This document shows, piece by piece, positions 1-64,000 of a stretch of DNA of 64,000 nt. Origin of the DNA: Siphonodentalium dalli (Eukaryota > Mollusca > Scaphopoda > Gadilida > Siphonodentaliidae); the NCBI GenBank assembly GCA_032622095.1, contig CP136062.1, forward strand, positions 225,446,578 to 225,510,577, in the 5' to 3' direction. Each line of letters opens with the position of its first letter. The stretch's first letter is position 1. A program made the position numbers and the translations under genes. The notes under the pieces were generated by a model that was given only the letters and a program-made list of their open reading frames with translations, was not told the origin of the DNA and did not search any database.

Positions 1-2157
1 GCAGTTATGGAATAAGAATTTAAGTTTCTTATAAATATAGTTTCGATTTATAAAAATTAATGGTCATGACATAATTTTAGTCGCTTGAGTTCGATAGCAA
101 ATAGTTTAGGAAATAAAATTTCAATATGATGATTATAAAACATTAGATTTCGTGTTTGAAAAGGAACTATTTTGCGCGTCGGACTACATTACTCGAGGAG
201 AGAGACAAGCGTATGGATACGGCCTCTTTTCTGCGAATATCAGCCTGGCATAATTCCACCAAAACATCGTTCAGCAGCAGAAAAGAGCCCATTATTCTCA
301 TTACCCACCACCTCCCCATCCAACCTCCGATATTGCATTTCCCCTCATCCGTTGATCCAGGGACTTATCAGGGGGTTGGTGACGCGCTTGCATCGCTCAC
401 TATATACACCCTGCACCTCACCAGCATCTATCATATTTTCATAATGTCAACTTTTCCTTTTTGGGGCCAATTTTTTTTCATTTCGCCCAATTTGGGCGGT
501 AATCTGATGGCTGTTTTTCATCTGACGTGTTAGCCCAAACTACATTTCCAAGTAACGATGGTTTGTTGTTTATTTTGAGGAATCGTACCACATCAGATGA
601 ATTCAGCCCAAATATGTTAACAGTTGTCTTGTAAAACATTTGCAGTAGGTTAGCGTTATTTGTTTTTTGCGGATGTCATTTAACATGGGGAAAATAGACT
701 ACTACGTTTGAACGGCATGTGCATTTGTCGTTTTTTAATTATAACAACATGATAATCAATAACAGAGGCAGTCTCTGTCAAATAAAGTCCCTCTATTAAC
801 GATACTAATTGGGGAACTTTCTAAATTAAATTACGTGTAAACTAGCGTAAACGGATACCTGCTGCATTTTATAGAAGTTGCCGGAATCGGCCTACTCGCA
901 CCAGGGCTAACTCGCCCCAGTCGACGTGTGCCAACTCGGAATAAAAGGCCGGCTCGGAATAAAAGATGTATACGGGGTGTTATATGGCGTTTGGTCCGTT
1001 GAAACTTGGTGTATATGTCCGGGCTGGGACATGGAATACAATAACGTTTGAATTGTTTTAAAATTTTCAAATGTGTTGATTTTATTCAACTTTTTCGTTC
1101 TGAACACACTATACTCGTCATATCGATATCTAATATTACTTAGAAATTTCAGCTTTCCAGATTCATAATCGCTCCATTGACCGCGTACTCGGGCATTTTT
1201 TGCGGTAACGGTGCTGGTGTGCAGATCCGCCGGTACTCGGTACTGTGGTTGCATATATATGCACGTTCGTAGATCAGCAGGCTGTCTGGCAAAATACAGT
1301 AGTATCAAGTTTCGCTCTTTAAACTACACGCGATGCACATCGATCGTGATTGTATTCATGGCGTGAGAGGTCAGTCACGGAAGGGTGGTTCCTGGTTTTT
1401 ATGTGTCTATTATAACTCTTCAATGGTTGAATTCCAATTCTTTGAAAGCACGGCCTTGTGATATTGTTTTAATCTTCAAAGATTATTTTTGTGTTGGGAA
1501 CTTGTGATTGCAACTTATATTTTTGCCTTTATTTTTGCCCAGTTGTGGCAATTATACAGTTACAATTTCTTATCATGTATTCACAAACGACCCCACCCAC
1601 AAGTATGGCCCACGCGTTTTTATTAATCACATACACACGTACCCGTTCACATGTCGTATCAGTTTGCATATATAAGGTAGACCATTTTGAATTTAAATGG
1701 GACTCATGGAACCTCCAGTTATATAATAAAATCGGGAACGAATATCCACGAACCGTTCACAGTGTACATGTAATTTGCCGAATAGACATGATAGTTCATA
1801 TTTGGTATAGGAACTCGTGAAGAGAAATTGTTGCCTAACTTGACTCATTATTGTTTAGATTTAAAATGGCCGACCGCGCGACTTTGCAAATACATTTAAT
1901 CTGATTGAATATTGTGAAGTGAAAACCACCGACGTGTGTCGCGTTACTTTCTATCAGTTTATCACACACAGAAGAACAATAAGTTAAAACCACAAAACGT
2001 GTGCAACGAATAGTTCTATTTTGGTTGATTGAATTGTCTATGTTGTCATTTGCGCATCACTAAACTCTACGGGAAAGTTTGTTAGTATATTCCAAAATGG
2101 TATCTAATATCCCGAAATAGTTTCTTTATTCTGATATCAAATTATCATTAGTTCATG
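1..2157. other. No gene recognised
   Basis: AT-rich sequence with short scattered open frames, none showing a known domain, a signal peptide or a convincing exon flanked by good splice sites. No tandem array or clear terminal inverted repeat was seen. It lies upstream of the first repeat element and far from the LBP/BPI gene. Confidence 0.5.
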
Positions 2158-2557
2158 TTAACCCTTTACCCAACAAACCGGCCAAAACCGGCCAAATAAA
2201 GCTTCAACAGCCTAAAATATCTTCGGTCTGTCTCAATAGAACCATACAAATATGGATATCATTGGAACCGGCTCCTTGACCACATTGTGATAGTTACAGT
2301 TATGCCCTGTGCCAATGCATTCTCTTATATATGCGAGTCGACCATAGGTCGCCTCGCATATATAAGAGAATGTATTGGCCTAAAAAAAATCTTTTTTTAA
2401 CACTTTTTACCATTTTTTCTTACATTCTTTAACAATTTTATAATTTTTAATGTGTTAAGCCAATGCATTCTCTTATATATGCGAGGCGACCTATGGTCGA
2501 CTCGCATATATAAGAGAATGCATTGGCACAGGGCCCTCCTGTTGGGTAAAGGGTTAA
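2158..2557. mobile_element. TTAA-flanked MITE, family A (piggyBac-like)
   Basis: A 400-bp non-coding element bounded by TTAA on both sides. The ends are inverted copies (CCCTTTACCCAACA on the left, TGTTGGGTAAAGGG on the right). The interior holds two long palindromes built on the motif GCCAATGCATTCTCTTATA, separated by a T-rich spacer. A second copy of nearly the same length is at 51425-51828. TTAA target duplications are typical of piggyBac transposons, so a piggyBac-mobilised MITE is inferred. No transposase is present. Confidence 0.8.
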
Positions 2558-3945
2558 TAAGAGAGTTTGTGGCTTGTGATTTTCAGCACTTTATTACCTC
2601 CAGATATTCCTAGAACTATAAAATGGCTTGCCAGTACCGGTACAGGAACCACGGTACTAGCAAAGTATCGATACCGGTACCGGTATGTGTGGTGCCGGCG
2701 GTACTTTGAGAAGCCCGATTCCACCTAGATCATCATGTGATCGACCATACATGGGGTGTGATGACCTGGTTGAATTAAGAGCGGTTTGATGGATTACTTC
2801 TGTCTTCGAGCTAGATTATACTTATGCTATTTAATGGCATGTTTCTAACGTGGAGGAGTAGATATTCTTGAGACCCCACTACTCTTCAATTCACACCAAG
2901 TTCTCAGCTGTCATCTTCGGATATTAGAACCCATAGCCATAATATATGGTTTATTTTGAATATACTAGTATAATATAGTTATTTTCAGTAACTTTATATA
3001 CCAGTAGTGTGGATTACAATGCTTATATATATATGTGTATATGTATATTGATTCAACGGATTCAGTGGTTTTGTTCATTAGTCTATCAAATTTGCGGGGG
3101 AAACATGGCCACCAGCAGTACACCCTGCCAAATTTCAAATTTGAATCAATTGGCGCACCCTGCAGCCAGCATTTATTGGAGAACTGTTTCTAATGTGGAT
3201 ATTTTGGGTCACCACTAGATGGGAGCCATATGCTTTTCTCAAAATTTCCTTGTGAAAACATCACTGCCAGCGGTGATCTTGAGTTTTACTATTTTTATGG
3301 CTAAATAATTTGGTTGATCCTACAGACGACATACATTGTCCGATCGTCACCAGATTCCACAATGATCTTCTGGATAACCAGGATGAGAGTGATCTATTTT
3401 TTTTTCCGAATTTCGTTAAAAACATGACCACAGACCTGCACAGACAACAATTTTGTATCTTACTCTTTGTATGACTGAATTCTTTTCTTTAGCACCTCTA
3501 CAGACCACATCCCTCATCTGATAGTCACCAAACTTCTTATTGATCTTCGGGGTGACCACTAGATGGGAGCTATCACTTGATTTGAATTTCTTTGGAAAAC
3601 ATGGTCGCCAGCAGCATCTTCTATTTTGCTTTTTGTATACATGTATATCTCTTCGTGCGGATAGCCAGTATTACTTGGGTAGTTCAACTTTCCACATTCC
3701 TGTCATCATTTGAAATATAAAAAATTACCTGATACATGTAGTCCAATGAAAATTAACAAGCGTCCATAAATTAAATTTCCCTATGATCTTATTATTCCTC
3801 ACAATCACATGCACCCTTCGTCGTATCTAATTTTTAATGACCCCTATGGTAATATTGATATAGATACATTTGTCAAACATTTCTTTGTACAATATACAGG
3901 TATAAAGTTTGTAACTAAATCTAGAAATATATAATACTAGCAGGT
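2558..3945. repeat. Non-coding stretch with diverged duplicate blocks
   Basis: No gene recognised. Two diverged blocks, around 3090-3270 and 3530-3630, share phrases such as 'CACTAGATGGGAGC' and 'AAACATGG.C.CCAGCAG', with a related fragment near 48730. A short dyad of ACCGGTACCGGT type lies at about 2635-2705. The stretch looks like decayed interspersed repeat. Confidence 0.4.
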
Positions 3946-5680
3946 TAGCCCGCCACTGGCGGCGTTCGTCAGAAACATGACAATTTTTAATTTTTTTAAT
4001 TATTTTTTTTAGTTAATTTTTATAATTAATTTTTTAATTAAATTTTTTGTTTTTCAATGAGTTAATATTAATTTTTTTTTTATAACATGAGTTAATTGTG
4101 CATTTTTCCCGAGTTTGACCTTGAATTGATCATTTTCAAGGTCAAGGTCAGGTCGGGGTCACAATTTAACCCGTCCATGACATTTCCCGTAGGTAGCAAG
4201 TGTGAGCGCAATCGGTTCGAGTCTATAAAGGACACATGCACACATATATATAATTTGTGGGTACCCGTTTCGAGGTGAAAATCACCTAGGGCGGAAATCT
4301 GACGCGATCCGCGTTCATAGGAAGCCCTAAGTACGTAAGAATCACACAACACGCATATATATAATTTGTGGGTACCCGTTTCAAGGTGATAATCACCTAG
4401 GGCGGAAAAACTGACCCGATCCGCGTTCCTAGGAAGCACTGAGTACGTAAGAATCACACAACACGCTCATGTCTGTATAATGACGCACACGCCGAGACCC
4501 AGACGTAAGAATCACATTGCGAAAACTAATAAAAAATGTTGAGTTACGCCTCTTATATCAATACGTCGATGACTATAAAGAGCGTTAACCAGTTTCATCT
4601 CCCAATATGGAAGATATAAGGAGCGTTGGTGTGTTAACCCCCACGTTGCCATTTTTTGTGAATGGAAAGGGAGAAGCAGTGCTCTGACGTGGACGTGGAC
4701 GATCCCCGTGGGGTTTTACACTTATATACGAAATTTGAGCTCGATCCGACCAGCCGTTTTCGATTCTATGAAGTACCCACATATACATATACACTCATAT
4801 TTATATATACATATATACGGAAGTCTCAAAATATATAGTAGACTAGCAGATTAGCCCGCCACTGGCGGCATTTGTCAGAAACATGACTATATGAGCGTAT
4901 ATGAGCAAGGACACGGGCGCATGCAAAATTGGACCCGATTTGCAGATTAGCCCGCCACTGGCGAGATTCGACCCATGGATTTGGTCGATCTATTATTTTT
5001 TTGTTTTTCAAGGTAACCTCGTACAGGCACGCCGACAGCATGCTGATGTCCGAAATATCATTTGCGGGTACCCGTTTGAAGGTCAATGTCACGTCCTGAG
5101 TTGACCGTACATAACAAATTCCACGTTGCTGCTGATGCCCAAAATATCGCCGAAAGTCATTTGCGGATATCCGTTTCAAGTATTCCCCGTCCCGTGTTGA
5201 GCGCACCGATTGAGCTAACAAGGCAATCTCGACTCCACATCCCCACCTGGATAATTACTGACCACTCGATACGTCGCAGAATGCGGAGAACAGATAATTT
5301 CCGGAAAGCTTGCAAACAGCCGTATGCGAAAACACAAGACAATAAAGAGCGTTATTCGGTTAACAAAACCAAATATGGAAAATTAGCTCGCAAATAGCCG
5401 TATACTAGGCGAACCCCAAGGCAATAAAGATCGTTATTCGGTTAACAAAACCAAATATGGAAAATTAAGGAGCGTTATTGCGTTAACCAGGGGAAGACGC
5501 AATAACCAGGGGAAGGGAGAATGGGTGCTCGGACCTTCTGAAAAGCGGTCCGATGACACTGTCCGTGGCTTTTTACCTTTAGATAGGAAGTTTGGGCTCA
5601 ATCGGTCCAACCGTTTTCGAGTCTATAAAACATATACATGTATATATATATGCGGAAGTCTCAAAATATATAGTAGACTA
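3946..5680. repeat. Mosaic of short interspersed repeats
   Basis: The phrase TTAGCCCGCCACTGGCG recurs at about 3953, 4851 and 4946, probably marking the ends of related copies. A duplication of about 118 bp (roughly 4245-4465) repeats 'TTTGTGGGTACCCGTTTC' and the following GCGGAAA/GATCCGCGTTC block. A further local duplication (5340-5475) repeats 'AACAAAACCAAATATGGAAA'. Small open frames here are by-products of these repeats. The transposon class is unknown. Confidence 0.55.
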
Positions 5681-5683
5681 GCC

Positions 5684-6058
5684 GATGAGCCCGACGTTGT
5701 CCGGGCTACGTTGTCCGGGCTATTCAAAAACCAAATTTCAAGTCGATAGCTCTACCCGTTTTCGAGATCTGGTCTGCGCATGCGCGAAGCTTGCGTCGCA
5801 CGGGCTCGGCGACCCGATAAAATTCGTATCCGGGGCAAGATACATTCACATAGAAAATTTCAAGTCGATAGCTCCACCCGTTTCCGAGATCTCGTCTGCG
5901 CATGTCGCCAATACGACAACGTCCACCGCCTGGTCAAACTACACACACGTACCAAGTTTCGTCCCGATCGGTCGAGAATCGTAGATTTGTATAAATGACA
6001 AACATACATACAGACAGACAGACAAACAGAGGTCTTCAAAATATATATGAGACTAGCT
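5684..6058 (+). repeat. Interspersed repeat with CTAGC ends, short form
   Basis: It starts with GACTAGCCGATGAGCCCGAC and ends with a GACAGACAGA tract followed by TCTTCAAAATATATATGAG. Inside are copies of a ~120-bp unit containing TTTCAAGTCGATAGCTC and CGCATGCGC. A longer copy in the opposite orientation is at 45846-46520 and has more of the internal units. The class is not recognised. Confidence 0.6.
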
Positions 6059-6921
6059 GATGTACTCGACTTCGTTCGGGCTATTTAGGGATTTCTTTGT
6101 GATCGCCTTCCCCTGGGCAGTTCCCGGTATGTACAGCATCTGGACAAACTATTTTTCAATTGGTCCAGAAACATGCCTATATCAGCACGTTCGATGACAT
6201 GGTCGCACGTGAAATTGGACCCGTCCATATATTGCTCCCGGGATCGAAGTAGTCATACACACAAATTTTAGTCGGATCGGTCAAGGTCCAGAAACATGCC
6301 TATGAGCGAGGTCAGGTTGACACGTTAAATACCAAACCCGAGTCGGATCGGTCGAGCAGTGTGCGAGTCTATAACACACATACATACGTGCATTCATACA
6401 CACATACATACAGACAGATATTCCAAAATGTATAATCGATAGCTACAGGAATTCTATGATAAATAGTTCACGGGCGATCTGATGCATGCATCTTAGTTTT
6501 CTTGTTACATTCTGTGATAGGAGTTGGTGTCGCGCTTGTATCGCACACTATCTCATTTTCGGTTTTGTCGTCCACCTTTATGTATTTCAACTTTTGTATT
6601 TAACAGTCAGCATCACTTAATTAACTTCACTGAGTGTAGAGTAGAGTTAGGCGTTAACTGTATAAACTGGGTGGAGTGTGAAATGATTGCATTATTTTCC
6701 CCGAACACACATCCTGTTACATGCAGCATGTGTATAGTGAGTGTGTTGACTCGTGTTGTCGGGTCGTTTCCGGCTGAAGGCCGGGTAGGATGTTCGGACG
6801 TCAGTGTGCAAGTCCCTTCACCCTAGATCGACTAATGGACGATGTCGTCATTTAAAAGGGTTGATATCAGATCTTTTGCACACATTGTTCAGTGTTGAAT
6901 AATGCTTGATTGGGAGCACAT
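6059..6921. other. No gene; decayed repeat remnants
   Basis: A second degenerate 'CTAGCTGATG..CTCGACTTCG' start (6050-6080) and a GACAGATATTCCAAAATGTATA tail near 6410 indicate another decayed copy of the preceding repeat type. The remainder (6440-6920) contains no recognisable gene. Confidence 0.4.
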
Positions 6922-7640
6922 AATAACGGAATTGGTGGTGGCTATTCTCAAATCGACGATGAACGATACCCACTAGTGACTTTTCCCAGAAATTAACGAT
7001 TTTGATAAAGTGAGCCCTGCGGCTATGTCCTAAGTTATTAGCTCACACTGTAGGCGTTAAAATGACTACAGCATACCATATATGTACCTGATATGCAAGA
7101 AGTGTTGGTTCATTTGGATGTTCGTGCCATTTGGAGCCGAAACATTTATTTTTTGTTGAAAAATCGCTCTTTTTCAAAATAATTATATTTTTCGAACATT
7201 ATCATTCAAACGGATATAGCAATACTATTGAAATATTTAGTCCATATCGTGTAGTAGTTATCTGACAAGCATATGAAGAAAGAAGTTACCCCTCCCCCAA
7301 ACACGTTTTTGGTCGAAAAAAAATACATATTTTTAATAATGACATTACAAACATTTTCGAATTGATCTGAATGCGACCCAATATGAATCTTGTACTGAAT
7401 GTGATGTCCAGAGATGCCGTTTAATCGATTACAGATGTGTTCAGGCTTTCAGACCCCCAGTTACAACAACAACAATTATTTTATTGAAAACAGGTAATTT
7501 TGCATGCATTGACATCGATGTTAAGTACTAAAACATTTGTTATAAACAATACGTGACCAACTATATAATTCATATGGCCCAGTAGTTATCTGGACATCAC
7601 AAGTAGAAAGAATTTGACAGAAATTGTTAACGGTATTCAA
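6922..7640. repeat. Left arm of a 5.5-kb inverted-repeat structure
   Basis: This arm matches, as reverse complement, the sequence at about 11820-12390. Shared landmarks are the GAATTGGTGGTGGCTATTCT end, the GCTCCAAATGG/CCATTTGGAGC block, and the GTTACAACAACAACAATTAT block. It is non-coding and AT-rich. Together with the right arm it encloses the degenerate tandem units at 7830-10590, suggesting an old, large fold-back element. Confidence 0.75.
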
Positions 7641-7829
7641 GATATTGGAATTAGGTACCGCTCCCCCGGACGCGATTTGGTAGAAAAAACTATATATTTA
7701 TGATAACAAGACTGACCTTTCTAAATTATTCTAATGAGCATCTAATCATTATGCGTGTGATGAAAACCTGATCCGTAGACACCGCGAGCCTGGTTTTTAG
7801 ATGACCTCAGGTTTCCAATTAAACGCCCA

Positions 7830-10590
7830 GTTACAACAACAACAACACAATATTTTATTTATGACATGTAATTTTATATGAACACATATCGACTTTGAGC
7901 AACTGAAGTATTTGTTCTAAACGACACATAATATAGACTAACATAATCATACAGAACAAAATCATTTTGCTCCCCCGCCCTATTAGACGTCCTGAACACA
8001 CCACGAACTGAAAAAATATGATTTCAATATTAAGAATCATGTAATTATAAAGGACAGTTACATAAGGAAATATACAATGTTTATGGATGGGTTTGTTCCC
8101 GAAACAGTGTGGCACTTTGCTTGGCAAATATGAAGGGCGAATTTGCTATATTTTTCAAGAACACTCAAGAACCCAATTTAAAGACTCCAACGCAATACGA
8201 AATTCAGCTATATGATCTCTAATTCTCTATAATAACCGAGAGTGTGACGGGAATATAGTTCTATCAGAGAATACATAATGTGTATGGATGGGTTGTGCAT
8301 GTGTCGCTTTACACATAGTGGTTGATAAATAAGAAAGACGAATTTGCTGTTTTAGGCCCCCCTACACAATTGAAGTGTTAAAGTTGAACAACTTACGAAC
8401 TGAAATGATTGCTGTAATAAATATTAACTGAGAATGTGGGCAAAAAATAGTAATATCGGGGCGCATACATGGTGTTGATGGATGGGTTGGTTGTATCCCG
8501 AAAGCCTTTAGCACTTTACGAAAATCGGATGGCAAACTCCAAAGGCGAATATTTTTTGTTTTGTGGGACCCCTTTATATGCCCATTTAAACTCTTGAAAA
8601 CACCATTCGCCGAATATTCATGCTTTTGTTATTAAATCACAGTGTGAACGAAAGGTAGTGCTATCAGGGAATATACATGTTATATGGGTAATTTGGTTCC
8701 CAAAATCCTAGGGTACTTTACAAAAGGCGGCTGGCAAAAACCAAAGCTGAATATTTTCTTTGAGCACCCTACCCCATTTAAAGTCTTAAACACACTAATG
8801 GATGGACTTGTTCTCAATATTAACTGGGTATGGACAACTGGTATGTAATTCAGGAAATATACCTCTTCATTGCACGATGGGTGGTTGGCTGGCTTCCCAA
8901 TGTCTGGGACACTTTACAAAAAAGTGGCTAGCAAAGAGAAGGCGAAATCTCACTGTTTTGGGTACCCATAACCCTTCTAAACTCTTTAGCACACACTGAA
9001 CCGAATATATATGCTCTCGTGTATTATTTACAATTTGTATGGGTGTTTTGTTCTCGAAATCCTGGAACACTTTACAAAAGGCGGCTTGCAAATACGAAAT
9101 GTAATGTGTTAGGCCACACTACCCCATTTGCAGTCATGGGACACACAATGAACCGAAAGGATGTGCTCCCATTATTAACTGCGTGTGTAGAGAAATGGAC
9201 GCTATATAAAGTATAGTATACCAGGGTCTTGAATGTCTGGGCCACTTTACAAAAAGTTGTTGATGAAAGAGAAAGGCGAATACTCACTGTTTTTTTTGGG
9301 GGGGGGGGGACACCATTAACCCATTTAATATCTTGATCAGAGCATGAACTGAAGTTATATTCTCTCATACTTAGCTGAGTGTGTGATCGAAAGGTATCGC
9401 TATCATGGAATTATTAATTGATATATGGGTGATTTGGTTCCCCCGAAATCCTGGAACACTTTACAAAAAGCGGCTGGCAAACAAGAAGGCGAATTTTCTA
9501 TGTCTTGAGGACCCCACTATCCAACTTGAAGTCTTAACAAAATGATATGCTCTCAATGTTAACTGAAGTTGTGGGAAGATAGGATTATTTTCTGGCAATA
9601 CGAATCTGTTATGGATGAGATGGTTCCCGAAAGCCTATGGCACTTTACAACAAATGGTCAGCAAATGGAATGGCAAAATTTTACTCTCAGGGGACTCCAT
9701 CCCTATTTGAAGTCTTGAACACACCACTAGCTCAAGGCATAAGCTACCCATATTACCCGAGATTGTGGCCGAATGGCTGTTCTGTCAGAAAAGATGCAAT
9801 GGTCTCGCGAGCCCGCCGTTCGCGAGAACACCGTGGCACCTTACACAGAGCAGACGGCAAACGATGTAGGCGAATTTTAAGGGAACACTACCCCATGTAA
9901 ACCATTGAACCTACCACGAACTGAATGGATGTGCCCTCAGGGTCAAACGACGATCTGGACAAATGGCTATTCTATAAAGAAATACACAAGTTTTATAGAT
10001 GGGTTAATACCCGACAGTCAGGGACACTTTACAAAAAGTGACTGAAAAATAAATAATGCGAGTTTTCAATGTTTGTATTACCCCCTTCCCAATTTGAAGA
10101 CTAGAACACACCACGGACTGGAACGATATCATCATTGACTGCGTGTATGGTCAATGGCGAGTTAATTGTACATAGACGTAAACAATGTAAATAGATGGAT
10201 TTGGGTTCTGAAAGAATGAGCACTTAACGAAAAGTGACTGGAAATAAGTAAGGCAAAATTTTGAGGACCCCTACTTTATTTGAAGTCTTGGAAGACACCA
10301 CATGGTGAAATGATATGACCCCAATGTTAATTGAGGGCTTGACCAAAGGTTAGTTTTTATCAGAATATACATATGTGTTGGTTCCCGAAAGTCTGCATCA
10401 TGTGGCACTCCACAACAAGCGGCTGGCAAATGTTCACTGTTGTATGTACCCCTACCCTATTTGAAGTCTTCAACACACCATGTACTGAAGGGATTATGAA
10501 TTCAATATCAACATATATTGTGGCCGAAACTATGCGATATATAAGTATGTGGTAGTTCTATCCGGAGGTAAACAATTTATCTGGGAGAGA
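7830..10590. repeat. Degenerate ~190-bp tandem repeats (about 13 units)
   Basis: A landmark resembling CACTTTACAAAAAGTGGCTG recurs about every 160-220 bp, near 8111, 8310, 8512, 8710, 8909, 9067, 9241, 9460, 9640, 9838, 10026, 10212 and 10400. Each unit also carries 'CCCATTTGAAGTCTTGAACACACCA' type sequence (given here only as a pattern), 'GAACTGAA..GATATG' and 'ATGGATGGGTTGGTTCCCGAAA'-like phrases. Short open frames shift from unit to unit, so this is not a coding array. Divergence between units suggests great age. Confidence 0.75.
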
Positions 10591-11286
10591 GATTGTATGG
10601 GGAAAATTAGGATGTAATCCAGTTGGAACTGATTGGATACAATGATATACGCATAGTTTCGTTGGAGCTGATTGGACGCAATGCTACACATATAATGTTG
10701 TTTTCGTCATTGATACGCCCGTCGCCGTGAGATTGCAGACGATCTGGTGGTGGTAAATTTCGCGCTCAGCAGGGTTTCAATGCTTTTCACGAAGTTTTAA
10801 CAAATGGCAGCGTTATGGAAATCGCTTTGTTTTCGAGATAAATGTCTGAACCCCGTCAACTATTTTAATATTTTCGCGATGACTGAGTTGCTGTACATAA
10901 AAAGAGTATTTTTGATAAAATTACATTCATTATGGCGCATAGAAGTTCAGTCTTATGACCACTGTATTCCAAAAAGTAATAATATGCTTTTTCTATTTGC
11001 CACAATGACAGAGAGGGGACGTTTTAATGTGATTACTCAATTGGCCATAGTTCAAACTACTGCATTTCAATCTTAAAGGCGAATGGAGTACTTGTGCATT
11101 TATACGTCAGAGATGCTGGGTTTCCCAGCTGTCCAATTATTGTAATCTCTGTATACCATTATTGTTTTTTTGAGAATAAACTATTGATTGGTTGATTGAT
11201 ATGCGACACTTATTGTATGTAATAGCAAATAAAATGCGTTGTTGTTGTAATTTGGGGTCTGGAAGCCTGAACACGTCTTTAATCAC

Positions 11287-12390
11287 TTAAGCAATGTCCC
11301 CGGGCTCAATTGTCAGCAAAAGAATTATGTTGGGTCCCAGTATGATCAATTGGGAAATTTGGTAAAGTTCTGAACAAAAATATGTAATTTTTCGACCAAA
11401 AACGTGATTGGGGGAGGTGTAGCTAAATTCCATTATTTCGCAAATTATTTCGCAAACTTCTTTCTGCATATGCTTGGCAGATAACTGCATCACCATAAGA
11501 ATTAAATATTTAGGCATTATAACAATATCCATTTGAATGATAATGTTCGAAAAATAATATTTTTGTGAAAAAGTGCGATTTTTCAGCAAAAAATAAATGT
11601 TTTGGCTCCAAATGGAAGGAAAATCTAAATTAACCAACACTTTTTTTCATATCAGGTAGAGGTATGGTATGATGTAGTAATTTTAACCCCAACAATATGG
11701 GCAAATAGTCTAGGACATAGCCACAGGGCTCGCTTTACCAAAATCGTTAATTTCTGGAAAAAGTCACTGGAGGGTATCGCTCATCGTCGATTTGACAATA
11801 GCCACCACCTATTCCGTTGTTTTTCAATTTCTGTCAAATTCTTTCCACTTGTGATGTCCAGATAACTACTAAGCCATATGAGTTATATAGTTGGTCACGT
11901 GTTGTTTATAACAAAGGTTTTAGTACTTAACATCGATGTTAATGCATGCAAAATTACCTGTTATCAATAAAATAATTGTTGTTGTTGTAACTGGGGGTCT
12001 GAAAGCCTGAACACATCTGTAATCGATTAAACGGCATCTCTGGACAACACTTTCAGTACAAGATTCATAAATATTTCAATATTATTGCAATATACGTTTG
12101 AATGATAATGTTCGAAAAATATAATATTTTTGAAAAAGAGCGATTTTTCAACAAAAAATAAATGTTTCGGCTCCAAATGGCACGAAAATCCAAATTAACC
12201 AACACTTCTTGCATATCAGGTACAGATATGGTATGCTGTAGTCATTTTAACACCAACAATGTGGGCAAATAACTTAGGACATAGCCGCAGGGCTCACTTT
12301 ACCAAAATCGTTAATTTCTGGGAAAAGTCACTAGTGGGTATCATCGTTCATCGTCAATTTGAGAATAGCCACCACCAATTCCGTTATTTT
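11287..12390. repeat. Right arm of the inverted-repeat structure, itself duplicated
   Basis: Two direct copies, roughly 11287-11818 and 11990-12390, both complementary to the left arm (6922-7440). Each contains 'TTAACCAACACTT', 'CATATCAGGTA', 'ACATAGCC.CAGGGCTC' and 'AAAATCGTTAATTTCTGG'. The linker 11820-11990 is complementary to 7450-7640. A phrase GTTGAATAATGCTTGA flanks the structure in direct orientation at about 6893 and 12520. Confidence 0.7.
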
Positions 12391-12576
12391 TCACTATCAT
12401 TTTCGTAAAGAGTATATATTTCTCCTTTTAAAAAAGTTTGTTTTAACTTGTTCTACCGTGGGTAGGGGTATCTCGAAAACTAGAGCTCTTTTTCGATTTG
12501 GCCGCTGCACTAATTGTTCAGTGTTGAATAATGCTTGAATGGGAGCACATATTATAAACTCTTCTTACGACACTAA

Positions 12577-13253
12577 GGGTGCATTTACATTGCTATAGAA
12601 ATGTATACAGATCTGTATGAAGTCACGTGTCGCGCATTACTGTGATCACAATATGATTACTAATAGTGAACGCGCGCTAATCAGTACTCTGGTAATTGAC
12701 AATTCACTGCGAGTCGTGTCAGTTTAGGCCAGACATAAAAATGTATCAACTATCAGCAGATAACAGCGATTTGGTATGTGCCGCATGTATTTAAAGTGTA
12801 TAAAAATAAATATGATGATGATGACTGGCCATGGGGAGGGACCAGGAAACAATCTTTCCAACATTACCCCCCCCCCCCCCCCCAAATAAAATGTTTGAAA
12901 ATCAAACTACAAGATCATTTTCAATCTATTGTTGGTTTGGAAATTACAACTAATGTTGTGTCAGGTATGAAATATCCAACCATTGAACAAGTTGCCACGT
13001 CCCTATCCGTGTTCAATATTCGAAATACACGGGTTGAAATGACAACGAAAACATTCGCCAAGCCCGAGTAACAATTAATCAAAACTGATTTGCCTGTCGC
13101 AATGCTTCGGCGTTGACCGTGACTTATAGCGGACACGATTTTTGCTCACACGAACTAATACCGTTTTCTTTCTGTGTGCATTTCTATATCAACCCGTTTA
13201 CACTAGTCTGCGTGTAGATCTGTGTACATTTCTATAGCAATGTAAATGCACCC
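12577..13253. mobile_element. PIF/Harbinger-like MITE
   Basis: Terminal inverted repeats of about 29 bp (GGGTGCATTTACATTGCTAT on the left, the complement at 13225-13253) are flanked on both sides by the trinucleotide TAA (12574-12576 and 13254-13256). A 3-bp TWA duplication and GG-starting ends fit PIF/Harbinger transposons. The interior contains a poly-C run and a 97-codon open frame from 12778 with no recognised domain. No transposase is visible. Confidence 0.65.
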
Positions 13254-13729
13254 TAATAATGACTTTATGGTCGCCCTGTGCGTTAAATTCCGAGTGTTTG
13301 TTCCTGGAATTATTATGACACGTTCAGGTCATTGTTCATTTAAATGCAGTTTCACAACAAGGGGGTTCCCCTCTCCAACTCTATTGGTATTACAGTAAGT
13401 AGAGCTTTCAATCAAGGCTGAATGGTTTTGAAAAGACTCCCGTTATAGTGTCTTTGTTACATTACTTCCTAGTAGGATCTCATGTTGTGATTTTTAGAAA
13501 ACCAATCATTTAATTTGGATCAGACTGTATCGTCTGCAAATATAAACCAGAGACTGCAAACAACTCGAATCACTCGGATTTTTTCACAACAAAAACGACG
13601 ATATAGACATAGGTTTTGAGATACAGAAAACACACAGGTTTTATATTGTGTGAGAATATTAGGATTTGTTCGTTACAGGACACTGTTACGTATAATACTT
13701 GAAGACCTGGAATACTTGTATAATATAGA

Positions 13730-13850
13730 ATGGAACGTTCACTGTTTTTCCTAGTTGTACTTGGGATAATGAGTTTTGGTGGAACAATGGGCTCGAGCAC
13801 CAAAAATGATTTTTTGGTGTATCAGGTACACACAGGGGTTTTCAAACAAG
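13730..13850 (+). CDS. LBP/BPI gene exon 1: start codon and signal peptide
   Basis: The ATG at 13730 opens MERSLFFLVVLGIMSFGG, a charged n-region followed by a hydrophobic core typical of a cleavable secretory signal; cleavage probably falls near the Gly/Ser residues 18-23. The mature start contains DFLVYQVHTGVFKQ, in the place where BPI has its first strand and helix. The donor is CAAG|GTGAGT, ending in phase 1. The first intron is about 7.2 kb because a 56-bp satellite occupies most of it. No TATA box or transcription start could be assigned. Confidence 0.75.
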
Positions 13851-16800
13851 GTGAGTGGAATAATCGTAACTATATAACCCTTTTTATATATACTAAATGG
13901 TAGCTCATGCCATGAATCTCTACTCTCATATATTCCACCAGTACAAAACCTTGGAACTTTTTAAAGTTCTGACTCATTCCTACAGGGAACTTTATTACAT
14001 TGAACAAACAATTAAAGGCATGGAATATATTTCTTTGTTAAGGCTTGTTCCTCAATAATCTAATTCACATTTGGGAGTGCTTTCCCTGATTATATAAAGA
14101 GTCAGTGTTATTAAAGGCCCACTTAATGTTTGAGTCCCCGATTATTTATATACAGAGTCAGTGTTATTAAAGGCCCACTTAATGTTTGAGTCCCTGATTA
14201 TTTATATACAGAGTCAGTGTTATTAAAGGCCCACTTAATGTTTGAGTCCCTGATTATTTATATACAGAGTCAGTGTTATTAAAGGCCCACTTAATGTTTG
14301 AGTCCCCGATTATTTATATACAGAGTCAGTGTTATTAAAGGCTCACTTAATGTTTGAGTCCCCGATTATATATATACAGAGTCAGTGTTATTAATTAAAG
14401 GCCCACTTAATGTTTGGGTCCCTGATTATTTATTTACAGAGTCAGTGTTATTAAAGGCCCACTTAATGTTTGAGTCCCTGATTATTTATATACAGAGTCA
14501 GTGTTATTAAAGGCTCACTTAATGTTAGAGTCCCCGATTATTTATATACAGAGTCAGTGTTATTAAAGGCCCACTTAATGTTTGAGTGCCCGATTATTTA
14601 TATACAGAGTCAGTGTTATTAAAGGCCCACTTAATGTATGAGTGCCCGATTATTTATATACAGAGTCAGTGTTATTAAAGGCCCACTTAATGTTTGAGTC
14701 CCCGATTATTTATATACAGAGTCAGTGTTATTAAAGGCCCACTTAATGTTTGAGTGCCCGATTATTTATATACAGAGTCAGTGTTATTAAAGGCCCACTT
14801 AATGTATGAGTGCCCGATTATTTATATCCAGAGTCAGTGTTATTAAAGGTTCACTTAATGTATGAGTGCCCGATTATTTATATACAGAGTCAGTGTTATT
14901 AAAGGTTCACTTAATGTTTGAGTGCCCGATTATTTATATACAGAGTCAGTGTTATTAAAGGTCCACTTAATGTTTGAGTGCCCGATTATTTATATACAGA
15001 GTCAGTGTTATTAAAGGTTCACTTAATGTTTGAGTGCCCGATTATTTATATACAGAGTCAGTGTTATTAAAGGCCCACTTAATGTATGAGTGCCCGATTA
15101 TTTATATACAGAGTCAGTGTTATTAAAGGTTCACTTAATGTTTGAGTGCCCGATTATTTATATACACAGTCAGTGTTATTAAAGGCTCACTTAATGTTTG
15201 AGTGCCCGATTATTTATATACAGAGTCAGTGTTATTAAAGGTTCACTTAATGTTTGAGTGCCCGATTATTTATATACAGAGTCAGTGTTATTAAAGGCCC
15301 ACTTAATGTATGAGTGCCCGATTATTTATATACAGAGTCAGTGTTATTAAAGGCCCACTTAATGTATGAGTGCCCGATTATTTATATACAGAGTCAGTGT
15401 TATTAAAGGTTCACTTAATGTATGAGTGCCCGATTATTTATATACAGAGTCAGTGTTATTAAAGGCCCACTTAATGTTTGAGTCCCTGATTATTTATATA
15501 GAGAGTCAGTGTTATTAAAGGCCCACTTAATGTTTGAGTCCCTGATTATTACTATACAGAGTCAATGTTATTAAAGGCTCACTTAATGTTTGAGTCCCTG
15601 ATTATTACTATACAGAGTCAATGTTATTAAAGGCCCACTTAATGTTTGAGTGCCCGATTATTTATATAGAGAGTCAGTGTTATTAAAGGCCCACTTAATG
15701 TTTGAGTCCCTGATTATTTATATAGAGAGTCAGTGTTATTAAAGGCCCACTTAATGTTTGAGTGCCCGATTATTTATATACAGAGTCAGTGTTATTAAAG
15801 GTTCACTTAATGTATGAGTGCCCGATTATTTATATACAGAGTCAGTGTTATTAAAGGCCCACTTAATGTATGAGTGCCCGATTATTTATATACAGAGTCA
15901 GTGTTATTAAAGGTTCACTTAATGTATGAGTGCCCGATTATTTATATACAGAGTCAGTGTTATTAAAGGCCCACTTAATGTTTGAGTCCCCGATTATTTA
16001 TATAGAGAGTCAGTGTTATTAAAGGCCCACTTAATGTTTGAGTCCCTGATTATTACTATACAGAGTCAATGTTATTAAAGGCTCACTTAATGTTTGAGTC
16101 CCTGATTATTACTATACAGAGTCAATGTTATTAAAGGCCCACTTAATGTTTGAGTGCCCGATTATTTATATAGAGAGTCAGTGTTATTAAAGGCCCACTT
16201 AATGTTTGAGTCCCTGATTATTTATATAGAGAGTCAGTGTTATTAAAGGCCCACTTAATGTTTGAGTGCCCGATTATTTATATACAGAGTCAGTGTTATT
16301 AAAGGTTCACTTAATGTATGAGTGCCCGATTATTTATATACAGAGTCAGTGTTATTAAAGGCCCACTTAATGTTTGAGTCCCTGATTATTTATATACAGA
16401 GTCAGTGTTATTAAAGGCCCACTTAATGTATGAGTGCCCGATTATTTATATACAGAGTCAGTGTTATTAAAGGCCCACTTAATGTATGAGTGCCCGATTA
16501 TTTATATACAGAGTCAGTGTTATTAAAGGTTCACTTAATGTTTGAGTGCCCAATTATTTATATACAGAGTCAGTGTTATTAAAGGCCCACTTAATGTTTG
16601 AGTGCCCGATTATTTATATACAGAGTCAGTGTTATTAAAGGCCCACTTAATGTATGAGTGCCCGATTATTTATATACAGAGTCAGTGTTATTAAAGGTTC
16701 ACTTAATGTTTGAGTGCCCGATTATTTATATACAGAGTCAGTGTTATTAAAGGCCCACTTAATGTATGAGTGCCCGATTATTTATATAGAGAGTCAGTGT

Positions 16801-19800
16801 TATTAAAGGCCCACTTAATGTTTGAGTGCCCGATTATTTATATACAGAGTCAGTGTTATTAAAGGCCCACTTAATGTTTGAGTGCCCGATTATTTATATA
16901 CAGAGTCAGTGTTATTAAAGGCCCACTTAATGTTTGAGTGCCCGATTATTTATATACAGAGTCAGTGTTATTAAAGGCTCACTTAATGTTTGAGTCCCCG
17001 ATTATTTATATACAGAGTCAGTGTTATTAAAGGCCCACTTAATGTTTGAGTGCCCGATTATTTATATACAGAGTCAGTGTTATTAAAGGTTCACTTAATG
17101 TATGAGTGCCCGATTATTTATATACAGAGTCAGTGTTATTAAAGGCTCACTTAATGTTTGAGTGCCCGATTATTTATATACAGAGTCAGTGTTATTAAAG
17201 GCTCACTTAATGTTTGAGTGCCCGATTATTTATATACAGAGTCAGTGTTATTAAAGGCTCACTTAATGTTTGAGTGCCCGATTATTTATATACAGAGTCA
17301 GTGTTATTAAAGGCTCACTTAATGTATGAGTGCCCGATTATTTATATACAGAGTCAGTGTTATTAAAGGCCCACTTAATGTTTGAGTGCCCGATTATTTA
17401 TATACAGAGTCAGTGTTATTAAAGGTTCACTTAATGTATGAGTGCCCGATTATTTATATACAGAGTCAGTGTTATTAAAGGTTCACTTAATGTTTGAGTG
17501 CCCGATTATTTATATACAGAGTCAGTGTTATTAAAGGCCCACTTAATGTATGAGTGCCCGATTATTTATATACAGAGTCAGTGTTATTAAAGGCCCACTT
17601 AATGTATGAGTGCCCGATTATTTATATACAGAGTCAGTGTTATTAAAGGTTCACTTAATGTTTGAGTGCCCGATTATTTATATACAGAGTCAGTGTTATT
17701 ACAGGCCCACTTAATGTATGAGTGCCCGATTATTTATATACAGAGTCAGTGTTATTAAAGGTTCACTTAATGTATGAGTGCCCGATTATTTATATACAGA
17801 GTCAGTGTTATTAAAGGTTCACTTAATGTTTGAGTGCCCGATTATTTATATACAGAGTCGGGGTTATTAAAGGCCCACTTAATGTTTGAGTGCCCGATTA
17901 TTTATATACAGAGTCAGTGTTATTAAAGGTTCACTTAATGTTTGAGTGCCCGATTATTTATATACAGAGTCAGTGTTATTACAGGCCCACTTAATGTATG
18001 AGTGCCCGATTATTTATATACAGAGTCAGTGTTATTAAAGGTTCACTTCATGTATGAGTGCCCGATTATTTATATACAGAGTCAGTGTTATTAAAGGTTC
18101 ACTTAATGTTTGAGTGCCCGATTATTTATATACAGAGTCAGTGTTATTAAAGGCCCACTTAATGTTTGAGTCCCTGATTATTTATTTACAGAGTCTGTGT
18201 TATTAAAGGCCCACTTAATGTATGAGTGCCCGATTATTTATATACAGAGTCAGTGTTATTAAAGGTTCACTTAATGTTTGAGTCCCTGATTATTTATATA
18301 CAGAGTCACTGTTATTAAAGGCCCACTTAATGTTTGAGTGCCCGATTATTTATATACAGAGTCAGTGTTATTAAAGGCCCACTTAATGTTTGAGTGCCCG
18401 ATTATTTATATACAGAGTCAGTGTTATTACAGGTTCACTTAATGTTTGAGTCCCCGATTATTTATATACAGAATCAGTGTTATTAAAGGCCCACTTAATG
18501 TTTGAGTCCCTGATTATTTATATACAGAGTCAGTGTTATTAAAGACCAACTTAATGTTTGAGTCCCTGATTATTTATATACAGAGTCAGTGTTATTAAAG
18601 GCCCACTTAATGTTTGAGTCCCCGATTATTTATATACAGAGTCAGTGTTATTAAAGGCCCACTTAATGTTTGAGTCCCCTATTAATTATATACAGAGTCA
18701 GTGTTATTAAAGGCCAACTTAATGTTTGAGTCCCCTATTATTTATATACAGAGTCAGTGTTATTAAAGGCCCACTTAATGTTTGAGTCCCCGATTATTTA
18801 TATACAGAGTCAGTGTTATTAAAGGCCCACTTAATGTTTGAGTCCCCGATTATTTATATACAGAGTCAGTGTTATTAGAGGCCCACTTAATGTTTGAGTC
18901 CCTGATTATTTCTATACAGAGTCAGTGTTATTAAAGGCCCACTTAATGTTTGAGTCCCCGATTATTTATATACAGAGTCAGTGTTATTAAAGGCCCACTT
19001 AATGTTTGAGTCCCCGATTATTTATATACAGAGTCAGTGTTATTAAAGGCCCACTTAATGTTTGAGTCCCCGATTATTTATATACGGAGTCAGTGTTATT
19101 AAAGGCCCACTTAATGTTTGAGTCCCCGATTATTTATATACAGAGTCAGTGTTATTAAAGGCCCACTTAATGTTTGAGTCCCCGATTATTTATATACAGA
19201 GTCAGTGTTATTAGAGGCCCACTTAATGTTTGAGTCCCTGATTATTTATATATATAGTCAGTGTTATTAATATATTTCACCAGAATATAGAACAGGTGTG
19301 GTCCAGGAGTGTTCACAAAGTGATAGAGATTCTCAGATTCACCCAAAACATCCCCTTTATTTACACAAACTGCATAAAACAAATAAAAACTAGGAGATAG
19401 AGTTATTCCCCTTCCATTGAGAATAGTAGACTGGCAGTAGAGTCAATATTAAAATTAAGCACATAACCACTCAGAACACACGGCCGTACCCCGACAAAAA
19501 AGCCTGCTCACAGTAACACCTCTTTATAAATGGTGTCTAATATAGAATATGTTGTATATAATGTGATTCGAACATTAAGTGGGCTTTCAAGAAAACGAGA
19601 TTCTTTTGTATATTATGTAGGTCTATATAGTTTATGTCACATTGAGTTCCAACCTTTTTCAAAGGCAATTAAAATTTATGAAATTGGATTTGGTATATGG
19701 TTGCAACTAAAGGTCGTGAACTCTGACAATTTAGGGGCATGGCGTCATGGAGGGGGGTGTCTCATCCCAACTTTGTTTGGTAATGTCATGCCTGACACAA

Positions 19801-22800
19801 CGTAAGTTGGGAATTTCACACACATAAATAGGATGAAATTGTACTCATATAAATATTGATTTCCGAAGCAGTAATTAGTTGGAAATTAGTATTTAGTAAT
19901 AAGTAATCAGTGGGAAATTTGTAATTAGTGGGAAATTTGTAATTAGTGGGAAATTAGTAATGAGTAATTAGTGGGAATTAGTAACTACTAATCAGTAATT
20001 AGTGGGGAATTAGTAATCAGTAATTAGTGGGAAATTAGTAATTAGGATTTAGTTGGAAATTAGTAATTAGTAATCAGTAACTTGTGGGGAATTATTAATC
20101 AATGGGAAATGAGTAATTAGTGGTAAATGTGTAATTAGTAATAAGACATTACTGGGAAATTAATAATTTTTAATCAGTAATTAGTGGGAAATTATTAATT
20201 ATTAATATGAGTTTTGTGGGAAATTAGTGGGGAATTAGTAATTAGTAGTCATTAATTAGTGGGGAATTAGTAGTCTTTAATTAGTGGGGCATTAGTAATT
20301 AGTAATCAGTAATTATTGGGGAATTAGTATTTATTAATCAGTCATTAGTGGGGAATTAGTAGTCATTAATTAGTGGGCAATTAGTAATCTGTAATTAGTG
20401 GGAAATTATTAATCAGTAATTAGTGGGAAATTTGTTGTTGTTATATAGATCAACAGTCGCATATTACTTTTGGACTTAAATGAACATCAGTCGGAAATGT
20501 TCATACCTTGGGCAAACCTGCAAATAGTGTGTCTGTCATTTGCAGAATGAGGTCTCCGGAGGGTAACGCACATCGGGCTAGCATAACCAAATTTACCCTC
20601 TGGGAACCTCATTCTGCTTAGTCCTCAACTGCTATGGGAGACCTGGCATCAGATTAAAGTTCCCCAGTTGAAGTTAGTGATGTTCATCAATATTCACCTA
20701 TGTTACACATTTTATCTTTTGCAAATTTGGGGATATAGAAACTTCCTAGAAGGGGAAAACGTAACTACAAACAATGTTTATTTGAGACTGTTATAGATAC
20801 TTCCCAGAAAATGAGGCCTAAGCACAATAAGGTCACAAGAGGGTGAATTTGGTGATGATAGCCCGCTGACAGGCACACTTTTTGCAGGCCTGACTTTGAG
20901 AGGTGGTAGGTTGGAAATTTATAATAACTGTTAAGCTTGGTGTACCAAATATATTTTTTCTTTGGCCTAACGATAACGACTTCGATATTATACATACCAA
21001 TAATTTCTGTTTCAGTCTTTAAATGGATAAATGACACAGATCTGAACCGATTTCTCAAAGGAATGGATGCGATAACCTCACACTTATTCGATGTAACATC
21101 GTGAGTATCAAGCCTGGAAATAGTGTGTCTGACATTTGCAGAATGAGGTCCCCAGAGAGGGTGGATTTAGTTATAATATGCTATCCCCACACAGTTGGTT
21201 ATAGCGTCCACCAACTTCACCCTCTGGGGACCTCATTCTGGAATTATCAGACACACTATATCCATGGTGAGTATATATAATTTATTTTCAACCACCGTGC
21301 GAACGAAATCCCCCACCCAACAGTCGTCCAGTCAAATGATATAATATGAGAACGAAATCCCCCACCCAACAGTCGTCCAGTCAAATGATATAATATGAGA
21401 ACGAAATCCCCACCCAACAGTCGTCCAGTCAAATGATATAATATGGGAACGAAATCCCGACCCAACAGTCGTCCAGTCAAATGATATAATATGAGAACGA
21501 AATCCCCACCAACAGTCGTCCAGTCAAATGATATAATATGGGAACGAAATCCCCCACCCAACAGTCGTCCAGTCAAATTATATAACATGAGAACGAAATC
21601 CCCACCCAACAGTCGTCCAGTCAAATGATATAATATGAGAACGAAATCCCCACCCAACAGTCGTCCAGTCAAATGATATAATATGAGAACTAAATACCCA
21701 CCCAACAGTCGTCCAGTCAAATGATATAATATGAGAACGAAATACCCACCCAACAGTCGTCCAGTCAAATGATATAATATGAGAACTAAATACCCACCCA
21801 ACAGTCGTCCAGTCAAATGATATAATATGAGAACGAAATCCCCACCCAACAGTCGTCCAGTCAAATGATATAATATGAGAACGAAATCCCCACCCAACAG
21901 TCGTCCAGTCAAATAATATAATATGAGAACGAAATCCCCACCCAACAGTCGTCCAGTCAAATGATATAATATGAGAACGAAATACCCACCCAACAGTCGT
22001 CCAGTCAAATGATATAATATGAGAACGAAATCCCCACCCAACAGTCGTCCAGTCAAATGATATAATATGAGAACGAAATCCCCACCAACAGTCGTCCAGT
22101 CAAATGATATAATATGGGAACGAAATCCCCACCCAACAGTCGTCCAGTCAAATGATATAATATGAGAACGAAATCCCCACCCAACAGTCGTCCAGTCAAA
22201 TGATATAATATGAGAACGAAAATCCCCACCCAACAGTCGTCCAGTCAAATGATATAATATGAGAACGAAATCCCCACCCACAGTCGTCCAGTCAAATGAT
22301 ATAATATGAGAACGAAATCCCCACCCAACAGTCGTCCAGTCAAATGATATAACATGAGAACGAAATACCCACCCAACAGTCGTCCAGTCAAATGATATAA
22401 TATGAGAACGAGAATCCCCCACCCAACAGTCGTCCAGTCAAATGATATAATATGAGAACGAAATCCCCACCCAACAGTCGTCCAGTCAAATGATATAATA
22501 TGAGAACGAAATCCCCACCCAACAGTCGTCCAGTCAAATGATATAATATGAGAACGAAATCCCCACCCAACAGTCGTCCAGTCAAATGATATAATATGAG
22601 AACGAAATACCCACCCAACAGTCGTCCAGTCAAATGATATAATATGGGAATGAAATCCCCACCCAACAGTCGTCCAGTCAAATGATACAATATGGGAACG
22701 AAATCCCCACCCAACAGTCGTCCAGTCAAATGATATAATATGGGAACGAAATCCCCCACCCAACAGTCGTCCAGTCAAATGATATAATATGAGAACGAAA

Positions 22801-25800
22801 TCCCCACCAACAGTCGTCCAGTCAAATGATATAATATGGGAACGAAATCCCCACCCAACAGTCGTCCAGTCAAATGATATAACATGAGAACGAAATCCCC
22901 CACCCAACAGTCGTCCAGTCAAATGATATAATATGAGACGAAATCCCCACCCAACAGTCGTCCAGTCAAATGATATAATATGAGAACGAAATCCCCACCC
23001 AACAGTCGTCCAGTCAAATGATATAATATGGGAACGAAATCCCCACCCAACAGTCGTCCAGTCAAATGATATAATATGAGAACGAAATCCCCACCCAACA
23101 GTCGTCCAGTCAAATGATATAATATGAGAACGAAATACCCACCCAACAGTCGTCCAGTCAAATAATCGGGGGCTCAAACATTAAGTGGACCTTTAATTAA
23201 TAACACTGACTATGGTGTATATAAATAATCGGGGGCTCAAACATTAAGTGGGCCTTTAATAACACTGACTCTGTATATAAATAATCAGGGACTCAAACAT
23301 TAAGTGGGCCTTTAATAACACTGACTATGTATATAAATAATCGGGGACTCAAACATTAAGTGGGCCTTTAATTAATAACACTTACTATGTATATAAATAA
23401 TCGGGGGGCTCATACATTAAGTGGACCTTTAATTAAAAAAACTGACTATGTATATAAATAATCTGGGGCTCAAACATTAAGTGGGCCTTTAATTAATAAC
23501 ACTGACTATGTATATAAATAATCGGGGGGCTCATACATTAAGTGGACCTTTAATTAATAACACTGACTATGGTGTATATAAATAATCGGGGGCTCAAACG
23601 TTAAGTGTGCCTTTAATTAATAACACTGACTATGGTGTATATAAATAATCAGGGACTCAAACATTAAGTGGGCCTTTTATTAATAACGCTGACTCTGTAT
23701 ATAAATAATCAGGGACTCAAACATTAAGTGGGCCTTTAATAACACTGATTCTGTATATAAATAATCGGGGACTCAAACATTAAGTGGGCCTTTAATAACA
23801 CTGATTCTGTATATAAATAATCGGGGACTCAAACATTAAGTGGGCCTTTAATAACACTGACTATGTATATAAATAATCAGGGGCTCAAACATTAAGTGGG
23901 CCTTTAATTAATAACACTGACTCTGTATATAAATAATCGGTCACTCAAACATTAAGTGGGCCTTTAATAACACTGATTCTGTATATAAATAATCGGGGAC
24001 TCAAACATTAAGTGGGCCTTTAATAACACTGACTATGTATATAAATAATCAGGGGCTCAAACATTAAGTGGGCCTTTAATTAATAACACTGACTCTGTAT
24101 ATAAATAATCAGGGACTCAAACATTAAGTGGACCTTTAATTAATAACACTGACTATGGTGTATATAAATAATCAGGGATTCAAACATTAAGTGAGCCTTT
24201 AATTAATAACACTGACGCTGTATATAAATAATTGGGGACTCAAACATTAAGTGGGCCTTTAATTAATAACACTGACTATGTATATAAATAATCGGGGACT
24301 CAAATATTAAGTGGACCTTTAATTAATAACACTGACTATGTTGTATATAAATAATCAGGGACTCAAATATTAAGTGGGCCTTTAATTAGTAACACTGACT
24401 ATGTATATAAATAATCGGGGACTCAAATATTAAGTGGACCTTTAATTAATAACACTGACTATGTTGTATATAAATAATCAGGGACTCAAACATTAAGTGG
24501 GCCTTTAATTAATAACACTGACTCTGTATATAAATAATCGGGGACTCAAACATTAAGTGGGCCTTTAATTAATAACACTGACTCTGTATATAAATAATCG
24601 GGGACTCAAACATTAAGTGGGCCGTTAATAACACTTACTCTGTATAGTAATAATCAGGGATTCAAACAGTAAGTGGGTCTTTAATTAATAACACTGACTA
24701 TGTATATAAATAATCGGGGACTCAAACATTAAGTGAGCCTTTAATAACACTGACTATGTATATAAATAATCAGGGACTCAAACATTAAGTGGGCCTTTAA
24801 TTAGTAACACTGACTATGTATATAAATAATCAGGGACTCAAACATTAAGTGGGCCTTTAATAACACTGACTATGTTGTATATAAATAATCAGGGACCCAA
24901 ACATTAAGTGGGCCTTTAATTAATAACACTGACTCTGTATATAAATAATCGGGGACTCAAACATTAAGTGGGCCTTTAATTAATAACACTGACTCTGTAT
25001 ATAAATAATCGGGGACTCAAACATTAAGTGGGCCTTTAATTAATAACACTGACTCTGTATATAAATAATCGGGGACTCAAACATTAAGTGGGCCTTTAAT
25101 TAATAACACTGACTCTGTATATAAATAATCGGTGACTCAAACATTAAGTGGGCCTTTAATAACACTGACTATGTATATAAATAATCAGGGACTCAAACAT
25201 TAAGTGGGCCTTTTATTAATAACACTGACTCTGTATATAAATAATCAGGGACTCAAACATTAAGTGGGCCTTTAATAACACTGACTATGTATATAAATAA
25301 TCAGGGACTCAAACATTAAGTGGGCCTTTAATAACACTGACTATGTATATAAATAATCAGGGACTCAAACATTAAGTGGGCCTTTAATTAGTAACACTGA
25401 CTATGTATATAAATAATCAGGGACTCAAACATTAAGTGGGCCTTTAATAACACTGACTATGTTGTATATAAATAATCAGGGACCCAAACATTAAGTGGGC
25501 CTTTAATTAATAACACTGACTCTGTATATAAATAATCGGGGACTCAAACATTAAGTGGGCCTTTAATTAATAACACTGACTCTGTATATAAATAATCGGG
25601 GACTCAAACATTAAGTGGGCCTTTAATTAATAACACTGACTCTGTATATAAATAATCGGGGACTCAAACATTAAGTGGGCCTTTAATTAATAACACTGAC
25701 TCTGTATATAAATAATCAGGGACTCAAACATTAAGTGGGCCTTTAATAACACTGACTATGTATATAAATAATCAGGGACTCAAACATTAAGTGGGCCTTT

Positions 25801-28800
25801 TATTAATAACACTGACTCTGTATATAAATAATCAGGGACTCAAACATTAAGTGGGCCTTTAATAACACTGACTATGTATATAAATAATCGCGGGCTCAAA
25901 CATTAAGTGGGCCTTTAATTAATAACACTGACTATGGTGTATATAAATAATCAGGGACTCAAACATTAAGTGGGCCTTTAATTAATAACACTGACTATGC
26001 ATATAAATAATCGGGGACTCAAACATTAAGTGGGCATTTAGTGCCCCGATTTGATAAAGTCACATACGGAACGATTGTCCCAGGTAGTCTTCTGTGTAAT
26101 ATTGTTATGTTAGCGCTGCAAATCGGAGTCATTCGTGGTAGACAAAGTCGTCTCGGTCCACTTCAGCTTGGTATATCGGTTGGGTTGATGCTGTTTTGGA
26201 CCGAGTCCTGTCCCGTTACTCTTTTATAACAAACTTTAATTTAAAGAACGTGTGTTAACAAAAGAAGTGATTTTAATGAGCTACCACAAAGCTCCACCAA
26301 GCTCCACCAAGCTCCACCAAGCCCACCAAGCTCCACCAAGCTCCACCAAGCTCCACCAAGCCCACCCTCCCAATATGTGAATTGAACTTTATGTACGACT
26401 AAAGTTGACTAAAGTTGATGGTGTTGTAATCTGTTTCAGACAATTAAAGCTTCATTTAATCAAAAGTACGGTTAGCACACTTCCAATTAACTCAGGATAC
26501 TCACTTCGAAATGTAATCCTAACATCGCGTGGTACCTACTCATATTGAATAACCATCTAACCGTGAACCCCGGTTAAAAACCCACTTATAATTTTCGAAT
26601 CCCCAGATCACATTATACACAACATATTCCATATTATATACCATTTGGAAGAGGAACCAGAAATATATATATTCCACTAAAATACTGTCCAAACCCCCCC
26701 CCCCCCCCGTTGTCATCCCAGAATGCATCATAATTCAAACTAAGAGATAGAGTTATTCCCCTTCCATTGAGAATAATAGATTTTACAATCCGGATCAAAA
26801 TTAAGCACCGAACACACATCGGTAAAACATGTCCCCAGTTTAGTCGACCGCGTCAATTGATAATACAATGTTTTGGAGCTTCCTCTTTCGAATGGTATAT
26901 AATGTGACATATATTTTATATAGTGTGATTGGTGATTCAAAAAATAAGTGACCTTTATGTATATTTCGCTCTTCAATCGCGTGCATATACTATAGGTGCT
27001 ATTTCCGACCGAATATTTTTTGCCCGATATCACGTATTTGCAAATGGCGGATTAACTTTGTCAAAGCTGATAATATATACGCTAATCGCGTGATGCCCGT
27101 TTCGAATCAATGGGTGTTATTGTTACAACAGCTCCGTCCATGATTAAATATGTTTAAGGGATTCTGGGCCCAGTTTTTCTGTTAATTTTTAGTTGAGATA
27201 CACTCACGCAAATTGAAGATGGAGGCCCAAATGGCGATCGGAATCTGTAAAACAAAGAAAATCTTTCAATTTCACATCAATGAGCTCTAGGCTAAGTTCA
27301 TATACTGGCAAGTTTGCACGGTATGGTTGTAGGCATTTCATCATAGAAAACGAAATGGTGCCAGAATATGAACGGAAACAAGTATATAACATGCATCAGT
27401 ACCACAGGTATAACTACGTGCGAAGTAAAATATATGTAGTACCACATGTCGCGATGCTACCGGAATTTGCCTGTAAAAAGCATACTATTATCTTGCAAGA
27501 ATCAATCATACATAAGGATTAACTGTCATGTGGACTGTTTTTATGGAGATGTAACCGTGAGGTAAGTGGACATAACTTGTGTAAAACCCGAAGGGTTTTT
27601 ACATACAAGTTATGACAACTTACTTCACGGTTACATCTCCATAAAAATAGTCCACATGACAGTTAATCCTTATATTTATATACATTTAGCGAAAAAGCCA
27701 CTTTTGTAAATGTATTTAAATCGAAAAGTGTATCGTGACAAAAACAGCCCAACAGCACCCTTGGCAAAAGTTAATAGGAACAATTTCTCTTCATATTGAA
27801 ACCCGATGATGTATTAAGTCAATCCTGCGCGAGTCCAAATGCGCCCAAAACATTACGCGTTCGTCTTTCCAAGCCCAATGACGTATCGATGTTGTTATGA
27901 GCTTGGTGTTATAAGGCGTTGCGCATTCACCGAGAAATAACTGCAACTAGCCACGTGGGCGCCGACCAATCAGAATGCTGGATTTAGTGATGACAACACT
28001 TAGTATGTAAATATAGGTTTTTGAAGGCAAATACCAGTAGCACCGTTAAAAGTGGAACTACAGAAATCGTACTTCTCGTGTGGTTCGCGTTGGTAAAGAT
28101 GCATGTTATATGCACGTTTTCGTTCATATTCTGCCATCATGTGGTTTTCTACAGCAAAATGCCTGCAAAACATATTGTGCAAACTTGCCAATGTATGAAC
28201 GTACCCTTATTGTCACGACAGGTCCATTAGTAATTGCTGTCAAGTTGCTGATAATGTTTGCGAAGTACATTTACTTACACTAACTTCAAGAAACAGTTAC
28301 CCAAATCCAAGATGGCGGCTAAAATGGCAAACACAAATTGTAAAATATTACACGAACTCTATCCATGCTTACATGTTGGTAGGTAATATTGGGTTACAGT
28401 ATTCTAATTACATTGGGGTAGGGAAATGGTCATCTACATCCAAGATGGCGGCCATTCTGGTTGACATAATTATTATTTCTACGTTCACAGATATTCTTGT
28501 CATTATTTCAACACATACATACACGAACAGTGCATGGAGTAGCTGCTGATCTCACAATGTAAATGTTATTGTTGTCATTTTAAAGGAATGGATGGCCTTC
28601 GCGTTGGGTATGCTGTTAAAATAGTCACATCCGTTAAAACCGCCTCAAACAGATAGATTATTAAAATATAGACATACCTTGTTCTTATACCAATCATAAA
28701 TATCGCGTATAATAGTATGTTATTGTCAAGATCGACGCTTTGTTATGTAAACAAAAGCCAAAAACATTACAGAATATGGCTTGTGTTTACATAACACAGC

Positions 28801-31800
28801 TTATGAACAATAAAATACTATTATACGCGATATTTATGATTTGTATAAGAACAAAATATGTCTATGTTTCAATATTCGTTCGGTTCATGGTAGTTTTAAC
28901 GGATGTGGCTCATTTAACAGCATACCCACTGCGAAGGCCATCCGTGCCTTCAACAATCGTGTATACGTGCTTATGTATAAAACAAACAATGGGTGCGAAC
29001 GAAAATACTCTCTTAATTTCAGAGCACGCATTACAGCGATGGAAGATGAGAAGTTTGACATTAACTTTCAACCCGATATTAATGGATTTACCGTGTTGGC
29101 CGATGTCGGGAAATTCGCGTTTGATCTTGATGTAACAATAAAATTGTAAGTATTAATGTACTGACGTTTAAATTAACTGTAATGGATCAGCGTTAACATA
29201 CATCTTGAATTTAAAAACCTTGTACTGCCCTAGATATACATATATTCCTCCGAATGTTGTATCGTAAAGTGATCAGATTTAGTTTAATTAATTAATCTAT
29301 CTATTCTAATAATAATTATAAACCAACATCCATACGATATTGGCTGGCACACTAACAGCTAAATTTATCTACGCTAATATCACCTTTGGGTGAAATGATA
29401 TAACGAAAACTGTTCGGGGATCTTCGTCTGTAAACGCTTTTTTATTCATCAACAAGGAAACTATATTCAATGTGTTTACATCACGATGAAGATATACAAA
29501 TTGTGTACAATATAAGATATTAATTTATTTAGATGTTGAATGCTCATAATACATATATAAATTGGGATTGCACATTTCAGGGGAGCCATCGCACATGAGA
29601 AGTTAGATGTCGTTATTACAGACCTCAATTTCTCATCGGAACTGGTTGTCGGTGGGTATATAATATGTAGAGTATCCATGCACGATAACACATTCATGGG
29701 CGTGTAACCACCCCCTGTAAAGTGGTCCTGTTGATGTGTTGTGATGCTGGAGTGTCCTGCTGAATTGCTATTTTGCTGTTAGGGCAAACTGATGCTGTTA
29801 AGAAAATTACCGTTATTTTTTCTAAAGTTTCTCGCGGTATTCATATAATGTTAACTTATCTATAGGAAAAGCCACTATGTGTATCAAACATTCAACAGCG
29901 TATATATCGCGAAATATTTTAATACTGGTTGTATTAGTTACTATAACCAACTTGGCCATTCACATCGTTTTGTAAACACCAGTGCAGCAACTATTGAATT
30001 TTTTATTAATATATATTTTCTTTCATACAGCCACTGGTTTTTTTCTCAAATAGCTCGGATTAGCAAAGACATTTCTGTATAGTTTATTATTGCCAGGAGT
30101 GTTGACAATTCCGGAAATATAACTAGTATTTATACCGCTAGAGTATGCACTTAACTATAGGCGTTATATTCAATAATTAATCATCATGCCGAATGAAACT
30201 ACCATGCGCTGTAAGACAAAACATGAGCTTGTTTGCTGTATGTCCAAAATTACTATTTTTGCCCGACAGTAACTGTTGGATGTTGGATAATCAGAAAACC
30301 CAAACTTTAGAGACGTAAACCATTGGGGGTTTGACTTGAGGCCGATAAATCGTTCAGGTGGATCTGTTTAATGGTCTGTGTACCTTGGCCATTTTGACAG
30401 CCATTTCATGGCCACGATTCTATAATTTTCCGTCCGTGTCCGTCCGTATTCGCTCCCGTACTCTAATTTAACACAAACTGGTAAAACGGCGTAAATCCGA
30501 TGATATTCATTTATCACCCCCACAATGACCAAAAATCATGTTAAGAGACTCGTCTGCCAGGCATTTGTTTTCTCGTTTTTCCACCTTTTCAACTTCCAAA
30601 AACATTTCAAAATCGGAATCGAAGGGGGGACACGATCAAAATCGAAATGAAACTTAAAACGGGACTTTGAATGATCTTCGGGAAACAGATGAGCAACAGT
30701 GATTATACCGATCTCATTTCTGTTATATTCCGGTAACACTTATGATGAGATCACGGAATATGCATACAATCCTGTTCAAATCCCGACTGAAGGTTCCCTA
30801 AAATTCTAGCTATTATCAGATCCCGATCATAATCCGTAATTTTAAAGGCCCACTTAATTTTCGAACCCCAAGAATACTTTATATAAAATATATGCCATAT
30901 TATATACCATTTGAAAGAGGAAGCTCCAAAACATTGTATTATCAACTTATCCGGTGCAATAAACTGTGGACATGTTATTTTTGTTGAGTTGCCAATACGT
31001 TTTATCATCAAGATTGAAGTAAAAATCAGTATTATTTTCAATACAGGCGGAATAACTCTATATATTAAAGATCGAGTTCTTCCCCTTTCATTGAAAAAGT
31101 TTGAATTCTGTTGCATTCTGGGTGCCAGAGGGGTAAGTCTTCAGCAGTTTTCTATTTCTCTGTGGGCATCTTCTGAGACACAGATGTTTCAAATAGTGAT
31201 GAATTATAGTATTTTAATCATATTTTATGGCATAGATTGTTATTAAAACCGTATATCAAAATAAATAATCGGAGACTCGAAAATTAAGTGGGCCTTTAAT
31301 GCGTTTGATATTTTGCAGTATACAACGACGGCATTGCAACGTTCAATGACACGAAGTGCACCTTTTCCTATGGAGACCTAAAGATTGACGGTCTAGATAT
31401 CACCATGTTTCATGGCATGATTGTCGACACTTTTCGGAATGGGGTAACTATATATTTCGATATTTGTTGGGCAATCACTATATAATGTTGAAACCTCAAA
31501 ATAGACATATAAGATTTAAAGGGACACAAGCCACAAAGCGTTCGAATTGGGTTCATGTGAAATAATACGATACGATACGATACGATTTATTAGCATAAAC
31601 ACGAATAAAGGCAGTATGATAACAATACAATTCATAATAAAACAATAATTAATAAACAATTACATGTGAACATGGCATGACTTGCTACGTGTATTTTATT
31701 GTGTGATGACAAGCATACTATTTATTCAGAATGCTTATCAAAGAAGCACCGGACCACGTTGCTGATTTTGCTGCTTCTTTTATGGTTATCATTTTTCATT

Positions 31801-34800
31801 ATAACATTAAAATTCTGATCGTTTGACATATACTTGTAAAATTACTGTGATATCTACTAACAGTTTGGGAAAGTTCATTTCTGAGATCGAAATAGTGTGA
31901 CCATTCCATAATGAAATGATACTCATTTTCTATATAAGAACCGGTCCTGAATTTAAGGCACAGTCTCTTCCCCTCCTTAATTATAGGCTGATGATGTCTA
32001 CCTCTTTCAATAGCGAGTTTTTGATCACTAATACGGAGTTTTGTAAAATTAATCCGATCTTTTTATGTGAAAGTCTGTAAAACAACTATCATGAACAAGT
32101 ACACGTAACAATAGATTGGATTGTTCTTATTTTCATTATTAATAACTCTCTAATGATGAAATTTCGGATGTAAAAATCATTGTTATGTAAACAATATTGT
32201 ATACTTACCAAACGCAGTCCAAATAGTTTGAAGAAATAAATCAAAACTTGACGGTAAACATTGCATGAAAACTTGAAGGTCAAAGTATTGAAAAATATTA
32301 TGAAAATCATATTCTGACTAAAATTCCTGAACGCCGTACTTGAGGATTGGACGTTTGTTGACAAATCACTGTAACAGTTTTGTTTTTATAGCAATGGTTT
32401 CTACAAGCGATCTTTCGTTATTAGAGAACATCAATAATCAATATAAGAACAAAGTTTATCTATTTTCCATGTTCTTTGAGTTGTGATGTTTTTACAGATT
32501 TGAGATGTTTGCACTTTACCCACTGTGAGTGACTTGAGTCTCTTTAAAGATGCACAATCAGAATTAACGCTCGCACATTAATATTTACTTGGCTTCTGGG
32601 GTAAAACATTATTTGATTCGAGTCGATGAACCCACCCACCAAAGCTCGGAGTGATCAGATATCGATGTTTGAAATCTATTAAAATGTTAATAAATATTAG
32701 GTTTTTTGGCAATTTTATACTATAGTTGACAGTGGTTGGCATTATTTTGGGCAATTACTCGATTCTGTTAACTGAAGCGGCATTTAAAATAATGTTGTTG
32801 TTGTTGTTGGAATCTGATGATATGGGGGACCATCGAATCGGATTGAGTTCCTTTAATATAATAGAAAGTCCCAAACTGGAACATAGTTTGTGTGAAGTAA
32901 TAAAAACAAAAATATACATGGGTGTGCATCCTAACATGGGCATGACAATTTATGGAGAAAATGGTGATTTCATATAATTAAAAATGGTCTATTTCTTCCT
33001 ATTACAAGTTTTTTTTTATAGTTTCCTGTGTATATAGATGGTCTATCTCGTCCTATAACACTGTTTATACATTTTCCTGGGTAAAAAAGATGGTCTATCT
33101 CTTCCTATACCACGTTTATACATTTCCCTGGGTATACAGATGGTCTATCTCTTCCTATACCACGTTTTATATAGTTTCATGGGTATACATATGGTCTATC
33201 TCTTCCTATAGCAAGTTTTATATAGTTTCATGGGTATACAGATGGTCTCTCTCTTATATCTTACTATAACACGTTTATACAGTCTCCTCGGTATAAAAGA
33301 TGGTCTATCTCAGTTTCCTGGGTATACAGATGGTCTATCTCTTCCTATACCACGTTTTATATAGTTTCATGGGTATACAGATGGTCTATCTCTTCCTATA
33401 CCACGTTTTATATAGTTTCATGGGTATACAGATGATCTATCTCTTCCTATACCACGTTTTATATAGTTTCATGGGTATACAGATGATCTATCTCTTCCTA
33501 TACCACGTTTTATATAGTTTCCTGGGTATAAAGATGGTCTATCTCTTCCTATACCACGTTTTATATAGTTTCATGGGTATACAGATGATCTATCTCTTCC
33601 TATACCACGTTTTATATAGTTTCATGGGTATACAGATGATCTATCTCTTCCTATACCACGTTTTATATAGTTTCCTGGGTATAAAGATGGTCTATCTCTT
33701 CCTATACCACGTTTTATATAGTTTCATGGGTATACAGATGATCTATCTCTTCCTATACCACGTTTTATATAGTTTCATGGGTATACAGATGATCTATCTC
33801 TTCCTATACCACGTTTTATATAGTTTCCTGGGTATAAAGATGGTCTATCTCTTCCTATACCACGTTTTATATAGTTTCATGGGTATACAGATGATCTATC
33901 TCTTCCTATACTACGTTTTATATAGTTTCATGGGTATACAGATGGTCTATCTCTTCCTATACCATGTTTTATATAGTTTCATGGGTATACAGATGGTCTC
34001 TCTCTTATATCTTACTATAACACGTTTATACAGTTTCCTCGGTTTAAAAGATGGTCCATCTCAGTTTCCTGGGTATAAAGATGATCTATCTCTTCCTATA
34101 CCACGTTTTATATAGTTTCATGGGTATACAGATGATCTATCTCTTCCTATACCACGTTTTATATAGTTTCATGGGTATACAGATGGTCTATCTCTTCCTA
34201 TACCACGTTTTATATAGTTTCATGGGTATACAGATGGTCTATCTCTTCCTATACCAAGTTTTATATAGTTTCATGGGTATACAGATGATCTATCTCTTCC
34301 TATACCACGTTTTATATAGTTTCATGGGTATACAGATGGTCTATCTCTTCCTATACCAAGTTTTATATAGTTTCATGGGTATACAGATGATCTATCTCTT
34401 CCTATACCACGTTTTATATAGATTCCTGCATGGGTATAAAGATGGTCCATCTCAGTTTACTGGGTATACAGATGGTCTATCTCTTCCTATAACAAGGTTT
34501 ATTTAGTTTCCTGGGTATAAAGATGGTCTATCTCTTCCTATACCACGTTTATACAGTTTCATGGGTATAAAGATGGTCCATCTCAGTTTCCTGGGTATAC
34601 AGATGGTCTATCTCTTCCTATACTACGTTTTATATAGTTTCCTGGGTATAAAGATGGTCTATGTCTTCCTGTAACAAGTTTTATATAGTTTCCTGTGTAT
34701 ATAGATGGTCTATCTCGTCCTATAACACTGTTTATACATTTTCCTGGGTAAAAAAGATGGTCTATCTCTTCCTATACCACGTTTATACATTTTCCTGGGT

Positions 34801-37800
34801 ATACAGATGGTCTATCTCTTCCTATACCACGTTTTATATAGTTTCATGGGTATACATATGGTCTATCTCTTCCTATAACAAGTTTTATATAGTTTCATGG
34901 GTATACAGATGATCTATCTCTTCCTATACCACTTTTCATATAGATTCCTGCATGGGTATAAAGATGGTCCATCTCAGTTTCATGGGTATACAGATGGTCT
35001 ATCTCTTCCTATACTACGTTTTATATAGTTTCCTGGGTATAAAGATGGTCTATGTCTTCCTGTAACAAGTTTTATATAGTTTCCTGTGTATATAGATGGT
35101 CTATCTCGTCCTATAACACTGTTTATACATTTTCCTGGGTAAAAAAGATGGTCTATCTCTTCCTATACCACGTTTATACATTTTCCTGGGTATACAGATG
35201 GTCTATCTCTTCCTATACCACGTTTTATATAGTTTCATGGGTATACATATGGTCTATCTCTTCCTATAACAAGTTTTATATAGTTTCATGGGTATACAGA
35301 TGGTCTCTCTCTTATATCTTACTATAACACGTTTATACAGTCCCCTCGGTATAAAAGATGGTCCATCTCTGTTTCCTGGGTATACAGATGGTCTATCTCT
35401 TCCTATACCACGTTTTATATAGTTTCCTGGGTATACAGATGGTCTATCTCTTCCTATTCCACGTTTTATATAGTTTCATGGGTATACATATGGTCTATCT
35501 CTTCCTATAACAAGGTTTATATAGTTTCCTGGGTATAAAGATGGTCTATCTCTTCCTTTACCACGTTTATACAGTTTCCTGGGTATAAATATGATCTATC
35601 TCTTCCTATACCACGTTTTATATAGTTTCATGGGTATACAGATGGTCTATCTCTTCCTATACTACGTTTTATATAGTTTCCTGGGTATAAAGATGGTCTA
35701 TGTCTTCCTGTAACAAGTTTTATATAGTTTCCTGTGTATATAGATGGTCTATCTCGTCCTATAACACTGTTTATACATTTTCCTGGGTAAAAAAGATGGT
35801 CTATCTCCTCCTATACCACGTTTATACATTTTCATGGGTATACAGATGGTCTATCTCTTCCTATACCACGTTTTATATAGTTTCATGGGTAAACAGATGA
35901 TCTATCTCTTCCTATACCACGTTTTATATAGATTCCTGCATGGGTATAAAGATGGTCCATCTCAGTTTACTGGGTATACAGATGGTCTATCTCTTCCTAT
36001 AACAAGTTTTATATAGTTTCATGGGTATAAAGATGATCTATCTCTTCCTATACCACGTTTTATATAGTTTCATGGGTTTACATATGGTCTATCTCTTCCT
36101 ATACCACGTTTTATATAGTGTCATGGGTATACAGATGATCTATCTCTTCCTATACCACGTTTTATATAGATTCCTGCATGGGTATAAAGATGGTCCATCT
36201 CAGTTTCCTGGGTATACAGATGGTCTATCTCTTCCTATACCACGTTTTATATAGTTTCATGGGTATACAGATGGTCTATCTCTTCCTATACCACGTTTTA
36301 TATAGTTTCATGGGTATACATATGGTCTATATCTTCCTATAACAAGGTTTATATAGTTTCCTGGGTATAAAGATGGTCTATCTCTTCCTATACCACGTTT
36401 ATACAGTTTCCTGGTTATAAAGATGATCTATCTCTTCCTATACCACGTTTTATATAGTTTCGTGGGTATACAGATGGTCTATCTCTTCCTATACCACGTT
36501 TTATATAGTTTCATGGGTATACAGATGATCTATCTCTTCCTATACCACGTTTTATATAGATTCCTGCATGGGTATAAAGATGGTCCATCTCAGTTTACTG
36601 GGTATACAGATGGTCTATCTCTTCCTATAACAAGTTTTATATAGTTTCCTGCGTATAAAGATAGTCTATCCATTCCTATACCACGTTTTATATAGTTTCA
36701 TGGGTATAAAGATGGTCTCTCTCTTATCTCTTACTATAACATGTTTATACAGTTTCCTCGGTATAAAAGATGGTCCATCTCAGTTTCCTGGGTATAAAGA
36801 TGGTCTATCTCTCCATATAACAAGGTTTATATAGTTTCCTGCGTATAAAGATAGTCTATCCCTTCCTATAACAAGTTTTATATAGTTTCCTGTGTATAAC
36901 AATGGTCTATCGTTTCCTATAACAAGGTTTATATAGTTTCCTGGGTATAAAAATGGTCTATCGTTTCCTATAACAAGTTTTATATAGTTTCCTGCGTATA
37001 AAGATGGTCTATCCCTTCCAATAACAAGGTTTATATAGTTTCCTGGGTATAAAGATAGTCTATCCCTTCCCATAACAAGGTTTATATAGTTTCCTGGGTA
37101 TAAAGATAGTCTATCCCTTCCCATAACAAGGTTTATATAGTTTCCTGGGTATAAAGATAGTCTATCCCTTCCGATAACAAGGTTTATATAGTTTCCTGGG
37201 TACAAAGATAGTCTATCCCTTCCCATAACAAGGTTTATATAGTTTCCTGGGTATAAAGATAGTCTATCCCTTCCCATAACATGGTTTATATAGTTTCCTG
37301 GGTATAAAGATAGTCTATCCCTTCCGATAACAAGGTTTATATAGTTTCCTGGGTATAAAGATAGTCTATCCCTTCCTACAACAAGGTTTATATAGTTTCC
37401 TGGGTATAAAGATAGTCTATCCCTTCCCATAACAAGGTTTATATAGTTTCCTGCGTATAAAATAATAGATATGAATCGAAGACACCCGTCCGGGAACGCT
37501 CCTATTAATTAATATGGATTTTAGGGGTGGGGGTATTTTTCTATATTGAAAGATTGTGCCAAAAATGGGGTAGTTGTGGAAATGACAATTTATATCCAGA
37601 ATGGTTTGGCACCATGGTTGTTGTTGACAACTTATGGCCGACGTAGACCTCTAAACGCCACATCATAAGTTTGGATCAGTACCGCAATGTATCGTGGGCA
37701 TGGCTTAACCATAACACTGTCGCATATAGGAAATTTAGTTGTTGTAACCGATGGGGTATACATGCAATGAATCCACCTCCTTTCCTTGCAGGTGTGCGAT

Positions 37801-40800
37801 GCTATCCGCAAAGGTGTCAATAACAAGGCAACAATGATTAACACAAGATGTAAGTTGTAAACGAGCATTTTCTGTATCAGTATATTAACTACAGTGTATA
37901 GTGTAGTGTACAACAGTTTTGAAATAGCGGAATGAGGCCCCCCGAGGGTCAATTTAGTGATGCTATCCCGCACCCTCTGTGGACCTCATTATACTTAGGC
38001 CTTATCTTCTGGGAAGTATTTATAGTCTGAAATTAACATTGTTTTAGTGACTCCCTTCTGTTCAGTTTCTATATCCCCATAATTTACAGAAGAATGCAAA
38101 ATCGAGGTGACTAATGGGTGAATATCACCAATTCAACTATCACCTACATACCAGAGTCGTTATTTCGCTAAAAATCCGGATTCAGAATCCGAAGCCGATT
38201 ACGGGGGCGGGGCTAATTCCCGATTCTATGTCAGATTTTGAAATCCACGTGGTCTCTGAAACTATGTTTAATGTTCTCCCAGCGTCAAACATGGCTCATG
38301 TATTTGACACAAGTATCATTTGTATCTTATATTTATAAAGTTCATGTTTGTTGTGAAAGTCATGCTTTTCTTCTATGTGTATATACACGGCACATAATTT
38401 GCTGCCAATCCGACTTAATCGCATCTTTTTTCAAGTTAAAGTGTTTTTATTGATGAGGGCAAGCTTTTCTAACAGCTCTGTGCCTCCTGAATCAAATTCC
38501 GAAGATGTTGTGAAGAACACACGAAACTTGTCAGTTGAACAGGAACGTGACGACAGGGGTTGGTTGGGTGTCTCGACCCCACCCCGAACTTTGGTACAAT
38601 TTGCTTAGCTGTGCAGTTATTCATACGTGAGGAAAATCAGGATTATTTTTCACTAATTGTTCCAAATAATGATACGTACAAGCCAGCAAACGCAACAAAC
38701 AAACCCGATTTTAAATAAATACATATACAAACTTATGACTAACTCGGGAGAGGGGGTGTCCAGTGATCTGTATATATGTTCAACTTGTTTTGGTAGTCAT
38801 GTTGCTTTGCCATTACTAATTATTTATTTTTTCAGTGTAATAACTTATTGGCGAGGGGGTACCCTTAAGTGGGTCAGCACTTGTCCCCCAATTCCTTTGT
38901 ATGTATAAACAAATGTATGTGTTATATATCATGTGTTATCTAAATTTGACATATATTTGAAATAAATATATCTAAACTAAAATTTGGTACATTCCAGCAG
39001 TCGGAAATTTCATGCATGACACAACATTGGTTGGACATTAATTTGACACCATATATAGGTTGGCATTGTTCTCATTGTTTTATTTTTTTCAACCAGTAAA
39101 GGTTGGTAATTTTCCAATCTTAGTGTTTGTCAGGTTGGATATTTCCAAGGGGAGCAAATGGAATTCTGCGAACCTGTGAGATTGATGTTTGGTTCAATCG
39201 GGGGGGGGGGGGGGGTGCAGTTGGCCGGAAATTTGAGGAAACTTCTAGCCACGTCCCTAGAACATGTGTCTGTTGTCTATACAGAGACTATTGTGCAAAA
39301 CGACTGCATTTAACGAAACAAAACATTTTAAACATGAAATTGCTATAAGACTAGATGATAGTACATACGTGTATCTGATAATCCATCGATACCATATAAT
39401 CCTTCTATTTCTTGAATAAGAAGAAACATTATAATAACGAACACAGCAGAAGACATATCCATGCAGGTTCATATGAATTCGGTCAATGGTGACGTATCCG
39501 CCGAATTCGAAATCGACATGCGTTCGGGCGGTATTTTATGGATGGAATTATGAAATGGACATATGAAAGTGACAATCAACAATGATTTGCAATTGCTTCG
39601 CCATCAACCGAAGTGCTCCCCCAGCGTTACTATCAATAGCGTTATTATTTGGCTAATTTCAGTAATATTCTCCCAGCTTACATTCAATAAAACAAATGTG
39701 TCTCCGCATTTAAAATTCTTTGATATATATCGTTTATATTCTGCCATAATTTGTACACAAGAGACGGATTCTTATGTTTTATTGTGTTTTTAAAGGGGTA
39801 CTGTACCCAAGATGTTGTTGTTGGTTTCTATAATCCCCGAGTCGGAGAATAAGGTAACAACTTTTCCATTTTTTGAAAGTCTGTTGAGTACGAAGTATTG
39901 TTACGGATGGCAAATTTACCGGAATGCAAAAATACAAATTGTCGTTGTCGAGTAATTTTTGTAAAGTTTTCAACCAAATGAATCAAATAAACATTATATT
40001 ATATGCTTAGTAGTCCCATATACTCATTTAAGTTAGTGTACCGTCGCTAGTCAATGAGTGGCTTGGGTTTTCTCCCCGTATAAGCATAATGTTTCAAACG
40101 ATCGTGTGTGCAATTGTTTTCCTAATCCAGTATCCCTCAATTATAATTTGATTACGTTTTGTACACGGAAATTAGAATTTTAAGAGACGCCATTTTATGG
40201 CTGGAGCCATAAAATCAATTTATATTAAATTATTAACTTTTAAATTATTAAATTTTAAGATAGCCTATTAACCTGAGCGTTTACAGAATACATCTTCGAC
40301 TCAAATTACTTATATTTCTATATAGTATCGATAATAGATCGTTGTTATCACCGGGAATTTATTGAAAATGGCGTACAGTACCCCTTTAAACTCCGAGGTG
40401 GCGAAATCTCGGTTTGTTTACATTACGAACATTTGAGACCGTAATCGGAATCCGAATCCAGATTCGGATTACCACGAAATTGAGATTACGGTCTGTTCGT
40501 TTACTGATTCTGTCAATTTCTGGTCTGTTCTTTTGCCGAACCAAGTCGTACTGGGTCCAATCTGTAATCTGAATCCAGATTCTGAATCAGGATTTTAGCG
40601 AAATAACGCCTCATGCACACTATTTCAATGCTTGAGTGTACACTGTTAAAAAATATCCGTAATTTTACGGCACAATGTGCTGGTAACTTTGCTGCCATCA
40701 CATTTGCTGTAAAAATACGGAACTTCCTTCAAAATGATAAACTTCCCATTCCGTAAAATCACAGGATGTTAACCCATAATTAACGGAACTTCCGCAAAAT

Positions 40801-43800
40801 TTTAATTGACACCTTCTGTAAAATTACGGAACTTCCTTCAAAATGATAAACTACCCACTCCGTAAAATCATAGGATGTTGACCTGAATTACGCAACATCG
40901 CTGCCAACATTTGACCGTTAAACATACGGTCAGGCCATAGCAAGTTCCACGGTATAAAACCATTAAAGTAACTGGCAGACCGTAACCAGTAACTGTCAGA
41001 ATCAGAATCAGAATTTAATTACTCTCAAATCGTCGTACATGTTGACATAACAGAGATATATCTAGATGTGGACATGCATAATCATATTCATATTGATATT
41101 GCACATGCGTGCGTATATACTCATTAAGTTTTACACAAATTATGCTAAACTTATCAATAGCGCGGAAAGTCGAGTGCGACTATGTGGGGGGGGGGGGGGG
41201 GGGGTAGATCAAAGGGTCCTCAGATTGAGGATAGTATGTAGGGGAGTGTGAATCATATTGGATATATACATAGGGAAGTTGATTGCCGAGAATCATGTGT
41301 TTGGAGTATCATATATAGAGTGGACAATTTCCTTAACATGTGAGCGGTTTTGTTTGTGTGTGCGTGGGGGGGGGGGGGGGGTGGTATCATGTACCTACAA
41401 GTACGAGTAGCAATGGAAATAAATAAAGTTCCGAGTCATATATACTCGACACTGTATAAACATATATATATATAGATGGGATTGGAGTTGTGCCTCAGGG
41501 AGGTTCCATTCTCAGCTGGACTTCGTATATAAATTTCGTCAGATTCGTTATTATTCTGTTATTATTTGATGTGAAAAGGGCGTTCAGTTTGCAGATGTTC
41601 GGCCGAGTATAATAATAGCTTTTTAAATATTTTGTTTTTGGTTCGCTCAATATGGGGCACTTACGTATTACGTGGTATTCGTCACCAAGCTCCATTTTTG
41701 CATAACGTGCACTTTCTATCTGATCTGCTTTCATTTGTCCATGATCCGGTTTCTATGGGGAGGCGGTGGTTTTTAGTTCTGAATTTGGCGAGCCGCAATA
41801 CTACACTTTGGTTTCTCAGTGAGAAGTATGTCTCCTTTTTAAAATCTAGTTTAATGATATTATAAAATGTCCCCTTATTCGATGATATAATGCTTCCTCG
41901 CCATTCTTGGAGGTAAGCATCCTTGATTCTGTTCTTGATTAATCGGTTGTACGTATTTATTTTCGGTACTGACTGGTAAATCCAGATGTTCGATATTCCT
42001 AGTTCATTCAGAGTTTTTTGTACGTATTCGAGCCATGTAGTTCTCTTTTGTGTTTCGTTTTGGGTTTTTAGCATTATGCGTTGACATGTCATATTCATTA
42101 TTTTTCCCCAGTATGAGATCAACCTGATTTTAATCATTATATTTATTGGTAGGATCCCTGTTTCCCCATAAATGAATGCAGTTGGCGTATTTTTCCGTAG
42201 ACGGAGGCTGAATTTAAGGAACCATCGTTCGAGTTTTTCGAAGCATGTTGTGTTTTCAAATCCCCAAATTTCGGAGCCATATATCATCAAGGGTGCAATG
42301 GATTTTTTTTGGTATATTTCAAGGATACAGTCAAATGAGAGGCTATATCTCCGATCTTTATTCAGGAGGGCATACATTGCTTTCTTTGCGTCTTTGCATC
42401 GCATGTTTCTGTCCTTACTGAAAGTGCCCTGTTTCGTGAACCAGGTGCCCAAATACCGGAAGTTATCAACAATTTCTATATCGTTGCGATTAATTTTAAA
42501 AGTGATTGGTTTTTTCGCTTTTGGTTTTCTTCCGAATATCATGACTTTTGTCTTCAGTATGTTTATATCTAATTTCCATATGTCACAGTAATTAGTAAAA
42601 TAATCAAGCGCGTTTTGTAAACCTTGTGGTAAATTTGAGAACAGGACCGTGTCGTCAGCGTATATCAGTAGGAATAGCTTCAGAAATATTTCCGCGTCAT
42701 TGTCATTTTCATTGCCAAATATCAGACCGTTACATTCGTGCCGTAAATTTAAGGTAGTCTTCTAGGTCGTTAACGTAGAGCGCAAAAAGTATCGGGGACA
42801 ACCCATCTCCCTGTTTTAGTCCTGTTGAACATGGGAAGTATCCGGAAAAATCATCGGTTAACACGGTCATCTTAAGGTTTGTGTATAGGCGTTTGATAAT
42901 ATTCAGAATTGTTCCTGTGATTCCAATGCGCATGAGTTTTGACCATAGGCCGTCGCGTAGAGCCCGAAGCCGCCATCGCACGCCGCCGCCGCCAGCCATA
43001 TTGGCCACAAGCCGCCGCCAGCCATATTTAAAAATCTCCGCCGCCGGAATTGTAAAATGGCTGAGCCGTGTGCATGGGCTTATATGTCAAGCACAACTGT
43101 ACTGTGAATCGCAAAGAACTAAACCGCATTGCCTAATATTGGCATACTCGCATGGACACGGCATGGTTGTTATATTATCAGAACACCTGGCCCCTTAATG
43201 TGGAATAGACTATCCCAATGCATGATTTCATATAACTGAATGGGCGCATCCATTCGGTATTGAAACGGTTAAAATATAAATTGTTTATATCGACAACACC
43301 CAGTCTCAGACATCACTGACATTTGTCAATATATACACATAAGAATAGAAAATAGTTTGAAATATTATATATCATTACTATCGGGTTCATCATTCAATGA
43401 TGCATGCATATATTGCAAGATGGCAGTGATGATAGCAGTCTGAAGTCGACAGAAGTCCCAATGTAACTATATTTATACGGATTAGATGGGAAACTACATA
43501 GTATATCCATGCCAGTCCTTCGTGAATTTTCTCCATAATGGAAAATCCCAACATCAAAAGATTACGTGTGGTCTGGAATTCTACGGGTTCACCACAAACG
43601 CTAAAAAAAACGGCGTCTATAACCGGTAACAGGGGATTAGGAACATTTCGGAAACGACAATACGCTGAATTATAACATCTCAGCCGGCTGAGCCGTCATA
43701 TTTCATCAGCCACGAACGTCGTGACTGAGCCGGCTTAGCTAGCTAACCAGCCACGAAAATCGGTTGAGCCAGCCATGAAAACTATTTGTCGTGGCTTCGG

Positions 43801-46800
43801 GGTCTACCGTCGCGCCATACATACTCGAATGCTTTTGAGAAGTCGATAAAGGTGCAAAAGAGGTTTTTATTTTTCATCTTCATAATCTGGGTCAGGGCGT
43901 ATAGAGAGAAGGTATAATCTATTGTTGAATATCCTTTGCGAAAGCCTGCCTGTGCCTCTGTTTGGATGGCGTTGGTAGTCAGAAAGTTGTTCAATCGGGT
44001 GTGGATAAGAAAGATCCGACTTATTCTGATAAATTGTGGTCAGGGGCACCTCCTACAAACTGATCACCTGTCGTTTCCAGAAACAATCTTAGAGTATGTG
44101 AAATGTAGTCTGATTAGCAAATACAGAGACAGTTGGCAACATGAATTAGACCTATCAAGTAGAGGTAAAATATATCGCATATTCAAGCATGAGATTAACT
44201 TTGAAGAATACTTGAATACATTGGACGACAGAAATAGAACCACATTGTGTAAATTTCGCACAAGCAATCATAGATTACCAATTGAAACAAGCCGGTGGTC
44301 ATGCCACATTGGATGCGACGACATATGTACAATTTGCGATGATGGGAGGGTCGGTGACGAATTTCATTATTTGTTTGAATGCAAGAAATTTACTGAACAA
44401 CGTACACGGTATTTGCCAAGAGAATGTCTGGGCCGACCAAATACAATAATCATGAATGATATTCTGAACATGACGGATGTAGCTTCCTTGCGAAGGTTGT
44501 GTGCTTTTATCCGTATTATTAACCAGGGGTTTTCTTAACGTGACATTGTTGTTATTGCTTTATTGTTTCTGTTTATTGTGTGTGTGTTCGCGATGAACTC
44601 GAAAACGGCCGACCCGATTTCGATGAAACTTCGTATGTGAGGACACTATCGGTCGGGAAGTGGCATAGGTATATTAATTTTCAGATCCGAGGTCAACTTT
44701 TCATGTGCCAAGGTCAAATCTGTTTTTACGCCGTTTTGCGCTAATATATTTCAGTTCGGTTCTCACAAATCGATTCGATATAGCGCGAATAATTGCCAGT
44801 CATATAATGTGCACGGTTAGAATATGTGGCGCTTCCTCTTTCCAATGATGTATCACACGCCTGTGTACGTTTAAAGTTTCTACCTTAATTATCGGGAAGA
44901 ACACAGGACCATGCTTCGCTCATCGAAAAACATTCCGTAAATATATTACGCCGTCAACTGATCGTGACGTGATCGCGTTTAACTCTTAGTGCCACCGCAG
45001 ACGCTACGATTAAAATCGTAAGTGGTGAAAATCGTAGGTGGAAACATCGTAGCTTGCCCGCAGACGCTACGGTGCTGTGATGTTCGCAGCTACGATTTTA
45101 TCAACGTGATCGATCACATGATAGCAAAATGTTATCCCACATTCTCCGCAGTATGCAACTAAATACATATGGCATGTATCTCAATGTTCTAAACTAACAA
45201 GTTGATGTTGAAAGTTCAAGTGAAATTGAATATTTTTTAAATTTTGACATTTTTGTACCTGTCAACTCAACAGGCTCAGCTGCCCAATTGGATTTCAACA
45301 ATTGCGGCAGCCCTCTACTCCTTGCCTGATATGTGGTATCGGCCTGCACTCCCTGTCGCGCCACATCTCCACCAATGTGGCCTCGTTTTTGTAAGTGCAA
45401 GAAGTTTGTAAACTTTGCGCCATTTTTGAATGTTTTCTTTTCGTGGTATTTACAACATGACCAGTGCGACAGTGGTCATGTGACAGCTACGATCGCGCGC
45501 GTTGCCAAGGTCACGCCACGATTTTCCTGGTAAAATCAAACAGTGCTTGATTGCTACGATTTGGCTACGATATTGTCGTGGGCATGCGCATTGGATGCTT
45601 CCTCCTGCGATTTTCCCCACTAAGTTAACTCATCACCGATCGAGGTATCCGCAAATGACATTGGGCAATATATATATCTCGGAAACGGGTGGAGCTATCG
45701 ACTTGAAATTTGGTATGTGAATGTATCTTGCCACGGATACGAATTTTATCTGGTCGCCGAGCCCGTGCGACACCAGCTTCGCGCATGCGCAGACCAGATC
45801 TAGGAAACGGGTGGAGCTATCGACTTGAAATTTGTCGGGTCACCTTCTAGTCTCATATATTTTGAAGACCTCTGTTTGTCTGTGTGTTTGTCTGTATGTC
45901 TGTATGTCATTTATACAAATCTACGATTCTCGACCGATCGGGACGAAACTTGGTACGTGTGTGTAGTTTGACCAGGCGGTCGCCATTGTCGTATTATCGA
46001 GCCCGTGCGACGCCCGTGCAGCGCATGCGCAGACGAGATCTCGGAAACGGGTGGAGCTATCGACTTGAAAATTGGTATGTGAATGTATCTTGCCCCGGAT
46101 ACGAATTTTATCGGGTCGCCGAGCCCGTGCGATGCCAGCGTCGCGCATGCGCAGACGAGATATCGGAAACGGGTAGAGCTATCGACTTGAAATTTGGTAT
46201 GTGAATGTATCTTGCCCCGGATACGAATTTTATCGGGTCGCCGAGCCCGTGCGATGCCAGCGTCGCGCATGCGCAGACGAGATATCGGAAACGGGTGGAG
46301 CTATCGACTTGAAATTTGGTATGTGAATGTATCTTGCCCCGGATACGAATTTTATCGGGTCGCCGAGCCCGTGCGACGCCAGCTTCGTGCATGCGCAGAC
46401 CAGATCTCGGAAACGGGTAGAGCTATCGACTTGAAATTTGTTTTTTGAATAGCCCCTGGGTAGAGCTATCGACTTGAAATTTGGTTTTTGAATAGCCCGG
46501 ACAACGTCGGGCTCACCGGCTAGTATATAATATAATTACTTACCGTCCTTCAAAGATTTGATAGCACAATGTGCTGTAGGAATACATATTTTTTCACAGT
46601 GTACATTCTTTGTTTTATGGTGCCCATAAGAATGAACAATGGGGGATGCCACAGTGTCATGGGCCCGCAAACAAGGTACCCTGCCTTAATTGCTCTCGGG
46701 TAGCTTATATTATGATAATGATGAACAGACACTCTGCCGTCAGAGCAGTTTTAGCATGTCCGAAATGAAAATAGTATAAATAAAATTGTAGAAAACCCTG

Positions 46801-49800
46801 AATCTCATGAATTGCTTACACCATGGAGTCCACTTACAAAGCACAACATGTGCAACTTTAAATTCCACACACAGTCGTGGCCAGGTTACTTTGTTTATAT
46901 AATCATCCGAGGTAACTACAACGAGAGGTATCGGACCCCCCCCCCCCCCCGAGATCGCGACGACGCACGAATTACTATAATTTACAGATTCCCTACCCTA
47001 TCAATAGTAGTTCATTATGCGAAAGGTGTCCCATAAATATACCGATTTTCCAATCTGGTTCTCGTCGAAGGAAACTTGGACTAATGGTGAGTTTGCAAAA
47101 CCTCTCTATTGCATTTAATTTTAAATACCACACTTGTGTTTTTCAGTTAATCTGGAACTAGAGGATGTAGATTTTGGAGATGAATTCTTTATGCACGCCT
47201 CGAATATTACGATGGGCGCAGACTACATATATATAGTGAACCGGGTAAGTACTCCCAGATGGGCGCAGACTACATATATATAGTGAACCAGGTCAGTAGT
47301 CCAAGATGGGCGCAGACTACATATATATAGTGAACCGGGTAAGTAGTCCCAGATCAATCCTGAGTGTGTATGCCTGTCGTTTGCAGAATGAGGTCCCCAG
47401 AGGGCGAATTTAGTGGCGCTATCCCATATAGGGGGCTAGCATCACTAAATTCACCCTCTGGGGACCTCATTCTGCTTAGGACTCATCTTATCTGCAAAGT
47501 TTCTTTATTATCAAATGTCTATAGAAACATCTTCACATAGTTTCTATTTGTTTTACTTTAGTTTCTCTACATCCCCATATTGGCAGATCACACATTGCAT
47601 ACTCGAGGTTCCCAATGGGTGTACATCACAATATTCACCCTTTGGTAACTTCAATCTGAGTATACGTCTACCATAGCCGATGCATGAGGTCGTGCAGAGG
47701 GTGAATTTAGTGATGCTAACCTCATTCTGCTAAATGACGGGCACACTAAAAATTCAGAAAATAGTTTTAGTTATTTCAGTTGAATCGTATCTGATGTAAT
47801 GCAACTTTCATGGCGGACATGCGCTGGTAGCGCATTAAGGATCATGTGCCAGTGCATTCTCTTATATATATGAGACTCCCATATATAAGATAATTCACCG
47901 ACTTACAAGGTCAATGTAAATATTGTTAGGCCAATGCATTATCTTATATATGCGAGGCTCCCTACGGTAGACTCGTATATATGAGACTATATTGGCACAG
48001 GGTTTTGGAAAATTTCTAGTCGTGTGAACTCCATGGTTGATAAAATATACTGCCTAAGCTGTTAATTGTATTAACCATATTGAAGTCTATCATGATACCT
48101 TCGGCTATATACCATGATATACAGTACGTAAAGAGTGTGCGATAAGCAAAACACTCAACACTCTGGCCATTTTTTTTCTTTGAGAGAGTGATTCGCCGTG
48201 ACTCAATCATCATCGAAAGCTAGAGTGGCTGATTAGCGAGTAATCAACATGGTGGTGTTGTAGTTTTATATCGCATCGCATCAAGGGGGGGGGGGGGTCA
48301 ACAAAAAATTCAGGTACGTATGCCGATTTTTTCCTTTCGACCTTTGTTTGGACACACCCAACCCCGCGTCCAAATTTTTTTCCGTTTTCGGCAGTTTTTT
48401 TCCCGACCATTTTTGGACACCCACCCCCTTTTAACACTGAAACAGATATTTGCGGGGGTGATTCACTGTAAACAGCTGTATATGAATTTCTGTGCATACT
48501 ATTTGTCATGGATGTTAACATTGACAGGTACGAACGAACGAACGAACGAATATTTTATTATAGTGACATGTGTATAGTGTATAAAAACATATGACATACT
48601 ACATGTGATAACAATGTCGAGTAAACAAAATAAGAACACACCCGGCCAATAAGGCATATAAGTCACTTTAAACAAAATAATAAATTTAAATAGGAACGCG
48701 TCATTTTGGGGTCATTCGGCCAAAAAAAAAACATGGCTGCCAGCGGCCATCTTGGATTTCAAAATTCAATCCATTAGCATGGGCTACAGGCTATACTGTT
48801 TGTCTGTTCATCATGAAATTTTTCATTTATGTTAATATTGACATTCTAAGGTGTTTTAAGCCAAACTCATTGCAAAAACAGCCAAAAAGACTTGCAGGAA
48901 AAACATTTTTGATTTGCGGACAAAATTGTTTGTTGGTCCCATCGACCACCGTGCACCCACCCCGACATACGTGCCCGGAAATTTGTTTTCCCCCCTCTCT
49001 GATCGCATAGGTTTACAATTTCCATAAATTGTCATTTTCGAGGTCATTAAATTCTTGAACAAACCGAGACAAGATAATTATCAATATTTAGTTAATAGTG
49101 TTATTTAATAACTCGAAATGGCGTAAACCATTCTGAGTATACACGTTTGTTTTTTGCGGAGATTCTCAGTGATACGCGGTGATTCTATATCATAGAGCTG
49201 GTCAGTCTCCAGGATTTATATTGATTCATATTAATCCGCCCCATCCAAGTTAACCGTGCAACACCGCGAAATAAATCACAGTTAATCCTGCCCCCCCCCC
49301 CCCCCACCCCCAGTGTAGAGTGTTTTGCTTATCGTACACTCGTTATCTACTGTACCTTACTAGCGTATATAACAGCCCAAATTTTCCTAACTACCTGTTT
49401 TTATTTGTTGTTTTTTTTTGGTCTCGCATTAACTCAGGTAGTGGGCTCGTTCGATAGTTGTATCGATATTAAGTTTTATGGAATAAAGGTTGGTTGGTTA
49501 GTGTATCTGTTGACGTTCTTTTGAAGGAGACTTTCGCTCTGTTAGGTAGCTCCAATTATACCCTCAATGCTTTAATCCACTGTAGTACTGTACTCAGTTG
49601 CAGGAGTGTGTGACGTCAGATGGTGCTGTAAAATGAGCAGTTCCCATTATGTGATTGAAGCTTTGCTTCATTATAGTGAAATGTTTGTATCGAATAAACG
49701 GTTTAAGTGAGACTAAGAATTGGTATTATTAAAACAGTTGGTATTAGAAAAATTAATATCAGATCAGTGGGAGAAAAAGGGAGAATTGGATAGTAATGTT

Positions 49801-52800
49801 TCAGATAGAAGAGAATTTAAAGATATGTGGATAATCTGCTATATAATATAATATCCGGTCATATCGGTCGGTAAAGGGCTATCTATTTACACAACCCAGG
49901 TCTATGCCTTCTCACAAGATGACAGCAAACAGGTCGTGAGGTATCAACCGTATGTATTGGCGAAGATTCCCGAGACAAACAGCATGCTAACCATGGCAGT
50001 CGGCGAGGATATGTTCAGCACGGTGCTCCAACAACACACCAAGAAATTAACCGATCAGGTAATATGTCCATGCATAGAGTTACCCCACCTGGAACACGAT
50101 CAGGTAATATGTCCATGCATAGAGTTGTCCCGCCTGGAACACGATCAGGTAATATGTCCATGCATAGAGTTATCCCGCCTGGAACACGATCAGGTAATAT
50201 GTCCATGCATAGAGTTACCCCACCTAGAACACGATCAGGTAATATGTCCATGCATGTTTATTGACATAATTATGGAACCCATTCATAACTGTCGAATCCT
50301 GAAATTTGCCGAAAACCCTGTGCCATGCATTCCCTGATATATGCAAGTCTCCCTAATGGAGCCTCGCATATATGTACGAGAATGCATTGGCCTAACAATA
50401 TTTACATTGAGCTTGTAAGCCAGTGCATTCTCTTATCTATTTGAGTATTCCTATTTGATACTCGAATATATAAGAGAATACACTGACACGGGATATTTAA
50501 TGCTGCACCAGCGCAGCTCCCATCATGGAATAAAGTAAATAATATTGGATTTGATGCTATCACCAAATCACCCATACAGAATATATAAAATCAAGTACGA
50601 GTTGACTTCTTCCGTTTGGGTACGAGCTGGCGAGGGTACGAAATGAATTACTCTCGAAGATATTAGACAGATTATATAAGGATCATCCCTTGTCACGTGG
50701 TCCTGCTAATCTAACAACAAAGGGACCCACCGGCGGCACCTCGAAACAGTGCGCGGAACCGGGACTCCCCACATACCCCGTATTAAAGCTCGTGGGCCTT
50801 TTCCCCAGCAACCCAATTCAAATCAATCCAATTCAAGATATAACATTTAATTCAATTATATTCAACTTTTGCCGTGTTCAGACATGACGTTTTTCTGTGT
50901 GCTATATCTCCAACAACAACAAACCGTGGGGTGAAGGAGAAGTTCACTCGATCTTTTCGACCATCCCGGGCGCTTCGCGCCCATCTACTCACTTCTCTCC
51001 TGCTAATCTGCTATATACATGATGCTGGTGGGTCCTACTCAATTGATATGAAGCTGTTAGGCCAAACTGAAGAAGTACTGAAAAAGTACCGTTATTTTTC
51101 TAAAGTTGTCATTTTCGCGGTGTTAGGGATAATCTGAACACATCCAAGTGAAGCCATTATGTGTATAAACCATAAAAAAAACATATAATTTGCGAACTAT
51201 TTTAATACTGACTTTATTAGATGTTGCAAATCGGCTAAAATATAGATGGCTGCTCGCGTCAATCACTGGCCATGTCGTATTTGTGACCATCTGGTCAAGT
51301 GGTCCCGCTATAAGAAATTAACTATTCTAACTGTTAGATATTGCAAGAAAAACATTTTCTTATATTTCTTGAAATTTGAGAATATTTTTCTAACTTTTGT
51401 CTAGAAAGTAAGAATGTGCCCTTCTTAACCCTTTAGCCAACAAACCGGCCAAAAACCGGCCAAAAACGGCAAAATAAAGCTGCAACAGACTAAATTATCT
51501 TGGGTCTGTCTCAATAAAACCATACAAATATGGATATCATTGGAACCGGCTCATTGACCACATTGTGATGGTTACAGTTATGCCCTGTGCCAATGCATTC
51601 TATTATATATGCGAGTCGACCATAGGTCGCCTCGCATATATAAGAGAATGCATTGGCCTAAAAAAAAACTTTTTACCATTTTGTCTTACATTCTTTAACA
51701 ATTTTACCATTTTTAATATGTGTTAAGCCAATGCATTCTCTTATATATGCGAGGTGACCTATGGTCGACTCGCATATATATTAAGAGAATGCATTGGCCC
51801 AGGGCCGTTCTGTTGGGTAAAGGGTTAACGCATTAGAAATAAGTTCTAACTTTAAGAAATATATTTTCTTGATGTAGGAACAGTATACCAGTGAGTATGT
51901 ATACTCCCAAATTTTCTAGTCTTTTCTAGTCTTGTGAGAAAATAATTTCTTGACATTTAAGAAATGATTTCTTACCTTTTTCTATATACTGAGAAAATGA
52001 CTTTCTAGGATTTAACAAATTATTTTATGCTGAATTGCTATGATGATGGTTTGCATAGTTTTAGTAATTATTTCAGCCACCAGGTCACGTGGTACAAAGA
52101 GAAGGCATAGTATACTTACATAAACAAATTCACACCGTATACCGTGAGTGGAGGCTTTTAAGAAACTTGGTATTATTATCGACGCAACGTATGTATTATA
52201 TAGCTAACTTAAAGCTACTCAATCCGATTCAATGGTCCCCATATAATCAGATTCCAAGTTAGAGTTATCCATCTTCATCCGCAATTTGGTCCGAGACCGT
52301 CGGCTTGTCGACTTTTTACTGGGCCACTATTAAGTCTCGATGGTAAAAAATAATAGATTTCAAATATCGATGTATAATAACTACGAGCTTTGATATAGGT
52401 GTCTTGACTCGAATCAAATATTGTTTACCCCCGAATCCAAATAAATAGTAATTGACGGGCCCTTAATCGGATTATGCATCCTTAACTCAACAACATCAGC
52501 GCTGGGTATATATTTTGACAAATATGTTTAAAGCCAAAACAATGCATTGCTGTTAAGAAATAAATATATATATACCGTTGGGATAAATAACACGTCATAT
52601 TGCTATATCCTCTGTTTGTTCTTTTTACAGTTCCATAATGTGGTGGGCGACTATTTATCAATAAATATGGTGCACGGATATTTTCCCGAGGTGAGTGAAA
52701 AAACTTTGCACATAAATAGCTCCGTAAGAAATAGGGTTTATGCCCAGTATCGTTGGAGAGGTCTCACTCACCAAAAAAAAGTTCTGAAGGGTACACATGT

Positions 52801-55800
52801 TTTGAAAATGTGCTGAAGGGTATACATGTTTTGCCAGAGAGGGGCGTGGCCAGAGGGTCTCTGCTGGGGGTCTCCACCTTGGAATTTCCAACTGCGCCCC
52901 CTTGAAATAGACCAAATTACTCACACGTTTCATGCATAATTCCATTTGCACCCCCTCCCCTGGTTTTGATTTTCCCAACTGTTATGCGGAAAATATGGAT
53001 ATGTTGGTCTAAAAATAACAAATTACCAACTAGACACCCCCCAAACACCCCCGTCGTCACGGCCCTGGCGACAGACTATCAGGAATACAGTTGAAGTAAC
53101 TGCGTTAGAGCCGATATCAAACAATGTGTACCCTTCATCACTTTTTCAAAACCCGTATACCCTTCGGCACTTTTTGAGATGAGAGTAACCCCGTCCCACC
53201 CCTTTGCAATGCATTGGATGCGGCATAACTCTATATTGTACGAATTTCATGCGGGTTTAAAAAAAACAGAATCACGTTTCGACCTCTGGGAAACACGCTC
53301 GAGCTAAGTTTTATTCCACAACTGTTGGTGTGGAACCGGGCATATGTTTTCAACTGAATCACAATCAGTAAACACATACTGTTGTATACCACATCGTCAA
53401 CATGCTGAATGCATAGATAGAATGAGACCAGTGCGGGGACATGTTAACGTTATTGCAAGAGTTTGTTGTGACCCGATCCGACACGACAAGCGGCACGACA
53501 AGCGATTGCAATAATGTGTGCTTTATGTAGACTATACCTCATAATTTAGTGAAATGATATGAAAACACATTTTAAATAGCGTTCATCTGGTAAGTCGCGA
53601 GTCACTGTCGTTTTCAGTTCGTTGTGTACTCGTTTTATGGTTTATGCCATTATGGCAAAGGGGATGTCAAGGCCTAGTAACTACAAACTGGGTGGACAGC
53701 ACCACACCGGCCCACCGGACTAGCAGGAAAATACTAGTATGAAAGGTCGACTGGTAACCGAGAGGGATCCCTCGACTATCTACAGGTCAACAAAGGATAC
53801 AGGATAGTATAACGGCCGATCATTCTGTCGTCATATATGTAAATCTTTCACGTGATATGTGTATAAAACAAATGTATGCATACCATGACGGAAAAGGAAC
53901 ATAGCATTAAGACTTATTAAAGATATGGGGATATCTTATTGTTATGCTGCCCAAATTGTAGTACAGGTACATGTTACCCCGTACACCGTGATATGAAATT
54001 TACGAGGCATGATTCGGGAAGTGATTTAGTCAACGCTCTTCATTTAGCATCATACTATGGTATTGTGTTATTAGTAGCTGTGTAGCTTAAAAATTATAAT
54101 TTCTTATCTGATCCACTAAGCTATAACATTTTATAGTGTATATAGGCCCTGAGTTTTCGCTAATGAGGGGAGTGGCTATACTAACATAGGGTGATAACAG
54201 TCAATGATATTTAGTAGTCAACAATAGGTACATATACATATATGGTTTATTGTTTAAATAAAAGTATAATTACAGTGATTCTGATCTGTGAATGTCGCTA
54301 AGCATTTTGAGAGCGCACAGTGAAATGTTTCAGAGAAAGAATTACTACGACCAGGCCGAAATATGTCACTATTACAAAGTTGGGTATGCCAGAAAATAAA
54401 AGTGGACTACGGTGGTCATCGGAAGCGCACGTGAGTTATATAATGGAGAAATGAGTCCATTATTATATGAGACGGTTTCGACGAGTAAGCGCCTGACCCT
54501 AGGTCCTCGTGCCTCGTCACGAAAAGGTGATTACGACAAGTCACCTTCCCGTCCACCAAGCCCAAAAACAGGCCAAAATCAACTCTATGCTGAGGACAAC
54601 CAGATCAGAATATTAAGAAAAACGCGCGCGATATCAGTGCACTGCACGCAATGTAGACGGATGCGCGATACAAAAACAAAAGTAATACAAATACATAAAT
54701 ATAATTAAATAAAGTGAAGTCAGTGAAGTAGAGATATTTTTACATGTAGTCATTGTGCCATCATGGGCGAAGATATGGGTGGGCAATATGTCTGTGACAG
54801 GGCCATTATTAGAGTGGTGGTAATCAAGTAACGACATATGTCGTAACACGTGGTTATTGTATGAAAATCTGAACGGGGGGGAAGGGCAGTCAACCAAATA
54901 ATTTGTTATATTTTGAAGCCAGTGGTGTACATGTAAACAATTAACTGTAACAGTAATGTCGATGGCATGACCATTATTAGAGTGGTGGTAACGAAGTAAG
55001 GATATATGTCGGAAACGTGGCTATACACTGTCGCGGTAATGTTGTGAAATCCTGAATGGGGTGGGGGGGGGGGGTTGTAGCCAACCAGATACCTAATTCT
55101 AAGTTACCTTATGTGAATGCATGCCATAGTATTATATAGACAATGCAGATTCCGTCATCCCTGTCATTCGAATTATTGCTGTGTATCTATCTTATATACA
55201 TATGCACAATATTCAGAAATCAACGATCACACGCAGCACAACTCCGCGGATCCATGGCAGCAAATGATGACTCAATGATTTCAAACGATACTTGTTAACG
55301 TACGTAATGACGTAGTTGAACGTAAAGCAAGTCGCGCGATTGAATGATGTCATAGTCAACAGGTGCTTGGCATGGCAGGGTTGTATAAATATGCCTGTAG
55401 GGAGGGGGAATCATAGGGAATTCAGCAAGGATATATATCCATGATTGATATAAATTATTGTGTCAACAGTAATATTATGCATGCATGGTACCATGACTGT
55501 ACTGTCGTGGTAAGAGTTATGAAACGGGAGGGGGTAGCTAAAATCTCTTTATAATCTGAAGGTATCATGACGTTTAGATCATGATTGATATAAAATATTA
55601 TCGTTTCAACAGTAATATTATGCATGCATGGCATTGCATGCATGGTACCATGACTATACAGTCGTGGTAAGAGTTATGAAACAGGAGGGGGTAGCTAAAA
55701 TTTCCACACCAGTCCTGACTTAAATACCAAACCAAGGAATAGTATTTGATGTCACGATGAGTAGACACGTAAATCAGCAAAGAAATGTTTATAATTTGAA

Positions 55801-58800
55801 CATGTCATGTGCCGTGAATATATCATAGAAAGCTTTTTTAAAGTATATGAAACGCGGACAGTGGGTAATACCCGGGTGGGGTGGGGTGGTTGTGGATATA
55901 GTATCGTTAATTAGATAATCATAGTCAACAGTTTCTTATTGGAACAGGGTAATATATAGATATTTGAAATAGGCAATATATAGAGTAATGAAACAATTTT
56001 TTTAAATGTATTTATAAAATAGGTTGTCGTTTGTTGGAGTCCCCCCCCCCCGACCGGTGGTCCAGACGGTAGATTGCTGGGCAAGTTTGTGAGTTACTGT
56101 CCGGGGATCGGCGGCCCCCATACGCAGCGGGACTATATCTCGGCGAAATCAAGCCCCCGCGCGGTCTTTCCTCCACCCTTAAAATTGATAATGTCGCGCG
56201 TGGCCCAGTGGCCAGAACGAATGTGAACCATAATAAAGCAAACACAACGTTGTTTGCGAATAGGTATTAATAGGTTATCGTTAACAAAACAACTTTTTCA
56301 ATTTATATATAGAATAGGTTGTCGTTTGCAAATAGGAATTAATATATTGTTAATATAACGTGTTGCAAACAAAATTATTTCTTTATAATCTGATAGGTAT
56401 CATGACATTTAGATCATGATTGATATACATTATTGTGTCAACAGTAATATTATGCATGCATGGCATAGCATGCATGGTACCATGACTGTACTGTCGTGGT
56501 AAGAGTTATGAAATGGGAGGGGGGTACTAAGATTTCCACACCAGTCCTGGCTTAAATACCAAACCAAGGAATAGTATTTGATGTCACGATGAGTAGACAC
56601 GTAAATCAGCAAAGAAATGTTTATAATTTGAACGTCTCATGTGCCGCGAATATATCATAGGAAGCTTTTTTAAAGTATATGAAACGCGGACAGTGGGTAA
56701 TACCCGGGTGGGGTGGGGTGGCTGTGGATATACTATCGTTAATTAGATAATCATAGTCAACAGTTTCTTATTGGAACGGGGTAATATATATATATTTTTA
56801 AATAGGCAATATATAGAGTAATGAAACAATTTTTTTAAATGTATATATAAAATAGGTTGTCGTATGTCAGAGTCCCCCCTCCCCGGTGGTCCAGTCGGTA
56901 GATTGCTGGGCAAGTTTGTGAGTTACTTTCCGGGGATCGGCGGCCCCCATACGCAGCGGGACGATATCTCTGCGAAATCAAGCCCCCGTGCGGTCTTTCC
57001 TCCACCCTTAAAATTGACAATGTCGCACGTGGCCCAGTGGCCAGAACGACTATGAACCCTAATAAAGCAAACACAATGTTGTTTGTGAATAGGTATTAAT
57101 AGGTTATCGTTAACAAAACAACTTTTTCAATGTATATATAGAATAGGTTGTCGTTTGTAAATAGCCATTAATATATTGTTAATATAATGTGTTGCAAACA
57201 CAATTATTTCTTTATAATCTGATAGGTATCATGACGTTTAGATATATAGACCTGGACTCCATAGTTTTGAACTTATGATCTTAGACCTGTCAGTAAAGTT
57301 AGTTTATGTTCACAATTGTTTCTGATCCTGCTATATGTGCCGAAAAGGATAAACATGGCAACCGTTTAGGAAGTCATGAATCAAGCGCTAGCAACTGATG
57401 ACGCTTCCGGTGTTATTTCAACCTTTCCAAAATATGGGAACTCTTTGCTAACGTTCAAAATTATCTATTTTGGCTATTCAACTTTACTTTGGTATGTACG
57501 TTCCAAATCTTTTCCAAATTTCTGTAAACCGCTCCTGGGTCATGCCTCGCAAATCTTGTATCATGATGGACGGGGAAACCTGTATCTGTACAAATTGGGC
57601 AACAGAACCATAAACCACCCCCATATCTTTAATATGCTTTGCAGCTACGTTCCTTTTCCATCATGATATGCACACACCCGTTTTATGCACATATCACATG
57701 AAAAATTATATTTATAGCGACAGAATTATAAGTCATTTTAGTATTATATATCCTTTGTTGACTTATAGATAGCCGAGGGTTCGCCCTCGGTTACCAGTCG
57801 ATCCTTCATACTAGTATTTTCCTGCTAGTCCGTGGGGTCGGTGTGGCGCTATCCACCCAGTTTGTAGTTACTAGGTATTGACATCCCCTTTGCCATTTGG
57901 CATAAACCATAAAACATAATTTAGTGAAATGATATGAAACACTCCGGTAGGGTGACCAAATATAAGTGGAGAATAATCTTGTTCAAAGTAGTCATTTTTA
58001 CAAATATTATATCCAAATTGACAATCTTATATATTAATTAAATGCAGTGACGCTCGATGGCGGACTCATTTTCGTTAGTTTATCGCCGATAGATGCGTCC
58101 CGAATCGAGTAGTAAATGTTTATATTTGAGCGTAATTCAGACGATGTCTTCTACTAAGTGGTACGGTCGATTTGCTTCAGATTTTCGGCGATGTTAGTAG
58201 AATGGTACTTTCCTCCAGCGCATTGATACTAACTTATCGGTTTCACGCACCCGAACAAGCACATAATATGTCTTTAAAGGCCCACTTAATTTTCGAACTC
58301 CCAATTTATGACATATTATATACCATTTATAAGAGGAAGCTCCAAAAGATTGTATTTTCAACTTATTCGATGTAATAAACTGTGAACATGTTGCTTTCGT
58401 TGAGTTACCGACGTGTTTATGTGCTTACATTTTATCTGAATTGTAGTGCAAATTGTATTATTTTGAATGGAGGGGGAACAACTCTATAACTTAAAGACAG
58501 AGTTATTCCCCTTCCATTGCAAATACATTGTTAGTTTGAATTCTGTTGCATTCTCGGAGCCATATCGGGGGAAATCTTTCTATGATTTCAGCATATTTCT
58601 GAGACACAGAAGTTTCATATGGTGATGAATTATAGTATTTTTATCATATTTTATGGCATATATTGTTATTAAAACGTATATCAAGGCACTATAAAAAAAA
58701 TAATCGGTGATTCGAAAATTAAGTGGGCCATTAAATTTGACGACGTGCATAGTCCAAATGTTGGATTAAATCGGACGAATGGGTGAATGTTCTATAAACG

Positions 58801-61233
58801 CCCAAAAATATTTACGTGTTTACAGAGAGACGTTTGAGTTTTTTACTGACTGAGATATAGATCATGCCATGAATCTCTACGCTATAGCTTATGCCCGTAG
58901 AGATCATATACCACCAGTACAAAACCTGGGAACTTTGACATGGAACTGTATAACATCGAACAAACAGGACAGGGAATACTTGTTCCTCAATAATTTGCTT
59001 TGTAGTAGGGAGTGGTCGCATCTCGATATTGCATGATTTGTTTACTTTTGTGAACATTGAATTAATTACCGGGGGAAATTGCCACGATTGCAACCGATGC
59101 ACAGCAAAGTCGCTCATAAAGTCAACTAAACCATGTAATTTCAAGTTGGGACCTTCAACTACAGTGAAATACATTATTAAGGAACAAATAATTACTGAGA
59201 AATATATTACCTGCACTATTCTATCAATATTATAAACTTCCCTATATATCACAACATCAAAAAGTTTCCAGATTTTATCATGTTGGATAGATCATGCCAT
59301 GAATCTCTACTCTGGCTAACGCCCGTAGAGATCATATTCCACCAGTACAAAACCTGGGAACTTTTTGAAGTTTTGGCAATCGAAAACATAACGCGGGGAA
59401 TATATTTTTCAGTTATTATTTATTCCTTAATAATGCACTTCATTATAGATAAAGGTCGACCCCAGCTCGAAATTTCAAGATTTAAGTGACTTTATGAACG
59501 ATTTTGCTTTGCGTGGCTAACAATTGTCGAATTTCTCCTGGGCAAATTAAGTCAATGTTTATAGCGATATCGTCTCACAAAAGTCACAGAAAGGCATGCA
59601 AGTTCGAGTTGGGAACTTCATCGACAGTGAAGTACATTATTAAGGAACAGATAATAACTAAGAAATATATTCCCCGCGTTATGTTTTCGACTTTATAAGG
59701 TATAACCTGTCAAAACTTCAAAACGTTGCCAGGCTTTGTACTGGTCGATTACGATCTATATATATATATACGCGTTAGCCAGAGTAGAGATCCATGGCAT
59801 GATCTACATGTTGGAGTGTGATCTTTATGGGTGTAACCTCGACTAGAGATTCATGGCACGATCTAACAGAGATGTAGATACATTTTATGTCTGTCGTAAT
59901 ACGACATTTGTAGTCCAAGATACTCTATCCCAATGCGACGGTGGACTTCAACTTTACAGAGCCGAACGTCCGTGTAAAGATCCGTCCAGAGATGATGTCA
60001 ATACAGTTCACCATGACGATGGATCTACTGGCTAAAACCGTGTGCAAAAACCGAAACACAACCGACCTCTTCTTTACCATGGATCTGGTAAGTTATGTCC
60101 ACATTTTAAACTCTGCATCATAATTGTCGATCTTCACTTCGTGTGAGATCCACCCCCGGTAACCGGGGGTGATACGGGGGTTACCGGAGGTGATACGGGG
60201 GTTACCGGGGGTGATACGGGGGTTACCGGGTGTGATACGGGGGTTACCGGGGGTGATAGCGGAGGACCGGGTGATGGCAGAGGAGCCCAAATATGTCGTT
60301 CTTTGGTATACCATAGAATTAAGATGAGAGGAAATGATCTACTGAGATTTGGAGATGCCACTGAAACGCGTCAGCCATTCTCGAGTATAATGCTCGTTGT
60401 TTATTCTGGACTACAAAATCACACAAAATGTGTAAAAAAACTGTCGGTTCTGCGTTGCAAAAAAAAAATGTCATTTGAATATTATATGTACCAGCGTTGC
60501 ACTGAATCTCGAAATATCACAATGGAAGATTCGTGTGTCGCGAGGGAAACAAAATGGATGTCTGGCCTATTTATTTCTCCATTGTTTATGTCGTCTTACC
60601 TTTACTAAATAATGGCGATTTGTATGAGAAATTGCAACACCACAATAGATCAACTCTGGTGAAATATAAGTCAAATTCTTCTATTGGGTCAAAATCACTT
60701 CAAATATCTCCGTTATTTCGTCAAAACACTTCTTCTCATACAAATCGCCGTTATTTAGTAAAGGTACATTCTTTATAGAGTTATTACCCTTAAGATTAAA
60801 TATGAAGCTAACATGCAGGATTATCGTGATTTAGTGGACAATCCCAACATCGCGTGCCACGCGTGGTCGGATTGACCATTAATTAATGAAAATTTAGGTA
60901 CGGATTGTCCATTTATAAATGGCCAATCCTTTAAAGAATTGCCTTTGTGGGTGAAGTTCTGTTTGAATTATTTTGTATTTACGTGATCGCCAGATCGCCC
61001 GTTGTGCAGCAACTTCAAACTCGTAGGTCTCCCATAGCAATTGGGGCCTAAGCAGAATGAGGTCCACAGGGGGTAAATTCACCCTCTTGCACCTCATTCT
61101 ACAAATGACAGACAAACTATTTGAAGGCTCGCCGTCAAATGATTTTGTGTTTTCTAAAATTTCAGAATGCTGATATTCCCATTCAGATGTTGCACAATGA
61201 CACGCATGGCAAGATTAATCTGATGTCAGTGAA
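13730..61233 (+). CDS. LBP/BPI-family gene, multi-exon, 3' end outside window
   Basis: Secreted lipid-binding protein of the LBP/BPI/PLTP/CETP (TULIP) family. Vertebrate members bind lipopolysaccharide or phospholipid, and invertebrate members act in antibacterial defence; that role is inferred here from the family. Twelve exons join in one open frame of about 408 codons: 13730-13850, 21016-21100, 29023-29145, 29581-29651, 31319-31443, 37792-37849, 39447-39530, 47147-47244, 49900-50058, 52631-52690, 59914-60087, 61166-61233. Features: N-terminal signal peptide; a Cys pair at residues 147/177 like the BPI disulfide; several N-X-S/T glycosylation sites; and a G-Y-F-P-E segment matching the FLPEV region of BPI. 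Family proteins run to about 480 residues, so about 70 C-terminal residues are expected downstream. Every join preserves phase. Uncertain points are an extra exon near 26031 and the exon at 39447. Confidence 0.85.
14080..19270. repeat. 56-bp satellite array (about 92 copies)
   Basis: Near-perfect tandem repetition with a 56-bp period, landmark GTCAGTGTTATTAAAGG then CCACTTAATGTTTGAGTC and GATTATTTATATACAGA. Variants differ at a few positions (TCCCTG/TCCCCG/TGCCCG; GGCCCAC/GGTTCAC/GGCTCAC) and recur in runs, which suggests local unequal exchange or gene conversion. The array fills intron 1 of the LBP/BPI gene. The same unit occurs inverted at 23163-26040. Confidence 0.97.
19271..19592. mobile_element. 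Partial MITE body, family B (TTAA type), at the edge of the satellite
   Basis: Contains 'GATAGAGTTATTCCCCTTCC' and a right end GATTCGAACATTAAGTGGGC, both shared with the complete family B MITEs at 30842-31299 and 58274-58734. It directly abuts the 56-bp array, whose unit matches the terminus of the same MITE. The array thus looks like an amplified left end of this copy. Confidence 0.6.
19593..20500. repeat. Degenerate ATTAGTGGGAAATTAGTAATCAG tract (19870-20440)
   Basis: A run of about 570 bp made of variants of 'ATTAGTGGGAAATTAGTAAT' with irregular spacing (12-30 bp). It is non-coding. The preceding 270 bp (19593-19865) shows no recognisable feature. Confidence 0.8.
20510..20645. mobile_element. 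Small fold-back repeat, family C (GAATGAGGTCC)
   Basis: Two complementary arms: 'GCAGAATGAGGTCTCCGGAGG' type on the left and 'CCTCTGGGAACCTCATTCTGC' type on the right (patterns, not verbatim runs), around a loop near 20580. Related copies are at 21106, 37925, 47365, 47690 and 61045. It has no coding capacity. A MITE is the likely explanation. Confidence 0.65.
21016..21100 (+). CDS. LBP/BPI gene exon 2
   Basis: Acceptor TTCTGTTTCAG|TC and donor ACATC|GTGAGT are both strong. Entering in phase 1 it reads VFKWINDTDLNRFLKGM then DAITSHLFDVT, ending in phase 2. The amphipathic helix-like pattern and position correspond to the first long helix of the BPI N-terminal barrel (the 'LDYASQQGTAALQKEL' region of BPI). 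N-D-T is a potential glycosylation site. A family C fold-back repeat begins immediately after the donor. Confidence 0.75.
21106..21262. mobile_element. Small fold-back repeat, family C
   Basis: The arms 'GCAGAATGAGGTCCCCAGAG' and its complement near 21215-21235 flank a short loop. The outer flanks also pair (AGTGTGTCTGACA on the left, TATCAGACACACT on the right). It starts only a few bases after the exon 2 donor. Confidence 0.75.
21290..23163. repeat. 48-bp satellite array (about 39 copies)
   Basis: Tandem units of about 47-49 bp with landmark CAACAGTCGTCCAGTCAAAT then GATATAATATGAGAACGAAA. Because 48 is divisible by three, the minus strand has long open frames (388 and 310 codons) repeating FDWTTVGWGFRSHIIS. 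These jump frames whenever a unit has one extra or missing C, so they are by-products of the array and not genes. The array is sandwiched between oppositely oriented blocks of the 56-bp satellite. Confidence 0.97.
23163..26030. repeat. 56-bp satellite, inverted block (about 49 copies, 56-62 bp)
   Basis: Reverse-complement relative to 14080-19270: landmark GGGGACTCAAACATTAAGTG then GGCCTTTAAT and AACACTGACT.TGTATATAAA. Many units carry an extra TTAA (TTAATTAATAACAC), giving 60-62 bp periods. Higher-order blocks of several hundred bp are repeated, for example around 24700-25140 and 25300-25700. Confidence 0.95.
26031..26093 (+). CDS. Candidate extra LBP/BPI exon at the edge of the satellite
   Basis: Immediately after the last satellite unit the sequence becomes unique and reads VPRFDKVTYGTIVPGSLL. 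With an acceptor at AAACATTAAG|T and a donor at CTTCT|GTGTAA the piece has phase 2 at both ends, so it could be inserted between exons 2 and 3 without breaking the frame. It would supply the 'GKGHYSFYSMDI'-like strand otherwise missing from the model. The acceptor has no pyrimidine tract, and no other evidence supports it. It may instead be a relic or non-coding DNA. Confidence 0.3.
26094..26570. repeat. Unique stretch with an 11-bp microsatellite
   Basis: Includes AGCTCCACCA repeated about seven times with two shortened units at 26286-26366. No gene is recognised in the rest. Confidence 0.6.
26573..26960. mobile_element. Degenerate family B MITE
   Basis: Left end CCCACTTATAATTTTCGAA and right end GATTCAAAAAATAAGTGACC, with body phrases TATTATATACCATTTGGAAG and AGAGTTATTCCCCTTCCATT shared with the intact copies at 30842 and 58274. 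A poly-C run of about 15 bases lies inside. Non-coding. Confidence 0.65.
27195..28330. repeat. Large fold-back with a nested perfect hairpin
   Basis: The arms 27195-27490 and 28000-28330 are diverged inverted copies; translated, both contain 'ENxMxxEYERKxxYNMHxY', so they derive from one ancestor, perhaps a transposon coding sequence, though no known domain is recognised. Between them, 27511-27676 is an almost perfect palindrome (GGATTAACTGTCATGTGGAC and its complement) with its centre near 27594, probably a younger MITE inserted inside. Confidence 0.6.
28583..28951. mobile_element. Fold-back MITE just upstream of exon 3
   Basis: Two arms of about 170 bp are reverse complements (GGATGGCCTTCGCGTTGGGT on the left, its complement near 28922-28942 on the right), with a loop near 28765. 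The right end lies about 70 bp before the exon 3 acceptor. Short open frames inside are incidental. Confidence 0.7.
29023..29145 (+). CDS. LBP/BPI gene exon 3
   Basis: Acceptor CTCTTAATTTCAG|A and donor AAATT|GTAAGT. Entering in phase 2 it reads ARITAMEDEKFDINFQPDI then NGFTVLADVGKFAFDLDVTIK. The alternation of hydrophobic residues is typical of the twisted beta strands of the BPI N-terminal barrel, and the piece sits where BPI has '[25 protein letters not shown]'. It exits in phase 2, matching exon 4. Confidence 0.8.
29581..29651 (+). CDS. LBP/BPI gene exon 4
   Basis: Acceptor CACATTTCAG|G. It continues the barrel strands with GAIAHEKLDVVITDLNFSSE and LVV. The donor chosen is GTCG|GTGGGT (phase 1), because it keeps the frame into exon 5; the neighbouring GGTGG|GTATAT donor would break it. 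The strand pattern resembles the '[22 protein letters not shown]' part of BPI. Confidence 0.7.
29735..30100. repeat. Interspersed repeat, also at about 51020-51240
   Basis: Shares in direct orientation phrases such as TACCGTTATTTTTTCTAAAGT, GCCA.TATGTGTAT.AA and CGAA.TATTTTAATACTG with 51020-51240. Non-coding, class unknown. The following 30100-30840 contains no recognised gene. Confidence 0.5.
30842..31299. mobile_element. TTAA-flanked MITE, family B, complete
   Basis: Flanked by TTAA at 30842-30845 and 31296-31299. Inverted ends are AGGCCCACTTAATTTTCGA and TCGAAAATTAAGTGGGCCT. A TATTATATACCATTTGAAAG block and an ATTCTGTTGCATTCTGGGTG block are shared with 58274-58734. The right end is only 20 bp before exon 5. 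The terminal ~40 bp matches the unit of the 56-bp satellite. Confidence 0.85.
31319..31443 (+). CDS. LBP/BPI gene exon 5, first conserved cysteine
   Basis: Acceptor GATATTTTGCAG|TA and donor AATGGG|GTAACT, phase 1 in and 0 out. It reads YNDGIATFNDTKCTFSYGD then LKIDGLDITMFHGMIVDTFRNG. The Cys (residue 147 of the assembled chain) followed by alternating strand residues corresponds to the BPI 'ITCSSCSSHINSVHVHIS' region, where Cys135 makes the conserved disulfide. N-D-T is a potential glycosylation site. Confidence 0.85.
31540..32095 (-). pseudogene. LINE fragment, C-terminal region only
   Basis: On the minus strand the sequence reads NFTKLRISDQKLAIERG, then a Cys and NEYHFIMEWSHYFDLR. This 'LR.S...L.IE.GR....' plus 'C....ENEYHF' arrangement is the post-reverse-transcriptase C-terminal region common to many invertebrate non-LTR retrotransposons, and resembles the fragments at 41490 and 44041. 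Stops interrupt it upstream and downstream, and the reverse transcriptase is absent. A GATAC microsatellite (31566-31588) lies at its 3' side, probably the tail of the insertion. Confidence 0.65.
32480..32985. repeat. Interspersed repeat, inverted relative to 52200-52545
   Basis: Blocks such as ATTTGATTCGAGTC, AATCTGATGATATGGGGGACC and TCGAATCGGATTGAGT occur as complements in 52200-52545. No coding function recognised. The region 32100-32480 shows no feature. Confidence 0.5.
32985..37460. repeat. 51-bp satellite array (about 87 copies) with higher-order structure
   Basis: Units of 51 bp, landmark ATGGTCTATCTCTTCCTATA then CCACGTTTTATATAGTTTC and ATGGGTATACAG. The period is divisible by three, so the plus strand reads MVYLFLYHVLYSFMGIQ repeatedly (up to 271 codons) and the minus strand GRDRLSLYPGNYINLV; neither has gene-like surroundings. 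A multi-unit block (CTATGTCTTCCTGTAACAAG onward) recurs at about 34656, 35047 and 35695. From about 36850 the units switch to a CTATCCCTTCC variant. The array fills most of intron 5. Confidence 0.97.
37792..37849 (+). CDS. LBP/BPI gene exon 6, second conserved cysteine
   Basis: Strong acceptor CCTCCTTTCCTTGCAG and donor AGAT|GTAAGT, phase 0 in and 1 out. It reads VCDAIRKGVNNKATMINTR. The Cys (residue 177) lies 30 residues after the exon 5 Cys and in the position of BPI Cys175 ('VCEKVTNSVSSEL'). The pair is therefore expected to form the family's single disulfide. In BPI the spacing is 40, so the loop is shorter here. Confidence 0.85.
37920..38005. mobile_element. Degenerate family C fold-back repeat
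   Basis: GGAATGAGGCCCCCCGAGGG pairs with CCCTCTGTGGACCTCATTAT around a short loop. It begins about 70 bp after the exon 6 donor. The following 38010-39440 contains no recognised gene; it holds a poly-G run at about 39200 and small incidental open frames. Confidence 0.6.
39447..39530 (+). CDS. LBP/BPI gene exon 7 (probable)
   Basis: With acceptor ACGAACACAG|CA and donor GGGCG|GTATTT the piece is phase 1 in and phase 1 out and reads EDISMQVHMNSVNGDVSAEF then EIDMRSG. Its hydrophobic alternation resembles the other barrel strands, and it fits between exons 6 and 8 without breaking the frame. The pyrimidine tract is poor. An alternative acceptor three bases further (CAG|AA) would create a stop. 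Skipping this exon also keeps the frame, so it could be a cassette exon or a false call. Confidence 0.55.
39790..40389. mobile_element. TTAA-flanked MITE, family D, complete
   Basis: A 600-bp element flanked by TTAA (39790-39793, 40386-40389) with ends AGGGGTACTGTAC and GTACAGTACCCCT. Its interior is AT-rich and non-coding and contains CATTTTATGGCTGGAGCCAT near 40191. A second copy begins at 61557 and is split by a hAT transposon at exactly that phrase, so this copy represents the empty site. Confidence 0.8.
40620..40990. repeat. CCGTAAAATTACGG-type repeat
   Basis: Several copies of CCGTAA.TTTACGG palindromic phrases and a ~110-bp block repeated (ACGGAACTTCCTTCAAAATG at about 40718 and 40824). 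Non-coding; probably a MITE family. The region 40990-41490 contains poly-G runs (22 G at 41185-41206; about 16 at 41368) and no gene. Confidence 0.55.
41490..44040 (-). pseudogene. LINE reverse transcriptase, 5'-truncated, split by an insertion
   Basis: Read on the minus strand from about 44035: RLNNFLTTNAIQTEAQAGFR, then FCTFIDFSKAFEYVWRDG (catalytic Asp motif), an 849-bp insertion (42958-43806), then LWSKLMRIGITG, GLKQGDGLSPILFALYVNDL and the YADD box (42648-42662), followed by KTKVMIFG, a FRYLGTWFTKQGTFS thumb-like segment and a C-terminal C..C/GDEYH motif. These are the ordered reverse-transcriptase blocks of a non-LTR retrotransposon. Frameshifts near 42745 and 41710 break the frame. Endonuclease and ORF1 are missing, as expected for 5' truncation. 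It is not a functional copy. Confidence 0.9.
42958..43806. mobile_element. hAT-like non-autonomous element inside the LINE
   Basis: An 849-bp segment flanked by an exact 8-bp duplication CCGTCGCG (42950-42957 and 43807-43814). Short inverted ends are TAGAGCCCGAAGCC and GGCTTCGGGGTCTA. Removing it reconnects the reverse transcriptase frame (VWRDG to LWSKL). An 8-bp duplication is characteristic of hAT elements. The inside has no transposase; it contains GCCGCCGCC-rich and AGCCGGCTGAGCC segments. Confidence 0.8.
44041..44538 (+). pseudogene. Second LINE fragment (C-terminal domain), opposite orientation
   Basis: The plus strand reads SLISKYRDSWQHELDLSSRG, then LCKFRTSNHRLPIETSRW, CDDICTICDDG and GDEFHYLFECKKFTEQR, ending at TAA 44536-44538. 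The C..C...GDE.HYLFEC pattern is a C-terminal zinc-knuckle-like module of non-LTR retrotransposons. It joins head-to-head with the truncated 5' end of the minus-strand LINE at about 44040. A T-rich tail (44544-44575) follows. Confidence 0.8.
44580..45640. repeat. Non-coding repeats, including a CTACGAT-rich fold-back
   Basis: From 44990 to 45580 copies of GCAGACGCTACG, CTACGATTTT and their complements (AAAATCGTAG) occur on both sides of a central unique part, suggesting a decayed fold-back element. No gene recognised. Confidence 0.45.
45660..46525 (-). repeat. CTAGC-ended repeat, long form with ~121-bp internal tandem units
   Basis: Units starting with GGAAACGGGT.GAGCTATCG recur at about 45678, 45806, 46042, 46165, 46287 and 46408, spaced 120-123 bp in the regular part, each containing CCCCGGATACGAATTTTATC and GCGCATGCGCAGAC. 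The end GGGCTCACCGGCTAGTATAT and the TCTAGTCTCATATATTTTGA segment match the termini of the inverted copy at 5684-6058. Open frames on both strands follow the repeat period and are not genes. Confidence 0.8.
46526..47100. other. No gene recognised
   Basis: Intron 7 sequence with a poly-C run near 46938 and short incidental open frames. No element ends were identified. Confidence 0.4.
47147..47244 (+). CDS. LBP/BPI gene exon 8
   Basis: Acceptor GTGTTTTTCAG|TT and donor AACCGG|GTAAGT; phase 1 in and 0 out. It reads NLELEDVDFGDEFFMHAS then NITMGADYIYIVNR. The 'LD.DF.G.FF' pattern matches the segment before the central linker in PLTP/BPI ('SNLDMDFRGAFF'). N-I-T is a potential glycosylation site. 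The last 34 bases and the donor are part of a 47-bp tandem repeat (47211-47353). Confidence 0.8.
47211..47353. repeat. 47-bp tandem triplication covering the exon 8 splice donor
   Basis: Three units beginning GATGGGCGCAGACTACATAT at 47211, 47258 and 47305. Unit 1 carries the functional exon end (CCGG|GTAAGT); unit 2 has CCAGGTCAGT; unit 3 again has CCGGGTAAGT. The period is not a multiple of three, and reading through unit 1 reaches a TAG in unit 2. Confidence 0.95.
47365..47485. mobile_element. Family C fold-back repeat
   Basis: GCAGAATGAGGTCCCCAGAG and its complement near 47455-47475 flank a short loop with CATATAGGGGGCTAGC. A further half copy lies at about 47690-47750 (AGAGGGTGAATTTAGTGATG ... 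CCTCATTCTGC). Confidence 0.75.
47846..48002. mobile_element. Palindromic element related to family A
   Basis: Two successive palindromes on the GCCAATGCATT.TCTTATATA motif with outer ends GTGCCAGTGCATTCTC and ATTGGCACAGGG. It resembles the core of the family A MITE without its TTAA ends. Another copy is at 50316-50493. Confidence 0.6.
48003..49899. other. Intron 8, no gene recognised
   Basis: Contains poly-G/C tracts (48286, 49290), a CGAA microsatellite (48531-48549), and a segment near 48730 with ATGGCTGCCAGCGGCCATCT related to repeats at 3.1 kb. Small open frames have no recognisable domains. Confidence 0.4.
49900..50058 (+). CDS. LBP/BPI gene exon 9, central linker
   Basis: Acceptor TTACACAACCCAG|G and donor GATCAG|GTAATA, phase 0 at both ends. 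It reads VYAFSQDDSKQVVRYQPYVL then AKIPETNSMLTMAVGEDMFS and TVLQQHTKKLTDQ. 'MLTMAVGEDMFSTVLQQ' corresponds to the BPI 'MVYLGLSDYFFNTAGLVYQ' region at the start of the C-terminal barrel. The donor lies in a 45-bp tandem repeat, so longer in-frame versions of this exon are possible. Confidence 0.85.
50053..50257. repeat. 45-bp minisatellite with a splice donor in every unit
   Basis: Units beginning GATCAGGTAATATGTCCATG start at 50053, 50098, 50143, 50188 and 50233 (the last partial). Each contains CAG|GTAATA identical to the exon 9 donor. The 45-bp period is a multiple of three, and the frame stays open through all units, encoding VICPCIELPHLEHDQ-like 15-residue repeats. Confidence 0.97.
50316..50493. 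mobile_element. Palindromic element related to family A
   Basis: Outer ends CCCTGTGCCATGCATTCC and ACACTGACACGGG, with two internal palindromes containing GCCTCGCATATAT and GATACTCGAATATATAAGAG. Same arrangement as 47846-48002. The rest of 50494-51424 has no recognised gene; 51020-51240 is a repeat shared with 29735-30020. Confidence 0.6.
51425..51828. mobile_element. TTAA-flanked MITE, family A, second copy
   Basis: Flanked by TTAA (51425-51428, 51825-51828), with ends CCCTTTAGCCAACA and TGTTGGGTAAAGGG and the same pair of palindromes as 2158-2557. The high similarity of the two copies suggests fairly recent activity. Confidence 0.85.
52200..52545. repeat. Interspersed repeat, inverted partner of 32480-32985
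   Basis: Complementary blocks ACTCAATCCGATTCAATGG, CCCCATATAATCAGATTCC and GACTCGAATCAAAT. Non-coding. It lies about 85 bp before exon 10. Confidence 0.5.
52631..52690 (+). CDS. LBP/BPI gene exon 10
   Basis: Acceptor TTCTTTTTACAG|TT and donor CCCGAG|GTGAGT, phase 0 at both ends. The 20 codons read FHNVVGDYLSINMVHGYFPE. This matches the BPI segment 'FRLTTKFFGTFLPEV', one of the recognisable landmarks of the C-terminal barrel. The small size is usual for exons of this family. Confidence 0.85.
52691..53530. other. Intron 10, first part, no gene
   Basis: No recognised gene or element ends. A duplicated phrase GAAGGGTACACATGTTTTG occurs twice at 52788 and 52815. Confidence 0.4.
53631..53799. repeat. 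Left arm of an inverted pair (partner 57751-57914)
   Basis: The arm, with CAAAGGGGATGTCAAGGCCT and GACTAGCAGGAAAATACTAG, is the complement of 57751-57914. CATAATTTAGTGAAATGATA occurs in direct orientation next to each arm (53540 and 57915). The arms enclose about 4 kb with no recognised gene, possibly a non-autonomous DNA element. Confidence 0.65.
55440..57245. repeat. Tandem duplication, ~832-bp unit
   Basis: Two full units (55546-56379 and 56380-57209) plus partial copies at both ends. Each starts with CTTTATAATCTGA.AGGTATC and contains GCATGCATGGTACCATGAC, ACCAAACCAAGGAATAGTAT and ACGCGGACAGTGGGTAATAC. Unit identity is high. Open frames from both units (60-79 codons) have no recognised domain. 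Confidence 0.9.
56036..56225. repeat. GC-rich, tRNA-like segment, possible SINE (also 56868-57055)
   Basis: Within each 832-bp unit a GC-rich stretch starts with GGTGGTCCAGACGGTAGA and ends with GTGGCCCAGTGGCCAGAACG. Both resemble a tRNA A-box (TRGYNNARNGG). No convincing B-box or cloverleaf was found, so a tRNA-derived SINE is a guess. Not a functional tRNA. Confidence 0.3.
57751..57914. repeat. Right arm of an inverted pair (partner 53631-53799)
   Basis: Contains CATACTAGTATTTTCCTGCT and TTTGTAGTTACTAGG, complementary to the left arm. Followed at 57915 by CATAATTTAGTGAAATGATA in the same direction as at 53540. Confidence 0.65.
58274..58734. mobile_element. TTAA-flanked MITE, family B, complete
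   Basis: TTAA at 58274-58277 and 58731-58734; ends AGGCCCACTTAATTTTCGA and TCGAAAATTAAGTGGGCC. The body is shared with 30842-31299. Non-coding. Confidence 0.85.
58850..59875. repeat. Fold-back repeats with CATGCCATGAATCTCTAC motif
   Basis: ATCATGCCATGAATCTCTAC occurs at 58862 and 59289, and complements (GAGATCCATGGCATGATC, GAGATTCATGGCACGATC) occur at 59789 and 59845. Shared blocks include CCACCAGTACAAAACCTGGG and GTACATTATTAAGGAACA. A related fragment is at 13907-14060 just after exon 1. Probably nested copies of one fold-back MITE. Non-coding. Confidence 0.65.
59914..60087 (+). CDS. LBP/BPI gene exon 11
   Basis: Acceptor ACGACATTTGTAG|TC and donor GATCTG|GTAAGT, phase 0 both ends. It reads SKILYPNATVDFNFTEPNVR then VKIRPEMMSIQFTMTMDLLA and KTVCKNRNTTDLFFTMDL. 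'YPNATV.F..TEPNV.I.P' corresponds to the BPI '[22 protein letters not shown]' strand pair. It has three N-X-T sites and one unpaired Cys (residue 372). The neighbouring frame gives an unrelated short open frame starting MARSNRD, which is not coding. Confidence 0.85.
60145..60275. repeat. 22-bp GC-rich minisatellite
   Basis: GTTACCGGGGGTGATACGGG-type units repeated about five times between exons 11 and 12. Both strands show short repetitive open frames that are not genes. Confidence 0.9.
60598..60766. mobile_element. Short MITE with 32-bp inverted ends
   Basis: The end ACCTTTACTAAATAATGGCG is repeated as complement CGCCGTTATTTAGTAAAGGT at 60747-60766, and the pairing continues inward (ATTTGTATGAGAA / TTCTCATACAAAT). 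No coding capacity. Confidence 0.7.
61045..61125. mobile_element. Degenerate family C fold-back repeat
   Basis: GCAGAATGAGGTCCACAGGG pairs with CCTCTTGCACCTCATTCTAC. It ends about 40 bp before exon 12's acceptor region. Confidence 0.6.
61166..61233 (+). CDS. LBP/BPI gene exon 12 (last exon in window)
   Basis: Acceptor CTAAAATTTCAG|AA and donor GTGAA|GTAAGT, phase 0 in and 2 out. It reads NADIPIQMLHNDTHGKINLM then SV and a split Lys/Asn/Arg/Ser codon. It fits the BPI '[22 protein letters not shown]' region. The next exon is not in the window. A tandem repeat with ATGTGGCCACCA begins a few bases after the donor. Confidence 0.8.
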
Positions 61234-61236
61234 GTA

Positions 61237-61510
61237 AGTATGTGGCCACCAGAAGGGGGTGAAGACACAATTCAGTTATAACAGTACATGTATGTGGCCA
61301 CCATAAAGGTTGTGCAGACCCAATGCAATTATTTAAAGTATAACGTTATTGACCTGCATCTGACAGTACATGGCCACCAGAAAGTGGGTGTAGACCAATT
61401 CAGTTATTTAAAGAATAACGTTGTTGACCCGCACCTAACAGGACATGTATGTTGCCACCAGAAAAGGGCGTGCGGACCCCAATTCAATTATATAAGACCT
61501 ATATACCCCT
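61237..61510. repeat. Degenerate ~80-bp tandem repeat after the exon 12 donor
   Basis: The phrase TATGTGGCCACCAGAAAG or a variant occurs at about 61238, 61289, 61370 and 61449, followed by CAATTCAGTTATTTAAAG-like sequence. Non-coding. Confidence 0.75.
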
Positions 61511-62144
61511 AACAGTAAATTCGCCGTTTATATTACATGCGGTTTCTAAAGATGTTTTAAAGGGGCACTGTATTCAAATGTTGTTGTTTTCTGTACTGTC
61601 TGCTTCGTGTAGAATAAGGTAACACTATGTCCATTATTTGAGTGTCTGCTGACTACGAAGTAATGTTACAGATGACAGATAAGCCGGAATGCAAAAACCA
61701 AACGCTCGTTATCAAGATATTTTTATACAGTTTTCAGGCAAATTTATCAAATAAATGTTATATTATATATATATAATAGTTCCAGATACTCATTAATGGT
61801 ATTGTATAGTCATTGAGTGGCTTAAGATTACGCCTGTTGCCCGATCCACTATCTGTCATTTAATTTTATTATACTTGTACATGAAAATTCGTTAGTTTAT
61901 GGCTGGAGCAGGGTTGGCGCTGGACCCAAATTTTCTCTTGCCAAAATTTTTGCCAAATGAATTTTTTTTTTGCCAAATGAAATTTTTTTTTGCCAAATTA
62001 AATCGAAGGTCAAAAACGTAAATAGATACAGGTAAAATGACAACAAATCAATATTAAATGTTAATAGAAGACACAATACATTTAGACAAGCAATTGTCAA
62101 ATACTAGTAAACATAAACCTATAGTATGGTAATGCACATTAATA

Positions 62145-62553
62145 TTAAACATGAACAATTCTACGAGACTTAACATCAACCCACTTCAAAAATGCAGCAG
62201 CAAAATCAAACTCAGACACAGATGGTCCTTCGATAGAAATTTTCATTAGAGCATTGAGATAACGAACAGACAATCGATTGCGCGATTTTGTTTTAACAAT
62301 GTTTTGAATGGAGAAGGCTCGCTCGCAGTCGACTGTTGATACGGGAACACAAGACTAGCCGTTCGGCAAACTGACCAACAATCGTGAACAGTTCCTTGTG
62401 TTTCAGGGCGCACTGGCATCCATCATCGACGTCGTTGATGCTTTTCTTTGCTTTGATGAAGGATCGGAATGAGTTAATCTCGTCGATTATATCGTCGTCA
62501 GTAGTTGATGAGCTAGAAGTATTTTTATATATATATATATTTTTTTTAAACAT
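62145..62553 (-). pseudogene. hAT transposase C-terminal dimerisation domain remnant
   Basis: The minus strand reads DDDIIDEINSFRSFIKAKKS, then after a frameshift near 62345, VPVSTVDCERAFSIQNIVKT and SRNRLSVRYLNALMKISIEG, ending at a stop (62145-62147). 'PVST.DCERAFS' and 'KT..RNRLS...L..LM.I' are the hallmark of the hAT family C-terminal dimerisation domain. The frameshift and the missing middle mark it as inactive. Confidence 0.8.
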
Positions 62554-63083
62554 TATAAAATAATTTCCACGAGCAGTCCTGCTTTCTATGATATACTTTT
62601 GCCACGTTCTCTGGTGTTAATTCGTTTACAATCTTTGTGGCTCAATTGCCGTTAATTAATCTTGGATTATTTCATTTCAACATGAGACAATATATATATC
62701 AGAGCAGCTAATATTTATATTAAATCATTTTTGAACCATTACATTTAAAATAGTATCAGATAATGAGTTTTTCCATTCGAATATTAATCCACCTCGAATT
62801 TATAGAGTTATTGTTCTTGTTGCAGAACGTACATAATACGTTTCGTCGATTACCGCGAAATTCATAATTGTTTTCTTCTTCATAAAACGACAAATAGCCA
62901 TAAAATATATGCGGCATATGCCTGATTCACATTTGGCTGATTAACCTATTGTCTTACACTTGGTGCTCATAAACCTTGACCGTCATAAATACAATGTCAT
63001 CATAAATACGCATTGTGCAGTAGCCCCGTGAGTGACCAGACAAACAATGGGTGGGATTAGAGGATTAAATGTAAAATAATTAC

Positions 63084-63621
63084 CTTTTGCTGTTTCGTGC
63101 AGAGTGACGTAATCTTTCTTCAGATTAAAACAGCCTGCTACGAACAAATTGCTTATATATACTGCGTCGGTGCACACTTTACAAAACATACCTTTCTTCA
63201 CATTGTCATAAATCAACCACGGTCGGTTTAATTTCCACGCGTCTTTGAAGGTCCGTTTTGTCAGTAATGTCGGTCTGTTAGTCAATTTCGAAGGCGTCGT
63301 CGGAGTCTGGTTACTAATGTCTGTCCGTCTATGTAAATCAATCACACGTTCGTCTGTTACATCGTCAACAACAGTTACATCTGCAGGTCGTACGTCGTCT
63401 TTTTGTATGTCAGTCAATACACAGTCAGACGTAGGTAACGTAGGCAAAACTGTTTTGCGTCCAAAGAAGTCCGTCAGTTTTTTACCTTTCGTCACGGTAT
63501 CGTCGCACTCGGAACGTTTTCGTTTGAGACTCATTTTAGAAATGATTTGACGTTTGGTATCGCAGTCACTATTTAAGCAATCTAAAATAAACACAGTTTC
63601 TGTAACAACACCACCTGACAC
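63084..63621 (-). pseudogene. hAT transposase N-terminal exon with TTF-type zinc finger
   Basis: The open frame starts at 63621 (or at the internal Met of MSLKRKRSECDDTV, 63534) and contains KLTDFFGRK, a low-complexity Thr/Asp-rich linker, then LNRPWLIYDNVKKGMFCKVC and a Cys/His-bearing GCFNLKKDYVTLHETAK. This Cys-x2-Cys ... Cys ... His layout is the TTF-type zinc finger found at the start of KIAA1586/ZMYM-like hAT transposases. A donor (AAAAG|GTAATT at 63083) ends the exon. The transposase catalytic region that should follow is missing, so the product cannot be a working transposase. Confidence 0.75.
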
Positions 63622-64000
63622 GCGAGCATTAATGAACTCCCATCAGTGAGTTTGATTATGTATGAAATAAGGTGTTACCGTCTTGTGAAAACTAAAGACG
63701 ATTGCATCTCACTTTGTGATCGCTTGGTTAATAGTTGTCGACCGGGTTTCCCTTTGTAGTGTCCGCGATGTGGTTTCCCTTTGTACAGTCGGCGATATAT
63801 TCCCACCTTCGATGTTTCCGGACTAGATATTTCACATCACAGAATTGAAAACCCACTTGCCAAAATTTTTGCCAACTGAGATTTTTTTTTGCCAAATGAG
63901 ATTTTTTTTTGCCATTGGCAAATTTGGCAAGCGGCAGCGCGAACCCTGGGCTGGAGCCATACATTAAATTGATATTAAATTTTTTAATTAGATTTTAAAG

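Follow-up and report, generated by a model that had tools for sequence, protein, structure and literature searches.

In the scaphopod Siphonodentalium dalli, the predicted end of exon 9 in a gene of BPI/CETP-like architecture is repeated, together with its 5' splice site, by a 45-bp minisatellite. We regard this locus as a probable mirage-type exon-boundary minisatellite in which donor 1 is mainly used. The array, its five identical donors, the open frame that runs through them, an exon chain free of stops, and a similarly built second array at exon 8 can all be read directly in the window, the whole stretch of 64,000 nucleotides analyzed here (Table 1).

Such a locus would have started with a duplication spanning the exon 9/intron 9 boundary, which gave rise to the tandem array and supplied each unit with the donor and the six exon bases before it. 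Donor 1, still in its original exon context, would make most of the mRNA. The other donor copies would remain in the intron, with use of donors 2-5 minor or absent, and the open frame would be an accident of the 45-bp unit.

Table 1. Predicted exons of the host gene, donor-bearing arrays, and competing donors, in window coordinates (slash, predicted cut)
Feature	Position	Strand	Details
Exon 4-like	29023..29145	+	123 nt
Exon 5a-like	29581..29651	+	71 nt
Exon 5b/6-like	31319..31443	+	125 nt; carries one of two conserved Cys
Exon 7-like	37792..37849	+	58 nt; starts VC (second conserved Cys)
Exon 8	47147..47244	+	98 nt; donor CGG/GTAAGT
Donor-bearing array at exon 8	47211..47354	+	47-bp unit, 3 copies (each with the last 34 nt of exon 8 and 13 intron nt)
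Exon 9 with donor 1	49900..50058	+	159 nt; phase 0/0; open frame runs on to 50334
45-bp minisatellite	50053..50255	+	4 full units and a 23-bp partial across the exon 9/intron 9 boundary; TRF and base-by-base reading
Donor 1, CAG/GTAATA	50056..50064	+	cut after 50058; end of exon 9 proper
Donor 2	50101..50109	+	cut after 50103; +45 nt, +15 residues
Donor 3	50146..50154	+	cut after 50148; +30 residues
Donor 4	50191..50199	+	cut after 50193; +45 residues
Donor 5	50236..50244	+	cut after 50238; +60 residues
Exon 10	52631..52690	+	60 nt; strong acceptor and donor
Exon 11	59914..60087	+	174 nt
Exon 12 candidate	61166..61233	+	68 nt

TRF called the exon 9 array at 50052-50255 with a 45-bp period, 4.5 copies, 95% matches, and 0 indels. 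By base-by-base reading, full units begin at 50053, 50098, 50143, and 50188, and a fifth copy matches over its first 23 bases. The initial annotation had counted five 45-bp units; the 45-bp array stands, with the count corrected to four full units and a partial. The five identical CAG/GTAATA donors that it placed here are present, one in each of the five copies. The array begins 6 nt inside exon 9, as the end of that exon is predicted. A simple matrix made for this analysis scores each of these donors at 7.01, versus at most 5.63 for any other GT in 49900-50600, and the GT scoring 5.63 lies beyond the stop of the exon 9 frame. The shared donor is without a G at +5. Because the five 9-mers are identical, U1 pairing is predicted to be equal for all of them. 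Local RNA structure predictions do not rank the donors consistently (mean unpaired 0.14-0.38 across three window sizes).

The four full units differ pairwise by 1-4 per 45 bases. Four sites of the unit vary, all at positions 30-39 and none in the first 23 (chance ~0.05), and two of the four are silent. That the donor half is the same throughout the five copies (p ~0.05) could hint at constraint; these numbers are too small for reading selection on the units. A 22-bp part of the unit is without evident counterpart in the flanks, and a search across the rest of the window returned only matches of 10-11 bases outside the array. A viral-contig scan with the 45-bp unit gave 0 matches. Use of the units as acceptors, with intron birth at AG/GT, was considered and rejected: the ends of copies 2-5 score poorly as acceptors (-3.1 to -3.4), and 39-42% of all AGs are as good or better.

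The host gene was assembled as an exon chain on the basis of splice-site scores, frame and phase, and visual likeness to BPI. Its first eight exons were fixed before the chicken exon-size table was compared; the 68-nt exon came from an earlier candidate list and was accepted for its size. The joined chain comprises 311 codons with 0 stops. It is without exons 1-3 and 13-16; exons 3, 13, and 14 were looked for and not found, and a seeming exon at 31047-31132 was excluded for failing to join in phase. The exon 9 acceptor is modest, with ~10% of all AGs in the window scoring equal or better. For 4/5 other scored acceptors, at most 4% of AGs are as good or better, and the exon 11 acceptor is weaker, at 28%. 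Exon 9, whose acceptor region lies at 49880-49899, is a multiple of three in length, and skipping it would keep the frame.

The gene resembles BPI/LBP/PLTP/CETP genes in its exon 4-12 sizes, its joining phases, and two conserved Cys columns. Its exon sizes run 123/71/125/58/98/159/60/174/68. Exons 4-12 of chicken CETP are reported as 135, 71+88, 70, 61, 92, 180, 51, 168, and 68 nt, and the matching series of chicken BPI as 129, 156, 64, 64, 92, 177, 60, 168, and 68 nt (PMC3253384). The window therefore displays a near match to the exon-size pattern of BPI/CETP-type genes, not identity: a single 125-nt exon stands where CETP has 88 + 70, and exon 9 is shorter by 15-24 nt than the common sizes. 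The label of exon 9 given in the initial annotation holds in this sense, as 159 nt is near the exon 9 size class of such genes (mostly 174-183 nt).

Both columns of the conserved N-terminal-domain cysteine pair are Cys in 4/4 rows of an alignment of the window protein with the BPI/LBP/CETP profile, the disulfide itself being only putative. This three-member profile was made from BPI, LBP, and CETP (PDB 1ewf, 4m4d, 2obd). The joined protein aligns to it collinearly but weakly, at 6.6 bits, a score that ~5/5,000 shuffled versions of the protein reach or exceed; extending exon 9 to donors 2-5 lowers it slightly (6.3 to 5.5). Comparison of the window protein with the family profile by hhalign gave only 3% probability and an E of 0.015 over 72 columns.

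Family membership was not confirmed by sequence searches. When 2,422 stop-to-stop fragments, taken from the two strands, were scored against the profile, the exons were not singled out (exon 7 ORF 2.2 bits, exon 9 ORF 0.8 bits, unrelated ORFs up to 7.4 bits), and querying the window with BPI, LBP, and CETP by tblastn likewise failed to reveal them. Neither raw frames nor spliced peptides matched the BPI family in Pfam at E up to 1 and up to 10; these scans returned only unrelated families below their cut-offs, for example, PMI_typeI_C (15.4 bits vs 21). On the + strand, the Pfam scans covered all three frames over 38001-53000 and two of three over 53000-63999. A PDB search with a first hand-made peptide, which included a wrong-frame stretch, produced no match, and a viral-contig scan with the protein produced 6 pattern matches and 0 relatives. 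Because the curated-domain test failed, we treat the gene as BPI/CETP-like in architecture without claiming proven membership of the family. Where the C-terminal barrel starts is taken from the BPI structure. Placing an insertion at that point, as had been suggested for residues added by the array, fits the exon 9 model and is reasonable, but it rests on this remote family assignment.

The exon 9 coding frame is without stops from 49852 to 50334 and ends in a TGA at 50335. This bears out the expectation that donors 2-5 would add 15, 30, 45, or 60 residues without closing the frame, at VICPCIEL(P/S)(H/R)LEHDQ per unit. The array is open in 2/3 of the + frames and in 1/3 of the - frames. Among 45-nt stretches sampled from 50240-59900 (n=1,380, overlapping), 40% are open in the first frame, and shuffled units with the donor kept are open in 58% of cases (n=20,000). 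With a prior of 1/3 for a period divisible by three, the chance of an in-frame open array is ~0.13-0.19 (0.40-0.58 x 1/3). Chance cannot account for the repeat itself, but it can account for the open frame.

The second array provides a comparison within the same gene. Its donors are CGG/GTAAGT after 47244, CAG/GTCAGT after 47291, and CGG/GTAAGT after 47338, the first and third being identical 9-mers 94 nt apart. Reading past 47244 leads to an in-frame TAG at 47281, and donor 2 or 3 would truncate the frame; a full-length product therefore needs the first donor there. If the gene is functional, the exon 8 array would serve as an in-gene control that argues for use of the first, exon-attached copy. 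This sister array has the same anatomy but breaks the frame; hence, keeping the frame is not a rule in the host gene. The pair also argues that the unit length of its arrays is not chosen for frame keeping. One frame-keeping and one frame-breaking array in adjacent exons is the chance expectation.

Exon length offers a further guide to donor choice. In chicken genes of the standard pattern, exon 9 measures 174-183 nt in 10/11 and 213 nt in one (PMC3253384), a comparison that leaves out a twelfth gene, P10, presumed to be a pseudogene. Donors 1-5 would give exon 9 lengths of 159, 204, 249, 294, and 339 nt, respectively. Donor 1 is thus nearest the common size, donor 2 falls within the full range, and donors 3-5 lie outside. 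As a counterpoint, the alignment suggests that an exon 9 ending at donor 1 falls several residues short of BPI on its 3' side.

Both arrays resemble a described class of repeats. The term mirages denotes minisatellite-like tandem duplications of exon-intron boundaries in the amphioxus Adh3 gene and the globin genes BflGb6 and BflGb9, with units of 10-72 bp in Adh3 and about 150-160 bp in the globin genes, at either exon boundary (PMC3087553). One mirage is reported to have 6 units in one haplotype and 3 in another of the same gene, and somatic instability is reported for that of Adh3 (PMC3087553). In both Adh3 and the globin genes, regular splicing seems to be undisturbed, with cryptic use considered possible (PMC3087553). 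The window arrays likewise consist of short tandem units across exon-intron boundaries, the exon ends being predicted in both cases. Their units carry splice signals, namely the five CAG/GTAATA copies and the three donors of the exon 8 array, just as many mirage copies carry AG/GT signals. Units of 45-47 bp fall within the Adh3 sizes, and a donor-side precedent exists at the 3' boundary of exon 2 of BflGb9. Unlike those cases, two adjacent exons of one gene both bear donor-side arrays here, and one of these keeps the frame with five identical donors.

Human genes offer a second parallel. De Grassi and Ciccarelli (2009) described variable internal tandem repeats in human segmentally duplicated genes, minisatellites with average units of 30 bp and 4 copies (PMC2812944). 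Among them are 27 intron modifications at exon-intron boundaries, 66% with support for a repeat-keeping transcript (PMC2812944). Those cases concern recent primate paralogs with RNA support, whereas the window holds a predicted, divergent animal gene. The locus fits a known kind, the exon-boundary minisatellites, and by the amphioxus precedent unit-number variation among individuals is plausible at the 45-bp array. No report of a five-donor in-frame ladder was found in searches of one open-access library, a negative that carries little weight.

Further tandem repeats occur across the window. Very large minisatellites were called by TRF at 14090-19270, 21301-26040, and 32980-37459 (56-bp x 92, 48-bp x 39, 60-bp x 49, 51-bp x 65, and further overlapping rows), the last of the three sitting in the host gene's intron that separates exons 5b/6 and 7. 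TRF also called a 29-bp x 2 repeat at 52776-52833, 86 bp downstream of the exon 10 donor, and a 21-bp x 4.8 repeat at 60158-60258, 71 bp downstream of the exon 11 donor. Donors lie inside small arrays in 2/8 cases, and random placement of the 22 small arrays gives 3-4%. The same test gives 1-2% with six hand-picked arrays and 41-65% with all 25 merged arrays, giants included; the case for arrays favouring donors is weak.

Other elements were recorded in the introns and at the end of the window. The intron between exons 7 and 8 contains a reverse-transcriptase fragment at 43785-44039 on the - strand (Pfam RVT_1, E 2.8e-6, 27.6 bits, just under the 29.6 cut-off). The intron between exons 10 and 11 contains a direct duplication at 55597-57173, its copies ~830 bp apart, with blocks of 300, 300, and 90 nt at 93-94% identity. 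Transposon-like ORF fragments occupy 62148-63642 on the - strand; they include a hAT dimerisation region (Dimer_Tnp_hAT, E 4.4e-6, at 62148-62354) and a zf-C17orf113 zinc finger (E 4.2e-8, in 62986-63642). Scans of the window for tRNA genes and Rfam families gave 0 matches.

Several other explanations of the exon 9 array were weighed. The first, which we judge rather unlikely, is that all five donors are appreciably used, yielding a ladder of isoforms with 0, 15, 30, 45, or 60 extra Cys-containing residues, and that copy number sets each individual's range. Five identical 9-mers with equal predicted U1 pairing, a frame open through every donor, phase 0 at both sides of exon 9, and structure predictions that rank no donor consistently are what such a ladder would look like. 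It sits poorly with the frame-breaking sister array at exon 8, with the regular splicing reported for known mirages, and with the 339-nt exon that donor 5 would make; moreover, the chance of an in-frame open array by accident, as estimated above, is not small.

A more elaborate form of the same idea, a length-coded splice selector, appears unlikely. Here, the equal donors would all be used to produce a graded series of BPI-like lipid-binding proteins with 0-60 additional residues, Cys among them, close to where the C-terminal barrel begins. The number of units, changeable between and within individuals, would set the range, and the exon 8 array would act as a non-productive branch that lowers output.

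Position could also decide among equal donors. In older reporter work, the intron-proximal of two equal donors is often preferred, which would predict donor 5. The last donor would then dominate, the whole array would be exonic, and the protein would carry a constant 60-residue insert, as the frame open to 50334 would permit. At exon 8, however, the same rule would pick donor 3 and include a stop, and a 339-nt exon 9 would be far outside the 174-213 nt range; we consider this reading quite improbable. Competing-donor reporters also indicate that sequences between the sites shift donor choice (PMC1877881).

A further reading, for which we see an equally slim prospect, leaves the extra copies uncut. 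They would recruit U1 snRNP downstream and aid definition of an exon whose splice sites are modest, and copy number would tune exon 9 inclusion. The modest exon 9 acceptor and the donor without a +5 G are consistent with this role, as is a 159-nt exon whose skipping would keep the frame. Yet the exon 11 acceptor is weaker, and no array covers its donor.

Short arrays are often misassembled. An assembly artefact or a wrong copy number is nevertheless highly improbable here, given that the units carry distinct variants and the flanks are unlike the unit, even if aberrant assembly has been reported for one mirage of the amphioxus draft genome (PMC3087553).

Whichever donor is cut, five identical donors spaced 45 nt apart in a natural gene offer a clean setting in which to test spliceosomal choice between equivalent 5' splice sites, with the array at exon 8, which breaks the frame, as a built-in control. 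Should the ladder prove true, a variable repeat would control, by way of splicing, how long the protein is. Should donor 1 be the one mainly used, as we consider probable, exon-boundary minisatellites would be tolerable because the first copy is used.
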